Positions 1 to 64,000 of a stretch of DNA of 64,000 nucleotides are shown one piece after another (position 1 is the first letter of the stretch; every line of letters starts with the position of its first letter). The DNA lies in the NCBI RefSeq assembly GCF_031844685.1, contig NZ_CP134605.1:3678001-3742000 (forward strand). Direction: 5' to 3'. This stretch comes from Streptomyces sp. ITFR-21 (GTDB lineage: Bacteria > Actinomycetota > Actinomycetes > Streptomycetales > Streptomycetaceae). The notes under the pieces are model-generated. The model was not told where the DNA came from and did no database searches. It saw nothing but the letters and a program-made list of their open reading frames with translations. A program made the translations under genes and the position numbers.

Positions 1-1
1 G

Positions 2-826
2 ACCACGACGCTGCCGACCATAGGCCGCGAGGTGCGTTCCTCCAAGGTCCTGCTCGGGGTGTCCCAGGTGGTGCCGGCCCAGGCCGACACCTGGTTCGAC
101 GACTTCAGCACGACTCTGGCGCAGAACGGACTGCCGCAGGTGTTCGGCACCTTCGGCTCGGAGCCGATCACCTCGGTGCCCGCGCCCGACCCGGCGCTGG
201 TGCGCAGCGCGGTCGTCACCGAGGCCTGGCGCAGCATCGTGAAGGTGGTCGGCACCGCGCCCGGCTGCGGCAAGGTGCTGGAGGGCTCGGGCTTCGTGTT
301 CGCCAAGGACCGGGTGATGACCAACGCGCACGTCGTCGGCGGCGTGCGCGAGCCCACCGTGCAGGTCGGCGGCGAGGGCAGGCTGCACGACGCCCGGGTG
401 GTGCTCTACGACTGGCAGCGCGACGTCGCGGTGCTGGACGTGCCGGGCCTGGACGCGCCCTCGCTCTCCTTCGCCACCAGCGACGCGCGTTCCAAGGACG
501 ACGCGATCGTGGCCGGCTTCCCGGAGAACGGCGGCTTCGACGTCCGCGCGGCCCGCGTCCGCGGGCGGATCGAGGCCAGCGGCCCGGACATCTACCACCG
601 CGGCACCGTGCACCGCGACGTGTACTCGCTGTACGCCACCGTCCGCCAGGGCAACTCCGGCGGCCCGCTGCTCACCCCCGACGGCAAGGTCGCGGGCGTC
701 GTCTTCGCCAAGTCGCTGGACGACGCCAACACCGGCTACGCGCTGACCGCCGACGAGGTGGCCCCGGACGCGAGCGCGGGCCGTGGCGCGGACCAGCGGG
801 TGGACAGCGAGGGCTGCGCGCTGTGA
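2..826 (+). CDS. MarP-like membrane-anchored serine protease, C-terminal part (5' end outside window)
   Basis: The frame is open at the left edge, so the start lies upstream. The visible part shows a trypsin-like fold with the full catalytic triad: His in NAHVV, Asp in RDVAVLDV and Ser in GNSGGP. A GSGFVF strand precedes the histidine. The leading stretch (roughly the first 60 residues) looks like the linker that follows a CvpA-type membrane domain in actinobacterial MarP proteases, which cleave cell-envelope targets outside the membrane. The CvpA part is not visible, so the family assignment is an inference. It ends at TGA, followed by a G/C hairpin. Other trypsin-fold secreted proteases are possible. 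Confidence 0.8.
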   Translation, partial: TTTLPTIGREVRSSKVLLGVSQVVPAQADTWFDDFSTTLAQNGLPQVFGTFGSEPITSVPAPDPALVRSAVVTEAWRSIVKVVGTAPGCGKVLEGSGFVFAKDRVMTNAHVVGGVREPTVQVGGEGRLHDARVVLYDWQRDVAVLDVPGLDAPSLSFATSDARSKDDAIVAGFPENGGFDVRAARVRGRIEASGPDIYHRGTVHRDVYSLYATVRQGNSGGPLLTPDGKVAGVVFAKSLDDANTGYALTADEVAPDASAGRGADQRVDSEGCAL

Positions 827-831
827 GGGGC

Positions 832-854
832 CGGCGCCGTTGCGGCCGGCGCCG
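832..854 (+). terminator. Hairpin after the protease gene
   Basis: Inverted repeat CGGCGCC (832-838) / GGCGCCG (848-854) with a 9-nt loop starts 6 bases after the stop codon. There is no T-run, as is usual for Streptomyces terminators. Both arms contain palindromic hexamers, so alternative pairings exist. Confidence 0.4.
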
Positions 855-922
855 ACCGCGGGGTGGCGCGAGCTCTCAGCGGCGCGGGCCGCGGCGTCGG
901 CCCCGAGGGACGCGGGGGCCGT

Positions 923-1105
923 TCAGTCGCGGGGATGCCGCAGCCTGGCGCCGACCCAGCGGGCTCTGCGGCCGAGGATGCGGGGGATGCCGAGTCGGCT
1001 CTGCCCCGACGGGAGTACCGCCATGGGGGCCGCGTTCTCGACGGCGGTGAAAGTGCTGCTGCGGCGATTGCGTGATACGTCACGGTAGTCGTGCGTCCAA
1101 CCCAT
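923..1105 (-). CDS. Small basic hypothetical protein (60 aa)
   Basis: This short ATG frame lies in the 440-bp gap between the protease and the hydrolase. Third codon positions are strongly G/C (about four fifths), which supports coding in this genome, and the product is Arg-rich and basic. I recognise no domain. There is no convincing ribosome-binding site, so this could be a spurious frame in G/C-rich spacer. The rest of the gap (827-922 and 1106-1268) shows only the hairpin above and a less G/C-rich patch at about 1070-1200 that could hold a promoter. Confidence 0.35.
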   Translation of the reverse strand: MGWTHDYRDVSRNRRSSTFTAVENAAPMAVLPSGQSRLGIPRILGRRARWVGARLRHPRD

Positions 1106-1268
1106 ACGAAGCTACGTGCCCGCGCCTCTTGGTCGGTAATCGCCGTTTGCCCGTCCGATTGGCCTATGCGTCCGGCATTTTGACCGATCATCTGACAGTC
1201 GTACCGGCGAGGTAAGAGGCTCGTCTTCCCCGTTCCGCCGAGGGCATGCCACACCTGGCGGCAAAACC

Positions 1269-2225
1269 TCAGCGGTCCGGTTCCGGGTCCTGCAGCCAGT
1301 TGATCAGCTCGGCCGAGAACGCCGCCGGGTCCTCCTCGTGCGGAAAGTGCCCCAGCCCGTCGAAGAGCCGCCAGCGGTAGGGCGCCTCCACGTACTCCCC
1401 GCTGCCGGCCACGTTCCGGGTCCCGATCGCCGGGTCGAGCGAGCCGTGCATCTGCAGCGTCGGCACCCGTACCGGGCGCTTCATCCGCCGGTTGAACTGG
1501 ATACCGTCCGGCCGGGCCATCGACCGCACCATCCAGCGGTACGGCTCGACCGCGCAGTGCGCCGTCGACGGGATCTGCATCGCCCGCTGGTACAGCTCCA
1601 CCGCGCGCCGGTCCGGCGGCTGCGGCCCCGACCACTCCCGCATCAGCTTGCCGACCAGCGCCGCGTCGTCCGCGATCAGCTGACGCTCCGGCAGCCACGG
1701 CCGCTGGAAGCCCCAGACGTACGCCCCCGACCGGCTCTGCCGCAGGTCGGTGAGCATCGCGGCCCGCCAGCGGCGCGGGTGCGGCATCGAGCAGACCGCG
1801 AGCCGCCGCACGAGCTTGGGCCGCATCGCCGCCGCCGTCCAGGCCAGATAACCGCCCAGGTCATGCCCCACGAGTGCCGCGTCCGGCTCGCCCAGCGAGC
1901 GGATCACGCCGGTGACGTCGAGCGCGAGGTTGCCGGCGTCGTAGCCGCGGGGCGTGCGGTCGCTGCCGCCGACGCCGCGCAGGTCCATCGCCACCGCGCG
2001 GAAACCGGCGTCGGCGAGCGCCGCCAACTGGTGCCGCCACGTCCACCAGAACTGCGGGAAGCCGTGCAGCAGCAGCACCAGCGGTCCGTCGCCCATCTCG
2101 GCGATGTGGAAGCGGGCGCCGTTGGCGGCCACGTCCCGGTGTGTCCACGGCCCTTCGATGCGCGGAAACGGCGTGTTCGAATAGGCGGGGTTGTGCGACT
2201 CGGACGGCCGGGTGGCGGCATTCAT
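1269..2225 (-). CDS. Alpha/beta-hydrolase, epoxide-hydrolase type
   Basis: The 318-residue product has an alpha/beta-hydrolase layout. An HGFP oxyanion motif sits near residue 53. The nucleophile elbow is VGHDLGG, with Asp in place of the usual Ser, as in epoxide hydrolases and haloalkane dehalogenases. A lid region contains several Trp/Tyr residues, and the catalytic His is in GLGHFPHEE near the C terminus. The Asp nucleophile favours an epoxide hydrolase acting through an ester intermediate. The substrate is unknown. The gene lies 13 bp after the holin-family gene on the same strand and is probably co-transcribed with it. Confidence 0.85.
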   Translation of the reverse strand: MNAATRPSESHNPAYSNTPFPRIEGPWTHRDVAANGARFHIAEMGDGPLVLLLHGFPQFWWTWRHQLAALADAGFRAVAMDLRGVGGSDRTPRGYDAGNLALDVTGVIRSLGEPDAALVGHDLGGYLAWTAAAMRPKLVRRLAVCSMPHPRRWRAAMLTDLRQSRSGAYVWGFQRPWLPERQLIADDAALVGKLMREWSGPQPPDRRAVELYQRAMQIPSTAHCAVEPYRWMVRSMARPDGIQFNRRMKRPVRVPTLQMHGSLDPAIGTRNVAGSGEYVEAPYRWRLFDGLGHFPHEEDPAAFSAELINWLQDPEPDR

Positions 2226-2238
2226 GCCCCAGAGCGTG

Positions 2239-2694
2239 TCACATCCCGGCCTCGATCGCCTCGGCCTCGGCGGGCTCCAGCCGGCGCTGGTGCGGCTTGG
2301 CCTTCTGCAACACGGCCGCGGTCTCCTTGGCGGAGGCGATGGAACGCTCCGGCTTGGTCACCTTCTTGAACCGGCCGCGGGCCAGTACCAGCAGCAGCAG
2401 GGCCAGTACGAGGAAGGCACCGCACACGATGCCGAACGTCGCGTCGAGCGGCAGACCGGTCCGGTGCAGTACATACGCCAGGGCCATGCAGCCCATGGGA
2501 ACGGCGAAAATCGCCAGCGCGAGGGATACCACGAGCGTGAGGCTGCCGACCGTGGCGCGCTTGACGTCCTGCCGCAACTCGGCCTTGGCCAGGGCGATCT
2601 CGTCATGCACCAGGGCGGACATCTCCGCCGTGGCGGCGGCGAACAGCTGCCCGATGCTGCGCCCGTCGCCGCTGTGCTCTGGGGCTGGGCTCAT
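2239..2694 (-). CDS. Phage-holin-superfamily membrane protein (host gene)
   Basis: This 151-residue protein has two adjacent hydrophobic segments (about residues 47-70 and 80-105), an Asp/Glu/Lys-rich helix before them and a basic tail after. That is the layout of the Phage_holin_3_6 (DUF1469) family, common as a chromosomal gene in Streptomyces beside nhaA and acsA. Despite the family name there is no phage around it here. I chose the ATG at 2694 because GGAGG lies 6-7 bases upstream. A longer frame to 2733 lacks such a site. It follows nhaA on the same strand and probably shares its transcript. Confidence 0.75.
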   Translation of the reverse strand: MSPAPEHSGDGRSIGQLFAAATAEMSALVHDEIALAKAELRQDVKRATVGSLTLVVSLALAIFAVPMGCMALAYVLHRTGLPLDATFGIVCGAFLVLALLLLVLARGRFKKVTKPERSIASAKETAAVLQKAKPHQRRLEPAEAEAIEAGM

Positions 2695-2736
2695 CGCGTC
2701 CTCCGTCGTCGATACGGTCCGTCCCCCGATCATGCC

Positions 2737-4050
2737 CTACGGGTCCTCCTCCCCGCCGCCGTCCCCGGACTGTCGGGCGAGCCCGCGGTACCAGTTGTTG
2801 CGCGACCTGAGCAGAGCCGCGGCCAGCAGCCCGGAGATCAGCGAGCCCAGCAGCACCGCGGCCTTGGTCTCCTCGGTGAGCCGCGGATCGCCCTTGAAGG
2901 CGAGTTCGCCGATCAGCAGGGAGACGGTGAAGCCGATGCCGGCCAGCGCCGCCACCGCGGCGACATCGGGCGGGCGCAGGCCGGCGCCGCCCCGGCCCCG
3001 GGTGAGGCGGCCCGCCAGCACGGTGCCGCCGAAGACGCCCAGCGACTTGCCGAGTACCAGCCCGAGGAGCACGCCCAGTGTCTCCGGCCGCTGGAAGACG
3101 TCGGACAGCGCCTTCGCGGACACCGGCACCCCGGCGGAGAACAGCGCGAACAGCGGGACCGCCACTCCCGCGGACACCGGTCGTACCAGATGCTCGACGC
3201 GCTCGCCGGGGGAGTACCGCTCGCCGTCCCGGGTGGTGCAACGCACCATCAGGCCCATGGCGACACCCGCGATGGTGGCGTGCACGCCGCTGTTGAGCAT
3301 CAGCGCCCAGATGACCAGCGCCAGCGGCACGTACACGTACCAGCCGCGCACCTCCCTGCGCAGCAGCACCCGGAAGACCACCAGCCCGGCGGTGGCCCCG
3401 AGCAGGGGCGCGTAGTGGATCCGGGAGGTGAGGAAGACGGCGATGACCAGGATCGCGACGAAATCGTCGACGACCGCGAGAGTGAGCAGGAAGGCCCGTA
3501 CGGCGGGGGGCAGCGCGGCGCCGACGACGGCGAGTACGGCGAGGGCGAACGCGATGTCGGTGGCGGTCGGGACCGCCCAGCCGGTGAGGGAGCCGCCGCC
3601 CGCGGCGCTGACCACCGTGTAGACGAGCGCCGGCATCGCCATGCCGCAGAGCGCCGCGATGACCGGGAGGGCGGCGGCGGCCGGCCGGCGCAGCTCACCG
3701 GCGACCAGCTCACGTTTGAGTTCGACGCCGGCCACGAAGAAGAAGACCGCGAGCAGGCCGTCGGCGGCCCAGTGCGCGACCGACAGGCGCAGGCCGACGG
3801 CGGCGGGGCCGAGGTGGAAGCCGCTGACCGCCGCGTAGCCGTTCCGGCCGGTGTTGGCCCAGACGACGGCGGCGACGGCGGCGACCAGCAGCAGGAGGCC
3901 GCCGACGGTCTCGGCGCGCAGCGCGTCGGCGATGGCGTAGCGCTCGGGGAGGGAGATCCGGCCGAGCCGGGTCGCGCGGCGGCGTCCGGGAGCCGGTGCG
4001 GGTCGGTCGGGTGCGGGTCGGTCGGGTGCGGGGCCGGGCGGGTCGGGCAC
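2737..4050 (-). CDS. nhaA: Na+/H+ antiporter NhaA
   Basis: The 437-residue polytopic protein has NhaA-family signatures: two neighbouring Asp residues in VVDDFVAI, which bind Na+ and H+ in the family, a PTATDIAFALAV stretch in the discontinuous helix, and about eleven hydrophobic segments. It exchanges external protons for internal sodium and supports pH and sodium homeostasis. The N terminus carries a Pro/Arg/Ala-rich extension of about 40 residues before the first membrane helix, typical of actinobacterial versions. The GTG start has AGGAGG upstream. The holin-family gene follows in the same direction. Confidence 0.93.
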   Translation of the reverse strand: MPDPPGPAPDRPAPDRPAPAPGRRRATRLGRISLPERYAIADALRAETVGGLLLLVAAVAAVVWANTGRNGYAAVSGFHLGPAAVGLRLSVAHWAADGLLAVFFFVAGVELKRELVAGELRRPAAAALPVIAALCGMAMPALVYTVVSAAGGGSLTGWAVPTATDIAFALAVLAVVGAALPPAVRAFLLTLAVVDDFVAILVIAVFLTSRIHYAPLLGATAGLVVFRVLLRREVRGWYVYVPLALVIWALMLNSGVHATIAGVAMGLMVRCTTRDGERYSPGERVEHLVRPVSAGVAVPLFALFSAGVPVSAKALSDVFQRPETLGVLLGLVLGKSLGVFGGTVLAGRLTRGRGGAGLRPPDVAAVAALAGIGFTVSLLIGELAFKGDPRLTEETKAAVLLGSLISGLLAAALLRSRNNWYRGLARQSGDGGGEEDP

Positions 4051-4197
4051 GGGGACGACCTCCTGGGCGGTCCGGGGCGGTTGCGGACACAGCGGTACCG
4101 TGTGCCGACCAGACTTCCCGGCGCGCCTCTTTCAGCCTCGTCTTCAGTTTTGTCGCGATCCGTCCACGACGTGCGGCCAGCCTAACCCGAACGTGTG

Positions 4198-4254
4198 AAG
4201 GGGCGCCCGGCCGCGTGTGCCGTGTGCCTGCGCCGCACGCACCGGGCGCCCCTT
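4198..4254 (-). terminator. Long hairpin after acsA
   Basis: A perfect 13-bp inverted repeat, AAGGGGCGCCCGG (4198-4210) against CCGGGCGCCCCTT (4242-4254), lies 19 bases beyond the acsA stop codon in the direction of its transcription. It sits between acsA and nhaA, so nhaA probably has its own promoter in 4051-4197. Confidence 0.75.
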
Positions 4255-4273
4255 GCGTTTGCCGCCGGGCGTG

Positions 4274-6232
<1,959 letters not shown>

Positions 6233-6337
6233 GCCAGCTCCTTGTCAGGGTCTCCCAGATGTCCCGGCACTACCTCACCAGTCCTGAGGCACCCTGACAA
6301 GAGCTCCTCCGGTAATGGTTTAGACCTTTGCGTTGAC

Positions 6338-8674
6338 TCATTCGCATCCCTCCTGACCACCGCCGGTGCCGGTGCCGGAGCCGGTCAGCACGGGGCCGAC
6401 GGGGGCCGGGGCCGGGGCGGCCGGGCTCGTCGCCGTGGTCGCCGTGGTCGCCGTGGTCAGGGTCGCCGATGCCGTCGGGGCCGCATCGGGACCTACCGCC
6501 GAGAACACCCCCGTCCCGCGCTCGACGATGTACGCCTGCGCCTCGGCCACGTGGAAGTACATTCCATGCAGCTGCAGGGTGCCGTCGCGAACCCGGCGGG
6601 CCACACACGGATGGGCCGTCAGATGGTCCAGCTGTGCCATCACGTTGACCAGGGCCAGCCGCTCCAGGTCGTCGGTGATCGGGCGGTCGGCGACCGCCAC
6701 CTCTTCGCTGCGCAGCCGGGCCAGGCTCGGCCGGCCGTGCCGCAGCCACCTGGCCAGCGGGGTCTGCGCGCCCGGCTCGTGGTCGCAACCGAGCAGTGCC
6801 TGCATGGCACCACAGCCCGAGTGGCCGCACACCGTGATGCTGGAGACCTGGAGCACCTCCACCGCGTACTCCACCGCCGCGGCCACCGAGTCGCAGGAGC
6901 CGTCAGAGCCGGGCGGCGGCATCAGGTTGCCGACATTGCGGACCGTGAAGAGGTCTCCGGGACCGCTGGACGTGATCATGCTCGTGACCAGCCGCGAGTC
7001 GGCGCAGGTCAGGAAGAGCTGACCGGGACTCTGGCCCTCCCGGGCCAGCCGCGCCAGCTCCTCGCGGACCAGTGGAGCCGTGTTGCGCTGGAACGCGCTG
7101 ACCCCGCCGAGCAGTTGACCCCCGCTGGTCGCCGGTACCGCGGCCGGGCGGGTGCAGTGGTGGTTGCGCCACGGCGTCCAGGGGCGGCAGGCGTGCGCGC
7201 CGACCGGTTCACTGACGGCCCGCCCGGCGCCGTCGCCCAGCACCGCCCGGCCGCCCAGCGAACGGTGCCGCTCGCACCAGGCGCGCAGGGCCTCATAGGC
7301 GGCGTGGTCCATGAAGGAGCCGTCGAGCTCCACGACCACGTCGGCGTCCTGCGGAAGCTGGGCGAAGGCCCGGGTCAGCCGCGGCACCGCCAGGAACGTC
7401 AGCTGCCCGCTCACCCGCACCCGGTGGCAGCCGGCCTCCTCGCTGACGGCCACCCGGGTACGGGTGAGCCCGCGCATGGCCAGGAAGACGGCGACCGCGC
7501 CACCCGCCACGACGCCTTGCAGCACCCCGAAGACCACCACCGAGGCCAGCGTGGCCGCGTACACCGGCAACTCGCGGTGCCGCTGGACGTGCCGGATGTG
7601 CGCGAAGCTCACCATCCGCACCCCGACCAGCATCACCAGTGCGGCCAGTGCCGCCAGTGGGATCGCCTCCAGCGCCGAGGCGGCCGCGCCCGCGCAGAGC
7701 AGCACCCACACGCCGTGCAGCACCGTGGCCCGCCGGGTGCGGGCGCCGGCCTCGACATTGGCCGAACCGCGCATCGCGCCGCCCGCGATGGGCATGCCGC
7801 CGAGCATTCCGGAGACCATGTTGGAGGCGCCCTGCCCGAGCAGCTCCCGGTCCAGCCGGGCCGGCGGGGCGTGGGGTCCCGGGCGGCGGCCCTGGAGGGC
7901 GTCCACGGCCACCGCCGACAGCAGCGACTCCATGCTCGCCACAAAGGTGACGGTGACCACCGCCGCGATCACCCCGAGCACCGGGCCTTCCGGCAGCGCG
8001 GGCAGGACCGGTGCGTCCCAGCGCGGCAGCTCGACCCGCGGCATCGACAGTCCGGTCGCCACCGCGGTGGCCAGCGCGACGGCCGCCAGCGGCGCCGGGA
8101 CCGCCCGCAGCACTCTGGCTCTGCCCCGCAGCCGTGGCCAGCCGAGGAGTACGGCCACGGTCAGGGCGCCGACGACCGGCGCTGTCGGGTGGCTGTCCGT
8201 CAGCTGGTCGGGCAGGGCGGCGATGTTGGCGACCGCGGAACTCTGCGGACTGCCGCCGAGCACCACATGCAGCTGGCCGACGGCGATGACCGTACCGATC
8301 CCGGCGAGCACGCCGTGCACGATGGCGGGGCTCACCGCCAGCGCGGCCCTGGCCACCCGCAGTACGCCGAGCAGGAGCTGCGCCAGACCCGCCAGCACGG
8401 TGATCGCGCAGGTGGCGGGCCAGCCGTAGTGCTGGATCAGGCCGGCGGTCACTACGACCAGGCCGGTCGCCGCGCCGCTGACCTGGAGCGGTGCGCCGCC
8501 GAGAAGCCCGGCCACGATGCCGCCGACGGCTGCGGCGACCAAGCCGGACTGCGGGGGCGCGCCGGTTGCCAGCGCGAGTCCGAGCGACAGGGGGACGGCG
8601 ATCAGGAAGACCGTGATCGAGGCGGACAGGTCGGATCGGTGGGAAGTGGGTCGGTGGAGGGTGCGGAGTCTCAT
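6338..8674 (-). CDS. SulP-family anion transporter fused to beta-carbonic anhydrase
   Basis: The 778-residue fusion starts with a SulP membrane domain of 10-12 hydrophobic helices (about residues 15-400). A short STAS-like segment follows (about 420-490). A beta-carbonic anhydrase domain (about 530-740) shows the zinc ligands in CADSR and HSGCGA. Such fusions couple bicarbonate or another anion's uptake to CO2/HCO3- interconversion at the inner membrane face. The C terminus ends in an Ala/Thr/Pro-rich tail made of short repeats. ATG start with GAAGGAG upstream. The transported anion cannot be read from sequence. Confidence 0.9.
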   Translation of the reverse strand: MRLRTLHRPTSHRSDLSASITVFLIAVPLSLGLALATGAPPQSGLVAAAVGGIVAGLLGGAPLQVSGAATGLVVVTAGLIQHYGWPATCAITVLAGLAQLLLGVLRVARAALAVSPAIVHGVLAGIGTVIAVGQLHVVLGGSPQSSAVANIAALPDQLTDSHPTAPVVGALTVAVLLGWPRLRGRARVLRAVPAPLAAVALATAVATGLSMPRVELPRWDAPVLPALPEGPVLGVIAAVVTVTFVASMESLLSAVAVDALQGRRPGPHAPPARLDRELLGQGASNMVSGMLGGMPIAGGAMRGSANVEAGARTRRATVLHGVWVLLCAGAAASALEAIPLAALAALVMLVGVRMVSFAHIRHVQRHRELPVYAATLASVVVFGVLQGVVAGGAVAVFLAMRGLTRTRVAVSEEAGCHRVRVSGQLTFLAVPRLTRAFAQLPQDADVVVELDGSFMDHAAYEALRAWCERHRSLGGRAVLGDGAGRAVSEPVGAHACRPWTPWRNHHCTRPAAVPATSGGQLLGGVSAFQRNTAPLVREELARLAREGQSPGQLFLTCADSRLVTSMITSSGPGDLFTVRNVGNLMPPPGSDGSCDSVAAAVEYAVEVLQVSSITVCGHSGCGAMQALLGCDHEPGAQTPLARWLRHGRPSLARLRSEEVAVADRPITDDLERLALVNVMAQLDHLTAHPCVARRVRDGTLQLHGMYFHVAEAQAYIVERGTGVFSAVGPDAAPTASATLTTATTATTATSPAAPAPAPVGPVLTGSGTGTGGGQEGCE

Positions 8675-9434
8675 TTCCCGTCTCCTTCGCTGGGCGGCGG
8701 GAGGAGCCAGCGCGACATGAAGTCATCGCTACGCCCAAGTGCCAGTAAATGGAGAGTAATGGAATGGATGCGGAGAGTGAAGTCCAGAGGTTAAATTGGG
8801 AGTGTTTTACCGCTATCGAGTGAATTTTTGGGCGATCGACTTAGCTGTCCGTGCGACGGTGCGTGACGGAAGGCGCACGGGCTCGGCGGTGTCCGCCACG
8901 GCGGTCCGCACCCCACCAGCACCGCTCAGCGGGGCCCGGATGCGCATCTCGTCCTCGGGCGCCGGTTCACGGGTGCGCGCCCGGTCATGGCGGCCGTGGT
9001 GGCCGGCTTGGCTCCCACCGGCCAGGTCGCCGACGCTCCGCGGATATGCGCGGAGGTCAGCGTGGGGGCGTGGGGGCGTGGGGGCCTGGGGCCGCTGGGG
9101 CTGGGGCTGGGGCTGGGGCTGGGGCTGGGGCACGGGGCGGGTCGCCGTGGTCGGCCGGGGCGGACCGCGCGGGTGTCGGGCGCTTGGGCGGGCCGGGGCG
9201 TCGCGCGGTGCACGTGGTCACTGCCTTCGGCGCTCGGCGCCGCGTCACCTTGCTCCGGCGGCATCCGCAGAGGTGACCTCTCGGCGGACACGCGGGGCCT
9301 CGCGGGCGCCGGTGGCGGCGCCCGCGGACCCTGGACGTCGACGTCGAACAGGTGTCGCCGGGTGGGCGGGAGGAACGGCCGGGCCGTGCGACAGGCGTGC
9401 CACCCGGGCGGGTAGAGGTCAGGAACGCCAGGGA
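8675..9434. other. 760-bp intergenic region without a supported gene
   Basis: The part near 8740-8850 is less G/C-rich and probably carries the promoter of the leftward SulP gene. The rest is very G-rich. Open frames here are biased by the G-tract repeat and lack ribosome-binding sites or recognisable domains. The main structure is the GCTGGG repeat described separately. Confidence 0.6.
9094..9130 (+). repeat. Six tandem GCTGGG units with G4 potential
   Basis: Units begin at 9094, 9100, 9106, 9112, 9118 and 9124, followed by a final GGGG run. Three GTGGGGGC-like units precede them at about 9062-9084. Together there are more than ten runs of four or five G on the plus strand, giving a strong G-quadruplex potential between two convergently and leftward transcribed host genes. 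Confidence 0.85.
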
Positions 9435-10463
9435 TCAGGCGCTTGCTGTGACCTCCGGCAGGGACTCGCTCAGGACGAAGCCGGGGTCGATCTGGTCCGC
9501 CAGGTCGGCGCCGGTCTTCGCGTTGCCCCAGCTTTCGGCGTTCCGCTGGTGGAAGTGCACCATCTGGCGCGTGTAACGGTCCCAGTCCCTGGTCTCATAT
9601 GCCTCGTCCGCGCGTGCGTGCATGGTGCGCAGCGCTTTCCGGTTGGACTCTTCCAGTCAGTCGAAGTGCGGCGGACGGCCCTTCTCCACGGCCCGCACCC
9701 AGTTCGAGTGCCCGACGCTGACCAACAGGTCGTCGCCCACCTCGGCCCGCAGGAAGGCCAGGTCGTCCTCGCCCTGCACTTTGTTGCCGATCACCGCGAG
9801 ACTGACGCCGAAGTCCCGGGCGTACTCCTTGTACTGGCGGTAGACGGCGACGCCCTTCCTGGTCGGCTCGGCGACCAGGAACGTCAGGTCGAAGCGGGTG
9901 AACATCCCCGAGGCGAAGGAGTCGCTGCCCGCGGTCATGTCGACGACCAGGTACTCCCCGCGCCCGTCCACCAGGTGGTTCAGGCACAGTTCCACCGCAC
10001 CGACCTTGGAGTGGTAACAGGCGACTCCCAGGTCGGACTCGTTGAACGGGCCGATGACCATCAGCCGTACCTCGGCGGTGTCCGCTCGGCCGCCGTCGTC
10101 CCCGCCGCCCCACCCACCGTCGAGCGCGGTCCGGTGGGCGCATGCCGCGTAGAGCGGATTGTCCTCCATCAGCCGCAGCAGCCGGGAGCCGCGGCCGGGC
10201 GGGGTGGTCTCGATCATGGCGTCGGCGGAGGTGATCCGCGGATTGGCGCCGCGCAGGTACTCCTTGATCTCCGTCAGGTGGGCGCCGAGCGCGGGAAGCG
10301 CGGCGGCCTCGTCCTCGTCGAGGCCCAGCGCGGGCCCGAGGTGCTGGTTGATGTCCGCGTCGATCGCGACGACCGGGACCCCGGGGGCGGCGAGATGGCG
10401 GATGAACAGGGACGACAGCGTGGTCTTGCCGCTGCCGCCCTTTCCAACGAAAGCGATCTTCAG
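9435..10463 (-). pseudogene. MinD/CooC-like ATPase with an in-frame TGA
   Basis: The reading frame gives a deviant-Walker ATPase: KIAFVGKGGSGKTTLSS at the N terminus, DADINQHLG switch region, VVDMTAGSDSFASGMF, and VIGNKVQ base-recognition segment. The frame is continuous except for TGA at 9657-9659, between PPHFD and LEESNRKAL. The remaining 73 codons, including a WGNAKTGADL segment, stay in frame and look conserved. Either this is a nonsense mutation or sequence error, or the product is shortened to about 268 residues. No ATG, GTG or TTG occurs at the expected start. CTG at 10461-10463 is the likely initiator, unless translation starts far upstream at 10583. Confidence 0.75.
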
Positions 10464-10569
10464 GTTCGGTAAGCGTAGCGGCGCGGCCCTGGCCGGGGGC
10501 GATGTGGAGTGGGGAAGGCCACTCGATCGTGGTCGTGTCACTGCTTCGGCGGTGCGTAGGGTCGGGAGC

Positions 10570-11427
10570 ATGGCTACGAACACAGCTTCAGCCGCTGCTC
10601 CCGAGGCGGGCGACCCGCTGGCCGTACTGGGCGCTCTGCCCGGCGTACCCGATGCGGTGGAATCGGTACGGCAGGCCGTGGACCAGGTCTACGGACACCG
10701 GGTGATGCGCCGCCGGTCCGACGAAGTGGCGTCCGAGGCGGCCCTGCGCGGCGCCCGCGCCTCGGCGGCGCTGGCCGGCGCCGACTGGTCGCTTGAGGAG
10801 GTCCGCCGGCGCAGCGACTTCTCCGTTGGCGGCGAAGCCCACACCGTCGGCGCGGCCCTTCGGCTGACGGCGGAGGCGGGCCGGCTCCTCGCTGTCTGGC
10901 GGCGGTCACCGGTCCAGGCGCTGGCCCGGTTGCATCTGGTGGCAGCCGGCGGCGTGGCCGAGGAGATCACGGTGGGCCGGCCGCGGCTGGCGGGGGAGAC
11001 CGTGGCCGAGCCGCTGGTCGGACTCGCTGCGGTCCCGCTGCCGGAACCGGGCGAGGTGGCGGCCCGGCTGGACGCTCTGGCCGGGCTGCTGCGGACCGGC
11101 ACGGCGGCGCCCGCGCTGGTGGCCGGTGCGGTGGTGCACGGCGAACTGCTGTGTCTGCGTCCCTTCGGCTCTTTCAACGGCCCCGTCGCCCGCGCCGCGG
11201 AACGGATCGTGCTGGTCGGCAGCGGACTCGACCCCAAGTCCGTCTGCCCGGCGGAAGTCGGATACGCGGAGTTGGGCCGGGCCGACTATCTGAAGGCCCT
11301 CGACGGGTATGCGTCGGGGACGCCCGAAGGAATGGCCGAGTGGATCGCGCACTGCGGCCGGGCGCTGGAACTCGGGGTTCGGGAGAGCGTCGCCGTCTGC
11401 GAGGCGCTCCAGAGGGGCGCGGCCTGA
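10570..11427 (+). CDS. Fic-like domain protein with degenerate motif
   Basis: The 285-residue product is mostly helical and ends in a Fic-type region. Where AMPylating Fic proteins have HPFxDGNGRxxR, this one reads RPFGSFNGPVARA: the catalytic His is Arg and the GNGR glycines are altered. That argues against canonical nucleotidyl transfer. Related actinobacterial proteins are often annotated only as oxidoreductase or hypothetical. The gene starts divergently from the ATPase gene with about 100 bp between them. It ends before a strong hairpin. Confidence 0.65.
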   Translation: MATNTASAAAPEAGDPLAVLGALPGVPDAVESVRQAVDQVYGHRVMRRRSDEVASEAALRGARASAALAGADWSLEEVRRRSDFSVGGEAHTVGAALRLTAEAGRLLAVWRRSPVQALARLHLVAAGGVAEEITVGRPRLAGETVAEPLVGLAAVPLPEPGEVAARLDALAGLLRTGTAAPALVAGAVVHGELLCLRPFGSFNGPVARAAERIVLVGSGLDPKSVCPAEVGYAELGRADYLKALDGYASGTPEGMAEWIAHCGRALELGVRESVAVCEALQRGAA

Positions 11428-11482
11428 CCGGAGGGCGGCGCGGTCACCGGACGGGCGCACCGGCTACGACCCCGGCATGGTT

Positions 11483-11508
11483 GCGGCGGCACCGGCAGGT
11501 GCCGCCGC
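11483..11508 (+). terminator. Hairpin after the Fic-like gene
   Basis: Perfect 11-bp stem GCGGCGGCACC (11483-11493) / GGTGCCGCCGC (11498-11508) with a GGCA loop, 56 bases after the stop. The remaining bases up to the convergent HAD gene (11509-11770) show no gene or repeat I can support. Confidence 0.7.
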
Positions 11509-11770
11509 TGCCACGTCCGTCGGGTTACCAGTGCGTGCGCGATTTCTGCCCAGCAGGCCGGACCTTCGCCCGTGACCTGATGCGGCTGGCCCGGTTGGCG
11601 GGTCGGCTACGCGTGGGTGCACGACTTCCGTGGCCGGTCCGTGGGGCCTACTGCTGTGAACTGCGGTCTTCCTCCCGGAAGTCCGTGGTCTCGCGGGCCG
11701 CTGTTTCCTTTGTACTGCCGCCCGGTGAGAAGCGGAACCCCTGGCTACCCTTTTTAGTTTTCACGGCACA

Positions 11771-12613
11771 TCAGGACACAGCCACCGGCCGGCGGCGCCG
11801 CGCGGCCAGCCAGACCAGTCCGGCGGTGGCGGCGGCGGCCCCGACGGCGACGGCCAGCGCCGGTCCTGCCGGCATGGACAGCGACGGGATGCGCTGGTTC
11901 AGCCGCACCGGACGGTTGAAGGTGAGGACCGGCCAGTCGCGGGCGACCGCCTCCTTGCGCAGCGCGCGGTCGGGGTTGACCGCGTACGGATGCCCGACGG
12001 TTTCCAGCATGGGAATGTCGGTCACCGAATCGCTGTAGGCGAAGGACCTCTCCAAGTCGTAGCCCTCCAACTCGGCGAGGTCGGCGATGGCTTCGGCTTT
12101 CGCGGGACCGTAGACGTAGTGTTCGATCTCACCGTTGTACGCGCCGTTCTCGACGACCATGCGGGTGGCGACCACGTGGTCGGCGCCGAGCATCTCGCCG
12201 ATGGGCTCGACGACCTCGGAACCGGAGGCGCTGACGATCACCACGTCGCGGCCGGCAGCGTGGTGCTCCTCGATCAGCGAGGCCGCCTCGTCGTAGATGA
12301 TCGGGTCGATCAGGTCATGGAGGGTCTCCGCGACGATCTCCCGTACCTGCTGCACATTCCAGCCGCGGCACAGTTCGGAGAGGTATTTGCGCATCCCCTC
12401 CATCTGGTCGTGATCCGCACCGCCGACCAGGTACACGAACTGGGCGTATGCGGTGCGCAATACCGCGCGTCTGTTGATGAGACCGCCGTGGTAGAAGGAG
12501 CGCCCGAAGGCGAGCGTGCTGGACTTGGCGATCACGGTCTTGTCGAGATCGAAGAACGCCGCGGTGCGCGGGGGCAGGTGGTTTTCCACGAGACGAGCAT
12601 AGGCACCCACCAT
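11771..12613 (-). CDS. HAD-IB family phosphatase with C-terminal membrane segment
   Basis: The protein has the HAD motifs in order: FFDLDKT (nucleophile Asp), VIVSASGSEV (motif II), a Lys in the GPAKAEA region, and AYSDSVTDIPML (motif III acidic pair). This places it with SerB/CicA-type HAD-IB hydrolases. The last 35 residues hold a hydrophobic helix followed by an Arg cluster, suggesting membrane anchoring with an inside-facing basic tail. Start choice is uncertain: ATG at 12613 or GTG at 12589 (VENHLPPRT). The frame stays open to 12676. It diverges from ssd. The substrate is unknown. Confidence 0.85.
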   Translation of the reverse strand: MVGAYARLVENHLPPRTAAFFDLDKTVIAKSSTLAFGRSFYHGGLINRRAVLRTAYAQFVYLVGGADHDQMEGMRKYLSELCRGWNVQQVREIVAETLHDLIDPIIYDEAASLIEEHHAAGRDVVIVSASGSEVVEPIGEMLGADHVVATRMVVENGAYNGEIEHYVYGPAKAEAIADLAELEGYDLERSFAYSDSVTDIPMLETVGHPYAVNPDRALRKEAVARDWPVLTFNRPVRLNQRIPSLSMPAGPALAVAVGAAAATAGLVWLAARRRRPVAVS

Positions 12614-12736
12614 TCGGCGTAAGCTCAGGCGCGTGGGTTTGCCTGTGGGGGCCTTCGGGTACACCATGGAAGTCACGGATCGTTCGCGACCGTGCTAACC
12701 CGGTCTGGCTCCTCCCCCCCCGAGTCAGATCGTGGG

Positions 12737-12771
12737 GACGACCCCCGCTCTCCCCCCCGGCGGGGGTCGTC
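12737..12771. terminator. Strong hairpin between the HAD gene and ssd
   Basis: Perfect 12-bp inverted repeat GACGACCCCCGC (12737-12748) / GCGGGGGTCGTC (12760-12771) with a C-rich 11-nt loop. It lies upstream of both divergent genes, so it is not a terminator for either. It may end an antisense or small RNA, or act as a leader structure. The surrounding 12677-13053 region includes less G/C-rich sequence near 12850-13010 likely to hold the ssd promoter. Confidence 0.5.
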
Positions 12772-13053
12772 GCATGTCCGGACACGTTTCGCCGCTCTCG
12801 GCCGAGTTCCGTCTCGCCGCCGTGCATGTCGATCTCCTTCGTACGCGTGTGCGTTTCCACTGTGTATGACGCGTGACGGACCGTAGTCGTTACCGGCTCG
12901 AGCGCAACTCACCCGTCCGAGTGGCGAAGTTATCCACAAAGGCCGAGTTGTCCACAGATTCCAACCGAGACCGTCCCAATTCCTCTCCTTGTCCCAAGCT
13001 GATCGCAGGCGCCACACACCGTGCGCGCATCACAAGCGACGGGGGACAGGAAA

Positions 13054-14163
13054 ATGTCAGGAACCAGCAAGTTTGACCGGCTGCCGACTCCGGCGGAACG
13101 GCCGGGCGGACCGTTGATTGTCAGTGAGGACGAAAGTCTGCTGGACGATCTGCTGCGGCTGTGCGCGGCCGCGGGCACGGAACCGGAAGTGGTCTTCGCG
13201 GGGCCGCCACGCGCGTCCAGTTGGGACAACGCACCTCTTGTCCTGGTCGGAGCGGAAGCTTCCGGAAGAGTCCGGGGAGCCCCGCGGCGCAAGGGCGTAC
13301 TGCTCGTCGGACGTGATCTGGACGACCCCGAGGCATGGCGCCGGGGTGTCGGCATCGGCGCCGATCATGTCCTTTTTCTGCCCGACGCGGAGAGTTGGCT
13401 GGTCGACCGGATCGCCGACATCGCGGAGGGAGTCGGCGAACCCGCACTGACCATCGGCGTGGTCGGCGGCCGAGGCGGCGCCGGCGCCAGCACGCTGGCC
13501 TGCGCACTCGCCGTCACCGCCGCTCGCACCGGCCGGCGGACCATGCTCATCGACGGCGACCCGCTCGGCGGCGGCCTCGACATCCTGCTCGGCGCCGAAC
13601 GCACCGGCGGATTGCGCTGGCCCGACCTCGCGGACTCGCGCGGGCGCGTGAACAGCGGAGCCCTGGAGGAGTCGCTGCCCCGGCTGGACTCACTCAGCGT
13701 ACTCAGCTGGGACCGCGGCGACTCCGTACTGATCCCGCCGCAGGCCATGCGGTCGGTCCTCGGCGCCGCCCGGCGCCGGGGCGGAGTGGTCGTCGTCGAC
13801 CTGCCCCGCCGGGTGGACGAGGCCGTCGCCGAGACCCTCGCGCAGATCGATGTCGGACTGCTCCTTGTCCCTGCGGAACTGCGCGCGGTGGCCGCCGCCG
13901 CCCGGGTGGCGTCCGCGATCGGCATGGTCCTGAAGGACCTGCGGGTCGTGGCGCGCGGGCCTTTCGACTCCGGCCTTCGCGACCGGGAGATCGCCCGCCT
14001 CATCGGGCTGCCGCTCGCCGGTGACCTCCCGCCGGAACCCGCGCTCGCCGACGCACTGCCCGGAGCCGGACCACCGGGTGCCTCCGGCCGTGGCCCCCTC
14101 GCCCGATTCTGCGGCGCCTTCCTCACACAGGCGCTGCCGAGCAGCGGGAGCGTGCCGGTATGA
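13054..14163 (+). CDS. ssd: Septum-site-determining/TadZ-like protein (Ssd, CpaE family)
   Basis: The 369-residue protein has an atypical receiver-like N-terminal half (about residues 15-135) followed by a MinD-type ATPase domain with a degenerate Walker A (VVGGRGGAGASTLACALA). The P-loop Lys-Thr pair is missing, as in the Ssd/CpaE group. Switch residues appear in DGDPLGGG, and VVVDLPR replaces a catalytic Asp strand. In Tad loci this family localises the pilus assembly ATPase; in mycobacteria Ssd affects septation. ATG at 13054 has GGGGGACAGG upstream. It overlaps tadA by ATGA, showing translational coupling. Confidence 0.88.
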   Translation: MSGTSKFDRLPTPAERPGGPLIVSEDESLLDDLLRLCAAAGTEPEVVFAGPPRASSWDNAPLVLVGAEASGRVRGAPRRKGVLLVGRDLDDPEAWRRGVGIGADHVLFLPDAESWLVDRIADIAEGVGEPALTIGVVGGRGGAGASTLACALAVTAARTGRRTMLIDGDPLGGGLDILLGAERTGGLRWPDLADSRGRVNSGALEESLPRLDSLSVLSWDRGDSVLIPPQAMRSVLGAARRRGGVVVVDLPRRVDEAVAETLAQIDVGLLLVPAELRAVAAAARVASAIGMVLKDLRVVARGPFDSGLRDREIARLIGLPLAGDLPPEPALADALPGAGPPGASGRGPLARFCGAFLTQALPSSGSVPV

Positions 14164-14740
14164 CCGCCGAACTCCTCGACGCCGTGCGGCTCCACCTTGC
14201 CCGAAACGGCGGCGAACCGACGCCCGCGCGGGTGGCCGCGGCGCTGCGCGCTCGGGGACGGCTGCTCGGCGACGCCGAAGTACTCGATGTCGTGGCCGCC
14301 CTGCGCTCCGAACTCGTCGGCGCCGGACCGTTGGAACCCCTGCTGGCCGACCCCGAGGTCACCGACATCCTGGTCAACGCACCCGACCAGGTGTGGATCG
14401 ACCGCGGCCGCGGCCTGGAACGCAGCGACATCGGGTTCGCCGATGCCGCAGCCGTGCGCCGCCTCGCCCAACGGCTGGCCACCACGGCCGGTCGGCGGTT
14501 GGACGACGCCAGACCCTGGGTCGACGCCCGGCTGCCGGACGGCACCAGGCTGCACGCCGTTCTCCCGCCGGTCGCCGTCGGCTCGCCGTGCCTGTCCCTG
14601 CGAGTGGTACGGTCCCGGGCCTTCACCCTGAGTGAACTGGTCACCGCCGGCACGCTGGACAAGCAGACCGCGGCGCTGCTGCGGGCCGTGCTCGACGCCC
14701 GGCTGTCCTTCCTGATCAGCGGTGGCACGGGCTCCGGCAA
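14160..14740 (+). pseudogene. tadA: tadA/cpaF pilus ATPase, 5' half (split by prophage)
   Basis: The first 193 codons encode the N-terminal domain of a TadA/CpaF secretion ATPase, including the LLADPEVTDILVN and DGTRLHAVLPP stretches, up to LISGGTGSG of the Walker A motif. The P-loop Lys codon is interrupted: after GGC-AA the sequence switches to phage DNA and the frame stops at 14768. The matching 3' half resumes at 56880. Joining 14160-14740 to 56880-57453 gives 1155 bases, exactly 385 codons with no frameshift. The gene is therefore inactivated by integration and restorable by excision. Confidence 0.95.
14736..14740. other. attL crossover point
   Basis: The tadA reading stops matching a Walker A motif directly after GGCAA (14736-14740); the next bases CCCCATG are phage. 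The corresponding attR shows GGGAA at 56875-56879. The shared dinucleotides are GG and AA, and serine integrases need only a 2-bp common core, so the exchange is at AA (14739-14740) or GG (14736-14737). Confidence 0.85.
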
Positions 14741-14898
14741 CCCCATGTTCACTTTGGAACACACCTAGATTTTCTATGCACGCGGTATGGGGGAGGGGTG
14801 GTGTTTCCGCAGGTCAGGTGCCCGGCCTCGCGTAGTCGGAGTGCTCCGTATGGGGCATGAATGGTTATGCGGAAAGGCGCCGATCATGGACAACGACG

Positions 14899-15561
14899 AA
14901 GGGGTCCTCATCAGTGAGGACCCCTTCCCGCTGTAAGGATCTGGCGGACCTTACGGACCTCCAGGTCATGAGCAGTTGCGTCCGTCGTCCTGACGGAGGC
15001 AGGGGTCCGGGCCAGTCCGGACTCCTGCGCGCCCGCGCGGGCCCCGAGCGAAGAGAAAGGGTACGCACTGGTGCGTACCCTTTGCTGCGGACAGGCTGTC
15101 CGCAGCAACCGTGGGTCTCTGCCCCACGGTTGCCGGGTAGTCGTGGGGCAGGAGCCACGACTGGGCATCGCCGCAGGTCGGGGAAGCTGCTGGTCGGAGC
15201 GGGTGTGAGATCCGGCGTTGTTTTATTACAGCGATCGTCACACCCGGGCGGTGTCCGCCTCGTCCCGTTTTCCCGGCTCCGGGAAAACGGCAGGTCACAG
15301 GGATGGACCAGTGAGACACTGGCTCGTCTCCCGGAGGATCGTTCTTGTCGGCATCGACATAAATGCAGGTCAGGACCATTTTGCCCAGATGGACAACTTG
15401 GTCTCGGACCTGGTCGGCACAATCTGCTGACCAGCCTCGCACGCACGGGCCGCCCCCTCGCCGACCTGCCGAGATTCGCGACACCCTTTGGGGGTGCCGC
15501 GAAATCCCCGTGTCGATATGAGCACGACTGCCGGGCCTGCATGGCGCAGAGCACCATGCAG
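14899..15561. repeat. Hairpin island next to attL
   Basis: No supported gene lies between 14769 and 15744. The stretch contains a run of perfect inverted repeats. Stems are 14899-14910/14915-14926 (12 bp), 15056-15068/15071-15083 (13 bp), 15084-15093/15097-15106 (10 bp), 15107-15115/15123-15131 (9 bp), 15139-15146/15155-15162 (8 bp), 15200-15208/15238-15246 (9 bp, AT-richer loop), 15265-15276/15279-15290 (12 bp), 15411-15419/15425-15433 (9 bp with one G-T) and 15537-15544/15554-15561 (8 bp). Arms differ in sequence from one hairpin to the next. Function unknown; a structured RNA, a stack of terminators, or a cis-acting DNA site near the attachment end are all possible. Confidence 0.85.
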
Positions 15562-15712
15562 CATCCCGCCCGCGCCCGCGTGGGGTGGACTTACTTCCTT
15601 CAAGGAAGTAAGTGGGATCGGGTCCCGAGCCCGCGCCCGCGTGGGGTGGACGGTCCGCCAGGGGTCAGCACAATCTGCTGACCCCCCGAGCCCGCGCCCG
15701 CGTGGGGTGGAC
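15562..15712 (+). CRISPR. Three type I-E-like repeats at 61-bp spacing (mini-array or CRISPR mimic)
   Basis: A 22-base core starting CCCGCGCCCGCG and ending GGGGTGGAC occurs at 15569-15590, 15630-15651 and 15691-15712. The core is identical in all three copies and the period is exactly 61 bp. Copies 2 and 3 also share CCCGAG before the core, making a 28-base repeat. A 28/29-base repeat with 32/33-base spacer is the type I-E geometry. The core folds as a 6-bp stem (one G-T pair) with a four-base loop, followed by GGTGGAC, resembling actinobacterial I-E repeats. No cas genes are present. Unusually, both spacers are palindromic: stems 15589-15600/15602-15613 and 15661-15670/15676-15685. Confidence 0.6.
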
Positions 15713-15744
15713 CCTTCGCGGCGTGCGGCTTTGCGGGGGTCACG

Positions 15745-15924
15745 TTGACCCTCACAACGGCGAAGGCCCGCACCGTCGTCCGTGGCGGCAGTGCGGGCCG
15801 ATGGGCGCCGGGGTGCGGCGACTACCCGCGCGTGGCCCTGTATGCCCTCCTGGACCACGTAGACGGGTGCACGGACTGCCGCGCCCGCCTGGAAGGCTGT
15901 CCCGACGGCGCCACGCCGCACTGA
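15745..15924 (+). CDS. Small Cys-containing hypothetical protein (59 aa)
   Basis: The frame has very high G/C at third positions and ends in a Cys-rich tail: a C-x2-C pair in DGCTDCRARLEGCPDG with a further Cys, plausibly a small zinc site. The only upstream initiator in frame is TTG at 15745, with a GGGGG run about 6 bases before it. A shorter version could start at GTG within PRVALYALLDH. A perfect 9-bp hairpin (15765-15773/15791-15799) lies inside the 5' part, which weakens the case for the longer form. It converges on the next gene. Confidence 0.4.
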   Translation: MTLTTAKARTVVRGGSAGRWAPGCGDYPRVALYALLDHVDGCTDCRARLEGCPDGATPH

Positions 15925-15925
15925 C

Positions 15926-16510
15926 TCAGGTGCCGTAGGCGCCGCCGATGGCGCGGCTCCGGTCGGCCAGCGGGTCGTGCAGCTCGAAGCTGTGACCTCC
16001 CCGGTGCCCGGCGTACTCCATGCAGGGCTCGCCGCCGCCGACCGCGGGGCAGGGCGGCAGCACCCGCACTTGGGCCGGCACGGTGCCGTCGCACCAGCTG
16101 GCCCAGACCGCGCCGGTGTCGGGGCCGTCCAGGTCCAGGACGAACGCCTGGTGGTCGTCATCGCCGTGTGCCTGGAGCGTGCAGCGCAGGTCCCGCTCGA
16201 CGTCGGCGGCCGAGGCGCGGCCGGGGTGCGGCTCCAGGGCAACGGCGGCGGGGACGAGTGCGGCGGGCAGGAAGCTGCGGCGGCCGCACACCTGCGGCTG
16301 GTCGGTGTCGGGCATGGGTGGTCTCTCTTCGGTCGCGGAGGGCGTGCGGTGGCAGGTGCAGCTGCACGCCGTCTCGGGCAGGACTGGCGCGCTGATGCCG
16401 GGCAGCCACATGGGGCCGTTGCCGCGGCACCTGGCGTGCTGCGCGGGAAAGTTCACGAGGTGGGCGCCGGCGCAGTACGGGCCGATGGCCGCTGTTGGGC
16501 TGTACGTCAC
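15926..16510 (-). CDS. Hypothetical Cys/His-rich accessory protein
   Basis: The 194-residue product has two Cys/His-rich areas: an N-terminal one (CRGNGP ... CSCTCHRT) and a C-terminal one with PPCPAVGGGEPCMEYAGHRGGHSF, which looks metal-binding. The middle reads like a DUF6907-type beta-rich domain common on actinobacterial mobile elements (FVLDLDGPDTG). This assignment is tentative. The GTG start overlaps the preceding stop as GTGA, so it is translationally coupled to the upstream gene, forming a two-gene operon divergent from the GntR regulator. Confidence 0.65.
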   Translation of the reverse strand: MTYSPTAAIGPYCAGAHLVNFPAQHARCRGNGPMWLPGISAPVLPETACSCTCHRTPSATEERPPMPDTDQPQVCGRRSFLPAALVPAAVALEPHPGRASAADVERDLRCTLQAHGDDDHQAFVLDLDGPDTGAVWASWCDGTVPAQVRVLPPCPAVGGGEPCMEYAGHRGGHSFELHDPLADRSRAIGGAYGT

Positions 16511-16848
16511 GGCTGCTCGCTGCCGAGCTCGGCCCATAAGCCCCGGCCGTCAACGGCCGTTCCCTGGGCGGTGGACAGCTCGGTGATGATGACCCGGCCG
16601 GGCCCGTAGAGGGCCTGGAGCGAGAGCATCCGGTCACCCGATGCGGTGATCCGTAAGCGGATGCCCGCGGTGGACACGGTCATCTGCACCTTGGAGGGGT
16701 GCACCGCCAGTACGGCGATGAACAGTTCGGCGGTGATCTGCGGCGCGTCGGTGTGGCCGGTGTGGGTGCTCACCCATGCCCGTGCTTCGGCGGCCTGCGC
16801 CGCTTCAGGGGGGAAGGCGCGCTGCCAGCTCTGACCCGTTTCAGGCAT
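16507..16848 (-). CDS. Hypothetical protein under the GntR operator
   Basis: The 113-residue soluble protein has predicted helices followed by beta strands (TAELFIAVLAVHPSKVQMTVSTAG). I recognise no domain. ATG at 16848 follows GGGGACA. Its promoter region contains the long inverted repeat at 16874-16908, shared with the divergent GntR gene, so it is probably repressed by that regulator. Position next to attL suggests a lysogen-expressed accessory operon. Confidence 0.65.
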   Translation of the reverse strand: MPETGQSWQRAFPPEAAQAAEARAWVSTHTGHTDAPQITAELFIAVLAVHPSKVQMTVSTAGIRLRITASGDRMLSLQALYGPGRVIITELSTAQGTAVDGRGLWAELGSEQP

Positions 16849-16873
16849 GGGTGTGTCCCCAATTCCCGTAGCG

Positions 16874-16908
16874 TTCTGAGTACGGAAAACTTCTTTCTGT
16901 ACTCAGAA
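16874..16908. promoter_or_regulatory. Inverted-repeat operator between divergent GntR and accessory operon
   Basis: A 35-bp dyad with perfect outer arms TTCTGAGTAC (16874-16883) and GTACTCAGAA (16899-16908). It extends inward as GGAAA/TTTCT with one mismatch. A further half-site GTACAGAAA lies at 16954-16962, closer to the GntR start. Dyads of this type are typical GntR/KorSA-family operators, and the site is placed to control both directions. Confidence 0.8.
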
Positions 16909-16992
16909 TCACGTGAGACTTGGCGCCGGTCAAGACGAACCAGCAATATGTGTGTACAGAAACGGGACGATCACTCACGAGGGTGGGCGCAC

Positions 16993-17748
16993 GTGGCAGA
17001 GCGGCCGGAGTACCTCCGCATCGCGGCGGACATCCGCACCCACATCACCGACGCCACCTACCGGCCCGGCGACAAATTGCCCACCCTGCCGGTGCTGTGC
17101 GACACCTACGGCGTCAGCGAGACCACCATCCGCAACGCCCTGGCGGTACTGCGCGCCGAGGGCCTGATCGAGACCCGCACCCGCGCCGGGACCATCGTCC
17201 GCGACCGGCCGCCCGTCCACCGCCTCACCGCCGACCGCTACCGCACCCAGCCCGGCCCGCCGCAGACCGCCTTCACCCGCGACCAGGGCATCGGCTGGTC
17301 CGAGTACCGCCTCGACAAGCGCTTCGAGAGAGTCCGCGCCGGCGCCGACCTGGCGGCGCTCTTCGAATGCGAGGTCGGCGAGGCGCTGCTCGCACGGCAC
17401 TTCGTCTTCTACGACAGCGACGAGCCCACCCAGATGTCCACCAGCTACGTCCGCTGGTCCGACGTGGCCGGCACCCCGGTGGCCGATCCGATCAACGAGC
17501 CCTGGCCCGGCGGGACCCGCGCGCAGCTCGCCCACATCGGTATCCGCGTCACCCGCATCACTGAGACGTTCACCACCGGCATGCCCACCGAGAAAGAGGC
17601 CACCGTCCTGCGGATCGGCGGCGCCGTCCCCGTGCTCCGCTTCACCCGCCGGCATCTGGCCGCAGACGGCCGCGTGGTCGAGGTCGCCCACCCCATCGTC
17701 AGGAGAGGCGACGCGACCGTGGTCGAGTTCGCCATCGACCTGGACTGA
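16993..17748 (+). CDS. GntR/HutC-family repressor (KorSA-like)
   Basis: The 251-residue product has an N-terminal winged helix (PEYLRIAADIRTHI ... YGVSETTIRNALAVLRAEGLIETR) and a C-terminal UTRA ligand-binding domain (about residues 90-245) with ALLARHFVFYDSDEPTQMSTSY and PVLRFTRRH. It resembles KorSA, the regulator of actinobacterial integrative conjugative elements such as pSAM2. GTG at 16993 is chosen because GAGGG precedes it and family members start at this point. The frame is open further upstream (ATG 16948). It probably autoregulates through the adjacent dyad. It sits outside the phage's main repressor region. Confidence 0.85.
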   Translation: MAERPEYLRIAADIRTHITDATYRPGDKLPTLPVLCDTYGVSETTIRNALAVLRAEGLIETRTRAGTIVRDRPPVHRLTADRYRTQPGPPQTAFTRDQGIGWSEYRLDKRFERVRAGADLAALFECEVGEALLARHFVFYDSDEPTQMSTSYVRWSDVAGTPVADPINEPWPGGTRAQLAHIGIRVTRITETFTTGMPTEKEATVLRIGGAVPVLRFTRRHLAADGRVVEVAHPIVRRGDATVVEFAIDLD

Positions 17749-17755
17749 GTAAAAG

Positions 17756-17887
17756 GCCCCCGCCTCGGTGAGACGGGGGCCGGCCACCGCACAGCCACGT
17801 GGATGGGATACCGCCACCGTACCCGCAGGGTCCGACAGCGGGCATGACGAAAGGCCCCCGCCCGGACCCTGAGGTCCAGACGGGGGC
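17756..17887. terminator. Two hairpins between convergent GntR and lysis genes
   Basis: Hairpin 1: GGCCCCCG (17756-17763) / CGGGGGCC (17775-17782), directly after the GntR stop. Hairpin 2: GCCCCCG (17854-17860) / CGGGGGC (17881-17887) with a nested GGACC/GGTCC stem, just beyond the stop of the leftward lysis operon. Each is preceded by AAAGG. They end the two converging transcripts. Confidence 0.75.
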
Positions 17888-17894
17888 TCAGTCG

Positions 17895-18152
17895 TTATTG
17901 CCAGGGCAGCAGTTCGAGGTCGTCGGGCGGCTCTGGCGGCGGACCAGCTGGGCCGGGGTCGATCTTCGCGGCCCACCGACGCAGGTCCACATACGCCCGG
18001 GTGAGGAGCTGCCGCTGTTCCCGCTCGTGCGTCAGCTCGCGGTCGAGCCGACGGGTGATCGTCGTGAACGATGACCGCCGGGACTGCCGCCACGCGGCGG
18101 CACCGCCGAGGACCGTAGCCACCGCGGTACCGACCGCGCCCAGGTCAATCAC
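17895..18152 (-). CDS. Small membrane-anchored lysis-cassette protein (Rz-like layout)
   Basis: The 85-residue product starts with one hydrophobic segment (VGTAVATVLGGAAAW), continues with a charged helix rich in Arg/Glu (about residues 25-60), and ends Pro-rich. An N-terminal anchor plus coiled-coil-like helix at the end of a holin/endolysin cassette resembles spanin-like or accessory lysis proteins, but actinophages lack an outer membrane and no homology is recognised. GTG at 18152 overlaps the upstream stop. Confidence 0.55.
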   Translation of the reverse strand: MIDLGAVGTAVATVLGGAAAWRQSRRSSFTTITRRLDRELTHEREQRQLLTRAYVDLRRWAAKIDPGPAGPPPEPPDDLELLPWQ

Positions 18153-18585
18153 GGTCGCCCCCCTTCTTGTCGTACAGGATTCCGACGACCCAGGGCGGTT
18201 CCGACATCCCCGCGCACAGCACGATGAAGACGCTGAAGGCCAGCCAGGCCGCCGCCGAGCCACTTGACGACGGCAGGCCGCCGGCCCACGCCGAGCGGGC
18301 ATAGGTCACGCCCCACAGGACCGCGGGTCCGGACAGTGCGGTGAACCCCGGGGCCTGGTACCGCATCCGCCGGCCCAGGCCCGCCAGGACCGCGACCGCG
18401 CCGGCGGCGACCCAGACCCAGCCCAGGCTCGACAGCGGGATGTACCGGGTGATGCCGGCCAGGCCGCGGGAGCGGGCGTACCCGGGGTCGGTGATGATCG
18501 ACCGGCCGTAGAGGATCCAGCCGGTGCCGAGGACCATGAGGGCCGCGGGGCGCAGCCCCCCGACCAGGCGCACCGCGGCCCGCAT
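18145..18585 (-). CDS. Four-TM membrane protein of the lysis cassette
   Basis: The 146-residue protein has about four hydrophobic segments (PAALMVLGTGWIL, LGWVWVAAGAVAVLAGL, a middle segment, WLAFSVFIVLCAG). In actinophages, multi-TM proteins beside the endolysin are often second holins or membrane proteins of unknown role. It overlaps the upstream holin gene by one base (TGATG) and the downstream gene by 8 bases, so all three are one translationally coupled unit. Confidence 0.65.
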   Translation of the reverse strand: MRAAVRLVGGLRPAALMVLGTGWILYGRSIITDPGYARSRGLAGITRYIPLSSLGWVWVAAGAVAVLAGLGRRMRYQAPGFTALSGPAVLWGVTYARSAWAGGLPSSSGSAAAWLAFSVFIVLCAGMSEPPWVVGILYDKKGGDRD

Positions 18586-18890
18586 CACAGCGCCGTGGTG
18601 GGCGGCACCGGAGCGACCGCCGGGGTCCCGCCGATGGCGATACCGCCGTCGGCGTCCGGGTAGTGCGGCGGGCGGGCGAGGCCGAGGAGCCAGCCCCAGG
18701 CCGGGGAGACGTGGGCCTCCAGGAGGCGGAACAGGGTGTAGTACGCGGAGCTGAACGCCGCGCCGAGCCACAGGGTCAGGGCCGCGCTGTCGACGCCGAT
18801 CCCGGCGTGGGCGAGCCACGCGGCGAGGGTGCCGACGATCACGGGGACCAGGGTGCGCCACAGGGACGCGAGGGTGTCGTACACGGTCAT
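18585..18890 (-). CDS. Putative holin
   Basis: The 101-residue protein has two hydrophobic segments (LVPVIVGTLAAWLAHAG and LTLWLGAAFSSAYYTLF) and a hydrophilic C-terminal tail rich in Pro. It lies immediately downstream of the GH25 endolysin. Size, topology and position fit a class II holin that times release of the endolysin. Holins are assigned mostly by context. Confidence 0.7.
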   Translation of the reverse strand: MTVYDTLASLWRTLVPVIVGTLAAWLAHAGIGVDSAALTLWLGAAFSSAYYTLFRLLEAHVSPAWGWLLGLARPPHYPDADGGIAIGGTPAVAPVPPTTAL

Positions 18891-18909
18891 GACAGTTCCG
18901 TTCTGCTGG

Positions 18910-19875
18910 TCAGCTGGTGGTGGGCTGGGCGCCGGTCACGTCCACGTCGACGTGCACGACGCTGCTGGCGATGGCGGCCTGGACGGCGGCCACGACGGCG
19001 GCGGTGTCGACGCCGGAGCCGATGAGGCGGCCGGCGAGGGTTTCGACGGTGGCGGTGAGGGCGCTCACCTGGGTGAGGAGGCTCTGGGTGTTCGCGGCGG
19101 CCTTGGCCGCCTGTCCGTACCCGGCCCAGAGGGCGCCGCGGACGGTCACGGTGTCGGCGCCGGGTTTGGTGGGGTCGTCGATGCGGGTGTCGAGCAGGGT
19201 CTTGGCGTCGGCCTGGCTGAAGGTCACGTCGTGCTCCTGGGGGGTGGTGTTGGTGGCCCAGGCGCGGAGGGCGGCCGGGCTGAGGTAGGCGAGGTTGCGG
19301 TCCACGGGGGTGCTGGTGAACTGCCAGACCAGCGGCTGGTGCCCGGACGGGGCCGGCCGGGGGCGGGCCGCGGCCTGCGCGTAGGTCATGGCGCCCGCCG
19401 GGTAGGCCGGGTACCACAGTGCGTCCGCGTTGCCGGGCATCCGGCCGGCCGCGATGTCCGCGGCCGAGGTGTAGACCCCGACGCGCTGCCCCGGAAACGC
19501 CCGCCGCACGGCGGCGATCCAAGCGGTGGCATACGCGCGGATCTGAGCGTTGGTGGCGCCCTGGTAGTTGGCGCCGTCGGTGCGGCGTTCCAGGTCCAGC
19601 CAGTGAAGGAACCCGGGCCGGGCGAACGGCCGGACCGCCTCCACGTAGTTGGCGGCCTCGACCGTCGGGCTCTGGTTGGGCCATCCGTAGTGGTACGCGC
19701 CAGGGATGAGGCCCGCGGCCAGGATGCCGGTGATGTGCACGGCAAACCGGGGGTCGCGGCTGTGCTGGCCCTCGGACGCCTTGGCGAACGCGAAGGCCAG
19801 GCCGTCCCTGGCGAGGGCGGCCCAGTTCTGCGGGGCCTGGTAGGCGGAGACGTCGATGCCGGTGCAGGTGTCCAT
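18910..19875 (-). CDS. Endolysin: GH25 muramidase with C-terminal helical region
   Basis: The 321-residue protein begins with a glycoside hydrolase family 25 domain (about residues 5-200): GIDVSAYQ at the start strand, FAFAKASEG, YHYGWPN, the catalytic DxE motif in HWLDLERR, and VGVYTSAA. These enzymes cut the N-acetylmuramic acid-N-acetylglucosamine bond of peptidoglycan. The remaining 120 residues contain a helical stretch (AAKAAANTQSLLTQVSALTATVETLAG) that may oligomerise or bind the wall. No signal peptide is seen, so export would rely on the holin encoded next. It is the first gene of the lysis cassette. Confidence 0.9.
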   Translation of the reverse strand: MDTCTGIDVSAYQAPQNWAALARDGLAFAFAKASEGQHSRDPRFAVHITGILAAGLIPGAYHYGWPNQSPTVEAANYVEAVRPFARPGFLHWLDLERRTDGANYQGATNAQIRAYATAWIAAVRRAFPGQRVGVYTSAADIAAGRMPGNADALWYPAYPAGAMTYAQAAARPRPAPSGHQPLVWQFTSTPVDRNLAYLSPAALRAWATNTTPQEHDVTFSQADAKTLLDTRIDDPTKPGADTVTVRGALWAGYGQAAKAAANTQSLLTQVSALTATVETLAGRLIGSGVDTAAVVAAVQAAIASSVVHVDVDVTGAQPTTS

Positions 19876-19947
19876 ACGCCCTCCCGGGATATGGCAAAGC
19901 CCCGGGCCGGGGTGGCGCGGGGCGGGCGGGACGCGGTGCGTGCGGGG

Positions 19948-21138
19948 TCAGGGGCAGCCGAGGGTGATGCGCTGCCAGTCGATGCGGGAGGGGGCGCCGA
20001 CGGCGTCCCAGGTCTCGTAGGCGATCCCGACGTGGACGCGGTCGGTCTTGGCCATGTCGGAGTACGCGGCGAAGGTGTCGGGCCCGGTGATGTCGGAGAT
20101 GGTGCGCCAGGTGATCCCGCCGTCGTCGGAGCGGCGCAGGGTGAGGTGCCGGCGGACGAGGGGGTCTTCGGGGGCGGTGTACAGCAGCGGGGCGCAGGTC
20201 ACCCCCTGGGGGTATCCCGGGTCCTGGAGCAGGGAGCCTTCGACTTCGGGTGCGGGGACCTGGGGTGCGGGCCGGACCGGTGCGGAGAATGACGAGCCGG
20301 AGGTGAGGCTGTAGGTGTAGCCGCGGCCGAGCGGCGGGGTCAGGGACTGGCCGCCGACGTTGCGGGACAGGACGTACAGGCGTGCGTCGGGGAGTTCGGC
20401 GATGGAGGTCTCGCCCGGCCGGACCGGGTCGTCGGTCGCGCTGTGGTCGTCGGTGTCGCCGGTGCGCCAGGTCTGCCCGTCGTCGTCGCTGATCAGGGTC
20501 TGGATGCCGCGCAGGCCGGGGGCGGTGTGGTCGGCGGGGGCGACCAGGCGCCCCTTCGCCCGGCCGTACTGGATGGTCACTCCGTGGCCGGGGCCGGTGT
20601 TCATCCACCGCCACCCGGCCGCCTTGACAGAGGTGGTGATCTCGCGCCGCGCGGACCAGGTGACGCCGGCATCGTCCGAGGTCTGGACGAAGACCCGGCG
20701 GGCGTCCTGCGCACTGACGGTTCCGGCCTCGATCTCGGGCTGGGTGACGCTGCCGCCCTGGCGGTCGAAGACGAGGACGATGGTGCCGTCGTCGGTGACC
20801 ATCGGGGTGGGGCAGTCGATGGTGTCGTACCAGTCGTCGGCGACCACCTGCTGCGGTGTCCAGGTGCAGCCGCCGTCGGTGCTGCGGCGCTCCAGGATCT
20901 CCACGTCGCCGCCGTCCGCGGCGCTGTTCTTGCGGCCTTCGGCGAAGGCGACCAGGGTGCCGCGGGCGGTGACGACGGCGGGGATGCGGTAGGCGGCGTA
21001 GCCGCCGGTGCCGGAGGCCCACAGCGTGCTGGTGCAGGCGGTCGCGGTGGCGGGCGCCGCGGTGGCGGCCGGGATGGTGGTGAGGGCGGCGAGCAGGGGA
21101 AGTGCTGCTGCCAGGGTGGCGCGTGCGCGAAGGCGCAT
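19948..21138 (-). CDS. Secreted exo-sialidase (GH33, BNR repeats)
   Basis: The 396-residue product has a signal peptide (Arg-containing start, hydrophobic core to about residue 27, Ala-rich cleavage region). The GH33 hallmark YRIP follows near residue 50, then four Asp-box repeats: STDGGCTW, SDDAGVTW, SDDDGQTW and SDDGGITW. Sialidases release terminal sialic acid from glycans. The gene sits between tail genes and endolysin in the late strand direction, yet encodes an exported enzyme rather than a virion part. It may be a lysogenic conversion gene or a depolymerase for host wall glycans. Confidence 0.88.
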   Translation of the reverse strand: MRLRARATLAAALPLLAALTTIPAATAAPATATACTSTLWASGTGGYAAYRIPAVVTARGTLVAFAEGRKNSAADGGDVEILERRSTDGGCTWTPQQVVADDWYDTIDCPTPMVTDDGTIVLVFDRQGGSVTQPEIEAGTVSAQDARRVFVQTSDDAGVTWSARREITTSVKAAGWRWMNTGPGHGVTIQYGRAKGRLVAPADHTAPGLRGIQTLISDDDGQTWRTGDTDDHSATDDPVRPGETSIAELPDARLYVLSRNVGGQSLTPPLGRGYTYSLTSGSSFSAPVRPAPQVPAPEVEGSLLQDPGYPQGVTCAPLLYTAPEDPLVRRHLTLRRSDDGGITWRTISDITGPDTFAAYSDMAKTDRVHVGIAYETWDAVGAPSRIDWQRITLGCP

Positions 21139-21156
21139 GGGTGGGTGGGCCTCTCG

Positions 21157-21594
21157 TCAGGTGGTCGGGTAGGTGAGGGTGGTCAGGCTGATCCGGGTGA
21201 CGGTGCCGGTGGTGGCCTGGATGGTGAGCAGTCCGGCGGAGGTCAGGGTCAGGTCGGCCGCGGCCGTGGTGGCGCCGCCGCCGACCCGCAGCTCGATGTC
21301 GCCGGCCGGCCAGTAGCCGGGGGGCAGTACGGCCACGGTGGTGCCGGCGGTGAGGGTGCCGGGGATGAGGGAGCCGATGAGGCGCACGACGCCGTTGGCT
21401 TCCATGCGGACGGCGGGTGCCGCCCAGGACCCGCCCGCCGGGGCCCAGCCGCCCGCGGTGGGGAGTTCCTGCCAGGCGCCGGTGACGGCGGAGCGGCGGG
21501 CCGCGCGCAGCTCGGCGAGCTGCCGCTCCAGGCGGGCGATGCGTTCGCCGAGCGCGCGCAGGCCGCCCGGCATCCGGTCTGCGGGCAGTGGCAT
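21157..21594 (-). CDS. Short tail-associated protein
   Basis: The 145-residue protein has an N-terminal coiled coil (ALGERIARLERQLAELRAAR), then a beta-rich domain (MEANGVVRLIGSLIPGTLTAG ... VAVLPPGYWPAG) like those at the ends of tail fibres and baseplate appendages. It probably trimerises through the coiled coil. The ATG at 21594 lies one base after the preceding stop. Assignment is by architecture and position. Confidence 0.6.
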   Translation of the reverse strand: MPLPADRMPGGLRALGERIARLERQLAELRAARRSAVTGAWQELPTAGGWAPAGGSWAAPAVRMEANGVVRLIGSLIPGTLTAGTTVAVLPPGYWPAGDIELRVGGGATTAAADLTLTSAGLLTIQATTGTVTRISLTTLTYPTT

Positions 21595-21595
21595 C

Positions 21596-22681
21596 TCAGA
21601 TGTCCTCCAGCAGGATCGGCGTGACGGCGTTGGCGCCCGGGTCGAGCTGCCAGCCGTAGGCGCGGGCGGTGATGTCGACGCCGGACGGGTGGCCCAGGCT
21701 CGCCCCGGGCTCGACGTGCAGGCCGATGGAGTCGCCCAGGGCCCAGTCGCGGCCGAGGCGGGGCGCGGCGGACGCGGCGGCGGTGACCGTCCAGGCCGAG
21801 GCGCCGGTGCGCAGGTCGGACAGGGCCTGCACCGCGGAGGCGTTGAGGGCGGCGGGGTCGGTGCCGCCGGCGGCGGGGGTGTAGCGGTAGACCCATCGGG
21901 GCCAGCCGGCCGCAATCAGGTCGGTGGCGGTGTAGACCGCGCTGTGCAGCCGGGCCGCGCCCTCCCCGGCTCCCCAGGCCAGCACCTGCGTGGCGCCCTT
22001 GCCCGCCTCGTAGGACTGGGCCTGGCTGTAGGAGGTGATGCACCCGGGCAGGTCGAAGACCGCGTCCGGGTCGGGCCGGACTACGCCGATGCGGGGGCGG
22101 ATCCGCAGAACGAGCTGCACGGCGGACCGGCCGGCGTCCGCCCATTGGGTGTCGATGGTCCACTCGGGCCATCCGTCCTGCTGCTGGATCTCCTGCAGCA
22201 CGGACAGGATGGTGCGGTCGTCGCCGTCGCCCACCGTGTAGGCGCCGGTGACACCCACGGCGGGTGCGTCCACGATGACCGGCGGTCCGTCCACCAGCAG
22301 TGCCTGGCTGACGCCGGTCATGATGGCCGCCTGGTCCGCGGTGGCGGTGTAGTCGCCGGTGTACCGGCGGTCCAGGTACGCCTCGGGGGTCGCCAGGCCG
22401 AGCGATGCGGTGATGGCGGTGCCCCGGTCCAGGGTGAGGACGATCCCGGTCCACACCGGCTGCTGGGTGAGGCGGTCGACGGCCACCAGCATGGACCGGC
22501 CGGGGGTGGTGGCGTACTCCCAGTCGGCCGGCGCCCCGGCCAGGCCCAGGTCCGCGGTGACGCTCGACGACGAGCCCAGACGCCGCTCCAGCGGCCCCGA
22601 CGGCACCAGCGACAGCAGCTCTTCGACGACGACGCCCGTCATGAGGTCTGCGGCGTACCAGTCGAGTTCGTAGGCCGGCAC
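21596..22681 (-). CDS. Minor tail / baseplate protein
   Basis: The 361-residue protein starts with an ELDWYAADLMTG strand and has VWTGIVLTLDRG and YTVGDGDDRTILSVLQEIQQQDGW stretches typical of the siphovirus minor tail protein encoded after Dit, related to the tail-hub (Gp27/Tal-like) family in actinophages (ReqiPepy6 Gp37-like group). It probably forms the baseplate hub beneath the distal tail protein. It lies head to tail with its neighbours. Confidence 0.7.
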   Translation of the reverse strand: MPAYELDWYAADLMTGVVVEELLSLVPSGPLERRLGSSSSVTADLGLAGAPADWEYATTPGRSMLVAVDRLTQQPVWTGIVLTLDRGTAITASLGLATPEAYLDRRYTGDYTATADQAAIMTGVSQALLVDGPPVIVDAPAVGVTGAYTVGDGDDRTILSVLQEIQQQDGWPEWTIDTQWADAGRSAVQLVLRIRPRIGVVRPDPDAVFDLPGCITSYSQAQSYEAGKGATQVLAWGAGEGAARLHSAVYTATDLIAAGWPRWVYRYTPAAGGTDPAALNASAVQALSDLRTGASAWTVTAAASAAPRLGRDWALGDSIGLHVEPGASLGHPSGVDITARAYGWQLDPGANAVTPILLEDI

Positions 22682-23731
22682 TCAGGCGATCCGGTGCGCG
22701 CGCAGCCATGACCCGGCGCGCACGGTCGTCGCGGCGGCGTCGGAGACGGACTGCCCCCACTGGTAGGTGAGGCTGCCGGCGGTGGTCGTGGTGATGGTGC
22801 CGACCGGGCGGCCCGCCACGTTGGTCGTGCTGGGCAGGGTGGATGTCACGGTCCAGCCGCCGGAGCCGACGGCCGCCCGGATCCCCCCGGTGTCGGAGGT
22901 GCCGCCCGACAGCGCCCACGGCGACCACAGCATCGTCGCACCGGACGGCGCCGCCCACTGGGCCTTGAACTCGGCGTTGTCCGGGGTGCTGTAGATGATG
23001 AAGGCGTCGACGGCGTAGGCCGCGTTGGCTGCCAGGGGCACGGTGAGCTGGCTGTCCGTCTGGAAAGCGGTGCTGGCGCTGACCTGCTGGTCGGCGGTCT
23101 TGCGGGCGGTCAGGAACTGGCTGTACGGCACCCAGCCCGTCCCGGTGTACCGCTCCAGGGCGCCCGTGGCCGGGTTGTCCCGGTACTGGCCGGCGTAGTA
23201 CCCGGACACGGCCCCGCCGGGGGCGATGCCGCCCGGCGCGACCGCGTAGGGGCGCAGATCCTGCACCGTCGGCGTGGTGCTCCCCGCCGGGACCGTGATG
23301 GCCGCCAGGGTGATGTAGACCTGCGTGCCGGACGGTGTCGGCGCCGTCCCGGACCCCGGCGTCCCCGCCAGGTACACCACATCGCCCTGGGTCAGGCCGG
23401 AGGCGTCCACCGCGCCGTCCCACACCCTCAGGTACACCAGGTCTATCCGGGTCAGGCTGGCGTGCGCGGTGGAGACGGTGCCGGTCCAGGTGGTCGGGCT
23501 GAAGGTCCGGTACACCCCCTGTCCGGGGTAAGCGATGGCGGCGACTCCGGCGGCCACGCTGATGGACATGCCGGCCAGGGAGGCCAGCAGGCCCGGATCT
23601 CCCGGGCGCACGCCTCCCAGGCTGCCCGCGGCACTGCCGTTGGTCATGAGCGACATGGCCTCGACCCGGCGCATCTCGGCGCCCGAGTATGTCAGGCCGT
23701 CGATCCAGACCGGGTCGTCGGTGAAGGGCAC
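22682..23731 (-). CDS. Baseplate/minor tail protein with receptor-binding-like C terminus
   Basis: The 349-residue protein has an N-terminal region common in actinophage tail appendages (DPVWIDGLTYSGAEMRR ... GLLASLAGMSISVAAGVAAI, then RIDLVYLRVWD) and a Gly/Ser/Thr-rich beta C-terminal half. The pattern resembles phage proteins linking the baseplate to a receptor-binding domain. Sequence-level family membership is not certain. It directly abuts the following gene. Confidence 0.65.
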   Translation of the reverse strand: MPFTDDPVWIDGLTYSGAEMRRVEAMSLMTNGSAAGSLGGVRPGDPGLLASLAGMSISVAAGVAAIAYPGQGVYRTFSPTTWTGTVSTAHASLTRIDLVYLRVWDGAVDASGLTQGDVVYLAGTPGSGTAPTPSGTQVYITLAAITVPAGSTTPTVQDLRPYAVAPGGIAPGGAVSGYYAGQYRDNPATGALERYTGTGWVPYSQFLTARKTADQQVSASTAFQTDSQLTVPLAANAAYAVDAFIIYSTPDNAEFKAQWAAPSGATMLWSPWALSGGTSDTGGIRAAVGSGGWTVTSTLPSTTNVAGRPVGTITTTTAGSLTYQWGQSVSDAAATTVRAGSWLRAHRIA

Positions 23732-23740
23732 GTCCGCCTC

Positions 23741-24604
23741 CTATTTCCAGGCCGCCCGCCAGGTGGCGGTCAGCTGAGCGGTAGAGCTGTAGACGGGAGC
23801 GGAGAAGAGGATCTGCACCGACGACGCCGGGATCGAGGGCCACGGGCCGGACAGATACCGGCGCCGGGACGCGCCCCCGAGCACCGCGGTGTGCGCCGCA
23901 CAGTCCAGGACCAGGACGTCACCGGCGCCGAGCGTCTGCGAGTACGCCAGGGTCGTTACGGTGCCGTCCGGGTACCGCACGCTGACACTGGGCTGCTGCA
24001 CCGGCCCGGCGATCGACAGCGCCGGCAGGCTCGCGATGCTGCCCTCATTCGTTGCCGAGATGAAGCCCGTGACCGTGGTGGCGCTCAGCGTCCACGGGGT
24101 CGCGGCCGGCAGGACCAGGCCGCCGGTGGTGGACGGCAGCCCAGTGCTGGCTGTCCGCAGGTCGGTGCCGTACCGGCGCGGGTCCGGCGCCGTCACCAGC
24201 AGACTCCAGGTGACGACCGTGTCCGTCTCGTACTTGATCACCGGTTTCCCGGACTGCCGCACCATCGCCTGCTTGGGCACCGTCTCGTAGACGGTCAGCG
24301 TCGCGTACCCGGACTCCATGGGCACGGCGGCGAGCAGCTGCTCGACCGCCCCGTCCAGCAGCTGGGGCGACGGCGCGGCGATGGTGCCGCCCAGGGTGAT
24401 GACCCGCTCCCCGAGATAGGTCGGTCCCATCCACGCACCGTGCGCCGCCTCCCGCTGTGTCACGCTCGACCGCACCTCGGCGCTGTCCCAGCCCTGGAGC
24501 CCGTCCGCCCCGATCCGCCAGGCCACTCCCTGGCCGTCGACCTGGCCGAGCTGCAGCGGTCCGAGGTCGACCCGCCGGCCGCCGAGCCCCATCCCGGGCA
24601 TCAT
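23741..24604 (-). CDS. Distal tail protein (Dit-like)
   Basis: The 287-residue protein begins with a PLQLGQVDGQGVAWRI strand and has the phage_tail (Sipho_tail) pattern GERVITLGGTIAA followed by a C-terminal carbohydrate-binding-like lobe. It is encoded directly after the tape measure in the direction of transcription, the usual place of Dit, which forms the ring joining tail tube to baseplate. Confidence 0.75.
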   Translation of the reverse strand: MMPGMGLGGRRVDLGPLQLGQVDGQGVAWRIGADGLQGWDSAEVRSSVTQREAAHGAWMGPTYLGERVITLGGTIAAPSPQLLDGAVEQLLAAVPMESGYATLTVYETVPKQAMVRQSGKPVIKYETDTVVTWSLLVTAPDPRRYGTDLRTASTGLPSTTGGLVLPAATPWTLSATTVTGFISATNEGSIASLPALSIAGPVQQPSVSVRYPDGTVTTLAYSQTLGAGDVLVLDCAAHTAVLGGASRRRYLSGPWPSIPASSVQILFSAPVYSSTAQLTATWRAAWK

Positions 24605-24634
24605 CCGGCCACCACCTTCTTCCGGTTCGGGCTG

Positions 24635-27600
24635 TCAGGCCAGGACGGTCATGTGCCGCAGCAGGTCCGCGCGCTGCTCACCCAAGCTCTGCTGGGCGCC
24701 GCTGAGGTGCACGTGCTGCGACCGGTCGACGTGCGTCGGCCCGGCCGGGGCGGTCGCGGGCCCGGCCCACCGGCCGGCGGGCACCAGCTGGTAGCCCTGC
24801 GCCGCCGCCGCGGCCGACAGCAGCCCGGCCGACCGGGCGGACCCGTTCTGCGGGATCCACCACTCCGGACTCCCGGCCTCTGCTGCCAGGACGGTCGTCG
24901 GCCGGGTCAGCAGCCCGCCACGCGCCATCGCCGTCGCACCGGACTGCCCGGCCAGCTCGGTCAGCAGTTCCGTCCGGTACGCCGCCGGCAGCGCCCGGAT
25001 CTGGCCCATGATCCGGGGCGCCAGCGCCCGCACCGTGGCCGCGTCCAGGCCCGCGCCGGCCAGCGCCGCGAAGCCGGCGCCGGGCCGGCTCCGGAGGGTG
25101 GCCAGGAGGACCAGGGCATTGGCGAGGTCGTCACCCGTGAGCACGGCGTTGCTCTTGGCGACCGCGCTGCTGGCCGCCGCCGCGCCCTTCGCGGAACCGG
25201 CCGCCTGGTGGGCGAGGGCCTGCGCCGCGCTGTCGCCCTGCGCGGCCAGGGCCTGCGCGAGGTCGCCGTACCCCTCGCCCGCGAGCTTCTGCAGGTCTGC
25301 CGCGAACTGCGCGTTGACCTTGGTCGACGCGTTGACCTGGTTGTTGAAATCCGCGAGCGTCGCCTTGGCGATTCCGGCCGTCGCCAAGAGCTTCTTGGTG
25401 ATGTCTGCGAACTGCCTGTCCGACGCCTTGGCGAGAGACTTGACCAAGGCGTAGCCGTCCTCCCCCAGGCCCTCCAGCACGCTCTCGATCTCGCTGCCGC
25501 CACGGCGGGCGATCTTGGCCAGGTTGGTGCGCCAGGCGTTGGTCGATGCGACCGAGATCGACAGCTGCTTCTGGTAGGCGGCGAGGTTGAAGGCGGGGTT
25601 GCGGGAGCCGCGGGCGACCCCGAGGGCGGCGTCTGCCGCGTAGACGTCGCCCTTCGCCGAGGACACCGCCTTGTTGGCGGCCGCCGACGCCTTCCGCGCG
25701 TCGGAGAGTTTCTTCTCCGCCGCCGCGAGCTGGGCCTCGGTGTGGTGCCCGCCGCGGACCCGGCGCAGGTTCGCCTCGGCGTCGTGCAACTGGGTGGTCT
25801 TCTTCGCCGCGTCCGCGAGGGTCTTGGTCAGCGCCGCCCACGCGGCCTTCAGCTTGTCGTTGGCGGCGTTGTAGCGGTCCATGGGGTTGCCCGTGCCGCC
25901 CAGGGTGGGTGACGCGGTGGGGGTGTAGGAGACTCCGCCGTTGGCGTACCAGGCGATGCCCTTGCCGCCGAGCAGCCGCACGGTCTCCTCGGCGATGGCA
26001 CGCGACCGCCCCCGCTTGGACGGCGCCAGCGGGATGTAGCTCTCCCCGCCGGTCTCCGGCTCCGCCCACAGCCGCATCGCCCCGGCCGGGGCGATCTGCG
26101 CAACGTGCCGCTCCACCCCGCCGGACGCGAAGGCCCGGAAGATGTTGCCGTCGGCACTCGCCGCGTTCGGCCCCCTGCCACCCTTGCCGCTGTTGATGGT
26201 GCGGTTCTCGGTGGTCAGGACGATCGTCTTGTCCTGCAAGGTGGCCAGGTACGCCTGGATGCGGGCGACCGCGGCCTTCGGCCCGTCGGTGGGCACCGTG
26301 ACCGAGATCTTCTTGCCAGGCAGAGCGGCAACCTTGAAGCCCAGATCCCTCAGGGCCTTGATCGCCTCGGCGGTCGGCGCCTTGACCGTTACGGTGTGGC
26401 CGGCAGGGATGCCGGCCAGCTGCTTCTTCACCGCCTCCAGGCCAGTCACCGCCGGGTCCGTCTTCGCGGCAACCGTGGTGGTGACGCCGGTCGGCACCTT
26501 GGCGTAGGCCGCAATGAGCTTGTTGACGACGTCGCGGGAGTAACCGTCCGCGATCATCTTCTTCCGGAGCTGGGCCACGTTCGCGGCCAGCGCCCTCGTC
26601 CCGGCCTCTTGGGAGCCGGTCTGCTGGGCGATGGCCTGCGCGTTCTTCTCGGCCGCCTGGGCGGCGTCCAGGAAAGCCTGGGCGTTCTTGCGGCCCTTGT
26701 CCGTGTGCTGGTCCAGGCTGTGCCCGTTGTCCTTCACGGACGCCTTGAGGTCGGCCAGACTGCTCTGGAAGTCGATCGAGCTGCTGGCCACGTCGATGTT
26801 GATGCCGTTGAGGGCGTCCAGGGCGTCGGTGAGCTTCTCCGCCTCGGTGCGGGTGTCCTGCAGGTCGTCGGCGGTGACCGTGGTCTGGTCGCCCAGCGCT
26901 TTCTGGCCGGCCGTTGTGAGCTTGCCCTGCGTTTCCAGTCCGGCCAGTGCGTCCACGTACTGGGGCATCAGCTTCTTGACGTCCGCGACGCTCTTGCCGT
27001 GTGCGGCCTCAGCGTCGGTCAGTTGCTTGAACGCGGCAGCGGCGATCTTGGCGTTGCCGGAGGCGACGAGGGCGGCGAGCGACTCGTCGAAGCCCTTGAT
27101 GTTGTCCTTCGCCTTGTCGAGTTCGCTCGTCCCGAACTGGCCGAATCCGGTGCTGAGCTTGTCGAAGAACTGGATGGCCTTGTTGTTCGCGCCGGACGAC
27201 GACAGCGTGGAGATGGCGTCGGTCAGGCCGCCGAGGTCTTCGCCGTACTTCTTGGCCAGCGCCCCGGAGACCTTGCCCTTCTGTCCGAGGTCGACCACGG
27301 AGGCCGTCAGTTCGTTGGCGCTGGGCCCGGAGCCGTCCATGATCGACTGGAGCTGTCGGGTTGCGGCGCCGAGCGCCACCAGCACGCCGATGACGGCAGA
27401 GACCTTGCCCACCGTCAGGAGGGCGGACCGGGTGCCGGCCGCGGTGACGCCCAGGCTGGACAAGGCGGTGCGGGTGGCGGCGATGCGGGGCAGCAGCAGG
27501 AGCAGGCCGGCCGCGGCGAGGCCGGCACCGCCGCCGATGCCCGCGAAGAGCGTTACCCCTTTCTGCAGGCCCGGGGGCAGGTCGGCGTAGGCGTTGACCA

Positions 27601-28666
27601 GCGCGGTGGTCCACTTGACCATGTCGCGCAGCGCGCCGGTCGCCGCGGAGCCGCCCTGGATGAGCGCCACCTCGATGGCTCCGCGCAGCCGCTCCATGTC
27701 ACCGGAGAGGTTGTCGGTCTGGATCGCGGCCATCCGCGCGGCGGCACCCGAGTCGTTGACCTCGGCCACGTACTTGTTGACGCCTTGGGCGCCCAGCCCG
27801 TAGACCACGGTCGCAGCGCGCACCGCGTCCGAGCCGAAGATAACGCCCATCGCAGCGTTGCGGGCCTCCGGCGTGAGGTTCCCGAAGCTCTTCTGCAGCC
27901 TGGCCGCCAGCTCGGACAGGCCGACGAACTTGCCGCTGCTGTCGTAGGCGCTGAAGCCCAACTTGTCCATCATGTCCCGGGCTTCCTGGGACTGCGGGGT
28001 GAGGTGCTGCAGCATCGTCTTCAGCGACGTGCCGGCGTCACTGCCGATCAGGGCGTGGTCGGCGAACGCGGACAGCACGCCGACGGTGTCCTCCAGGGAC
28101 AAGCCCGTCTGCTCCGCCAACAGGCCGCCCATCCGCAGGGACTCGCCCAGGCCGTGGACGTCCGCCGCGCTCTTGTTGGCGCCGGCGGACAGGACGTCGG
28201 CGATGTGGCCGACGTCCTTGCCCTGCAGGTTGAAGGTGTTCATGGCCTGCGCGCTGATGGTCGCGGCCTCGGCCAGGTCGAGCTGACCGGACGCGGCCAG
28301 CGCCAAGGAGCCCTTGAGGGCGCCGCCGGTGATGTTCGCCACCGACACCCCGGCCCGAGCCAGTTCCGCCTCGGCGTCGGCGGCCTCCGACGCGCTGTAG
28401 GCGGTGCTCTTGCCCGCGTCCAGTGCCGCGCTGCGGAGCTGTTCCATCTCCTTGCGGGACGCGCCGCTCACCGCGCGGACGTTGGACAAGGATTTGTCGA
28501 CCTTCGCCGCGGCGCTGACGGCCAGGGCGAAGCCGGTGACCAGGGCCGCGGATGCGGCGGCGCCCGCGCCGGCCAGGGCGTTCGTGGATGATGCGGCCGA
28601 GCGGATACCGCGGGTGTAGCCGGAGATGTCCGCCCGCAGACGGACGGTCACAGTGCGGTCAGCCAC
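24635..28666 (-). CDS. Tail tape measure protein (TP901 type)
   Basis: The 1343-residue protein begins ADRTVTVRLRADISGYTRGI and carries the PhageMin_Tail domain (LRSAALDAGKSTAYSASEAADAEAELARAG). Long Ala/Lys-rich helices and at least two hydrophobic stretches follow (about residues 360-400). The C-terminal part is rich in coiled coil. Tape measure length sets tail length, so a tail of roughly 200 nm is expected. I chose GTG at 28666, with AAGGGGG upstream, over the longer open frame, because that frame overlaps the frameshifted chaperone. The gene begins 3 bases beyond the chaperone T stop. Confidence 0.92.
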   Translation of the reverse strand: MADRTVTVRLRADISGYTRGIRSAASSTNALAGAGAAASAALVTGFALAVSAAAKVDKSLSNVRAVSGASRKEMEQLRSAALDAGKSTAYSASEAADAEAELARAGVSVANITGGALKGSLALAASGQLDLAEAATISAQAMNTFNLQGKDVGHIADVLSAGANKSAADVHGLGESLRMGGLLAEQTGLSLEDTVGVLSAFADHALIGSDAGTSLKTMLQHLTPQSQEARDMMDKLGFSAYDSSGKFVGLSELAARLQKSFGNLTPEARNAAMGVIFGSDAVRAATVVYGLGAQGVNKYVAEVNDSGAAARMAAIQTDNLSGDMERLRGAIEVALIQGGSAATGALRDMVKWTTALVNAYADLPPGLQKGVTLFAGIGGGAGLAAAGLLLLLPRIAATRTALSSLGVTAAGTRSALLTVGKVSAVIGVLVALGAATRQLQSIMDGSGPSANELTASVVDLGQKGKVSGALAKKYGEDLGGLTDAISTLSSSGANNKAIQFFDKLSTGFGQFGTSELDKAKDNIKGFDESLAALVASGNAKIAAAAFKQLTDAEAAHGKSVADVKKLMPQYVDALAGLETQGKLTTAGQKALGDQTTVTADDLQDTRTEAEKLTDALDALNGINIDVASSSIDFQSSLADLKASVKDNGHSLDQHTDKGRKNAQAFLDAAQAAEKNAQAIAQQTGSQEAGTRALAANVAQLRKKMIADGYSRDVVNKLIAAYAKVPTGVTTTVAAKTDPAVTGLEAVKKQLAGIPAGHTVTVKAPTAEAIKALRDLGFKVAALPGKKISVTVPTDGPKAAVARIQAYLATLQDKTIVLTTENRTINSGKGGRGPNAASADGNIFRAFASGGVERHVAQIAPAGAMRLWAEPETGGESYIPLAPSKRGRSRAIAEETVRLLGGKGIAWYANGGVSYTPTASPTLGGTGNPMDRYNAANDKLKAAWAALTKTLADAAKKTTQLHDAEANLRRVRGGHHTEAQLAAAEKKLSDARKASAAANKAVSSAKGDVYAADAALGVARGSRNPAFNLAAYQKQLSISVASTNAWRTNLAKIARRGGSEIESVLEGLGEDGYALVKSLAKASDRQFADITKKLLATAGIAKATLADFNNQVNASTKVNAQFAADLQKLAGEGYGDLAQALAAQGDSAAQALAHQAAGSAKGAAAASSAVAKSNAVLTGDDLANALVLLATLRSRPGAGFAALAGAGLDAATVRALAPRIMGQIRALPAAYRTELLTELAGQSGATAMARGGLLTRPTTVLAAEAGSPEWWIPQNGSARSAGLLSAAAAAQGYQLVPAGRWAGPATAPAGPTHVDRSQHVHLSGAQQSLGEQRADLLRHMTVLA

Positions 28667-28668
28667 CG

Positions 28669-29034
28669 TCAGACCCCCTTGCGGCGCTTGATGTGGACGT
28701 GCAGGCCGGCGGGGTTCCCGCCGCCGTCCTGGAATGCCTTGACCCGGGTCGCCGACGCCTTGCAGGCGTGGCAGCGGATCACCTCGGCGTCGAACTCGAA
28801 CTCGTTCTCTGGGGCGGTCGCGTCGCCCCACTCGGTGCCGCAGTCCGGGCACCGGTCGGCCTCGACCTGGGCGAGCGCCAGGGCCCACGCCCGGTCGTCG
28901 GGCAGCCACAGCGGCTCGCCGGGCTGCACGACGCGCCCCATGAACACGGAGCGGGGCACGCCGTGCGCCCGTGCGGCTTCTACTTCTCGCCGCCAAGGCC
29001 CGCCAGGAGTGCGGAGGCGGCCAACGAGAAAGGG
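28669..29034 (-). CDS. Tail assembly chaperone T extension (made by -1 frameshift)
   Basis: This frame has no own ribosome-binding site and overlaps the end of the G chaperone by about 55 bases in the -1 frame. It encodes about 120 residues with a Cys4 zinc-ribbon-like motif (CPDCG ... CHAC). In siphophages the T segment is produced as a G-T fusion by ribosomal slippage and recruits tape measure to the tail tube. Here CCCTTTC lies in the right phase at 29034-29028 to give that fusion. It ends just before the tape measure start. Confidence 0.85.
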   Translation of the reverse strand, partial: PFLVGRLRTPGGPWRREVEAARAHGVPRSVFMGRVVQPGEPLWLPDDRAWALALAQVEADRCPDCGTEWGDATAPENEFEFDAEVIRCHACKASATRVKAFQDGGGNPAGLHVHIKRRKGV

Positions 29035-29501
29035 ACAGCCTCGGGCGCGTCGTTGTGGGCGTCCCACGCCGCGTCGAACAGCTTCTTGATCTGGCCTTCG
29101 TTGACGACCTCGAACAGCTCCCTGGCCTGGTCCTCGGTCATCACCGGGTCGATGCAGGACGCGGCGATCAGCGCCGGCGGGAACGAGGCCGGGTCGAACG
29201 CCTCCTTGTGGTCGGCCGGCGGATGCGCGGCCAGCAGGTCCTGGTACGCGCGGTCGCCGATGTACCGGAACCGGAACTCGACCTCGGCCGCCCGCATCCG
29301 CTCCCTGGCGTCCGCGAGCTTGGCTGCGACCTCCCGGCCCGGGTGGACGGCGGTGAGGTCGCCCGGCTCCCAGTCCTCGGAGACCCGGGCCAGCTCGGCG
29401 GTGAGCGCGTCGACCTCGGCCGCGACGTCGCCGGCCGTGCAGATCCGGGTGACGGTCTCCCGGGGCCGGGCGGCGGCGAGGATGTCGGCGATGTCGGGCA
29501 T
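28980..29501 (-). CDS. Tail assembly chaperone G
   Basis: The 173-residue acidic helical protein lies between major tail protein and tape measure, the invariant place of the tail chaperone. The in-frame product ends GGEK just after the slippery site, while a -1 shift continues into the T frame. It overlaps the major tail protein stop by one base. The assignment rests on position, overlap and the heptamer rather than on strong sequence conservation, which is normal for this family. Confidence 0.85.
   Translation of the reverse strand: MPDIADILAAARPRETVTRICTAGDVAAEVDALTAELARVSEDWEPGDLTAVHPGREVAAKLADARERMRAAEVEFRFRYIGDRAYQDLLAAHPPADHKEAFDPASFPPALIAASCIDPVMTEDQARELFEVVNEGQIKKLFDAAWDAHNDAPEAVPFSLAASALLAGLGGEK
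29028..29034 (-). promoter_or_regulatory. Programmed -1 frameshift heptamer CCCTTTC
   Basis: On the minus strand the heptamer reads C CCT TTC in the G-frame phase (CCT codon starts at 29033, 156 codons from the G start). It matches the X-XXY-YYZ rule with X=C, Y=T, Z=C. Slipping back one base continues as CCC TTT into the T frame. Confidence 0.85.
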
Positions 29502-29983
29502 CAGGCGGCCACCAGCGCGTTGGTCGCCGGCGCCGCGTACACCTTGATCGGCGACACGAACTTCATCACCTCGTTGGCGGCCGGCGACACGTTGGCGCGC
29601 TCACCGCAGACCACCGGGTAGACCTCGACCTGCTGGCCGGCGGCCCACGCGGTGGCGTAGTCCACGGCCCGGCGCACGATGACGTAGCAGTGCACGCCGT
29701 AGACCAGGTTCTGGTAGGGCCAGTCCTCCTGGGTGGTGGTGCCGCGCTTGAACGTCAACTCGGTGTCGTAGCCGACCCGGCCGACCTCCTTGGTGTCGAA
29801 CGTCGATGCCAGGCTGGAGGTGTCGACGTCGGCGGTGGTCGGGTCGAGCTTCAGGCCGTCCGGGGTCAGGCGGGGGGTGATGTCCTGGGCGGCCGTGCAC
29901 TCGGCGACGGTCGGCGCGTTGATGTTGGCGAGGGACAGGGCGATGGCGACCCTGGTCTTTCCGTCGCTGATCACGTCGGTCAT
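29501..29983 (-). CDS. Major tail (tube) protein
   Basis: The 160-residue protein has the compact beta-sandwich pattern of siphovirus tube proteins (RVAIALSLANINAPTVAEC at the start, VGYDTELTFKRGTT in the centre, KFVSPIKVYAAPATN at the end). It lies directly upstream of the chaperone and tape measure. It polymerises as hexameric rings to form the tail tube. Confidence 0.8.
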   Translation of the reverse strand: MTDVISDGKTRVAIALSLANINAPTVAECTAAQDITPRLTPDGLKLDPTTADVDTSSLASTFDTKEVGRVGYDTELTFKRGTTTQEDWPYQNLVYGVHCYVIVRRAVDYATAWAAGQQVEVYPVVCGERANVSPAANEVMKFVSPIKVYAAPATNALVAA

Positions 29984-30002
29984 GAGCCCTCCTCAGGGCA
30001 TG

Positions 30003-30022
30003 AAAAAAGCCCCAGAAGGGGC
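30003..30022 (-). terminator. Rho-independent-type terminator before the major tail protein gene
   Basis: On the minus strand GCCCC-TTCT-GGGGC is followed by TTTTTT (stem 30009-30013/30018-30022, U-run 30003-30008). It is the only canonical stem plus U-run seen in the structural operon. It sits just upstream of the major tail protein start, so it may attenuate read-through between the upstream head/neck genes and the tail genes. Confidence 0.8.
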
Positions 30023-30053
30023 GGAGACGGGGCGGGGCGGGGGCGGGGTGCGG

Positions 30054-30383
30054 TCAGATGCGCAGGGCCGCGACGGTGACGTTCGTGGTGGACGAGTAGG
30101 TGACGGTGGCCAGGCCGTCGGCGGGGCCGGCGAACAGCTCCCGCGGGATGGGGCCGATCATCACGTCGCCGGTGGTGGCGGGCACGGTCACGACCAGGTC
30201 CGCGACGAGCTGCCCGCGGATCTGACCGGTGGCGGTGAGGGTGACGGTCATCGAGCTGCCCGCGGTGTTCTTCACGTGCAGGAACGTCCGCTCGTCGCAG
30301 GCGATCTTCGTGCCCGCCGCGGCGGCCGAGTACGTCGGCGCGGTCCCGCCGAGCTTGATGGTCTGCACTGCCAGGGTGGCCAT
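30054..30383 (-). CDS. Small beta-rich virion protein (possible decoration protein)
   Basis: The 109-residue protein is almost entirely beta-forming (TIKLGGTAPTYSAAAAGTKI, FLHVKNTAGSSMTVTLTATG). Similar short proteins in actinophages are head decoration or tail-tube accessory proteins. It lies between the tail terminator-like gene and the major tail protein. No catalytic features are seen. Function is inferred from position and fold type. Confidence 0.6.
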   Translation of the reverse strand: MATLAVQTIKLGGTAPTYSAAAAGTKIACDERTFLHVKNTAGSSMTVTLTATGQIRGQLVADLVVTVPATTGDVMIGPIPRELFAGPADGLATVTYSSTTNVTVAALRI

Positions 30384-30396
30384 GAGGGGTTCTCCT

Positions 30397-30801
30397 TCAG
30401 GACGGGATGGATTGCAGCCGGTACTGCACCGGCGCGTAGAACAGGGGCGGGGTCACGTCGTCGTCGCGGGCCAGCGGCGGCCCCCCGAGCTCTTCCGGCC
30501 GCCACGCCACCCGGCCCTGGACCACCAGCGGGCCCGCGAGTGCGGCCCGGATCTTGTCCGCGACCCACAGGGCCTGCTCCGCGGTGGTGGCCACGCTGGT
30601 GATGGTGACCACCCCCGACCAGTGGGTGCGGGCGTCGGCCAGGGACTCGCGGACCGCCTGGCCGGGCTCGGGGTAGAGCACCGCGTACCGGTCGGCCGGC
30701 CTCGGCGGGGCCCCGCCGAGATACACGGTCAACCCGCCCGCGGCCAGCGCGGCCTGGACGGCGTCCACGTGCGGCAGCACCTGCGGTGCGGTCACAGCCA
30801 C
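30397..30801 (-). CDS. Tail terminator / neck protein
   Basis: The 134-residue protein has the length, position and a VTITSVATTAEQALWVADKIRAAL helix typical of gpU-like tail terminators, which cap the tube and join it to the head. It overlaps the HK97-gp10-like gene by 10 bases. The C-terminal half is beta-rich with a Pro-rich loop. Assignment is by synteny. Confidence 0.65.
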   Translation of the reverse strand: MAVTAPQVLPHVDAVQAALAAGGLTVYLGGAPPRPADRYAVLYPEPGQAVRESLADARTHWSGVVTITSVATTAEQALWVADKIRAALAGPLVVQGRVAWRPEELGGPPLARDDDVTPPLFYAPVQYRLQSIPS

Positions 30802-31190
30802 GCCAGGCCCCGGCCGACGATCAGGGCCATCTGCGCCTCGAAGCGGGGCGTTTCCGCGTCCAGGGCGCGCCCGCCGTCGCGGTGCGGCGGGTTGCGGGCC
30901 GACCCGTACTCCAGCAGGTTGCCCAACGCGCCCTGCGGGCCGGCCTTGTCCGGGCCGATGTCGGCGATCGTCACCGGCCCGGCCCGGTGCACGTCGAAAC
31001 CGATCGCGTTGGGGTACTGCGGGGCGTGCTTGGGCGCAGACGCGCGGGCGTTGGCCTTCCAGTCGTTCTTGATGTTGACCGCGCCGCGCCGCACCGCCGC
31101 GATAGCGTCCCGCTCGGCCTGCGGCAGGAGCCGGATCAGGTGCGCCTCCAGCCGCCGCAGCTCGACGTCGTCCACAGGGTTCGCGCTCAC
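30792..31190 (-). CDS. HK97 gp10-like head-tail joining protein
   Basis: The 132-residue basic protein has the pattern NDWKANARASAPKHAPQYPNAI followed by GNLLEYGSARNPPH, typical of the HK97 gp10 / minor capsid joining family. GTG at 31190 overlaps the previous stop as GTGA. It lies between the stopper and tail terminator, as expected. Confidence 0.75.
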   Translation of the reverse strand: MSANPVDDVELRRLEAHLIRLLPQAERDAIAAVRRGAVNIKNDWKANARASAPKHAPQYPNAIGFDVHRAGPVTIADIGPDKAGPQGALGNLLEYGSARNPPHRDGGRALDAETPRFEAQMALIVGRGLAWL

Positions 31191-31603
31191 GAACGGTCCT
31201 CCGTTTCGATACGCCACGCGGTGGCGGTGGCGGAGAACTGGACGCCGGTCACCCACAGCGTCAGGCCCGTCAGGCGGGCGTCCGGCGACGCGGCCACCTC
31301 GACCAGGTCGCCGGGCAGGATCCGCTGCCCTTCCGGCATCGGAGATCCCCACGGCAGCGCCACCTCGTACCGGTTGAAGACGACCTCCCGCTCCCCGGCC
31401 TCCTCCTCCATCGCCGTGGACAGCGAGGAGGGCTTCACCCGGCCCCGGCCGGGGCCGTAGAACAGCGTCTGCGGGCCGGGAACGGTGGTGCCGGTCGCCC
31501 GGTCGAAGACGCCCTCGCCCTGCCGGTACACCCGCACCGTGTCCACCATCAGATCCTCGTGCGCGGCCCGGCCCCGGGCCAGGAGCACGTCCAGGCCCCT
31601 CAC
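31187..31603 (-). CDS. Head-tail stopper (DUF6093-like)
   Basis: The 138-residue protein starts with LDVLLARGRAAHEDLMVDTVRVYR and has a beta-rich body with LPGDLVEVAASPDARL, the pattern of DUF6093 head-tail connector proteins in actinophages. GTG at 31603 overlaps the upstream stop as GTGA; a longer frame to 31615 is less likely. It probably closes the connector channel. Confidence 0.7.
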   Translation of the reverse strand: MRGLDVLLARGRAAHEDLMVDTVRVYRQGEGVFDRATGTTVPGPQTLFYGPGRGRVKPSSLSTAMEEEAGEREVVFNRYEVALPWGSPMPEGQRILPGDLVEVAASPDARLTGLTLWVTGVQFSATATAWRIETEDRS

Positions 31604-32148
31604 GAGACACCCCACTGCGGTCCGGCGAACGCCTGGCGGATGGTGTCCGTCTCGCCCTGCAGGAGCGTGGCGCGGGCGTCAGCGAGGGTCTCGGCGTAGT
31701 CGTCGATCGAGCGCTGCCGGATCATGTCGGGGTTGATCAGGCAGCGCTTGACCGCGTCGCACGCCACCGACACCGCGACCTGGTACGCGATGTCGTCCTC
31801 GTCCAGACCGTGCGAGTACGTGACCGTCACCGGCCCCTGCCACACCCACCCGTCGAGGCGGGCCAGGGCCTGGCCGCCGTCCCAGGCCCACTGCGCGGCG
31901 GTCAGGCCGGCGACCTGGCTCACGTCCCTCACGGGTCGCTGCGGCAGCACCAGCCGCGCTGTGCACGAGCCCCGCAGGATGACCGCGTCGTGGTCCACGC
32001 GGGTGATCTGCTGGTAGCCGGCTGCCGCCCGGATCAGGTGGGACGCGTCGGCCAGCAGCCGGGTCGCCTGGGTGCGCTCCATCTCCGACAGTTCCCAGGA
32101 CACCCGGCCGTTGAGGTCGTCGGCCGTCGCGAACGGCGGCAGCGCCAT
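31600..32148 (-). CDS. Head-tail adaptor (gp6/gp15-like)
   Basis: The 182-residue helical protein begins PPFATADDLNGR and has LLADASHLIRAAAGYQQI then a beta element with VTVTYSHGLDEDD and a C-terminal helical pair. This is the layout of HK97 gp6 / SPP1 gp15 adaptors that dock below the portal. Position after the capsid gene agrees. Confidence 0.75.
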   Translation of the reverse strand: MALPPFATADDLNGRVSWELSEMERTQATRLLADASHLIRAAAGYQQITRVDHDAVILRGSCTARLVLPQRPVRDVSQVAGLTAAQWAWDGGQALARLDGWVWQGPVTVTYSHGLDEDDIAYQVAVSVACDAVKRCLINPDMIRQRSIDDYAETLADARATLLQGETDTIRQAFAGPQWGVS

Positions 32149-32149
32149 G

Positions 32150-32677
32150 TCAGTTCCCGTACTTGGTGATCAGCTCGGCCTTGGTCATCTTCTCGATGGC
32201 CGCGGTCTCGTCGCTGTCCTGGGCGCGGGTGGAGGCGTAGGCGCGCCAGTCGGCGACGGGCGCGGCCTGCGCCGGCCGGGGCGTCCCGCTGTCGGTGTCC
32301 GGCCCGGCATCCGGCTCGGCGGGCGGGGCGGTGGGCTGAAGGCCGCCGCCGGGCAGGCCCGGGGCGTACACCTCCGGTCCGTGCGGGTTCGCCTGCCCGG
32401 CGTTGACCGGCGGCCGGAAGTCCTGCGGCCGGGGGTCGACGGCTGCGTCCCGGGTGGGCGAGCCGACCACGGTGGTGGTCACCTCGCGCGGGTCGGCAAC
32501 GGCCAGGGCCGGGCCGGCCGCGAGCGGGTTGGACCGCTCGCCGTCGACCAGGTAGCCGGCGCCGTGGCAGTAGCTGATCACCGCCGGGTCGTCGGTCTCG
32601 GCGACGCCGTCCACGAAGTGGATCCCGCCGGGGCCGTCGCCGGTGTAGCCGGCGACAGGGGTCTCGATGCGTGCCAT
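32150..32677 (-). CDS. Head-associated protein, Pro-rich (fibre- or adaptor-like)
   Basis: The 175-residue protein has a conserved-looking N-terminal module (PAVISYCHGAGYLV), a Pro/Ala/Asp-rich disordered middle (about residues 75-145) and a short C-terminal helix ending KAELITKYG, similar to SAP/Rho-N-like tips in phage head proteins. It directly follows the capsid gene. Precise role unknown. Confidence 0.6.
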   Translation of the reverse strand: MARIETPVAGYTGDGPGGIHFVDGVAETDDPAVISYCHGAGYLVDGERSNPLAAGPALAVADPREVTTTVVGSPTRDAAVDPRPQDFRPPVNAGQANPHGPEVYAPGLPGGGLQPTAPPAEPDAGPDTDSGTPRPAQAAPVADWRAYASTRAQDSDETAAIEKMTKAELITKYGN

Positions 32678-32690
32678 GTCGGCGTTCCTC

Positions 32691-33695
32691 TCAGGCGGAC
32701 TTGATGTTGCGCAGGACGGCGGCGGCCTTGGTCGCCTTCAGGACGACCGCGGCCGGGCCCAGCTCGACCTCGCCGGTCTTGACGGCGCCCGAGGTGGTGA
32801 AATCGGGCAGCCAGTTCTTGACCAGCGGGCGCCCGGCCATGGACACGCCGTGGAAGCCGTCCAGGCCGAAGCGGACCGCGAACAGGTCCCCGAGGTTGGT
32901 GATGGTGCCGCCCGCGCCGCCGGCGTCGGTGTCGCGGCTGACCAGGCCGATGACGTCGGTGTTCGCGCCGGCCTTCGCGCCGAGGTCGACCAGCGGGATG
33001 CCGTTGTAGCGCTCGACGGGGCGGCCGAAGGCGTCCTGGGTCTTGTCGTACTGGTCGGCCCAGATGGCGAGGGTCTTGAACGCGGCCAGGGTCTTCTTCG
33101 GGCCCATGATCGCGCCCGGGGTCTCGTCCATCGCGGACAGCCAGGCGTCCACGTGCCGGAGCTGGACCAGCGCACCTGCCTTGTCGGCGACCGCGGTCCA
33201 GTCGAGGTATCCGGTGCTCACGCCGTTGTTGAGCGGCAGGTACTCCGTCGAGCTGCCGGTGAGGATCTTGGACAGGCCGTCGAAGCCGGCGGCGTCCACG
33301 GCGGTGTCGCCGTTGATCACCGCGTCGGCGAACTTCGCGCGGGTCGCCTTGATCTTCTGCTGCATCTGCAGCGTGGTCTCCGCGGCGGCCGCGATCCCGT
33401 CCAGGACACGGTCGATCTGGAAGCTGCCGCCGAGCGGCTTGAGGTCGACGGTGTAGCGGGCCTTGGTGACCTCGGCCGGGGTGTACTCGGAGTTGATCGC
33501 GCGAAACGCCGCGTCGGCCTGGGTGATCAGGCGGGTGTAGCCGTAGGTCAGGGTCGCACCGGACCCGGCCTGGTTCACGACGTCATCGAACGTCATGTTG
33601 TCCAGCAGGAAGCTGGACTTCTGGAACTCGTCGATGACGAACGTGTCGATGTCGTCGGTCGCGTTGAGCTTCGCCTGAGCGAGCGTCACGGGCAT
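32691..33695 (-). CDS. Major capsid protein (HK97 fold)
   Basis: The 334-residue protein follows the scaffold gene and has the pattern of actinophage capsid proteins: N-terminal helix (DEFQKSSFLLDNMTF), long E-loop region with YTRLITQADAAFRAINSEYTP, spine helix with KFADAVINGDTAVD, and P-domain end (GEVELGPAAVVLKATKAA). No protease is encoded beside it, so assembly likely depends on the scaffold without a separate maturation protease. Confidence 0.88.
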   Translation of the reverse strand: MPVTLAQAKLNATDDIDTFVIDEFQKSSFLLDNMTFDDVVNQAGSGATLTYGYTRLITQADAAFRAINSEYTPAEVTKARYTVDLKPLGGSFQIDRVLDGIAAAAETTLQMQQKIKATRAKFADAVINGDTAVDAAGFDGLSKILTGSSTEYLPLNNGVSTGYLDWTAVADKAGALVQLRHVDAWLSAMDETPGAIMGPKKTLAAFKTLAIWADQYDKTQDAFGRPVERYNGIPLVDLGAKAGANTDVIGLVSRDTDAGGAGGTITNLGDLFAVRFGLDGFHGVSMAGRPLVKNWLPDFTTSGAVKTGEVELGPAAVVLKATKAAAVLRNIKSA

Positions 33696-33716
33696 GGTCT
33701 ACTCCTGGTCGGTCGG

Positions 33717-34442
33717 TCAGCCGGACTTGCCGGCGAGCTTGGCTTCGATGGCCTCGCCGAGACTCCCGGCGGCCTTCTTGGCGGGCTTGCGGGCGCCGCT
33801 GTCGGCGCCGCCCTGGAATCGCCGGCCGGTGTCCGTCGCGGACTTCGCAGCCAGGTACGGCTCGTTTTCGAGCAGTTCGTCGATCAGCTCGGTGATCGCC
33901 TCACGGTCGGGCCGGCCCTTGTCGTTCTTCGGGATGTCGGACAGGTCCAGCAGCCGCGAGGCGAGCTGCGGATTGGCCAGGCGCCCGGCCGCAACCGCGA
34001 TCGCCGCGGCATCCACCCGGTCGGCCCAGACCTCAGCCTGGGCCTCCTCGCGGGCCAGGCGCCGGATCTCCGCCGGGTCGTCGTCCCCCTCGCCGGTGCC
34101 CTGCCTGCCGTCCTGCTTGGCGGCCGGCTTGCCCGTCCCGGACTTCAGCGTGCGGTTCTCCGCCTTCAGGCTGCGGTTCTCCTTGCGCAGCGCCCGCAGC
34201 GCCTTGCGGCCCTTCTCCCCGAGCTGGTCGTCGTCCTGGTCGTCGCCGTCGCGGTCGTCGTCCTGGTCGTCGTCCGTGCCGCCGTCGTCGCCGGCGTCGT
34301 CTGCGCCGTCGTCCGTACCGCCGTCGGCCCCGTCCCCGCCGTCCGCGTAGAACACGCCGAAGGCGGCCCGACCGTAGGGGTGGGACCAGCCGGCGCCGTC
34401 GGCACCGAACAGGACACGGCGGGGCAGGGTGGTGTCGAGCAT
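33717..34442 (-). CDS. Scaffolding protein
   Basis: The 241-residue protein has a Gly/Asp run of about 40 residues (about 33-75), then a Lys/Leu coiled coil (RALRKENRSLKAENRTLKS), an acidic linker and a C-terminal basic tail (KPAKKAAGSLGEAIEAKL). This composition and place just before the capsid gene are typical of phage scaffolds. ATG at 34442 has AGGAGA upstream; the frame extends further but without such a site. Confidence 0.85.
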   Translation of the reverse strand: MLDTTLPRRVLFGADGAGWSHPYGRAAFGVFYADGGDGADGGTDDGADDAGDDGGTDDDQDDDRDGDDQDDDQLGEKGRKALRALRKENRSLKAENRTLKSGTGKPAAKQDGRQGTGEGDDDPAEIRRLAREEAQAEVWADRVDAAAIAVAAGRLANPQLASRLLDLSDIPKNDKGRPDREAITELIDELLENEPYLAAKSATDTGRRFQGGADSGARKPAKKAAGSLGEAIEAKLAGKSG

Positions 34443-34485
34443 CGCGCTCTCCTGGGTGTCGTGGGCGGCGTCGCGCCGCACCGGG

Positions 34486-35508
34486 TCAGATGAGGTAGCC
34501 GTACTGCCGCAGCAGCGCGATAGCGTCCTCGCGGGTCGCCGCGGTCTGGTAGATCGCCTCCGGCGTCAGCCGGGCCCCGGCCAGCCGGAACGCGGGCAGG
34601 CCCTGCTGGGCCTCGATGCGGTCACGGGCGTACCGGATGCCGGTCTGCTGCGAGATCCGGGCGCGCTCGGCCCGGTAGTAGGCGCCCCGGCGGGTGGTGC
34701 CCTCGCGGGTGGCCTGCACCCGGCGGCCGTAGGCGTCCGTGGTCGTGTACAGCGCGCCGCGGCGGCGGATGTTCACCACCGCGTTGATGTCGGCGCCGTC
34801 GCGGATCGCGCGGGCCCCGGCCCGGCCGAACGTCGCCTCCTGCTGCGCCCGGGTCAGGCTGTGGAAGTAGGCATCCGGGTCGGTGTGCGGCCGCGAACGC
34901 CCCGCGATCGTCGGCTCGTTCGTGCAGTGGCAGTGCGGATGACGCCGGAAGGCGACCTCCGTGTGGAACGTCATCCCGGCCAGGATCACGCACCTGTTGC
35001 ACGCGCCCGGGGCGATGACCCGCACGTAGCCGGTGCACGTCCGGTTGCTGGTGATGCCCGCCCCGGCCGCCGACCGGCCGGCGTCCGCGGTCTCCGACCC
35101 GACGATCCGCAGAAGTTGCACCCGGCCCGCGTCGAGCGCCTGCCGTGGCCCCGCACCGGCTGCCAAGTTGGTCAGCGTCGTGATCCTGGGCTGGTCGAGC
35201 AGCGACGCCAGCGAACGCCCGTCGGCCGCCCGGCCGGCGAACGCCGCAGGATTCAGGTCCCCGGCCGGATCGGACTCGCCACCCAGCTCGGTCACCACGT
35301 CGTCCACGTAGCTCTGCGCGCCCGCGGCGGCGGCCTGCTGCGCCGCGATGAGCAGCGCGGCCATGTGGTTGGCGATGGTCCGCCACGACGCGGTGATCCG
35401 CGTCGGGCTGACCTCCCGCCACAGCCGGTCGGCGGCCCGCATCGTGCGCAGCGCCAGAAGCTGCTGCTGCGCCCGCCGCCGCTCGGCGGCCCGCGTCGGC
35501 CCGGCCAT
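34486..35508 (-). CDS. MuF-like minor head protein with Cys/His cluster
   Basis: The 340-residue protein is helical at the N terminus and carries a MuF-type Cys/His cluster, CNRCVIL ... FRRHPHCHC, at about residues 170-195. It continues into a basic C-terminal domain (RAGARAIRDGADINAVVNIRRRG) of the type seen in capsid minor protein / VG15-like families. It is encoded directly after the portal. It probably enters the procapsid with the portal. ATG at 35508 overlaps the portal stop by one base. Confidence 0.82.
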   Translation of the reverse strand: MAGPTRAAERRRAQQQLLALRTMRAADRLWREVSPTRITASWRTIANHMAALLIAAQQAAAAGAQSYVDDVVTELGGESDPAGDLNPAAFAGRAADGRSLASLLDQPRITTLTNLAAGAGPRQALDAGRVQLLRIVGSETADAGRSAAGAGITSNRTCTGYVRVIAPGACNRCVILAGMTFHTEVAFRRHPHCHCTNEPTIAGRSRPHTDPDAYFHSLTRAQQEATFGRAGARAIRDGADINAVVNIRRRGALYTTTDAYGRRVQATREGTTRRGAYYRAERARISQQTGIRYARDRIEAQQGLPAFRLAGARLTPEAIYQTAATREDAIALLRQYGYLI

Positions 35509-36971
35509 CACGCGGCCTCGGGCACCGGCGCCGCATCCGCCGGCGGCACGTCGCCAGTGGTGTCCCCCTCGGGGACGCCGAACGCCAGCGCCCTGGCGGC
35601 CCGCGCGGAGTCCTGCTCCAGCATCACTTCCATGCGGTCGATCTGCGTGGGGGTGTAGCCGGCGTCCTCCATGAGCTGCCGCCACGGCACACCCAGCGTC
35701 TTCTTCTTCGCCAGGGCGTCCATGAGCTGGGCTTCGGAGCGGTAGGCGACGTTCGCCCAGATCGTCTCCGCGAGCGGGTTGTTACCGCGCTTGGTGTCGC
35801 CCTTGACCAGGAACGCCAGCCGCATGACCTCTTCCCAGTCCTCGCCGAGGAAGGTGGTCTTGTCCCCGCACTTGGCGACCAGGCCGGTCTCGGCCGCGGT
35901 CATCGTGTCCGCGGCGATGTTCTGGACCTTGCCCATGAAGTACGTCGCGGGCGTCCGGGACATCGCCGCGATGTGGCCGGTCAGCAGCTCGATGCCGGCC
36001 ACGAAGTTGGACAGGTCGGCCGCGGCGAAGTTCCCGAACTTCGCGGCCGGGTTGGACGCGCGCAGCATCTTGTTGACGGCCAGGCGCCACAGCTCCGGAT
36101 CATCAATCTCTTGCCCGGTGATCGGATCCTTCGGCAGGTCGATACCCGTACCCCAGCGGGCCGGGAACGCGCCCGCCTCGGCGGCCACCATCAGGTCCGC
36201 GACCAGCTTGTTCACCGCGTTCTGCAGCGGCATGACGCCCTTGTGCTCGGGCGTCGGATCGCTCACCAGCCGGGGGCGGTTGCGCAGCTCCACCATGGAC
36301 ACGCGGCCGAGCGGATTGGGGATGCGCTGCTGGTTCGGAGCGTCCCCGCGGGGCTGCCAGCCGGCCGTCAGCGATGCCGGAAGGGCCAGGCTGGAGCTGA
36401 GTGAGAAGCGGCGCCACTTCCAGATTTCGTCCGGCAGGTAGAGCGTCGCGTAGGTGAAGCCGTCCTCGCCGTCCCAGCGCTTGAGCGCGGCCTTGCGCCG
36501 GCGGCGCGACCCCGGCTCGTAGGCCACGATGCACTGCGTCGCGTCCTCGACCGTGATCTCCGGCTCCGACTGCTCGGCGTCCGGATCTTCCACCCACACC
36601 AGCACGAAGGCCCGGCTCTTCACCATGGCCTCGGTGTGGGCGACCTTCGCCCAGGCGTCCATCGAGCTGGCCTGCCAGATCCGCTGGGCGTCCTTGTCGG
36701 CCTCAGCCGGCTCCTTGTCGTCGCCGGTGCCGAACCGAAAGCCCACGGGGGTCAGCCGCTCCGCGGGGGCGTCGCAGACCACCTCGCACCAGTTGTCGGC
36801 GAAGGTCCCGAACAGCCCCCCGAAGGCGGCCTTGAAGCGGGGCGAGGCGAACCCGAGGTTGTGCTTGCCGCCGTAGTAGTCGTCCCACACGGCAATGTTC
36901 TTCTGCCGTTCGTCCAGCTTCTGTTCGAGCACACGGGTGATACGGAGGGCCTCCTGCGCGGGCACCGGCAC
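35508..36971 (-). CDS. Portal protein
   Basis: The 487-residue protein matches actinophage portals (SPP1 gp6-like): VWDDYYGGKHNL near the N terminus, FADNWCEVVCDAPAERL, KGVMPLQNAVNKLVADLM, and a C-terminal helical part (SEAQLMDALAKKKTLGVPWRQLMEDAG). GTG at 36971 is chosen because AGGAGG lies 7 bases upstream, just after the terminase stop. It forms the dodecameric channel for DNA packaging and ejection. Confidence 0.9.
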   Translation of the reverse strand: MPVPAQEALRITRVLEQKLDERQKNIAVWDDYYGGKHNLGFASPRFKAAFGGLFGTFADNWCEVVCDAPAERLTPVGFRFGTGDDKEPAEADKDAQRIWQASSMDAWAKVAHTEAMVKSRAFVLVWVEDPDAEQSEPEITVEDATQCIVAYEPGSRRRRKAALKRWDGEDGFTYATLYLPDEIWKWRRFSLSSSLALPASLTAGWQPRGDAPNQQRIPNPLGRVSMVELRNRPRLVSDPTPEHKGVMPLQNAVNKLVADLMVAAEAGAFPARWGTGIDLPKDPITGQEIDDPELWRLAVNKMLRASNPAAKFGNFAAADLSNFVAGIELLTGHIAAMSRTPATYFMGKVQNIAADTMTAAETGLVAKCGDKTTFLGEDWEEVMRLAFLVKGDTKRGNNPLAETIWANVAYRSEAQLMDALAKKKTLGVPWRQLMEDAGYTPTQIDRMEVMLEQDSARAARALAFGVPEGDTTGDVPPADAAPVPEAA

Positions 36972-36982
36972 CGGTGAACCTC

Positions 36983-38599
36983 CTATCCGTAAGCGGAGAA
37001 CGAATTCGAGGTGGCCGCGGCCTCGCGCTTGAGCCAGTCCGCGCGGGCCTCGACCGCCAGCGCGGCCGTGACCGCGCTGTCGATCTTCCGGTCGTGGGAC
37101 GGCTTGCCGATCGCGGTCCCGGACGGGCGCCGGACCGGCATCGCGTTGCCGACGTGGCCGGCCTGCGTCTCGTTGCCGTCGTGCGTCAGCTCGCCCGAGG
37201 TCACCGCGGTCTTGAGGCGATCCAGGGCCGGGCACATGCGGGTCGCCACCCGGGTCTCGAAGATGAGGAAGATGTCTTCGCCGAACTCCTCGGCCCACGC
37301 GTCACATTCGTCCCGCCAGTCCGGCGGGTCGCCGTAGGCGGCCACGACCCGGTAGGTCTGCCGCAGGTACGTCATCGCCGTCCGGACCTCGGCGCGCGGC
37401 ACCCGCCAGGAGTCCGGGTCGCCTTGGTCCCACTTGGTCCAGATCATCTGCCGGCCGTCGGCGAACCGCGGGGTGAAAACGTACCCGTCCGACACGCGGC
37501 ACGCGGTGATGGCGGTGCAGTCGTCATGGTCGGAGCCGTCGAAGCCGAGCGTGATCTCCGTGCCGGGCGCGACCTCCTGCGGCAGCGCGCACCGCTCCCA
37601 CAGATGCCGGGACAGCCACGTGTCCGACATGCTGACCGGCAGGTTGAGGAAGTACCGGCGGAACTTCGCCCGATCCTGGGACGGCTTGTGCGCCAGGACC
37701 ACCATGCGGTCCAGGTCCATCCACGACGCCGCCGGGCCATACGCCTGGATCAGCCCCAGCTTCAGCTGTACCGGGTCGTCGTAGACGGCATCCTCGATCA
37801 GGCTCGCCGGAGCCTGCCGGTGATCGAAGTGCAGCCGCGGCGCCTTGTGCGCCTTCGCGTCCCGGTGGGTGCGCTCGGCGATGCTGTCCTCGCCGATCGC
37901 GTACATGGTCGTGGTCTGGAGGCCCCACGGCTCCGCGGTATACCGCTTCATCGTGTTGCGCTGCACCGTCTCGTACATGTCGCGCAGTTCGGGCAGCACA
38001 TACAGGTGCGTCTCGTCCGCGACGAAGAACGACTCCTTACCGCCGTCCTTCGCCGCGCTCGATGCGGTCGAGGGCCGGATCTCGCCGCCGCCCGGCAGGA
38101 AGACCCGGGTCGAAGTCTGCCAGTCGTTGCCGACGTCCACGCCGGGGTAATCCTCGGCCAGCGCCTCGGAGTGCTCCAGCATGTAGGTGACGTTGGCGTA
38201 GGTGTTGCCGGTCTGCGTCTCCTCGGTGGCCAGGCACCGGATGAACGCATAGGTGACCGGGCGGCCGACTGGCTCGCCCTTCTGGTACTCGTACCCCCAG
38301 TCGGAGATCTCCCCGGCCTCGGCCCAGTGGTCGAAGCGGACCGGCGCCAGGGCCTCGGCCACGACCAGCATCCCGGCGTACTCGCTCTTAGCGCGGCCCT
38401 TCGCCCGGGACAGCACGGCCTCGTCCACCCGCCGCCGGCCCCGGCCGTCGATCGCGTAGCAGCAGACGATGAAGCGCAGGATCTCCTCGTCGAGCTCGAT
38501 CTCCTGACCCTGGACGTCGCCGGGGCCGTGGATCAGGTAGGTCTCGATCCAGTCCGCGAGGGCGTAGCCGAGGCTCCGGCGCACCCCCGGGGTCCTCAT
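36983..38599 (-). CDS. Terminase large subunit
   Basis: The 538-residue protein has an N-terminal ATPase with an unusual P-loop (VLSRAKGRAKSEYAG), Walker B plus catalytic Glu in SFFVADETH, and coupling motif region TTTMYAIGEDS. The C-terminal RNase H-like nuclease has Asp in LGFDGSDHDD and further acidic residues, with a late DRKIDSAVTAALAV helix. The K-G-x-x-K-S P-loop variant is frequent in actinophage TerL. It packages DNA with TerS and the portal. Confidence 0.92.
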   Translation of the reverse strand: MRTPGVRRSLGYALADWIETYLIHGPGDVQGQEIELDEEILRFIVCCYAIDGRGRRRVDEAVLSRAKGRAKSEYAGMLVVAEALAPVRFDHWAEAGEISDWGYEYQKGEPVGRPVTYAFIRCLATEETQTGNTYANVTYMLEHSEALAEDYPGVDVGNDWQTSTRVFLPGGGEIRPSTASSAAKDGGKESFFVADETHLYVLPELRDMYETVQRNTMKRYTAEPWGLQTTTMYAIGEDSIAERTHRDAKAHKAPRLHFDHRQAPASLIEDAVYDDPVQLKLGLIQAYGPAASWMDLDRMVVLAHKPSQDRAKFRRYFLNLPVSMSDTWLSRHLWERCALPQEVAPGTEITLGFDGSDHDDCTAITACRVSDGYVFTPRFADGRQMIWTKWDQGDPDSWRVPRAEVRTAMTYLRQTYRVVAAYGDPPDWRDECDAWAEEFGEDIFLIFETRVATRMCPALDRLKTAVTSGELTHDGNETQAGHVGNAMPVRRPSGTAIGKPSHDRKIDSAVTAALAVEARADWLKREAAATSNSFSAYG

Positions 38600-39189
38600 C
38601 CCTCGTCGCCGACCGCCCGAAGCCGGGCGCGGGTGTCACCAGTACGCCGCGGCGCTCTGGCGGCCCGCCGGCCGGCCGCGCCTTCGTCCCCGACCTCCCA
38701 GCGCAGCCTGGCCATGCTCATGGGGTTCAGACCGAGCCGGTCGGCAAGCATCCGCGCCTCCTTCGACGCGTCCAGATCCCCGAGCTCCGCCTTGATCTTC
38801 CACCGCACGTACTGCGCAACCTCGCGCACCGACCGCTGACGCTCCCACATCACCGCCTGCGGCAGCGCCCACAGGTCCGCCCACAGGCCGCCCTCCGCCG
38901 CCGCAGCCGCCTCCAACTGCCTGCCTAGGATGTTCGCCTCGGTCCGCGCCGCGTCCAGCTTCTTCTGCGCCGCAGTCCGCTTCCGCCCCGTCAGCTCCGG
39001 CTCCAGCAAGGCCAGCTCCAGCTCGTCCGCCAGCCGCCGCGCGGCATCGCGCCGCTCGACCATCGCCACATCGTCCAGCAGTGGCCACACCGGCGCCTCA
39101 CCCTCGCGCCCGGCCGCCGGAAGCGGCGTCACCTGCTGCGCGTTCCGCCTGCGGGTCTGCGGATTCGGAACCGGTCCCGTGCCTGCCAT
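38596..39189 (-). CDS. Terminase small subunit
   Basis: The 197-residue helical, basic protein overlaps the large subunit gene (start within its last codons). It has a helix-turn-helix-like C-terminal part (EARMLADRLGLNPMSMARLRWEV) and a coiled coil in the centre. ATG at 39189 has GGAGG upstream. The place directly before TerL supports the role in recognising the packaging site. Confidence 0.78.
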   Translation of the reverse strand: MAGTGPVPNPQTRRRNAQQVTPLPAAGREGEAPVWPLLDDVAMVERRDAARRLADELELALLEPELTGRKRTAAQKKLDAARTEANILGRQLEAAAAAEGGLWADLWALPQAVMWERQRSVREVAQYVRWKIKAELGDLDASKEARMLADRLGLNPMSMARLRWEVGDEGAAGRRAARAPRRTGDTRARLRAVGDEG

Positions 39190-39349
39190 GCCGATCACCC
39201 CTCCGGTGCCATCGCGGCACGTCAGCGCCCCGCCATCGCGGCCGGGCGCAGTTCACAGAGCGTCACTCGACGCATGATCCGAGGACCCCCAGACCCGTAC
39301 ACGCAGCGAGCCACCTCCCCGGCGGTCCGCCGTCTCTTGGCCTTGGGGG

Positions 39350-39715
39350 TCACCCCCCAGGGGCCTGGTCACCCTCCGTGTCGGCGCCCGGCTCGGTGCC
39401 GCAGCAGGCCGGGCAGCGAGCGCTCAGGGTGCAGGTGCAGACACGCTGGCCGATGCCCTCGGGCAGGGGCTGGGTCAGGGTGCGGCTGCGGGGAATCTTG
39501 AGCACCTCGTTGCGGTCGGGGTCGATGATCTTGGCACCGTGGGCGCCGACCTGGTGCTCGGTGTAGACGATCATCTGGCGGTCACCGACCTGCTCGATGG
39601 TCAGGCCGCACTGGTCGATGAGTCGGGGTTCGAGCCCGTTCGCTTTGGCCCAGGCGATCAGTGCGGGCCGGTGCTCGATGACGTCCTGCTCGGTGACGAC
39701 GTGGATGACGGTCAC
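39350..39715 (-). CDS. Hypothetical protein with C-terminal Cys cluster
   Basis: The 121-residue protein has an alpha/beta N-terminal part (VIHVVTEQDVIEHRPALIAWAK) and ends in a dense Cys cluster (CTCTLSARCPACCGTE), plausibly a zinc site. I recognise no family. It overlaps the next small gene by 4 bases (ATGA) and precedes TerS in the same strand direction, so it belongs to the late/early boundary operon. The 160-bp gap after it holds a G/C-rich inverted repeat near 39340-39365. Confidence 0.65.
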   Translation of the reverse strand: MTVIHVVTEQDVIEHRPALIAWAKANGLEPRLIDQCGLTIEQVGDRQMIVYTEHQVGAHGAKIIDPDRNEVLKIPRSRTLTQPLPEGIGQRVCTCTLSARCPACCGTEPGADTEGDQAPGG

Positions 39716-39909
39716 TCGCCTGCTCGCAGGTCGGCGGTGGCGACAGCGGCGAGGTCGATGTCGTCGCTGAAGAGCATGATGCGGGCCAGGCCGAGTTGCT
39801 GGCGGAGTCCGGTCAGCAGTGGCGCGACTTCCTCATGGTCGATGCTCGGGGCGTTGCCGATGATGAGGACGTCGCCGGGCTTGACGAGGACGATGCGGGT
39901 GTCGCTCAT
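39712..39909 (-). CDS. Small hypothetical protein (65 aa)
   Basis: This short soluble alpha/beta protein (TRIVLVKPGDVLIIGNAP ... LGLARIMLFSDDID) is wedged between HNH nuclease and the Cys-cluster gene with 4-base overlaps on both sides. Coding is supported by codon bias and coupling. No domain is recognised. Confidence 0.65.
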   Translation of the reverse strand: MSDTRIVLVKPGDVLIIGNAPSIDHEEVAPLLTGLRQQLGLARIMLFSDDIDLAAVATADLRAGE

Positions 39910-40271
39910 GCGTTCCAGCCTCCGGGTTGGTGTCGTGCTGTCGCGCGGGCGTGGCAGGGCTGGCACAGACCGCGGCCGTACTGCGGGTCGTCGGGGTTCA
40001 GGCCGGCGGCGGCCAGTTCGCGGCGGCTGCGGGGGTAGTGGTCGGCATGCTGGCTGGGCGCCTGCTGGCACAGGACGCACACCGGGTCGCGGGCGAGTAC
40101 GCCGGGCCGGAAGCGCTGCTCGTGTGCGGCGCCGTATCCGCGCTGCCTCGCGCTGCCGCGCTGCCGTTCGGCCTGGGCGCGGTGCTGTGCGCACCGGCCG
40201 GAGTCGGTGAGCTGGGGGCAGCCGGGGACGGAGCAGACGGTGCGGGCCCGGCGTCTGGCCACGGTGACCAC
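39906..40271 (-). CDS. HNH endonuclease next to terminase
   Basis: The 121-residue protein has a Cys4 zinc framework (CSVPGCPQL ... CVLCQQAP ... CQPCH) and an HNH-type core with AxHYxPRS and LCQPCHARATARHQPGGW. Phages of this type encode an HNH protein near TerS/TerL that works with the terminase to cut concatemers. The GTG start at 40271 has no other gene immediately upstream, so this may be the first gene of the packaging operon. Confidence 0.85.
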   Translation of the reverse strand: MVTVARRRARTVCSVPGCPQLTDSGRCAQHRAQAERQRGSARQRGYGAAHEQRFRPGVLARDPVCVLCQQAPSQHADHYPRSRRELAAAGLNPDDPQYGRGLCQPCHARATARHQPGGWNA

Positions 40272-40443
40272 CTCCGCGTTCTACGGTGTGGACCTACGAG
40301 AGGGGGTGCATCACGTGCGATGTGATGCTGCTCCGTGGTTCAGGCGTGGGTGGCGGCCTGTTGCCCGTCCCGGAGGCTGGGCCGCTCGTTTGTGCCCCTG
40401 CCGTGGCGCCTCCGTGGGCTGGGACGGGTCCGGGGCATGACGA

Positions 40444-40471
40444 AGGCCCCGGCGGTGTCCGCGCGGGGCCT
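40444..40471 (-). terminator. Hairpin upstream of the packaging operon
   Basis: Inverted repeat AGGCCCC (40444-40450) / GGGGCCT (40465-40471), extended by G-C pairs inward. It lies downstream of the leftward HTH gene that ends at 40532, so it probably ends that transcript and isolates the packaging operon. The 260-bp gap 40272-40531 otherwise shows only A/T-richer sequence near 40480-40530. Confidence 0.6.
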
Positions 40472-40531
40472 GCTGTCCTTTGTCCGGACATACGTCTGCG
40501 GAAAGATCGTCACACCGGTTGTGACCTGCTG

Positions 40532-40723
40532 TCAAGCGGCGGCGCGCTCGGCGAGGAGCGCGAGCACCTGCTCGGTGTCGTAGTACGGCTGGCGCGGGCT
40601 TCCGCCGACGGCGGTGAGCCGGCCGCGGCGCCGGAGCTCGCGGATGCCGCCCAGGGTGATGCCGAGGGTGGTGGCGGCCTGGTGGGCGGACATGTAGCCG
40701 GGGGGCAGGTCGAGCGGTTCCAT
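40532..40723 (-). CDS. Excisionase/AlpA-like helix-turn-helix protein
   Basis: The 63-residue protein is a winged-helix DNA-binding domain of the MerR/AlpA (HTH_17) type: YMSAHQAATTLGITLGGIRELRRRGRLTAVGGSPRQPYYDTEQVLALLAE. Such proteins serve as excisionases or small regulators. For a serine integrase the directionality factor cannot be guessed by family, so this is only a candidate. It stands alone before the membrane-protein module. Confidence 0.75.
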   Translation of the reverse strand: MEPLDLPPGYMSAHQAATTLGITLGGIRELRRRGRLTAVGGSPRQPYYDTEQVLALLAERAAA

Positions 40724-40781
40724 GCCCTCATGATGCCGCTGTGCGGCCCGGGGCGTGGGTGCCTCGGGCCGCACAGCGGGG

Positions 40782-41477
40782 TCAGGGGTGGATGTGCTGG
40801 CGGGGTGTGGGGGCGGTCTTGATGATGACCGCGGCCCCTTCTCCGATCTGCTCGGTGGTGTTGTTGGTGTTGTTGTTGGCGTGTTGACCTGCGGAAACAA
40901 CGTCGACAGGGGGTGTCGGGAGGGGTGGGGGGAGCGGGGGCAGGTCGAGCCGGTGGATGCCGGTGGTGACGGCCGGGTCGGCGCCGGGGACGCGGACGGC
41001 CTTGGTGGGGATGCCGGCGGCGCGGCAGAGGGCGAGCACGTCGTACTCCCGGCCGGTCTCTTCGAACAGCTGGTGTCCGATCGCGGTGAGGTGAACGTTG
41101 CCGCCTCGGGCGACGTCGTGCACCAGTTCCGCGAACGCGTCCGTGTCGAGCAGTTGGTCGTCGTCCTCCATCTCGGCTTCCTCTGTGTCCTCCTGGTCCT
41201 CGTCGTCGGACTCGGTGTCGTCGGGTGCGCCGGCGACCCACACGGACAGGGCAAGCAGGCCGCCCGCGGCGCCCCACGCGATGGGCCCGAGTTCGTAGGC
41301 CAAGCCGCCGGTGAACCAGGCGGCCACTCCCCCGCCGGTGGCGCGGCCGAGGGCGGCACGGGTGCGGCCGGCGGTCTCGTGGTCGGCGGCGGTGAGCCAT
41401 GCGCCGGCGGCGGTGAGGAGCTGGTCGAGGCCGCGCAGGATGCGGTCCGGCTCGGGGGTGCTGGTCTGGGTGGTCAT
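40782..41477 (-). CDS. Membrane-associated protein of plasmid-spread-like module
   Basis: The 231-residue protein has one or two hydrophobic segments (GGLAYELGPIAWGAAGGLLALSVWVAG, about residues 57-85), then a long acidic stretch (Asp/Glu about 88-115), a winged-helix-like segment (FAELVHDVARGGNVHLTAIGHQLFEE) and a Pro/Asn-rich tail. Similar proteins lie near transfer genes of actinobacterial conjugative elements. It overlaps the upstream gene as ATGA. No function can be assigned from sequence. Confidence 0.65.
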   Translation of the reverse strand: MTTQTSTPEPDRILRGLDQLLTAAGAWLTAADHETAGRTRAALGRATGGGVAAWFTGGLAYELGPIAWGAAGGLLALSVWVAGAPDDTESDDEDQEDTEEAEMEDDDQLLDTDAFAELVHDVARGGNVHLTAIGHQLFEETGREYDVLALCRAAGIPTKAVRVPGADPAVTTGIHRLDLPPLPPPLPTPPVDVVSAGQHANNNTNNTTEQIGEGAAVIIKTAPTPRQHIHP

Positions 41478-41977
41478 GAGGCCATCTCCTGGGTGAAGAC
41501 GGCGCCGAGCGCGTTGACCGAGGAGCCGAGGGGCATGGCGGCGGCGCCGGCGACGGTGCCGGACAGGGCCAGGCAGATCCCTGCAGCCAGGCCGAGCAGG
41601 AGCTTCCAGGAGCGCAGCTTCTTGGAGAACCTGGCGATGCAGACGAGGGTGACGGTCAGGAGGAGGACGACGACGTGGCCGCCGGGGTCGAGGACCAGCT
41701 GGTGGGCGCGGGTGACGTCCATGGTGGTGCCGCCGACTCCCCAGCTCAGGGCCTTGTCGCCGATCTGGTTGCCGCCCCACAGGGTGATGCGGGAGCCCCA
41801 GCCGAGGAGGCCGCCGCCGGAGAGGGTGATGAGCATGCCGTAGGCGATGGCGAGGATGACGGGGATCAGGGTGCGGGGCCGGTGCTTTTCGCGGTGCCAC
41901 CAGTAGGTGCCGTAGATGATGAGCAGGGCGGTGCCGGTGGTGACGCCGCCGAGGGTGACGGCTGAGGTGATGTGCAC
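41474..41977 (-). CDS. Four-TM membrane protein (Spd-like)
   Basis: The 167-residue protein has about four hydrophobic segments (VTTGTALLIIYGTYWW, TLIPVILAIAYGMLITLSGG, VVVLLLTVTLVCIARF, LLLGLAAGICLALSGTVAG). It resembles small multi-TM proteins encoded with Spd genes of Streptomyces plasmids, which act in plasmid spread within mycelium. Why a tailed phage keeps such a gene is unknown. Coupled to its neighbours by overlap. Confidence 0.65.
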   Translation of the reverse strand: MHITSAVTLGGVTTGTALLIIYGTYWWHREKHRPRTLIPVILAIAYGMLITLSGGGLLGWGSRITLWGGNQIGDKALSWGVGGTTMDVTRAHQLVLDPGGHVVVLLLTVTLVCIARFSKKLRSWKLLLGLAAGICLALSGTVAGAAAMPLGSSVNALGAVFTQEMAS

Positions 41978-41986
41978 GGGTGGTCC

Positions 41987-42142
41987 TCAGTGGAGTTGGG
42001 CGGCTGCGTAGCCGCCGATGGCGATGACGAGGGCGGCCGTGGTCATGACGGGCCGCAGGGCTCGCCGGTCGATGCGCAGGAGCCAGAGGGCTGCGGTGAC
42101 GGTGGCGGTGAGGAAGAAGGCCAGGGCGAACGTGGTGACCAC
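41987..42142 (-). CDS. Tiny membrane protein (51 aa)
   Basis: Two hydrophobic helices (TTFALAFFLTATVTAALWLL and MTTAALVIAIGGYAAAQL) with an Arg-rich loop between them. The GTG start at 42142 follows a GGGAG site. It lies in the same module as the four-TM protein and is 9 bp upstream of it. Confidence 0.6.
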   Translation of the reverse strand: MVTTFALAFFLTATVTAALWLLRIDRRALRPVMTTAALVIAIGGYAAAQLH

Positions 42143-42268
42143 GGGTACTCCCGGGGCGCGTGCGGTGTGGTCGCGCGCGGGTCTGCTCGCCGGGTCTGCA
42201 CGCCGCGCGGGGCGGGGTGCTCGCCGGGGCTCGCCGGTCTGCGGGCTGCGGGCGGCAGCCTCAGCCGG

Positions 42269-42291
42269 GGCCGTGCCGGGATGGCACGGCC
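42269..42291 (-). terminator. Hairpin after the large spread-like membrane gene
   Basis: Perfect 9-bp stem GGCCGTGCC (42269-42277) / GGCACGGCC (42283-42291) with a 5-nt loop, 18 bases beyond the leftward stop at 42309. Confidence 0.65.
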
Positions 42292-42308
42292 GCGACTGGG
42301 GTTGCCGG

Positions 42309-43547
42309 TCAGCCGGTGATGCCGTCGTCGGCGGCGGTGCCGGTCTCTTCCTCGCGGGACAGGACGGCACCCCAGCTGCGGCGGACGCGCTCCTCGCTGC
42401 CGACGAATCCGTGCTCGCGGAAGACGGTCTTGGCCTGCCGGTAGGACAGCGGCGGGTCGTCGTGGTGGCGCAGCCACCGCAGGACGACGGCCAGCTGCTC
42501 GTCGTCCAGCGCCTCGCCCGGGACAGGCACGGGCACGCCCGCGACGAGGGCGAGCTCGGCGAGCGTCACGCCCGGGACGGGTACCGGGACGGGTACCGGG
42601 ACGGCCGGGACGGCCGGGACGGCCGGGACGTGGTCCGGGACGGTGGGTGTCCCGGCGGGTGTCCCGGCCTCGTCCGGCTGGGCCGGGCCGGGGGTGCTGG
42701 CCTGCGTGACGGCATCCGGGACACCCGCCCCGCCGACCGTCCCGCCGACCGTCCCGGCCTCCGGTTCGGGTGCGGCCTCCAGGGCGGGCGCGGCCGGTCC
42801 TTCCAGGCTGCCCGGGACGCCCGGGACGGGTGCCGGGACGGTGGGCGTCCCGGGCGTGACGGTGGGCGGGACGGTGAGCCCGTACATGGCGCCGAGCGCG
42901 GTGTCGGCGGACTGGATCGTGCGGGCGCGCTGCACGGTGACGAGGCCGTCCCCCAGCTCCATGTCGTCCGCTCCCACCCGCCGGGCGAGCTTCCACGCCC
43001 GCCGCTCGGCCGACCGGCGCTCCTTCAGGTCGGGGTGGTGGGCGGCGACCGCCCACTCGTAGGCCAGGCGCCGGGTGGTCTCGGCGGTGCGCCGGCGGGC
43101 CTCGACATCGACGCCGCTGGTGCGGATGACGATCCGGCGGGCGATGAGCCCGCAGCCCTCGGCGGCCACGCACATCGCGACCGAGGAGATCGCGTAGACG
43201 GCGGTCTGGGCGGCGCCCTGGGCGACGGTGGCCCCGATGACGGCGGCGGCCGTCGGGAGCAGCCACAGCGCCACGCGGACGGTGCGGGGGGCGGTCTGGC
43301 CGAGCATGATCAGGGCGACGTAGGCGCCGGACAGGATCAGGGTGGCGCCTTCGCCGCCGGCGACCGCGCCGAGGGCGGTGCCGGAGCGGTGGAACGCGGC
43401 GCCGAGGTTGGTGTAGGTGCCGTAGGCGCCGGCGGCGCCGATGGCGAGGATCCCGGCGGCGGTGACGCCGAGGATGATCGCCTGGGCGAGCGTCAGCGGG
43501 CGTCCCCCGGCGGGCAGCGGGCCGGGTACGGGCGGGCTGGTGGTCAT
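42309..43547 (-). CDS. Conjugal-transfer/Spd-like membrane protein with Pro-Val repeat linker
   Basis: The 412-residue protein has four N-terminal hydrophobic segments (about residues 20-140), an Arg-rich cytoplasmic region (KERRSAERRAWKLARR), a long Pro/Val/Ala/Gly linker with repeated PAVPAVPAV and PVPVPVPVPG units, and a C-terminal winged-helix-like domain (LRHHDDPPLSYRQAKTVFREHGF). The membrane layout resembles DUF2637-type transfer proteins of Streptomyces plasmids and ICEs. The repeat linker is encoded by tandem GGGAC-type DNA. It could bind DNA or a partner while anchored in the membrane. Confidence 0.7.
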   Translation of the reverse strand: MTTSPPVPGPLPAGGRPLTLAQAIILGVTAAGILAIGAAGAYGTYTNLGAAFHRSGTALGAVAGGEGATLILSGAYVALIMLGQTAPRTVRVALWLLPTAAAVIGATVAQGAAQTAVYAISSVAMCVAAEGCGLIARRIVIRTSGVDVEARRRTAETTRRLAYEWAVAAHHPDLKERRSAERRAWKLARRVGADDMELGDGLVTVQRARTIQSADTALGAMYGLTVPPTVTPGTPTVPAPVPGVPGSLEGPAAPALEAAPEPEAGTVGGTVGGAGVPDAVTQASTPGPAQPDEAGTPAGTPTVPDHVPAVPAVPAVPVPVPVPVPGVTLAELALVAGVPVPVPGEALDDEQLAVVLRWLRHHDDPPLSYRQAKTVFREHGFVGSEERVRRSWGAVLSREEETGTAADDGITG

Positions 43548-43558
43548 CGAGGTGGTCC

Positions 43559-43741
43559 TCACAGGAAGTCGCCGCCGCTGTCGGGCAGGGTGTCGTCGGT
43601 CTCGGTGACGGTCAGGTCGGGCACGTACTTGCGGATGCGCCCGATGCGTTCCTCCGCGAAGCCGGGGGCGTTGGTGGAGAACTCGTCCAAAAATTCGCCG
43701 CCGGGGCCGGTGACGCGGTACTTGGTCATCTGGAGTGCCAT
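43559..43741 (-). CDS. Small hypothetical protein (60 aa)
   Basis: A short beta-rich protein (MTKYRVTGPGGEFLDEFSTNAPGF) with an acidic tail. ATG at 43741 follows a GG-rich stretch. Similar 60-residue proteins occur beside Spd genes in actinobacterial elements. Function unknown. Confidence 0.6.
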   Translation of the reverse strand: MALQMTKYRVTGPGGEFLDEFSTNAPGFAEERIGRIRKYVPDLTVTETDDTLPDSGGDFL

Positions 43742-43806
43742 GAGGGTCCTTACGGGGGTGGGGTGGGGCGGGGGCGGGGCGATGCCCGGCCCCGCGGCGG
43801 GTGGGG

Positions 43807-43977
43807 TCAGCGGCGGCGGATACCGCGTTCGCGGTCGCGCTCGGCCTGCTGCCACTGCTGGGCGGCACGGTCGGCGGAGCGCGCGTTGCAGTGGTGGCGG
43901 CGGGACCGGGCGGCGGAGGCGCGCTCGTCGCGGGGGGTGGCGTGGCCGCCGAGCCACGCGAACAGGCCGCCGCTCAC
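43807..43977 (-). CDS. Tiny Arg/Ala-rich protein (56 aa)
   Basis: GTG at 43977 overlaps the stop of the zinc mini-protein as GTGA. The product starts VSGGLFAWLGGHATPRDERAS and is strongly basic with several Arg-His pairs, suggesting nucleic-acid or ribosome contact. No family recognised. The upstream part of the longer open frame is the shadow of the zinc protein. Confidence 0.5.
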   Translation of the reverse strand: MSGGLFAWLGGHATPRDERASAARSRRHHCNARSADRAAQQWQQAERDRERGIRRR

Positions 43978-44123
43978 CGCGTCCCGGTCCCGCGGCAGGT
44001 GGTGCAGGTCCGCCAGGTGGTGCGGTGGGCGCCGCGGCCGGAGGTGTCCTCCGTGCGCCCGCCGGTGCCGTCGCAGTCCGGGCAGGGCCGTGCCGCCACG
44101 GGCAGCCAGTTCGCGGCGCTCAC
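43974..44123 (-). CDS. DnaJ-type zinc-finger mini-protein (49 aa)
   Basis: The product carries two C-x2-C-x-G-x-G-like motifs, CPDCDGTGG and CTTCRGTGT, separated by 20 residues, exactly half of a DnaJ central zinc domain. GTG at 44123 and the stop at 43974 overlap the neighbouring genes as GTGA. Similar mini-proteins are frequent on actinobacterial mobile elements, with unknown partners. Confidence 0.65.
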   Translation of the reverse strand: MSAANWLPVAARPCPDCDGTGGRTEDTSGRGAHRTTWRTCTTCRGTGTR

Positions 44124-44614
44124 CGGCCCTCACCCGCCCCGGCGCTGCCGCCGTCCCGGACGGCCTCGCCGGCCAGGTCCTGCCACACCTCGTAGTCGAC
44201 CGGGGCGGCGTCGATGCCGCCCCGGATCGTCTCGGTCATGGCGGCGAGGTGGGCCTGCAAGTTTCTGGGGCTGAGGTCGACGATCACTTGGGCCGCGATG
44301 CGGACCGTGGTGGCGCGGTCGGCGAGCAGTTCGTCGCGCCGCTGCCGCCGCTCCAGGATCTCCGCGAAGTCACCGCTGCGGGCGACCCGCGGAACGGTGA
44401 GGGCGTCACGGATTGCGGTGAGGAAGGCCAGGACGTCGCTGGACAACGTGGGCTCGCCCGCGGGCGCCTGGGTGGCGTCTCGGGTGCCCTTCGCGGCGGC
44501 GGTCTCGGCGTCGTGGTCGGCGAGCAGTTCCTCGGCGAGCTGTGCGGACTGGCGGCCGTGACCGCCGAGGACGAACAGGTCGGTCAGCCGCTCCAGCGGC
44601 GTCCCGGCGGTCAC
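44120..44614 (-). CDS. Helical hypothetical protein downstream of the sigma-like gene
   Basis: The 164-residue protein is mostly helical with heptad-like spacing and an Arg-rich helix (EILERRQRRDELLADRATTVRI). GTG at 44614 overlaps the sigma-like stop as GTGA, so the two are translationally coupled; it could be a partner or antagonist of the sigma-like protein. No domain recognised. Confidence 0.6.
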   Translation of the reverse strand: MTAGTPLERLTDLFVLGGHGRQSAQLAEELLADHDAETAAAKGTRDATQAPAGEPTLSSDVLAFLTAIRDALTVPRVARSGDFAEILERRQRRDELLADRATTVRIAAQVIVDLSPRNLQAHLAAMTETIRGGIDAAPVDYEVWQDLAGEAVRDGGSAGAGEGR

Positions 44615-45141
44615 CGGGCACCGGCCAGCTGGCGGCCCTGGCGCAGGGCCTCGTCCGGGTCCGGGTCGGAGTCGTCCGGGTGGTCCGTACCGAGGGGCTT
44701 GAGAGTTCCGGCGCCGGCCGGGACCAGGGCGCGGTTGGCGAACGACCAGTGGCCGGTGTCGGCGGGCACCTCGCGGGTGTTGCGCATCAGGCGGTAGTGG
44801 CGACCCACGGCCTGCTTCGCCATGACGCGGAGCAGGCCGCCGACGCGGGGGCCGAACTCGATGCGCTCGCGGTAGCGGAACAGCGCAAGGAATGTCTCCT
44901 GCACCAGGTCCTCGGCGAGGTCGTCGTCGCGGGCGCTGAGCCGGCCGATGATGGTCCACCGGACCATGGCCCGGTGCTCGGCGTAGGCGGCGGTGAACAG
45001 CTCGTTGAACAGCTCCTCGGTGGTCTTCGGCGGGCACTGGTGGCCGGAGCTGAGGGGGCCCTTGCATTCGGGGCAGATCGTGTCCGCGTTCGCGGCGGGC
45101 GGGGTGCTGTCGGGCAGCACGTGGCGCATGGAAGAATCCAT
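44611..45141 (-). CDS. Sigma-70 region-2-like protein without region 4
   Basis: The 176-residue product begins with a C-x2-C ... C zinc-ribbon-like segment (CPECKGPLSSGHQC). It continues with a clear sigma region 2 (LFTAAYAEHRAMVRWTIIGRLSARDDDLAEDLVQETFLALFRY ...), including the -10-recognition helix area, and ends in a Pro/Asp-rich tail. No region 4 follows, so -35 recognition is missing. ECF sigmas normally need both. It may act with the adjacent helix-turn-helix protein encoded 97 bp upstream, or serve as an anti-host factor. Confidence 0.75.
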   Translation of the reverse strand: MDSSMRHVLPDSTPPAANADTICPECKGPLSSGHQCPPKTTEELFNELFTAAYAEHRAMVRWTIIGRLSARDDDLAEDLVQETFLALFRYRERIEFGPRVGGLLRVMAKQAVGRHYRLMRNTREVPADTGHWSFANRALVPAGAGTLKPLGTDHPDDSDPDPDEALRQGRQLAGAR

Positions 45142-45180
45142 GATCAGCCGTCTCCTTGCTTGTGTCAGGGAGTTCGGTCA

Positions 45181-45216
45181 GGCCCTTGCCGGGGTGTAGG
45201 AGCCCCGGCTTGGGCC
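45181..45216 (-). terminator. Hairpin after the small HTH gene
   Basis: Nested inverted repeat: outer GGCCC (45181-45185) / GGGCC (45212-45216), inner GCCGGGG (45188-45194) / CCCCGGC (45203-45209). Located 22 bases beyond the HTH stop at 45238 in its transcription direction. Confidence 0.65.
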
Positions 45217-45237
45217 GTCTTCAGTTGTGGGGTGTAG

Positions 45238-45456
45238 CTACGCGGGCTTGGGGGCCTTCTTCTGATGTGCCTTGATGGCCTGGTTGACGCTGGAGCGCTC
45301 GATGCCGAGCGCTCGCGCTACTTCGGCCTGGGTGCCGAGTTCGGCGACTCCGTCCAGCAGGGCCTGGGCCCTGGCTGCGGTGGCGAGTTGGTATGCCGTC
45401 TGGGCCTTCTTCTGGTCCTCGACGGCTTGGTCATGGCGCTCTTTCCAAGTGGTCAC
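45238..45456 (-). CDS. Sigma-region-4/HTH-like small regulator (72 aa)
   Basis: The 72-residue protein has an N-terminal charged helix (WKERHDQAVEDQKKAQTAYQLA) and a helix-turn-helix (GTQAEVARALGIERSSVNQAIKAHQ) of the HTH_28/sigma-region-4-like kind, ending KKAPKPA. GTG at 45456 has a strong AGGAGGG. It has its own canonical promoter and terminator, unlike the overlapping genes around it, which marks it as a separately controlled regulator. It could complement the region-2-only protein downstream. Confidence 0.7.
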   Translation of the reverse strand: MTTWKERHDQAVEDQKKAQTAYQLATAARAQALLDGVAELGTQAEVARALGIERSSVNQAIKAHQKKAPKPA

Positions 45457-45492
45457 GTCCCTCCTAGTACCGGAGGTGCTGGCGCTTCCACA

Positions 45493-45533
45493 ACTGTAGG
45501 TACCCATTCCTACGTTTGTCAATACGGGTACCG
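45493..45533 (-). promoter_or_regulatory. Promoter with flanking inverted repeat for the HTH regulator
   Basis: On the minus strand TTGACA (45522-45517) and TACAGT (45498-45493) are separated by 18 bases, close to the vegetative consensus and rare in this G/C-rich phage. An inverted repeat GGTACCC (45499-45505) / GGGTACC (45527-45533) brackets the -35 region, and a second small dyad GTAGG/CCTAC overlaps the spacer. Both look like operator sites. Confidence 0.7.
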
Positions 45534-45746
45534 ACATCAGGCCGCGTCGCTATCGGCGTCACCGCCCGCCGGCCGGTACGCCCGTTGCTCCCGATCTCGG
45601 CGGCACTGCTTGCACTGCCGCGCCAAGGTGTCGGGGCGCAGATAGGTGTTGCCCTCATCGAACGGATGGCCGTTGAGGCAGTGCGTCCGACTCGCAAAAG
45701 TCAGGTGGGAGCGGTGCTGGTTCTCCAGCGGGCTGACCGCCTCTAG

Positions 45747-46748
45747 ATGATTGAGTCCAAGGGTTGGGGTCACGGTTAGTGGTCGTAGGCGGTCAGGGAT
45801 CGCTTGATGGGTTGCCCGGTTTTGTCGTTGAGCCAGATCGCGGCGGTCAGCGCGAGGACGCGGGACAGGACTCGTGCGGTGACGCCCGCCGGGCTCTTGC
45901 CGCCGTGCCGTTCCAGGTCGAGCTGGCCTTTGAGGGTCTGGTTGATCGACTCGATGGTCTGTCGCAACGGTTTGAACAGGTGCGCGCCGGGCCGTTCGGG
46001 TTCGCCCTTGCGGGCCGGTCGCAGCAGGTGCAGGTGACGTTCGGTGAGGTCGTGCTCGAAGTCGTGTCCGTAGTAGTTCTTGTCGCCGATGATCGTCTGG
46101 CCGGGGTGGGAGGCGGCCACGTCGGGTGCGGTGTCGAGCATGTCGCGCAGGGTCTCGCGTTCGTCGGCCTTCGCGCCGGTCAGCGCGAACAGGACCGGCA
46201 GGCCGCCCAGCGTGCACACCAGGTGCAGGCGCAGTCCCCAGAAATACCGGGAGTGCGACGCGCAGTAGCCGTACTCCGCCCAGCCGGCCAGGTCCGACCG
46301 TTTCGCGGTCTCCCGCGAGCAGCCGCAGCCGACCGGTGTGGAATCGACCACCCACACGTCGTCGGTCCACAGCGAGGTGTCCCGGGCCAGGATCCGGATG
46401 GTGCTGGTGAGCAGGGACGATGCGGCACGCAGTCGCTTGCCGTAGCCGGAGGGCTGGGGCACGTAGGGGAACATGCCGCGGAAGTCGCGGTCGACGCGGC
46501 GCAGCCACCGCCGCTCGGAGGTGTACCCGAGCAGCGCCGACATCACCGCCAGAGTGACCAGTTCAGCATCGCTGAGCGTAGGCGCGATCCCCACCTTCGG
46601 CCGCCACGGGGCCAGCCCCGGCGAAGCCTTCAACTCATCATCGATCCGGGCATAGAGTGCAGTCGCGAGGGTGTCCAGGTTTGTCTTCACACACCGACCA
46701 TGGGCGCCCTCGCACCATGTCCGCAGGCGAACCCTTGGACTCATTCAT
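45747..46748. mobile_element. IS982-family insertion sequence (1002 bp)
   Basis: Terminal inverted repeats of about 19 bp, ATGATTGAGTCCAAGGGTT (45747-45765) and its complement with one mismatch (46730-46748). CTAG occurs on both flanks (45743-45746 and 46749-46752) as the target duplication; because CTAG is palindromic, one or more of its bases could belong to the repeats. One transposase gene fills the element. Confidence 0.9.
45776..46690 (-). CDS. IS982-family transposase
   Basis: The 304-residue protein matches Streptomyces IS982-family transposases, starting KTNLDTLATALYARIDDEL. It has a DDE fold: Asp in WVVDSTPVGC, Asp in IIGDKNYYG, and Glu in ESINQTLKGQLDLE. GTG at 46690 is chosen because family members begin here; the frame is open to 46744 but that enters the terminal repeat. 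Full length with no stops, so probably active. Confidence 0.9.
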   Translation of the reverse strand: MKTNLDTLATALYARIDDELKASPGLAPWRPKVGIAPTLSDAELVTLAVMSALLGYTSERRWLRRVDRDFRGMFPYVPQPSGYGKRLRAASSLLTSTIRILARDTSLWTDDVWVVDSTPVGCGCSRETAKRSDLAGWAEYGYCASHSRYFWGLRLHLVCTLGGLPVLFALTGAKADERETLRDMLDTAPDVAASHPGQTIIGDKNYYGHDFEHDLTERHLHLLRPARKGEPERPGAHLFKPLRQTIESINQTLKGQLDLERHGGKSPAGVTARVLSRVLALTAAIWLNDKTGQPIKRSLTAYDH

Positions 46749-47183
46749 CTAGGTGGTGCGGGTTGATGCACCGGCGGTGCAAGCACTTCAAGCCGCCAGC
46801 GCAGGTGACGTCCTCGTTGTGGCATCGGTGGTCGATCAGCATCCCCTCGGGGATGGGGCCGACGAAGTGCGCGTAGGCCGCACGGTGGGCGTAGAGCATC
46901 TTGCCTCGCTTACCGCCCGAGCCGATGGTTCCGTAGCCCTTGTTGTTCAGGTGGGCCGTCCAGATGATGCAGCAGTTCGGTCCGGCTGCGACTTTCTCCA
47001 GCAGCCGGTCCACGAGCGGTCGGGTGCGGTCGAGCTTCGTGAAGGTGCCGGCCTTGACGGCCTGCTTCCGCGTGCGGCGGTAGCACCTGCCGCACATGCC
47101 ACGAGCGTGCGCCGCGTCAAACGCCTCGCCGCAGGCAATGCAAGTCGCGGCTGCGAACACGAGAGCGCCCCCGAGGTGGTCGG

Positions 47184-47837
47184 TCATGCCATCTCCTGTT
47201 CCAGTCGCTGCGGGCCCTCGAACTGGTCCTGGGCCGCCCGGAGTTCCATCCACCGGTCGGGGCCCCAGGGCGTCCGGCACCACGAGCACGTGGCGACCGT
47301 CTCTCCGGGCGGGAGCCTCACGACCGAGCCGCAGAGCACTCCGTCCACCGCCGTCGCGCAGTACCCGAGGCGCCGGTCCCGCTCCGGCGGGCTGATCATG
47401 CTCAGCACGCCGTGCTCCAGGTCGCGGATCTCCCGGGCGAAGTCCCCCGCCGCCGGCCACGATGCGGCGATCCACTCGATGCTCGCCGCAAGCCGGCTGG
47501 CCGCCAGCTGCAACCGCGTCTCGATGGAGCCGCGGACCACCGGCACACCCCACCCACGGTCCTCCGCCAGGGCGGCGTGCCAGTCCTCCAGCGTGCCGAC
47601 GATCCCACCGGGCCCGCGCAGGTCCAGCAGCTCCACCGACATCGGCAGGGGCGCCTCAGCCGCCCCCGAGCCGCCCGAGTCCAGGCGCGGCGGGCGGGAG
47701 GCGGGCGGCAGCAGCATCTCCAGCGCCCGGTAGAGGCGCGGCGCCCGGTGCAGGCGGTTCAGCGTCGCCCGCGTGCACCCGGAGCAGAGCCGGTACTCCT
47801 CAAGCTCCGGGCCTTCACAGAGCAGACAACGGTTCAC
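47184..47837 (-). CDS. Zinc-ribbon hypothetical protein
   Basis: The 217-residue protein has an N-terminal zinc motif (CLLCEGPELEEYRLCSGC) and a C-terminal C-x2-C (CSWCRTPWGPDRW). Between them lies a helical region (IETRLQLAASRLAASIEWI). This arrangement is known from actinobacterial phage and ICE proteins of unknown role. It overlaps both neighbours by 4 bases (ATGA/GTGA). Confidence 0.7.
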   Translation of the reverse strand: MNRCLLCEGPELEEYRLCSGCTRATLNRLHRAPRLYRALEMLLPPASRPPRLDSGGSGAAEAPLPMSVELLDLRGPGGIVGTLEDWHAALAEDRGWGVPVVRGSIETRLQLAASRLAASIEWIAASWPAAGDFAREIRDLEHGVLSMISPPERDRRLGYCATAVDGVLCGSVVRLPPGETVATCSWCRTPWGPDRWMELRAAQDQFEGPQRLEQEMA

Positions 47838-48028
47838 CGCCGGGCCTCCAGCGCGGACACCTTCGCCTCGATGCCGTCGAGCGCGGCCTGGGCCTCGGCG
47901 AGGGCCTGTGCGTCGGCGCGGCGGGCCTTCCGGCGGTCGTACACCCCGGTCACCCACCAGGCGGCGAACAGCAGCACCTCGCCGAGGGCCGCCCCGTCGG
48001 TCAACAGCGCGATGTCGTGGGCGCTCAC
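47834..48028 (-). CDS. Small membrane-anchored protein with helical tail (64 aa)
   Basis: One hydrophobic segment (GEVLLFAAWWVTGVY) followed by an Ala/Arg/Glu helix predicted to form a coiled coil (AQALAEAQAALDGIEAKVSALE). GTG start overlapping the previous stop. It could anchor a partner at the membrane. No family recognised. Confidence 0.6.
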   Translation of the reverse strand: MSAHDIALLTDGAALGEVLLFAAWWVTGVYDRRKARRADAQALAEAQAALDGIEAKVSALEARR

Positions 48029-48591
48029 GGCCGGGCCGCCATGGCCTCGCGGATCCGGTCGGCGAGTTCGCCGGTCGTGAGGTCGTCCAGCTCGGCGGCT
48101 TCGTCGAGTTCGGCCTGCACCCGGGCGAGCGCGGCCTCGGCCTGGTCGGCGCGCTGGCGCTCCGGCTCGCGGGCGGCGTCGAGTACGCGCTGGATCGACT
48201 TGTCGGCGGTCGAGAGGGCGGTGGGCTGGCTCATGGTGATGTCTCCTTCGGTGTCCGTCTGGTTGTCCACAGGTCCGAGGGTTATGACCTGCGGGTTGTG
48301 GATTGTGGGGTGGGTTTCTGTCCCGTCGGCTGTCACCCATCGGCCGCGCATGTAGCGGAGACCGCAGCAGGGGCACGGGTCGGTGACGTCACAGCGGTCG
48401 CACTCGGCATGCCCGGGGCAGGCGGCCGTGGGTGTAGCTACACGGGCGGCCTGGGCGCGGAGCTTCGCGGCGTGACGCCGGGGCAGGCCGCGCCGGCGGG
48501 CGGCGTCCATCTCCGCGCGGCGCCTCTTCGCCGCCTCGATCCGGCGGGCGGCATCGGCGATACGGATCTGCACCAGGTCGTTGACGTTCAC
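48025..48591 (-). CDS. Hypothetical protein with Cys-rich centre
   Basis: The 188-residue protein has an Arg/Ala-rich N-terminal helix, a central Cys cluster (CPGHAECDRCDVTDPCPCCG, about residues 58-77) that may bind zinc, and a C-terminal acidic helix. ATG at 48591 overlaps the previous gene. A shorter product could start at MSQPTALST near residue 119. Its DNA includes a perfect 12-bp palindrome GTGTAGCTACAC near 48427. Confidence 0.6.
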   Translation of the reverse strand: MNVNDLVQIRIADAARRIEAAKRRRAEMDAARRRGLPRRHAAKLRAQAARVATPTAACPGHAECDRCDVTDPCPCCGLRYMRGRWVTADGTETHPTIHNPQVITLGPVDNQTDTEGDITMSQPTALSTADKSIQRVLDAAREPERQRADQAEAALARVQAELDEAAELDDLTTGELADRIREAMAARP

Positions 48592-49001
48592 AGCGGCCTC
48601 GGCTCGGGCTGGGCGCGCAGCCTCTTCACCGCGGAGCTGATCCGGCCGGCGCCGATTGCTCGCTGCTGGGCGTGCGTCGCCGCGCGGACCATCGGCTTCG
48701 CCGTCGAGTAGGGGGTGTCGGTGATCTCGATCCAGTAACCCCCGTCGTCGTAGGCGCTGTCTCCGGCGTAGCAGTGGGCCAGCCGGTGCACGGCCTCACC
48801 GACTGGCGTGCCGCCCGCGCCGTGGATGTGCCAGTGGCAGCACCACCGACACCAGACACGGAGGTCCGTGCCGTGCTCTTTGCGGTCCAGGAAGCCGTAG
48901 AGGACGGGGACGCCTTCCATCTCCCGGGGACAAGGGGGGGACAGGGGGACAGGGGGGGACACTCGTTTCGGTCCCGAACTTTCGCGCGTCACGCGAGTCA
49001 T
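48588..49001 (-). CDS. Hypothetical protein with Cys/His pairs
   Basis: The 137-residue protein contains WCRWCCHWHIHG, a Trp/Cys/His motif common in small phage proteins, and a basic C-terminal helix. ATG at 49001 has AGGGA upstream. A second ATG at 48920 (EGVPVLYGF) would skip a Pro/Ser-rich leader encoded by GGGGGACA-type repeats, and is also plausible. First gene of the operon running into 47184. Confidence 0.6.
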   Translation of the reverse strand: MTRVTRESSGPKRVSPPVPLSPPCPREMEGVPVLYGFLDRKEHGTDLRVWCRWCCHWHIHGAGGTPVGEAVHRLAHCYAGDSAYDDGGYWIEITDTPYSTAKPMVRAATHAQQRAIGAGRISSAVKRLRAQPEPRPL

Positions 49002-49133
49002 GATTTTTCTTCCCTTCCCTTATATATCTGCTGGTCACAGCGTTGATTGAATATTTGATATGTGTAATGTGCATCGACATTGGGTCTTGGCGGGCGCCCA
49101 GGGGGGACATGTGTCCCCCCTGTCCCCCCTGCG
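49002..49133 (-). promoter_or_regulatory. AT-rich promoter region and hairpin after primase gene
   Basis: The stretch 49005-49075 is the most A/T-rich in the prophage, includes TATATA (about 49021-49026) and several TTGAT/ATCAA words, and precedes the 49001 start, so it probably holds a promoter. At 49101-49120 a hairpin GGGGGGAC/GTCCCCCC with ATGT loop lies just beyond the primase stop and can terminate that transcript. Confidence 0.6.
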
Positions 49134-51542
49134 TCAGGTTGGGCGCGACCGTCCTGGGCAGAGCTTTCCGTCGGCCTCGATGACCCAGTCGCGGAGCATG
49201 GCGAGGGTGATCCCGTCCGCGATGTGCTTCTTGTCGCGCCCGGGGAACTTGGTGCGGAGCGCGCTACGCGTTGCTGGGCCGCCCTGGTGGACCAACAGGG
49301 CCAGCCGGGTCGCTACTCGGTCGGCGCCCTTATCCGACCGGGTCTCCTCGGCTTCCAGCCGGGCCTGGTCAACGCGAACTTCTTCGACGATGCGGGCCTG
49401 AGTGCGCTTCTCCTGGTCTGCCTGGCGTTGGCGTTCGCTGTACGCGATGACCCAGTCCCGGGCGGCGCAGGAGGCGCGCCAGACCATCTCCGCCAGCTCC
49501 CAGTCCTCGACCGTGACGTGCAGTCGTCCGGCGAGGATGGCGAGCAACGAGGACACCTTGATCTTCATGACAGGCGCGTGGGAGTCGAGCGGCCCCGTGC
49601 CCTCCGGCTGCTTCTCGCCGCGAGCGTTGGCCAGGTCGACGCGCCGCAGCTCGGTGGTGATCTCCCGGTCGAAGGTGATGTAGGTGGGCGCCTTGATCAG
49701 CGACCCGCCGGGCAGTGAGATCGCGTCGCGCCAGGCCGTCAACTCCCCGGGCCAGTACGGCGCGTCGTCCGGGATCGTGGGGTCGGTGACGACTCCCCAG
49801 AGGAAGCGCTGCGGGGTGCCTTCGGCGGTGTCCTGGAAGAGCGGGGCCGCGGTCTCGGGCTGGAAGCCGACGAGCAGGCCCATGCTGTACGAACCGCCGG
49901 GGATGTAGCGGGTGTTGTCCTTGCTGGCGTTGGTCTGTCCGAGGGTCTGCCCTACGGCCGCGCTGCGGATCGTTTCACCGAGTGTCGACCCGGTGCGCTC
50001 CTTCATGAGCCTGGTGAGGGTGGCGCCCTCATCGACGTAGAAGAACGCGTTGTGCCGGACCTGGGCGCGGACTGTGACCGTGACCGGGTCGCCCTTCTTC
50101 GGACCGCTCTTGTGGATCTCCCCGGTCTCCTCCTCGACGGTGCCCATGAAGATCTCGGCCATGCCTTCACCCGAGCCGATGGGCAGGCCGTCACGGAAGT
50201 CCATCTCCGGCGGGGCGGTGATGAGTCGGCCGCCGACGCGGACGCCGGTGGACTTGCCAGTGCCTGATCCGCCGACGACGGCCACGAACAAGTTGAGGGA
50301 GACATAGTCGGCGATGCCGGTGTCGGCGCGGATGTGGTGGGGGACGATGCCCGAGAGGCGGGCCAGGGTGGAGTAGAAGGCCACGTCGGCGGAACGATTC
50401 CGCGAGTGCGCCGCCTGCCGGATGTGATCCAGCTCGGGCCTTGCCGCGTAGAACGCTGCCGGAAGCCGGCCGGGGATGGGCTTGGGTGCAGTGTCGGCGG
50501 GCGGTCCCTCGGGCTCGGGCACGCCCTCCTCGGCGTCGCTCCAGTCGACGTGCTGCCCATCATCGGGGGCGGGTGCGATAAGCGCCCGGAGTTCGGCCTC
50601 GTCGTCGCGCCGGGAGACCGGCGGCCATGGGTGGCGCGGCTTGGACATCCCCTTGTGCAGGCCCGAGTTGATCGCGGAGATCGCCCTGCTCTCCGGGTGG
50701 TTCCCGCCTCGGGCAGCGGAGAGCAGCGCTTCCCATGCCTCGCCTTCGCCGAGCCCTCCCGCGCCCACGATCGTGCCGATGCTGAAGGCGCTGGCGTTGA
50801 TCTGGTTGTTCTGGTTGCCCTCGGGAGCGTTGACGATCGCGTCGCATTCGGCTTGCAGGGCATTGCGGGTGTACTTGTCGTACCGGTCTGCTGAGATGGT
50901 GACGCCCGCCACCGGTCGCGCCGGGGCGCTCCCACGGTCCTGCAACGCGGTCAGCAGCCACTCGGGTGCATCGACCGGTGGCTGTGCGGCGTCCTCCAGG
51001 GTGTAGACGGCGCCGCTCGCGTGCAGAGAGCCGGCCGCGATGACGTAGGCGTTGCCCGCGCGGACATCCCCGTCGAACTTGCCCTTGAGCGCGCCGAGGC
51101 TGTTGCCGAGCCGGGCGTCGGCCGGGGCCCAGTAGTAGTCGTGGTGTCCCTTGCCCGTCACCACCCGCATCGTGGGGGTGTGCTCGTGACCGAGGGCGTT
51201 GGCCACGTCCTCCAGGGCGCGGGGCCGGTCGCTGTCCATGACCACGAGCTGCTTGCCGTCTGGTCCCTGGCACCCGCCGACGAAGATGCCGACGTTGAAG
51301 ATCCCGTCGCCGAACTGGCGACGCACCTCGGCCTGGTCCTTCGTGTTGCGGTAGGTGAAGGCGACCGCCGGGTGCTTGCCGCGGTCGGTGCACGTCGCCG
51401 GGTCGTGGAACTGGCCCACCCCGGCACACCTGGGCAGCGTCGGGTGATCCGCCTTGAAGACGGCGAACCCCTGCCCGGCAAGCCATAGCGCCCAGTTGAG
51501 GGCACCCTTCTGGGCGGCCGGGGTGTCGGCCACGGCGCTCAC
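49134..51542 (-). CDS. Bifunctional primase-polymerase with helicase/ATPase domain
   Basis: The 802-residue protein starts with a prim-pol domain (about residues 12-200): metal-binding DxD at 103-105 (VVMDSDRP), KGHHDYYW and KGKFDGDVRAG. A DUF3987-like ATPase follows with Walker A GGSGTGKST (424-432) and an acidic Walker B region (FFYVDEGATL). A winged-helix-like C terminus ends the protein. It combines primer/DNA synthesis with a replicative ATPase and is the phage's main replication protein. Similar proteins replicate actinobacterial ICEs. It overlaps the gene before it as GTGA. Confidence 0.9.
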   Translation of the reverse strand: MSAVADTPAAQKGALNWALWLAGQGFAVFKADHPTLPRCAGVGQFHDPATCTDRGKHPAVAFTYRNTKDQAEVRRQFGDGIFNVGIFVGGCQGPDGKQLVVMDSDRPRALEDVANALGHEHTPTMRVVTGKGHHDYYWAPADARLGNSLGALKGKFDGDVRAGNAYVIAAGSLHASGAVYTLEDAAQPPVDAPEWLLTALQDRGSAPARPVAGVTISADRYDKYTRNALQAECDAIVNAPEGNQNNQINASAFSIGTIVGAGGLGEGEAWEALLSAARGGNHPESRAISAINSGLHKGMSKPRHPWPPVSRRDDEAELRALIAPAPDDGQHVDWSDAEEGVPEPEGPPADTAPKPIPGRLPAAFYAARPELDHIRQAAHSRNRSADVAFYSTLARLSGIVPHHIRADTGIADYVSLNLFVAVVGGSGTGKSTGVRVGGRLITAPPEMDFRDGLPIGSGEGMAEIFMGTVEEETGEIHKSGPKKGDPVTVTVRAQVRHNAFFYVDEGATLTRLMKERTGSTLGETIRSAAVGQTLGQTNASKDNTRYIPGGSYSMGLLVGFQPETAAPLFQDTAEGTPQRFLWGVVTDPTIPDDAPYWPGELTAWRDAISLPGGSLIKAPTYITFDREITTELRRVDLANARGEKQPEGTGPLDSHAPVMKIKVSSLLAILAGRLHVTVEDWELAEMVWRASCAARDWVIAYSERQRQADQEKRTQARIVEEVRVDQARLEAEETRSDKGADRVATRLALLVHQGGPATRSALRTKFPGRDKKHIADGITLAMLRDWVIEADGKLCPGRSRPT

Positions 51543-51793
51543 TCGTTGTCCGGGCCGAGGAGTTCACGGACGATGGCGGCGGCGCGTTGGGCTGCGGCGG
51601 CGGACCTGCGGCGGCGGAGGAGGTGCCGGGCGGTGGCCGCGACATCGGTGATCTCGTTCAGGTCGAGTCCCTGCGGGGCCATGCGTGCTTCCTTGAGCGC
51701 CGCGTCCAGCGTCCCGCTGAAAGCCGCCAACTCCTCATCGGACTTGGCTACCAGCGCCGCGGTGACCTTGTTGTTCTCGGTACTGCTGTTCAC
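51539..51793 (-). CDS. Small helical protein (84 aa)
   Basis: An all-helical acidic/basic protein (KSDEELAAFSGTLDAALKEARM ... ATARHLLRRRRSAAAAQR). GTG at 51793 is the likely start; it ends overlapping the primase start. It could be a primase accessory factor by position. No domain recognised. Confidence 0.55.
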   Translation of the reverse strand: MNSSTENNKVTAALVAKSDEELAAFSGTLDAALKEARMAPQGLDLNEITDVAATARHLLRRRRSAAAAQRAAAIVRELLGPDNE

Positions 51794-51882
51794 GTTCGTG
51801 CTCGTTTCTGCGCGGGCCCGGTGGTGGAGATGAAGCCGGGATGCGCGGCGCCGCCCCTCCCCGGACGGCGCCGCGCAGGGGG

Positions 51883-52311
51883 TCAGCTGTCCTTGGCCAT
51901 GGCCAGGCGGTGCCGAACGAGAGCCAACTCGTCCAAGACGTTCGACAGGTCCACGGCGTTGACCATGACCGACGTGTCGTCGTCGATCGGCCGGGCTTCC
52001 CCGAGGGCGCGGTGCAGTTCCACCTCCTCCTCGCCGCTGAGGTAGGTGGTCACGGACGCGGCGCCCTGGGCGACCCGGGTGGCCCGGTCCTCCTCGGCGA
52101 GCTGGAGGACGAACGCGTGGAACAGGAGGTCCAGTGCTCGGGCCTGCTGTACCGGCGTGAGCTGCCTCCACGCGCGGTGGCCGATGGCGACGACGTCGAC
52201 TCCGCTGGGCGTCTCGCGCAGGAGTTCGGCGCTGGCCTCGCGCACGGCCGCGATGAGACCGGTGGAGTCGCCGGCCAGGGTGACGATGTCGTCGAACGTG
52301 TCGTCGGTCAT
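51883..52311 (-). CDS. Early-region hypothetical protein (142 aa)
   Basis: An acidic helical protein (FDDIVTLAGDSTGLIAAVREAS ... LLFHAFVLQLAEEDRATR). Start ATG overlaps the previous stop as ATGA. No family recognised. Part of the leftward early operon. Confidence 0.6.
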   Translation of the reverse strand: MTDDTFDDIVTLAGDSTGLIAAVREASAELLRETPSGVDVVAIGHRAWRQLTPVQQARALDLLFHAFVLQLAEEDRATRVAQGAASVTTYLSGEEEVELHRALGEARPIDDDTSVMVNAVDLSNVLDELALVRHRLAMAKDS

Positions 52312-52499
52312 GCTGCTGTCTCCGTCCGGGTGGTGACGCTGCCGAAGGCGATGCGGATCACGGCCTGCTGTTCGACCGTCAGGGGCGGTGCGGCGTTGGC
52401 GTGGCGCTCGACCAGCCGCCAGTACGCTGCGCCGCCGGGCCGGGCCGGGCGGCCGGGCACGATGTCCCCGGCCGCCGCGGCCTTCGTGGTGGCGGTCAC
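52308..52499 (-). CDS. Small hypothetical protein (63 aa)
   Basis: A short basic/helical protein (AAYWRLVERHANAAPPLTVEQQAVIRIAF). GTG start overlapping the upstream DUF6907-like gene. Such small proteins between DUF6907 genes are common in actinobacterial mobile elements. Function unknown. Confidence 0.55.
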   Translation of the reverse strand: MTATTKAAAAGDIVPGRPARPGGAAYWRLVERHANAAPPLTVEQQAVIRIAFGSVTTRTETAA

Positions 52500-52837
52500 G
52501 ACTCGGTCGGCTTCGCGTCGAGCTGGGCGCGCATCGCGGCCAGGCCGTCACGGAAGGCGGTGACGCGGGCGATGAAGGCGTCCAGCTGCGGGCCGTCCAG
52601 CACGGCCTCGTCGTCGTCCGGATCTCCGGTTCCGAGCCACAGACTCGTGCCCTTGTACCGGTCGTCCACGTACAGCTCGGCGTGCAGCAGGTAGGCGGGG
52701 CCCATGTCCATGCCGTCGGGCGCGTCCAGCAGAAGCCGCTGGCCGTAGTGCTCGGCCGACTGGGTCTCGGGCCGGCTCTCGCACTTCCCGGGCGCGCACC
52801 ACGGAAAATGCCGCAGGGCCTTGGTGGCGGTCGTCAT
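52496..52837 (-). CDS. DUF6907-like protein, copy 1
   Basis: The 113-residue protein has HFPWCAPGKC near the N terminus and a beta-rich body with AELYVDDRYKGTSLWLGTGD followed by a helix (DAFIARVTAFRDGLAAMRAQLD). The neighbouring gene has the same layout, so the two look like a tandem duplication. The role of DUF6907-type proteins is unknown. Confidence 0.65.
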   Translation of the reverse strand: MTTATKALRHFPWCAPGKCESRPETQSAEHYGQRLLLDAPDGMDMGPAYLLHAELYVDDRYKGTSLWLGTGDPDDDEAVLDGPQLDAFIARVTAFRDGLAAMRAQLDAKPTES

Positions 52838-53172
52838 GCCGTCACCTGCTCCGCAGCCGGGGCGGCCTGGCCGAGCTGGGCGCGCTGTGCCTTGAGGCCG
52901 GTCAGGAACGTCTCGAAGTCGGCGATGAGCTCGTCGGCCTCGGCGGCGTCGTAGGTGGTGCCCTCGTCGTAGAAGGTGACGCTGATCTCCGTGTCGGGGC
53001 ACATGTCGCGGACGTGGGTCAGCCGCGAGTGCAGCAGCGGCAGCTTGCGGTCACCGTGGCGCCCTCGCGCGGGCAGCTCGTTCAGCGGCCCCTGGTGCTC
53101 GGTGGCCGACGTGGCGTGCCGGATGCACTCACGGCGCGAGCACCAGGGGTAGTGGCCAGGAAGGACCTTCAT
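52834..53172 (-). CDS. DUF6907-like protein, copy 2
   Basis: The 112-residue protein parallels copy 1: HYPWCSRREC at the start, beta strands ending in EISVTFYDEGTTYD, and a C-terminal helix (ADELIADFETFLTGLKAQRAQL). ATG at 53172 follows AAGGA. Coupled by overlap to both neighbours. Confidence 0.65.
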   Translation of the reverse strand: MKVLPGHYPWCSRRECIRHATSATEHQGPLNELPARGRHGDRKLPLLHSRLTHVRDMCPDTEISVTFYDEGTTYDAAEADELIADFETFLTGLKAQRAQLGQAAPAAEQVTA

Positions 53173-53633
53173 GCGGTCACCCCCAGTTCGGCGGCGATCT
53201 GCCGGGCGGCGGTGAGGCGTTCCCCGATGCGCTGGCCGGCGGGGAAGAGCAGGCACGGCTCCGGGTCCGCGTCATACCAGCCGACGATGTCGACGTCGCT
53301 GAGAGCGGCGGGCTTCTTCGCCGGGTCGACCTCGACGATGACGGCGCCGAGCGCGGCGGCGATCCGCTGGATCTCCGCGTTGTTCTCGGCGAGGATCTTC
53401 GCGGCCCCGGCGGTGAACCTCTCCGCGAAGAGGTCGGCGGCCAGGACGGGGTCCGGGGCGCCCTCGATCCGCTTCACAATGCGGGCGGTGGCCGCATCCA
53501 CGGCCGCGCGGGCGGCGGCGCGGTCCGCCTCCAGCGTGGCGATCCGCGCGGTGATGGGCTCGGTCTCGGCGGTCGCCTCGGGCTGGTTGTTCTGGCTGGG
53601 TGTCGCGCGGGGCGCCGTGGGAACATGGGGCAT
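53169..53633 (-). CDS. Early-region helical protein (154 aa)
   Basis: The protein has a long Ala-rich helix (ARIATLEADRAAARAAVDAATARI) and a DIVGWYDADPEPCLLFPAGQ segment. It is the first gene after the Xre regulator in the leftward early operon. No domain recognised. Confidence 0.6.
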   Translation of the reverse strand: MPHVPTAPRATPSQNNQPEATAETEPITARIATLEADRAAARAAVDAATARIVKRIEGAPDPVLAADLFAERFTAGAAKILAENNAEIQRIAAALGAVIVEVDPAKKPAALSDVDIVGWYDADPEPCLLFPAGQRIGERLTAARQIAAELGVTA

Positions 53634-53653
53634 GGCAGTACCTGGTCCTGTGT

Positions 53654-53936
53654 CTACTTGCTGGTGGACGTACTGGTGTGCTGCTGGACAGGCGCCCCCG
53701 GCTGGTACCCGGGGGCGTTGTCGTTTCCGGTCGCGCTCTCGCGGATGGTGATGTCGGAGATGCGACATCCGAGACCCACCGCGATCTTCAGGAGCGTTTC
53801 GGGACGTGGCGAGCGACTGCCCCGCTCGATGCGGGAGAGGCCGGCTCCGCTGAGTCCGATGGCAGTGGCGAACCGGGCAAGGCTCACGCCGCGCTCGATG
53901 CGCATCTGCCGGATCTTCAGTCCGTTCGTCTGCACG
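53654..53936 (-). CDS. Xre-family regulator (Cro-like)
   Basis: The 94-residue protein is mostly a helix-turn-helix of the Xre type: KIRQMRIERGVSLARFATAIGLSGAGLSRIERGSRSPRPETLLKIA. GTG at 53936 is favoured by alignment to the domain; an upstream in-frame start at 54007 overlaps the operator region. It diverges from the repressor gene, with paired operator repeats between, so it is a candidate Cro or early activator. Confidence 0.8.
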
Positions 53937-53948
53937 GCTTCACGGTAG

Positions 53949-54092
53949 GCAATAACTGGCAATGAAGCAAGCATCGAGGCTCCGATGCCAGGAAACAAGC
54001 CCCTCACCTGCTGGTATCGACCGAAACGAACTAGGCATCGTTGCCGAGTTCGTTACCTGGAAGTACCGTTGAGCCGTTGCCAATCGTTGCCA
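53949..54092. promoter_or_regulatory. Paired operator repeats between Cro-like and repressor genes
   Basis: GGCAAT occurs at 53949-53954 and 53959-53964, and its complement-type TTGCC(A) at 54077-54082 and 54087-54092. Within each pair the spacing is 10 bp (one helical turn), and the pairs face opposite directions near the two divergent starts. Additional related words (CGTTGCC, GTTACC) lie between at about 54032-54055. The arrangement suits cooperative repressor binding controlling the lysis-lysogeny switch. Confidence 0.75.
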
Positions 54093-54104
54093 GGAGGAGG
54101 AGTC

Positions 54105-54965
54105 GTGAAGTGGAACCCGGCGGACTGGGAGCGCCTCGGCCGCAGGATCCGAGAGCGCCGGGAGGGGCTCGGGTTCAGCCGCGAGAAGCTGGGCGCGATC
54201 GCATCGGCGTCGCCAAAGACGATCCAGAACGCCGAAGACGGGCGGGTGCCCACGCGCTGGCCGTCAACGTTCGGCAGGATTGAATCCAGTCTCGGCTGGC
54301 TCGCGGGGAGCTTTCGAGAAGTTCTCGACGGGGGCGAGCCAACCGAGTTGGACTCTGGACTGTTCGATGAGTATCTGTCTGCCGTGAAAGAGCCAAATGC
54401 TCCCACCTTGGAGCGGCGGGCGGAAATCCGTTCACGCCTGGAGCGTGGACATCACCTATCTGTGGTCGAGAGAATGACGCTCAGTGAAATGGGGCGGACA
54501 GAGCAATTTCCGGAAGAAATCGAAGTGCGGCTGCGTGCAGTGTTTGAATTTGGTCAACTATGCGAGAGGTATGGGGCTCCGTCGCAGCTGACAGCGGGGT
54601 ATGACTACGCCGTAGCAGATCTGCTAGCGGCCCTCGTTGAAGCTAGGAAAGGGCGCGGTAGCGTGACTTCGCGGCCAGCCGGCTACCGGACTTCGACGGC
54701 GAGCCCGCATTCGTCTCAGTATCACGGCGGCGCCTTCTCTGGCGAGGTTTCTCAAGGCGAGGTCGCAAAATCGAGAGAACGTGGGGAGGGTCTTGACTTG
54801 GATGGGCGGAAGGTCGAACAGCGGGAAGCCTCCGACGCCGAGTTGGTTGAACGGCTCGTCCAAGAATCCGAAAGGGTCAGTACGCTGATCGAGACGCTAA
54901 AAGAAAAGCAAGCCACCGTCGCTCAGATTTATCAGAAACTGGCGGCCTTGGACGATCCGAATTAA
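54105..54965 (+). CDS. Phage immunity repressor (HTH N-terminal)
   Basis: The 286-residue protein has an N-terminal helix-turn-helix (IRERREGLGFSREKLGAIASASPKTIQNAEDG) with C-terminal parts rich in acidic and polar residues and a final coiled coil (LVERLVQESERVSTLIETLKEKQATVAQIYQKL). It is the only main-region gene on the plus strand, as expected for a lysogenic repressor, and its codon use is less G/C-rich than its neighbours. GTG at 54105 has AGGAGGAGG upstream. Its stop overlaps the integrase stop tail to tail. Confidence 0.8.
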   Translation: MKWNPADWERLGRRIRERREGLGFSREKLGAIASASPKTIQNAEDGRVPTRWPSTFGRIESSLGWLAGSFREVLDGGEPTELDSGLFDEYLSAVKEPNAPTLERRAEIRSRLERGHHLSVVERMTLSEMGRTEQFPEEIEVRLRAVFEFGQLCERYGAPSQLTAGYDYAVADLLAALVEARKGRGSVTSRPAGYRTSTASPHSSQYHGGAFSGEVSQGEVAKSRERGEGLDLDGRKVEQREASDAELVERLVQESERVSTLIETLKEKQATVAQIYQKLAALDDPN

Positions 54966-56449
54966 GGCGTCCGCTTCCATTCGAACTCGATGCTTTCCAT
55001 GTCCTGATACGACCCGTCGGGCATCCGTCCGCGCCGGCCGGGCCTGATCCGCACGGTGACCAGGGCCCGCAGCACGTTGCGGCGCTGCTCCAGCTCCATG
55101 CCCTTCCACACCGCCCACGGGTCCGCCGTGCCCACCAGGTCCACGAGCGGATCCTTCGACGCGGCGGCGGCCAGCTGCGCCAGCACGGTCGACAACTGGG
55201 CGTTGATCACGCTGGAGCCCTCGGCCAGCTGCGAGGCATCGACCAGCCCGGACCCGAAGGCCGAGGCCAAAGTGGTCAGCCGTCCGCGGAGCTCCACCTG
55301 CTGGGCCTGCAGCTCCGCCACCGCACTCTCGTCGGCCAGGGGCAGCAGCAGCCCCGCCGCATCCGGGCGCGACAAGCGCTCCAGGATCACATCCCGCACA
55401 TAGTCGTCGAGGACATCGGCCCGGCGGGTGACCTGCCCGAGCTGGCACCGGTACGCCGGCCGGTGGTCCTTGTTGCCGGTGCCGGAGACCTTCATCGGTC
55501 CGGGGCAGAGGCAGCCCTCCTTGCCGCACTCGAACAGCAGCGATCCGAGCCACCTCGGCCGGTTCCCTGGAGTCGTCCGCCGCGCGGGGTCTTCCAGGAC
55601 CGCCACGGCCGCCCGCCACGTCGGTTCGGGCACGATGACGTCCCACTTGCCCCTACCGACCGGCTGACCCCGGTAGATGACGATCCCGGCGTTCCTCGGC
55701 CGCAGCAGGATGTCCCGCCACTCGATCGTCCCGATCGGGTTCCCCATCGTGGAGACCACGCCCTTGTCGGCGAGCAGCTGCACCCAGCCGCGGAGGGACT
55801 TGCCCGCGATGATGTCCTCGGTGGACTCCAGGACGAGGGCCGCCTCGCCCGGCACAGCCTTGTCGTAGTCGAGCACCGGCACTTCGATCTCGTCACCGGT
55901 CTTCTTGTCGGCCACGACGCGGGTTCCCCCGGTGGGCAGCCCCCAGCCGAACGGGCGGATCCCGCCGGCCCACTCGCCTGCCTGTGCCTTCTGGAGCCGG
56001 GCGCGGGCGACGCGTTCGCCCTTGTGCTCGGACTCCTGGCGGGCGACCGCGCCGAGCATGCGGGCCACCATCCGGCCGGACGGTGTGGCGAGATCGAGTT
56101 CGCCGGCCTGCACGGTATGGGTGGTGATGCCGCGCCGCTCGCAGAGGCTGATGTACTCCTCCAGCTCAGTGGGGGAGCGGTGCAGCCGGTCGGTGTGCCA
56201 GCAGATGACGACCGTGGCGGTGCCCGCATCGAGGTCGTCGAGCATCCGCCGGTACCCGGGGCGCTTCTTCCCGCTGAACGCCGAGATGTCGTTGTCCGGG
56301 TAGACCCTGACGACCTCGAAGCCCATGCGCTCGGCCAGGGCCTCGCAGTCCTCGCGCTGCCGCTCGACGCCGAGGCCGGCCCCGGTCCGGTCCTGGCTGA
56401 TCCGGACATAGATCACTGCGCGGATCTGCTGTCCGTCGGGGGTCTTCAT
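54962..56449 (-). CDS. Large serine integrase
   Basis: The 495-residue protein has a resolvase catalytic domain with the nucleophile Ser in VIYVRISQD and DRLHR, then the recombinase domain (GGIRPFGWGL ... RNAGIVIYRGQPVG), a zinc-ribbon segment (CGKEGCLCPGPM ... YRCQLG) and a coiled-coil (about residues 375-425). It is encoded next to attR and is the enzyme that placed the phage in tadA. ATG at 56449 overlaps the mini recombinase stop as ATGA. Confidence 0.93.
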   Translation of the reverse strand: MKTPDGQQIRAVIYVRISQDRTGAGLGVERQREDCEALAERMGFEVVRVYPDNDISAFSGKKRPGYRRMLDDLDAGTATVVICWHTDRLHRSPTELEEYISLCERRGITTHTVQAGELDLATPSGRMVARMLGAVARQESEHKGERVARARLQKAQAGEWAGGIRPFGWGLPTGGTRVVADKKTGDEIEVPVLDYDKAVPGEAALVLESTEDIIAGKSLRGWVQLLADKGVVSTMGNPIGTIEWRDILLRPRNAGIVIYRGQPVGRGKWDVIVPEPTWRAAVAVLEDPARRTTPGNRPRWLGSLLFECGKEGCLCPGPMKVSGTGNKDHRPAYRCQLGQVTRRADVLDDYVRDVILERLSRPDAAGLLLPLADESAVAELQAQQVELRGRLTTLASAFGSGLVDASQLAEGSSVINAQLSTVLAQLAAAASKDPLVDLVGTADPWAVWKGMELEQRRNVLRALVTVRIRPGRRGRMPDGSYQDMESIEFEWKRTP

Positions 56450-56832
56450 CGGCCGAGCCGCCCAGACTCCACGCTGTAGGTCTCAACGCCCAGCCGGTTC
56501 GAGATTTCGCTGTACGCCTTCTGGAGGTCGGGATCGCGGTAGAGGCGGTCTTCCCTGAAGACGAGGACCGCGGCGGCATCGCCTCGTTCAAGTCCGGCGA
56601 GCATCTCCTCGTAGGCCGGCCGGTTGGCCGAGCGCCCTGAGCCGCCGTCGTCCTGGAAGACGCGAACGACCTGGTACTCGGCGCCCGGCCCGGAGAGCGA
56701 TCCGGCGAGGGCGTACCCGTCTTGGATCTGTCGCTGGATAGCCAGAGGGTTGCTCCGCGCGACGTGCGCGTACACGTAGCAGCGGATTACCTGCGGCTCT
56801 GTACTGGCGTCGCCAGCCTGGGTGCTCTTCAT
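56446..56832 (-). CDS. Mini serine-recombinase-like protein lacking the catalytic Ser
   Basis: The 128-residue protein is a resolvase-fold domain only. It keeps FQDDGGSGRSANRPAYEEML and FREDRLYRDP, matching the D-x-S-G-x-x-x-x-R-P and D-R-L-x-R motifs of the integrase. But the nucleophile motif reads YVYAHVARS: aligned with YVRIS of the integrase, Ser is Ala and Arg is His. It stops at the point where the integrase continues into helix E and DNA-binding domains. ATG at 56832 lies only 46 bp from attR. The overlap with the integrase suggests co-translation. It may be a regulatory partner or directionality factor. Confidence 0.8.
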   Translation of the reverse strand: MKSTQAGDASTEPQVIRCYVYAHVARSNPLAIQRQIQDGYALAGSLSGPGAEYQVVRVFQDDGGSGRSANRPAYEEMLAGLERGDAAAVLVFREDRLYRDPDLQKAYSEISNRLGVETYSVESGRLGR

Positions 56833-56874
56833 GGTCTCAGTCTGCCGCAACAGGTATGCCCCAGTCCCGGTTTC

Positions 56875-56879
56875 GGGAA
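56875..56879. other. attR crossover point
   Basis: GGGAA at 56875-56879 precedes GACAACGCTGCTGAGC, which continues tadA in frame (Lys-Thr-Thr-Leu-Leu of the P-loop). Bases to the left (GTCCCGGTTTC) are phage-derived. See attL for the possible dinucleotide core. Confidence 0.85.
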
Positions 56880-57453
56880 GACAACGCTGCTGAGCTGTCT
56901 GCTCGGCCTGGTCGACCCGGCTGCGCGCGTCGTGCTCGCCGAGGACTCGGCGGAACTGCGCCCCGACCACCCCCATGTGGTCCGGCTGGAGACCCGGCCG
57001 GCCAATCAGGAGGGCGCCGGCCAGGTCACCTTGCGCGACCTGGTACGGCAGGCGCTGCGGATGCGGCCCGACCGACTGGTCGTCGGCGAGGTGCGCGGGC
57101 GCGAGGTCGTCGATTTGCTGAGTGCGCTCAACACCGGTCATGAGGGCGGCTGCGGCACCGTGCACGCGAATGCCGCGGCCGACGTGCCCGCCCGGCTCGA
57201 AGCGCTCGGCAGCACCGCGGGGCTCGATCGTGCCGCGTTGCACAGCCAGGTGTCGGCCGCCCTGTCGGTTGTCGTCCACCTGGTACGGGACGGCTCCGGG
57301 CGCCGCCGCCTCGCCGAGATCCATGTCCTGCGGCGTGGCGCCGACGGACTGGTCACCACGGTGCCCGCTCTGGTCCGGGACGGACATGACCGCGTCGACC
57401 GCGGCCCCGGCTGGCAGCGGCTGGCTGCCCTGTGCGCGGCGGGTGTGCGATGA
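56880..57453 (+). pseudogene. tadA: tadA/cpaF pilus ATPase, 3' half
   Basis: The frame resumes in the Walker A motif (GKTTLLSCLLG) and contains the remaining CpaF features: LAEDSAELRP (Asp box), RLETRPANQEG, RDLVRQALRMRPDRLVVGEVRG (Walker B), and GHEGGCGTVHAN (His box). Without its N-terminal half and start it cannot be made as a functional ATPase. It overlaps tadB as ATGA, so tadB translation would normally be coupled to tadA; the prophage breaks this coupling. Confidence 0.95.
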
Positions 57454-58427
57454 GCCCCGGACCGGCTCCCGCGGCCCTCGCCTGGGCGGCGGCCCTGTGC
57501 GCGGTGGCGCTGCTGACGCGCGTGCCCCGCCCCGGAGCAGGAGTGCGCCGCCGCGCGCTCCGGCTGGTGGGCTCGGTGGAGTTCCGGGCCGGGCGTTCGC
57601 CGGGGGAGCGGTTGCGCAAGCTGGATGCCTGGGCGCGGCGGGCGCTTGCCGGGCGCCCCGGGGTGCTGTGCCTGCCGGTAGGGCTGGTACTGGGATTGGC
57701 GACCGGGTCGCCGCTGCCGGTGGCGGCCGGGGTGCTGGGCGCGCCGCTGGTGGGACGGGCTTTGCGGAGACGAGCCGAGCGGGCCGCAGCCGACCGTGGG
57801 ATCGCGGCGGTCGCCGCGCTGTGCGGGACGGTGGCCGGGGATCTGCGGGCCGGACGGCCGCCGAACGCGGCGCTGGCGGACGCTGTGGATTCGGCCGGAT
57901 GGGCGAGAGGCCCCGAACTGGCCGGTGCGGCAAGCCTGCTGCTGTCGGCCGCCCGCTTCGGCGGGGACGTGCCGCAGGCGCTGCGGGCCGCCGCCCGGCT
58001 TCGCGAGGGCATCCTGGGGCTCGCCGCGGTCGCCGCCTGCTGGCAGGTCGCCGTGGACGGTGGCGCCGGGCTGGCCGCCGCTCTGGACCGGGTGGCCGCC
58101 GCGCTGCGGGCCGAGGCCGATCAACGGGAAGACCTGCGGGCCCAGTTGGCGGGCCCACGCTCCACGGCCGTGCTGCTGGCGCTGCTCCCACTGTTCGGGC
58201 TCGTCCTGGGCGCGGGGCTCGGCGCTCGGCCCTCGGCGGTGCTGCTGCACACCCCGGTCGGCCTGTGCTGCCTGGCCGCAGGCGCGGCCCTGGAGTGGGC
58301 GGGCCTGGCCTGGACGGCGCGCATCATCCGGGACGCCGAGGACGGCTCCGCCGTTGGACAGCGCGGGGCGCGAAAGGCGCAGCGGGAGACAGCCGAAAGA
58401 GTCCCGGCGGGGAGGGGGACGTTGTGA
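57450..58427 (+). CDS. tadB: TadB-like pilus inner-membrane protein
   Basis: The 325-residue protein has a T2SSF (GspF) domain with RPPNAALADAVD, GGDVPQALRAAARL and a final pair of hydrophobic segments, plus two near the N terminus. It forms the inner-membrane platform of the Flp/Tad pilus with TadC. ATG at 57450 overlaps the tadA stop. With tadA split its transcription from the upstream ssd promoter is interrupted by 42 kb of phage DNA. Confidence 0.88.
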   Translation: MSPGPAPAALAWAAALCAVALLTRVPRPGAGVRRRALRLVGSVEFRAGRSPGERLRKLDAWARRALAGRPGVLCLPVGLVLGLATGSPLPVAAGVLGAPLVGRALRRRAERAAADRGIAAVAALCGTVAGDLRAGRPPNAALADAVDSAGWARGPELAGAASLLLSAARFGGDVPQALRAAARLREGILGLAAVAACWQVAVDGGAGLAAALDRVAAALRAEADQREDLRAQLAGPRSTAVLLALLPLFGLVLGAGLGARPSAVLLHTPVGLCCLAAGAALEWAGLAWTARIIRDAEDGSAVGQRGARKAQRETAERVPAGRGTL

Positions 58428-59227
58428 GGGGTGGAACGGGCTGGGCTGTCCACAGCCTGGGGACAGCCGGGGCGGTTCTGGCGGCGCTGGCCGCCGGGCT
58501 GCTGGCAGCGGGAGGGGCGCGGCAGCGGGTCGTGGGGATCCGGCGGCTGCGGAGCGTGCTGGGGACGCCGTGCCGGACACGGAGGCCGGCGGAGACGCTG
58601 CGGCGGCTGCGTGGGCCGCTGACGGGGTGGGGCCCGGTGGTCGCCGCGGGGCTCGGGGTCGGGGCGCTGATCGGCGGGCCGCTGGGCGTCCTGGCGGGAA
58701 TCGGGACGGCGGCCGGAACCGGGCGATGGCTCAAGCGCCGTCAGAAGGCCGCTGGGCGACTCGCCGGCGCCGCGGAGGCGGGGGACGCGGACCTGCCGTT
58801 CTGCGCCGACCTGATGGCCGCCTGCCTGGCCGCCGGCGCCACGCCGGGGGAGGCGGCGGGGGCCGTGGGCCGCTGCTTGGACGGGCCGCTGGGAGAGGCG
58901 CTGATACGGGTGCGGGCCGAGTTGCGGCTCGGAGCGGAGCCGGCGGAGTGCTGGGACCGGTTCGGCCGGCTACCCGCAGCCCGGGAAATGGGCCGGTGCC
59001 TGGCCAGGGCCGCCACGACCGGGAGCGCACCGGTCGCGGAGATGGCCCGGCTGGCGGCCGAGTGTCGTGCCGCGCGCGCCCGTACGGCCCTGGCCCGGGC
59101 CAGGCGTGCCGCGGTTTTGGCCACCGCGCCGCTGGGCGCCTGCTTCCTGCCGGCGTTCCTGCTGGTCGGTGTCGCCCCGGTGGTGATGGGACTGGCCGGA
59201 AGGGTCCTGGGCGGCGGGGCGGACTGA
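58424..59227 (+). CDS. tadC: TadC-like pilus inner-membrane protein
   Basis: The 267-residue protein has the second T2SSF domain (ADLMAACLAAGATPGEAAGAV ... LRLGAEPAECWDRF ... MARLAAECRAAR) and hydrophobic segments at both ends (about residues 15-30, 68-90 and 245-265). GTG at 58424 overlaps the tadB stop as GTGA. Partner of TadB in the assembly platform. Confidence 0.87.
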   Translation: MRGGTGWAVHSLGTAGAVLAALAAGLLAAGGARQRVVGIRRLRSVLGTPCRTRRPAETLRRLRGPLTGWGPVVAAGLGVGALIGGPLGVLAGIGTAAGTGRWLKRRQKAAGRLAGAAEAGDADLPFCADLMAACLAAGATPGEAAGAVGRCLDGPLGEALIRVRAELRLGAEPAECWDRFGRLPAAREMGRCLARAATTGSAPVAEMARLAAECRAARARTALARARRAAVLATAPLGACFLPAFLLVGVAPVVMGLAGRVLGGGAD

Positions 59228-59404
59228 CCCGCCTCCGACACCGGCCTTTCGCGAAGCACGTCGGCTCTTGGCCCGCGCTTTCCCGACCAGCGCCAGTGCA
59301 CCGCCGTATCGCCGAACGACTGCCTGACTGCCTGACCGCATGACCCGACCGGCGCCTGAGCCGGAACAACCGACAGCGGAACAACCGACAACGGGAGAAA
59401 CCCC

Positions 59405-59638
59405 ATGACGAACACGATGAACATGATCGACACGACGAGCACGACGAGCACGACGAGCACGGCAGGTCCGGTGGGGGCGAGCACGGCGAACGCGCCTCGC
59501 AGCACGCCCGCGACCCGGCGGGTGAAGGGCGGCGGGACCAGGACGGCGTGGGCGGCCCGGCGGGTGGGGAGGTGCCGGGCGGTGGCGGAGGCCGGGATGA
59601 GTACGGCGGAGTACGCCGTCGGGATTCAATTTATCTAG
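59405..59638 (+). pseudogene. DUF4244 Flp-pilin-like gene, truncated by a second insertion
   Basis: The first 72 residues lead up to the prepilin processing motif AGMSTAEYAVG, in which G-M is the likely cleavage point and Glu is the conserved +5-type residue of Flp pilins. A hydrophobic helix of about 25 residues should follow, but the frame turns into IQFI and stops. The sequence also changes from G/C-rich to mixed composition at about 59624. The leader is longer than usual, with Thr/Ser repeats (TTSTTSTTST). The missing 3' half should lie beyond the second element, outside the window. Confidence 0.85.
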
Positions 59639-59967
59639 TGTTGTCAAGCGAAGGTGCTGGCCAATGGGCAAAGAGCTCTTCTGGCACATGAGTTACGTTG
59701 TACGTGTGGGCATCGCTGTCGAGCGCCTAGGCCGACGACTACGCCGCCTTGCAGGCAGGACCGAGTGGAGCATGAGCGGCAGGCTCGTGACTGGCGTGGC
59801 ACCGCGCTGGACGCCTTGCCGCCCTCGCCAGGAGACGCCGCTCCACCGGGGGAGCAGGCCCGTGGTCTGGACGTTCCGGGTCAAAACCCTGACGAGCACA
59901 GGGCACTCGTGCCAACATCAACTCACCTGCAACGCTGGCATATCTGACCTCTCAGATCGGGACGATC
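59639..59967. other. Left-end non-coding segment of the second element
   Basis: About 330 bases without a supported gene. It is G/C-mixed, includes AATTTATCTAG directly after the break, and holds no obvious ribosome-binding site before the following gene except weak G/A sequence. Short frames here are inconsistent in codon use. It may contain the element's terminal recombination site and the promoter of the cargo gene. Confidence 0.5.
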
Positions 59968-62736
59968 GTGCAAATCGCCTTCTTTGATGCTGACTCAAAT
60001 GAGCTTACGAGCAACAAGAAGGGGACCTTGTTTGAACGGTTTACGGCCAGGCTTGTGGAGATGTCTGGGTACCGAGATGTGCAGCTGCGTGCCAAGAGGT
60101 CGAGTCTCGAGTACGACATTGAAGCGACTTCATCACTCCATAGTCGCAAACTATTTGGTGAGGCCAAGGCGCATGAAGCGTCCATGTCGGGCAAGGAAGC
60201 GTCCGCATTTGTTGGCAAGCTCCTGCCGCTATCCCTGAGCGCTGGCGGAGTGGATGGGCTCTTTATCTCGACATCACCCTTCACTCCTGAAGCCAACGAT
60301 TATTTGGAGAGCCTAAAAAGCTCCGGTGCTACTGTCGCTGGGATTACCTTGCGGACGTTGGCTGGTGATGAAATCCCCAGATTTCTGGCCGAAAGGGGGA
60401 TCGGGATTCCCGAATCACATCTTCGCGACAAGGTCCAACGCGAAACCGGATTGCAAGCTTTTGATGCCTGGATCGTTGTCGCAGAGCGTGGCGACTTCTT
60501 CGTTTTGAGCTTGGGCCAAAATGTGATGTCGACTGCCACTGCGTTCTCTGTATTCTCGCTCGCGGGCGACTGGATCGCTATTAGCGATACGGAAGCCACC
60601 AGATTGTCGAATCAGGTTTCTGATCTTAAGGAGCTTAGGCTTCTCGCACCACAGGCGCCTCAGGTCAGGACTGATAATGAGGCCCAGACGCTTCCCGCCG
60701 TGGTGGCTGGATCCGGCTGGTTTGATTACAAGTTTCCCAGCCCGCCAGAATGTTTTATCGGTCGCGAGGCTGCATTGATCGAGATCGACAAATTTCTTGC
60801 TGAGATCAGCGGTGGATCGACGACATTGCGCGCGGCACAAGTACTAAGTCGTTCGGGTGTCGGAAAAAGTTCGCTCCTTCTCAAGGTCGCTGCGTCCGGC
60901 CGAGGTATCGCGGCTGTAACTGTCGATGGGCGAAACCTCCGCGTTCCGGCAGACTTGCGTCTGATTGCTGCGGAACTGGTCGAGCTCGTAAATTATTCTG
61001 CGGGGTCGGAAATCTCGATCCCAGCCAGACAGGATGACATTGGGGAGGCCTTCGCATCCGTCGGAAGGCACCTTGAATCACAAAATCAGCTAGCACTCCT
61101 GCAGGTCGACCAGTTCGAAGCTCTGCTGGCGCGGCCGGCAGTGTTCCAGGCAATCCTGGATCTTCTCATTGCTTGCACTAGCCTCAATTTGCCTATTGTT
61201 TGGATTATGGCTCGCAAAAACGACCTGGCGGCAACATACGACGAGGGTGCTGCCATTGATCTACTACAGATGAACCAGCTCAGCAGGCCTATCCGCCTCG
61301 ACGATTTCAGCCCGCCTGAGGAGCGTGCGCTCCTTAACCGCCTGGCGAGTGAGCTTGGTGCTCCAGTGTCCCAGCCCCTGGCAGAGGCGCTCTTGACCTT
61401 CTCTGCTGGTTTCCCATGGCTTCTCAAGCGCGTCTGCGCTCACGTGATCAGCATGTCACGGGAAGGGGTTAGCCAAGCGAATCTGAGCCGGGGAGGATTG
61501 CGTGCTGAAGATCTCTTCAACGAGGATCTTGCGGGTCTCGAAGAGGGAGACAAGGCACTCTTGAAGACCCTCGCGGCAAACATGCCAAATACGGCAGGCG
61601 AGCTCTCTCGGCGTCTGGAGGGAGAGGTTTCTATTCAGCGCCTAACTCAGAATCTCAATGATTTCTTGGGCAAAAAGCTCCTGCGCCTTTCTGGTGATGT
61701 ATACGACACCTACAATGACGTATTCAAAGCATATCTTCTCACCGATCGAATCCCCTTCCAGACGCGCTTCGTATTCCGCGTCACTCCTGGACCTGCTTTC
61801 GCGTTGCTTTCCAGGATCGCCGAAGATGGCCCAATGGACATGGGCAGTTTCACTACTCGAGTTGGAGGAAATGCCACTGCTACTTACAACAAACTAAGAG
61901 AGCTTCGACTTTTGGGACTCCTGGACCCCCAGCCGGGTCGGGTTGCCTTGTCCCCCGAGGCCGCAGCGGCTCTGGAATCGGATAGCCTCGGGGATTACCT
62001 GAGAAGAGCACTACGCAGTAACTCCCTCGTCGGCAGGCTTTTGGATCTCATCGCCAATGAGGATTCGGTTACCTTTGATGACATCTCGGAACTACTTCAG
62101 CGAGAGTTGCCTCACATCACCGCTAGCACAAGCACTTGGTCGACTTATGCGAGCGTCATGGTCAACTGGGTGAGATATGCGGGCCTGCTGGATGTTGAGG
62201 GTGACAGAGTTCGCTCAAAGGAGTCAGTATCGGACGAACTCTTGTTGCACCGAGCGTTCACGCGGGGAACCTTCTCCGCCGGGACTTTCCTTCCGTCGGT
62301 TCGGCCCAGCATGGTGAAGTCACTGCTTATCTACCTTCACGATGGCGCAAAGAGCGGGGAAGATATTCGCTCAAAGTTTGGAAGCAAGTCAAGTGCATCA
62401 CTCATCCGGGACTCCCAGGCGCTTGGCCTGATTGATGGCCAGCCGGATGGGCTTGTGCTTTCGGCGCAAGGGCGGGCAATCGTCGGCAATCCAGATGAGC
62501 TGACCGAGAAAAGCGTAGCCATGCTCTGTTTGAGCAAGCAAAATGTTTCCGCCCTGTTGAGTGAGGCAGCGGAGGGGCCTGTGAGTATCGAAAACCAGCA
62601 AGCGATAGTAGCCCGGTTCGGCGTGGCTAACTGGGCAGAAGGAACTTGGAAGTGGCGCCTTGGCATCCTGAACGCCTGGTTGGTGGCCTCCGGGCAGGCA
62701 AAGTCTGGCCGCACGGGAATTCGGCTGTCAGTGTGA
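59968..62736 (+). CDS. PD-(D/E)XK nuclease fused to STAND-type NTPase (candidate defence protein)
   Basis: The 922-residue protein has three parts. Residues 1-130 form a Mrr-like restriction domain with Glu23 (GTLFERF), Asp50 (LEYDIEA) and Glu65-x-Lys67 (FGEAKAHE), an intact PD-(D/E)XK set. Residues 250-510 are a STAND/AAA-type NTPase: CFIGREA entry, P-loop SRSGVGKSS (294-302, first Gly replaced by Ser), Walker B LALLQVDQFEAL (about 375-386) and a winged-helix part. The C-terminal 400 residues are repeated helical or winged-helix units. GTG at 59968 is the only plausible initiator near the domain start. G/C content is clearly lower than the host. Nuclease plus STAND sensor is the logic of Avs-like defence; no partner gene is needed. 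Confidence 0.75.
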   Translation: MQIAFFDADSNELTSNKKGTLFERFTARLVEMSGYRDVQLRAKRSSLEYDIEATSSLHSRKLFGEAKAHEASMSGKEASAFVGKLLPLSLSAGGVDGLFISTSPFTPEANDYLESLKSSGATVAGITLRTLAGDEIPRFLAERGIGIPESHLRDKVQRETGLQAFDAWIVVAERGDFFVLSLGQNVMSTATAFSVFSLAGDWIAISDTEATRLSNQVSDLKELRLLAPQAPQVRTDNEAQTLPAVVAGSGWFDYKFPSPPECFIGREAALIEIDKFLAEISGGSTTLRAAQVLSRSGVGKSSLLLKVAASGRGIAAVTVDGRNLRVPADLRLIAAELVELVNYSAGSEISIPARQDDIGEAFASVGRHLESQNQLALLQVDQFEALLARPAVFQAILDLLIACTSLNLPIVWIMARKNDLAATYDEGAAIDLLQMNQLSRPIRLDDFSPPEERALLNRLASELGAPVSQPLAEALLTFSAGFPWLLKRVCAHVISMSREGVSQANLSRGGLRAEDLFNEDLAGLEEGDKALLKTLAANMPNTAGELSRRLEGEVSIQRLTQNLNDFLGKKLLRLSGDVYDTYNDVFKAYLLTDRIPFQTRFVFRVTPGPAFALLSRIAEDGPMDMGSFTTRVGGNATATYNKLRELRLLGLLDPQPGRVALSPEAAAALESDSLGDYLRRALRSNSLVGRLLDLIANEDSVTFDDISELLQRELPHITASTSTWSTYASVMVNWVRYAGLLDVEGDRVRSKESVSDELLLHRAFTRGTFSAGTFLPSVRPSMVKSLLIYLHDGAKSGEDIRSKFGSKSSASLIRDSQALGLIDGQPDGLVLSAQGRAIVGNPDELTEKSVAMLCLSKQNVSALLSEAAEGPVSIENQQAIVARFGVANWAEGTWKWRLGILNAWLVASGQAKSGRTGIRLSV

Positions 62737-63025
62737 ATTCCTGAACGTGACGCCAAGCGGGGCCGCCGCCAGTTTGTGTTGGTCACCAATGGTCGCGACC
62801 CGACATCCCGTCTAAGAGCCAGGTGGCGCTTTTGGAGTTCCGCTTCGGATCAATCAGTGCGGGTGATGCCCCGTCCTCTGACTCCAAGGAGCTGGCTGCT
62901 CAAAGTCCATTGAGTGCGGGGGACAGTCATGCCGGCTGACCCGCCAGGGTTGGGTGCGAGGCTGCTGCCGGAGGTGGGGGCGGTTCGGCAGGGCGCCCCG
63001 TGCCGACACGAGATCCGTCGCTTCG

Positions 63026-63610
63026 TCACTCGCCAGGATCCTTGCGATTGACCTCTTGCATCAGGCGCCTCCGTGCCTCCCTGGAGGCGATGAGGTCGTC
63101 CTGGGCTTCGGCCAGCTCCTCTTGAAGGCGGTCTCGTTCCTCACTCAGGGCGGCAAGTTCTCGGTTGCGACTACGAGCGTCTTCCTCCAGCACCCTGACG
63201 CGGGCAGCGACGTCTTCAGATGCCGCCGACTCCACCTGCTGCCCGAGCTTGCGCCGAAGCGCATCCCTGAGCTCATCTCGTTCCTTGACGACGGCTTTCA
63301 GCTCGGCTCTCGCGAGTTGGAGATCGACCGCGAGACTGCCTTGGCTCACCGCCGTGCCGGTCTCAGTACCTCGGTCGCCAGCGAGCTCCTGCTGGCCCCG
63401 GGCCTTGTCGATGTACTGCTTGATTTCCGGCTGATAGACGAGCCAGACGGATACCTCGGCCGCCCTTGCGACGGTGGCGCAAGTGATGGCCTGGCCGGCA
63501 GCCTTCATCTCATCGACGCGGGCAAGGACGCGGGCCCGCTTTTCCTGGCTGTCCTTGCGGCGCGCTTCGCGCAGGACGTCGGCTGGCCTGCGCTTGGCTT
63601 CGGCGCTCAC
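63026..63610 (-). CDS. TnpC-like DUF6262 accessory recombinase protein
   Basis: The 194-residue protein has an N-terminal helix-turn-helix (KAAGQAITCATVARAAEVSVWLVYQ) and a long C-terminal coiled coil (about residues 105-185), the layout of DUF6262 proteins found with tyrosine recombinase pairs in Tn554-like elements. It probably guides or stabilises the recombinases. GTG at 63610 overlaps the TnpB stop as GTGA. The 290 bp between it and the convergent cargo gene shows nothing recognisable. Confidence 0.8.
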   Translation of the reverse strand: MSAEAKRRPADVLREARRKDSQEKRARVLARVDEMKAAGQAITCATVARAAEVSVWLVYQPEIKQYIDKARGQQELAGDRGTETGTAVSQGSLAVDLQLARAELKAVVKERDELRDALRRKLGQQVESAASEDVAARVRVLEEDARSRNRELAALSEERDRLQEELAEAQDDLIASREARRRLMQEVNRKDPGE

Positions 63611-64000
63611 TCGGCTGTCTCCTTCGGCGGCCCCAGGGTCGGAAGCCCCAGTGTGACGGTTCGAGCCTTGGATCCAGCGCGGACCTTGCGCAGAACCGCT
63701 GCGGCCTCCTCCACCTCCTGCCGCTCCTGGGGTGTCATGGCCTCCAGCCTGCGCTTCTGGTTCTCCCTCACGCCCTGGTATGCCTCGATCTGATCGTCGA
63801 AGTTGTTGACCACGAATTGGGCGACCCCGGCATCCAGGGCAGCCTCGCGATCGGCCTTGAGCGCCCGGATATGGTCCTCGATGGCCGGCAGATAGGACGG
63901 ATCAGGCCGGTAGGACGGGCAGCCGGCGCACTGATGACGGATCGGGCAGGCAGCGCCGCCCGCCTTCACGTTGTTCGGCTCGATGCAGTTGCCCCAGGCC
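63607..64000 (-). CDS. TnpB-like tyrosine recombinase, C-terminal part (5' end outside window)
   Basis: The visible 130 residues end the protein: a Cys cluster (GNCIEPNN ... CPIRHQCAGCPSYRPDPSYLP) followed by a long helical region (IEDHIRALKADREAALDAG ... YQGVRENQKRRLEAM). This tail is characteristic of the TnpB recombinase of Tn554-type elements. The catalytic Arg-His-Tyr part lies beyond the right edge. It is translationally coupled to the DUF6262 gene. Confidence 0.8.
   Translation of the reverse strand, partial: AWGNCIEPNNVKAGGAACPIRHQCAGCPSYRPDPSYLPAIEDHIRALKADREAALDAGVAQFVVNNFDDQIEAYQGVRENQKRRLEAMTPQERQEVEEAAAVLRKVRAGSKARTVTLGLPTLGPPKETAE

Follow-up and report, generated by a model that had tools for sequence, protein, structure and literature searches.

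The window, meaning the whole 64-kb stretch of DNA analyzed here, corresponds to C1:3678001-3742000 of the 7.36-Mb genome of Streptomyces sp. ITFR-21. A prophage with head, tail, tape measure, portal, terminase, and serine integrase genes splits a TadA-like ATPase gene, the N-terminal part of which lies at 14160-14768 (Pfam T2SSE) and the C-terminal part of which, recognized by translation, lies in the ORF at 56722-57453. An att core at 60804 was rejected as a chance match, the interrupted gene picking up again near 56.87 kb. Just inside the left end of the prophage is a hairpin-rich stretch with three short repeats at its right edge. The features of this region are as follows (window coordinates).

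14740..56870 (approximate ends, by eye), no strand assigned: prophage of about 42 kb, delimited by gene content and the split TadA/T2SSE-like gene
14898..15685, no strand assigned: stretch with nine hairpins with 8- to 13-bp stems and the array at one end (hairpin and folding scans)
15301..15322, plus strand: motif GGATGGACCAGTGAGACACTGG, common to other integrated elements (motif searches)
15412..15432, plus strand: S1-like hairpin outside the array, 23/33 identical to S1 on the minus strand, with GGC rather than AAG as its flank
15563..15590, minus strand: repeat R1, distal, like R2 with a 2-nt deletion (repeat alignment)
15591..15623, minus strand: spacer S2, 33 nt, palindromic; source not found (spacer searches)
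15624..15651, minus strand: repeat R2, identical to R3 (repeat alignment)
15652..15684, minus strand: spacer S1, 33 nt, palindromic; likely source a Bro-N antirepressor gene (spacer matches)
15685..15712, minus strand: repeat R3, leader-proximal, GTCCACCCCACGCGGGCGCGGGCTCGGG (core and repeat alignment)
15713..15734, minus strand: leader-end-like sequence GCAAAGCCGCACGCCGCGAAGG (profile scan and likeness to the leader of genome G028)

A 203-amino-acid protein without a Pfam or PHROGs match is encoded at 15926-16537 (minus strand); its relatives occur in 50 of 394 family genomes, at up to 8 places per genome.

The sequence-only reading of this DNA had described a CRISPR-like array of three repeats with a 22-base core and an exact spacing of 61 bp, and this geometry was borne out. 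The core occurs at 15569, 15630, and 15691 (spacing, 61 and 61 bp), and at up to three mismatches it was matched 3 times in the 64-kb window against 0.01 expected. The full repeats are 28 bp long, begin at 15563, 15624, and 15685, and are separated by 33-bp intervals, again with a period of 61 and 61 bp. R2 and R3 agree over all 28 bp, and R1 is the same sequence minus 2 nt. These are the dimensions of type I-E arrays (28- to 29-nt repeats, 32- to 33-nt spacers, a period of 61). Exact direct repeats of at least 18 bp, 20 to 400 bp apart, were limited in the window to the array and one GTCGTC-rich 20-bp pair at 34226. Beyond the array, the core was matched a single time in the genome, with three mismatches; it was absent from the viral contigs and from the matches listed for 35 genus genomes (one search, 12 candidates scored per genome). 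The only known RNA family in the window was 6C RNA, at 12699-12775, outside the array.

The first clue to a leader came from a blastn search with window positions 14770-15930 against the 35 genus genomes (E value of 0.001, 12 candidates scored per genome), which gave matches in six of them, the own genome included. The match in G028 was the leader-repeat junction of a 13-repeat array. We built a leader-repeat profile from six other junctions in three genomes; the discovery locus (L049) was excluded because it had been found through its likeness to the window. When all positions of the fetched loci were ranked, with array loci left out, the sum of leader (22) and repeat (24) on the minus strand placed the window junction first among 2,042,836 positions, and no other position reached its score. 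Four sub-windows and several registers were tried. The leader alone ranked 220 of 2,047,300, the repeat alone ranked 1,087, and leader (12) plus repeat (13) ranked 88 (about 2.05 million positions). Thus, only the full sum of leader and repeat is outstanding, and not its parts. With a first profile that included L049, the window junction came third, tied, once real arrays were removed, and a non-array site at 15455 (minus strand), 250 bp away in the same stretch, scored 12.9 versus 10.1 for the junction. In the plus orientation the junction ranked 494, and the plus-strand array orientation, our first guess (G-U pairs), was dropped. The array reads on the minus strand, with a type I-E-like leader end next to R3. 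No promoter-like site for the array was found with the sigma-70 consensus, which may not suit this host.

The genome carries two Cas6e matches, both outside the window and each within a full type I-E locus. Cas3, Cse1, Cse2, Cas7, Cas5, Cas6e, Cas1e, and Cas2e are encoded in both loci (the Cas3 and Cse1 matches of the first fall in one ORF), and the host arrays contain 41 and 17 repeats. As had been read from the sequence alone, the mini-array itself lies in a prophage with no cas gene in sight, none being found in the subset of window ORFs scanned. The first host repeat, in canonical orientation, is GTCCTCCCCGCGCCCGCGGGGCTGTTCCC, and the mini-array repeat matched the two host repeats at 16/28 and 14/28 positions, respectively. 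Comparison with 14 type I-E repeats, a subset of those published, in registers within 3 nt and in both orientations, gave a best identity of 19/28 (68%), shared by the orphan G028 repeat and the repeat of L135. The G028 array (L017/L049, at C1:1042000) lies 3.3 Mb from the sole Cas6e match of that genome. It resembles the mini-array in its leader end (16/19) and repeat (19/28) and differs in having 13 repeats, in belonging to another genome, and in 9 of the 28 repeat positions.

The claim of a type I-E-like repeat hairpin stood for one strand and fell for the other. On the plus strand, the repeat makes a 6-bp stem with a 4-nt loop (fold z, -0.85). On the minus strand, on which the leader lies, the stem is broken, no canonical stem forms, and the fold is no better than that of shuffles (z, 0.19), so that the strand predicted to be transcribed offers no Cas6e-type repeat hairpin. 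Two real type I-E repeats folded canonically, with z values of about -1.6. Loss of the hairpin on the array strand is as expected of a mere landing site.

Spacer S1 reads GGGTCAGCAGATTGTGCTGACCCCTGGCGGACC on the minus strand. Its core was found in one IMG/VR viral contig (L121), where the full-length match was 31/33, lay inside an ORF with a Bro-N domain (Pfam E value of 6e-11), and had the 5' flank GACGAAAA. A 30/33 match with the flank GCGGCGAA was present in an integrated element of genome G051 (L048). In both, AA directly precedes the first G of the match, completing AAG. In Streptomyces avermitilis, the type I-E PAM is AAG, and its last G is inserted together with 32 bp, as described in PMC4762764; S1 therefore has matches next to a PAM. 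At up to three mismatches, S1 occurred in 2 of 335 family genomes, the own genome and G051. Among phage records, 33 weak matches were obtained (best E value of 0.1); 23 of the best 30 of these 33 were annotated as antirepressors, many from near-identical Pseudomonas phages. On its left side, the homology of S1 to the viral gene reaches the repeat border and stops there; on its right side, it stops within 0 to 3 nt of the border. Outside the array, the window contains S1-like sites of 23/33 (flank GGC) and 21/33, with no AAG self target among the best matches.

In frame, S1 encodes the Bro-N motif GQQIVLTPGGP. At this motif, the stem measures 9 bp in L121, 11 bp in Bifidobacterium phage PMBT6, and 10 bp in Propionibacterium phage E1, whereas Mycobacterium phage Purky and Pseudomonas phage CF177c have stems of just 3 and 4; of the 11 loci examined, the remaining six had no match to the motif pattern. 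Judging by these sequences, the palindrome of S1 belongs to some of the targets and is not made by the array. Since the target itself is palindromic, the palindrome is no argument against acquisition, nor is a palindromic spacer proof of a decoy. The assertion that the intervals are unlike acquired spacers accordingly fails for S1, given its match to a viral Bro-N gene with an AAG PAM.

In some Bro-N antirepressor genes and in an SpdB-like gene, the coding motif contains a palindrome of the type GGT NNN CAGATTGTG NNN ACC. Such palindromes were seen in L121 (1934-1956), L048 (9607-9639), L156 and L159 (PMBT6 and E1), and L112 (10575, candidate frame), with imperfect cases in L014 (1635) and L113 (9845). 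By eye, the paired codons seem to co-vary (ACT/AGT, CAG/CTG, ACG/CGT, CTC/GAG). Because they seem to change together, the palindrome may be kept at the nucleic acid level, which we take as a hint.

The element of G051 provided a second case. In it, the motif of the hairpin stretch is followed by a direct repeat of 28 bp with a period of 61 bp, and the 33-nt interval between the copies is palindromic; 3.7 kb away, the identical 33-mer is flanked by another direct repeat, of 30 bp, whose period is likewise 61 bp. The two G051 repeats are alike at 19/28 positions and match the G051 host repeats at 15 to 17 of 28, in register. Neither array showed leader likeness in the profile scan. A copied array should not swap its repeats yet keep its spacer; two 33-bp insertions of one fragment, each with target duplication, would fit this arrangement simply. 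The best relative of the G051 spacer elsewhere is 27/33 (L069), with the PAM register off by one, so we make no PAM claim for it. Looser patterns of this spacer found nothing in the viral contigs, and the array had no match in plasmid and phage records. A viral contig containing the spacer core (L060) was rejected, as it lacks the 61-bp repeat; by eye, the match appears to lie in a tape-measure gene.

Such arrays appear to be rare. Searched with the second G051 array at an E value of 0.1, 213 of 394 family genomes gave matches; beyond the two G051 places, those among the matches listed were short and weak (best E value of 5e-5), and 0 of 19 other fetched loci matching this array had a repeat pair of at least 14 bp at 61 bp. 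No palindromic mini-array was found in 73 further SpdB-like neighborhoods (40+20+13, some matching the C-terminal part only), and it is on this count that we call the phenomenon rare. A scan of 170 loci totaling 2.01 Mb, with 33 small or overlapping ones excluded, yielded, besides the window and G051, ordinary-looking type I-E repeats at 61 to 62 bp, repeats, tandem or otherwise, with different spacings, and in L175 a single 24-bp pair at 61 bp whose interval is not palindromic. Two other arrangements were seen: two ordinary-looking type I-E repeats with one nonpalindromic spacer, a possible mini-array, at 3739-3828 of L169 (G300, an SpdB-like neighborhood), and an GTGACGCAGGTGACGCAG-type repeat with an inner hairpin and 85-bp spacing (L170, 2610; L181, 17719; and L191, 2739, which belong to genomes G174, twice, and G087).

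Both intervals of the window array contain the perfect palindromes originally described. That at 15661-15685 has a 10-bp stem and a 5-nt loop, and that at 15589-15613 has a 12-bp stem and a 1-nt loop and extends two bases into repeat R1. For S2, with a 10- to 12-bp stem and A rather than G as its first base, no source was found in viral contigs, also with looser patterns, and none that was convincing in phage records or fetched loci. The three distinct mini-array spacers have perfect stems of 9, 10, and 8 bp (3/3), versus 0 of 147 ordinary-array spacers with a perfect stem of at least 8 bp (nine arrays, spacers shorter than 45 nt, 2 longer ones dropped) and about 0.8% of 20,000 random 33-mers drawn from the window. 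This bias raises the question of whether branched DNA attracts Cas1-Cas2. Branched DNA as a substrate of Cas1 is a suggested possible cause. The 149 spacers of the nine arrays (G000, G028, and G051) gave no convincing match to the window or L048 among the matches listed.

The array is probably the work of a bacterium's own CRISPR machinery, which may have written to the wrong address. Our preferred reading, to which we give an even chance, is that the minus strand carries a type I-E mini-array of two spacers, an ectopic neo-CRISPR written into phage DNA by host Cas1e-Cas2e. In each event, a 33-bp fragment would have been inserted and a 28-bp target duplicated. Such target duplication reportedly accompanied the ectopic integration in the 2018 work of Nivala, Shipman and Church. 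The S1 fragment would consist of the G of the AAG PAM plus 32 bp and would have come out of a different phage, from its Bro-N antirepressor gene; the target would have been a stretch resembling a type I-E leader-repeat junction, most likely by chance. The array would make little or no working crRNA. We favor this reading because the exact 28+33 geometry occurs two times each in the window and in the G051 element, because the full leader-repeat score ranks first and S1 matches at 31/33 with AAG, and because Cas1e and Cas2e are encoded in both host loci. From these observations we infer the mechanism of insertion and the ectopic nature of the site.

Several observations speak against ectopic insertion. 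No relative with an empty site was found. Neither S2 nor the G051 spacer has a confirmed source, S2 starts with A, and its 12-bp palindrome enters R1 by two bases. Ordinary acquisition does not predict three palindromic spacers out of three. Leader and repeat rank lower singly than in sum, the site at 15455 outscored the junction in the first profile, and the G051 arrays show no leader likeness. The landing of an identical prespacer twice in one element is also hard to expect of a rare stray reaction.

A less likely origin, given perhaps one chance in a handful, is that some unsampled host array lent the phage its leader end and repeat and that the phage crRNAs, made and used by host Cascade, keep out rival phages by superinfection exclusion. 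A borrowed mini-array, too, would show a first-ranked junction, with likeness in both leader and repeat on the same strand, along with a spacer that matches a viral gene (PMC6858448). The AAG next to the Bro-N match of S1 and the lack of an AAG self target among the best window matches also fit it. The repeat does not: viral mini-arrays carry host-identical repeats according to a review (PMC11656645), and here none of the 14 type I-E repeats compared exceeds 19/28, which disfavors borrowing. The near absence of the core elsewhere (once in the own genome, with three mismatches, never in the viral contigs, and not among the matches listed for the genus genomes), the broken stem on the array strand, and the missing sigma-70-like promoter point the same way. 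What favors ectopic landing over borrowing is the G051 case, together with the divergence of the repeat and the loss of its hairpin.

Somewhat more doubtful is the view that the phage has here a structured RNA or protein-binding DNA, with the repeats and intervals as its hairpins, and that the likeness to CRISPR is due to chance. The setting lends it weight. Nine near-perfect hairpins are packed into about 800 bp (fold z of -11.2 on the plus strand and -13.4 on the minus strand, 20 shuffles each), an S1-like hairpin and a leader-repeat look-alike with a higher score in the first profile lie in the same stretch 250 bp off, and the S2 palindrome crosses a repeat border. Against it, other repeats show the 61-bp geometry in G051, a distant viral gene resembles S1 more (31/33) than the local copy does (23/33), the homology of S1 stops at or within 0 to 3 nt of the repeat borders, and the leader-repeat score ranks first.

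The motif of the hairpin stretch was present in 4 of 394 family genomes (own included) and in one viral contig. Its form GGATGGACCAGT[A/G]AGACACTGG was seen at window 15301-15322, at 6144-6163 of L042, and near 1501 in L043, L045, and L046. The elements that bear it otherwise differ; by eye, a tRNA-like sequence lies some hundred bases off in L042 and L045. By blastn, the hairpin stretch had no match in phage and plasmid records, nor did the hairpins of L014 in phage records, and no relative of the prophage integrase was confirmed among the viral contigs. Descent of the stretch from a decayed G051 SpdB-like gene was rejected; the peptide matches were short and nonsignificant, and the frames were broken.

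The sequence-only reading had gone on to propose an RNA anti-CRISPR, in which a repeat mimicking crRNA titrates host Cascade. In the form weighed here, the self-folding spacers would also be dud guides occupying Cas6e, Cas7, or Cascade. This is very improbable, for although the array lies in a phage of a host with two type I-E systems, all three spacers are palindromic, a 6-bp stem closed by a 4-nt loop is open to the plus-strand repeat, and G051 pairs one spacer with two repeats, the repeat is poorly matched to both host arrays and at best 19/28 elsewhere, the hairpin is on the wrong strand with an array-strand fold no better than shuffles, no sigma-70-like promoter was found (a consensus that may not suit the host), and S1 has a likely phage source that makes a designed dummy unnecessary. 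The array is probably not an RNA decoy. A CRISPR-like array in a prophage is what endures of that reading, as geometry, leader end, and one spacer agree.

If the ectopic reading is right, a type I-E spacer would here have entered a prophage naturally, at a junction that looks like the true one, which is possibly a first step toward a virus-borne or new CRISPR locus. The G051 33-mer between two different direct repeats makes the idea testable. More tentatively, and at about one chance in four, we suggest that hairpin-rich ends of actinobacterial phages and integrated elements are a favored source and landing site of stray Cas1-Cas2, giving cas-less mini-arrays with self-complementary spacers. 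Were this true, new CRISPR loci would have natural seeds in such arrays, which, if transcribed, could yield self-folding guides, in time perhaps selected as decoys. Among the best matches of a literature search on ectopic integration and palindromic mini-array spacers, with subscription journals mostly outside its scope, no title dealt with such arrays of actinobacterial phages.

With the solitary repeat units that act as RNA anti-CRISPRs (Racr; PMC10651486), the mini-array shares the presence, in a phage, of a repeat without cas genes, the host having the corresponding subtype. Unlike them, it is a mini-array with three repeats of low identity, a broken array-strand hairpin, and an acquired-looking spacer. 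The search described in that paper retained matches with an identity of 90% or more and did not count arrays and mini-arrays among them; with three repeats and a best identity of 19/28 among 14, the mini-array falls outside such a definition, and the Racr claim is lowered on this ground.

Mini-CRISPR arrays of Sulfolobales viruses are described in PMC6858448. Common to these and the window array are one or two spacers (here two), no cas genes (the cas loci of this genome lie elsewhere; prophage ORFs were scanned in part), leader likeness, a spacer matching another virus, and no self target with a PAM found. Leader likeness is good; the repeat, unlike in the Sulfolobales arrays, is far from identity with the host's (16/28 and 14/28 to its own arrays, 19/28 to G028). 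S1 fits an array that targets others and spares its carrier, whereas no source is at hand for S2, and the target of S1 is a widespread gene family, for which close relatedness is not claimed.

Close to our preferred reading is the ectopic integration by type I-E Cas1-Cas2 reported by Nivala, Shipman and Church 2018 (as cited in PMC11788318 and PMC9456107), which shares with it insertion away from the CRISPR locus. The mini-array differs from that system in being natural, in lying in a prophage, in comprising two events at one site, in having palindromic spacers, and in that its insertion is read from sequence.
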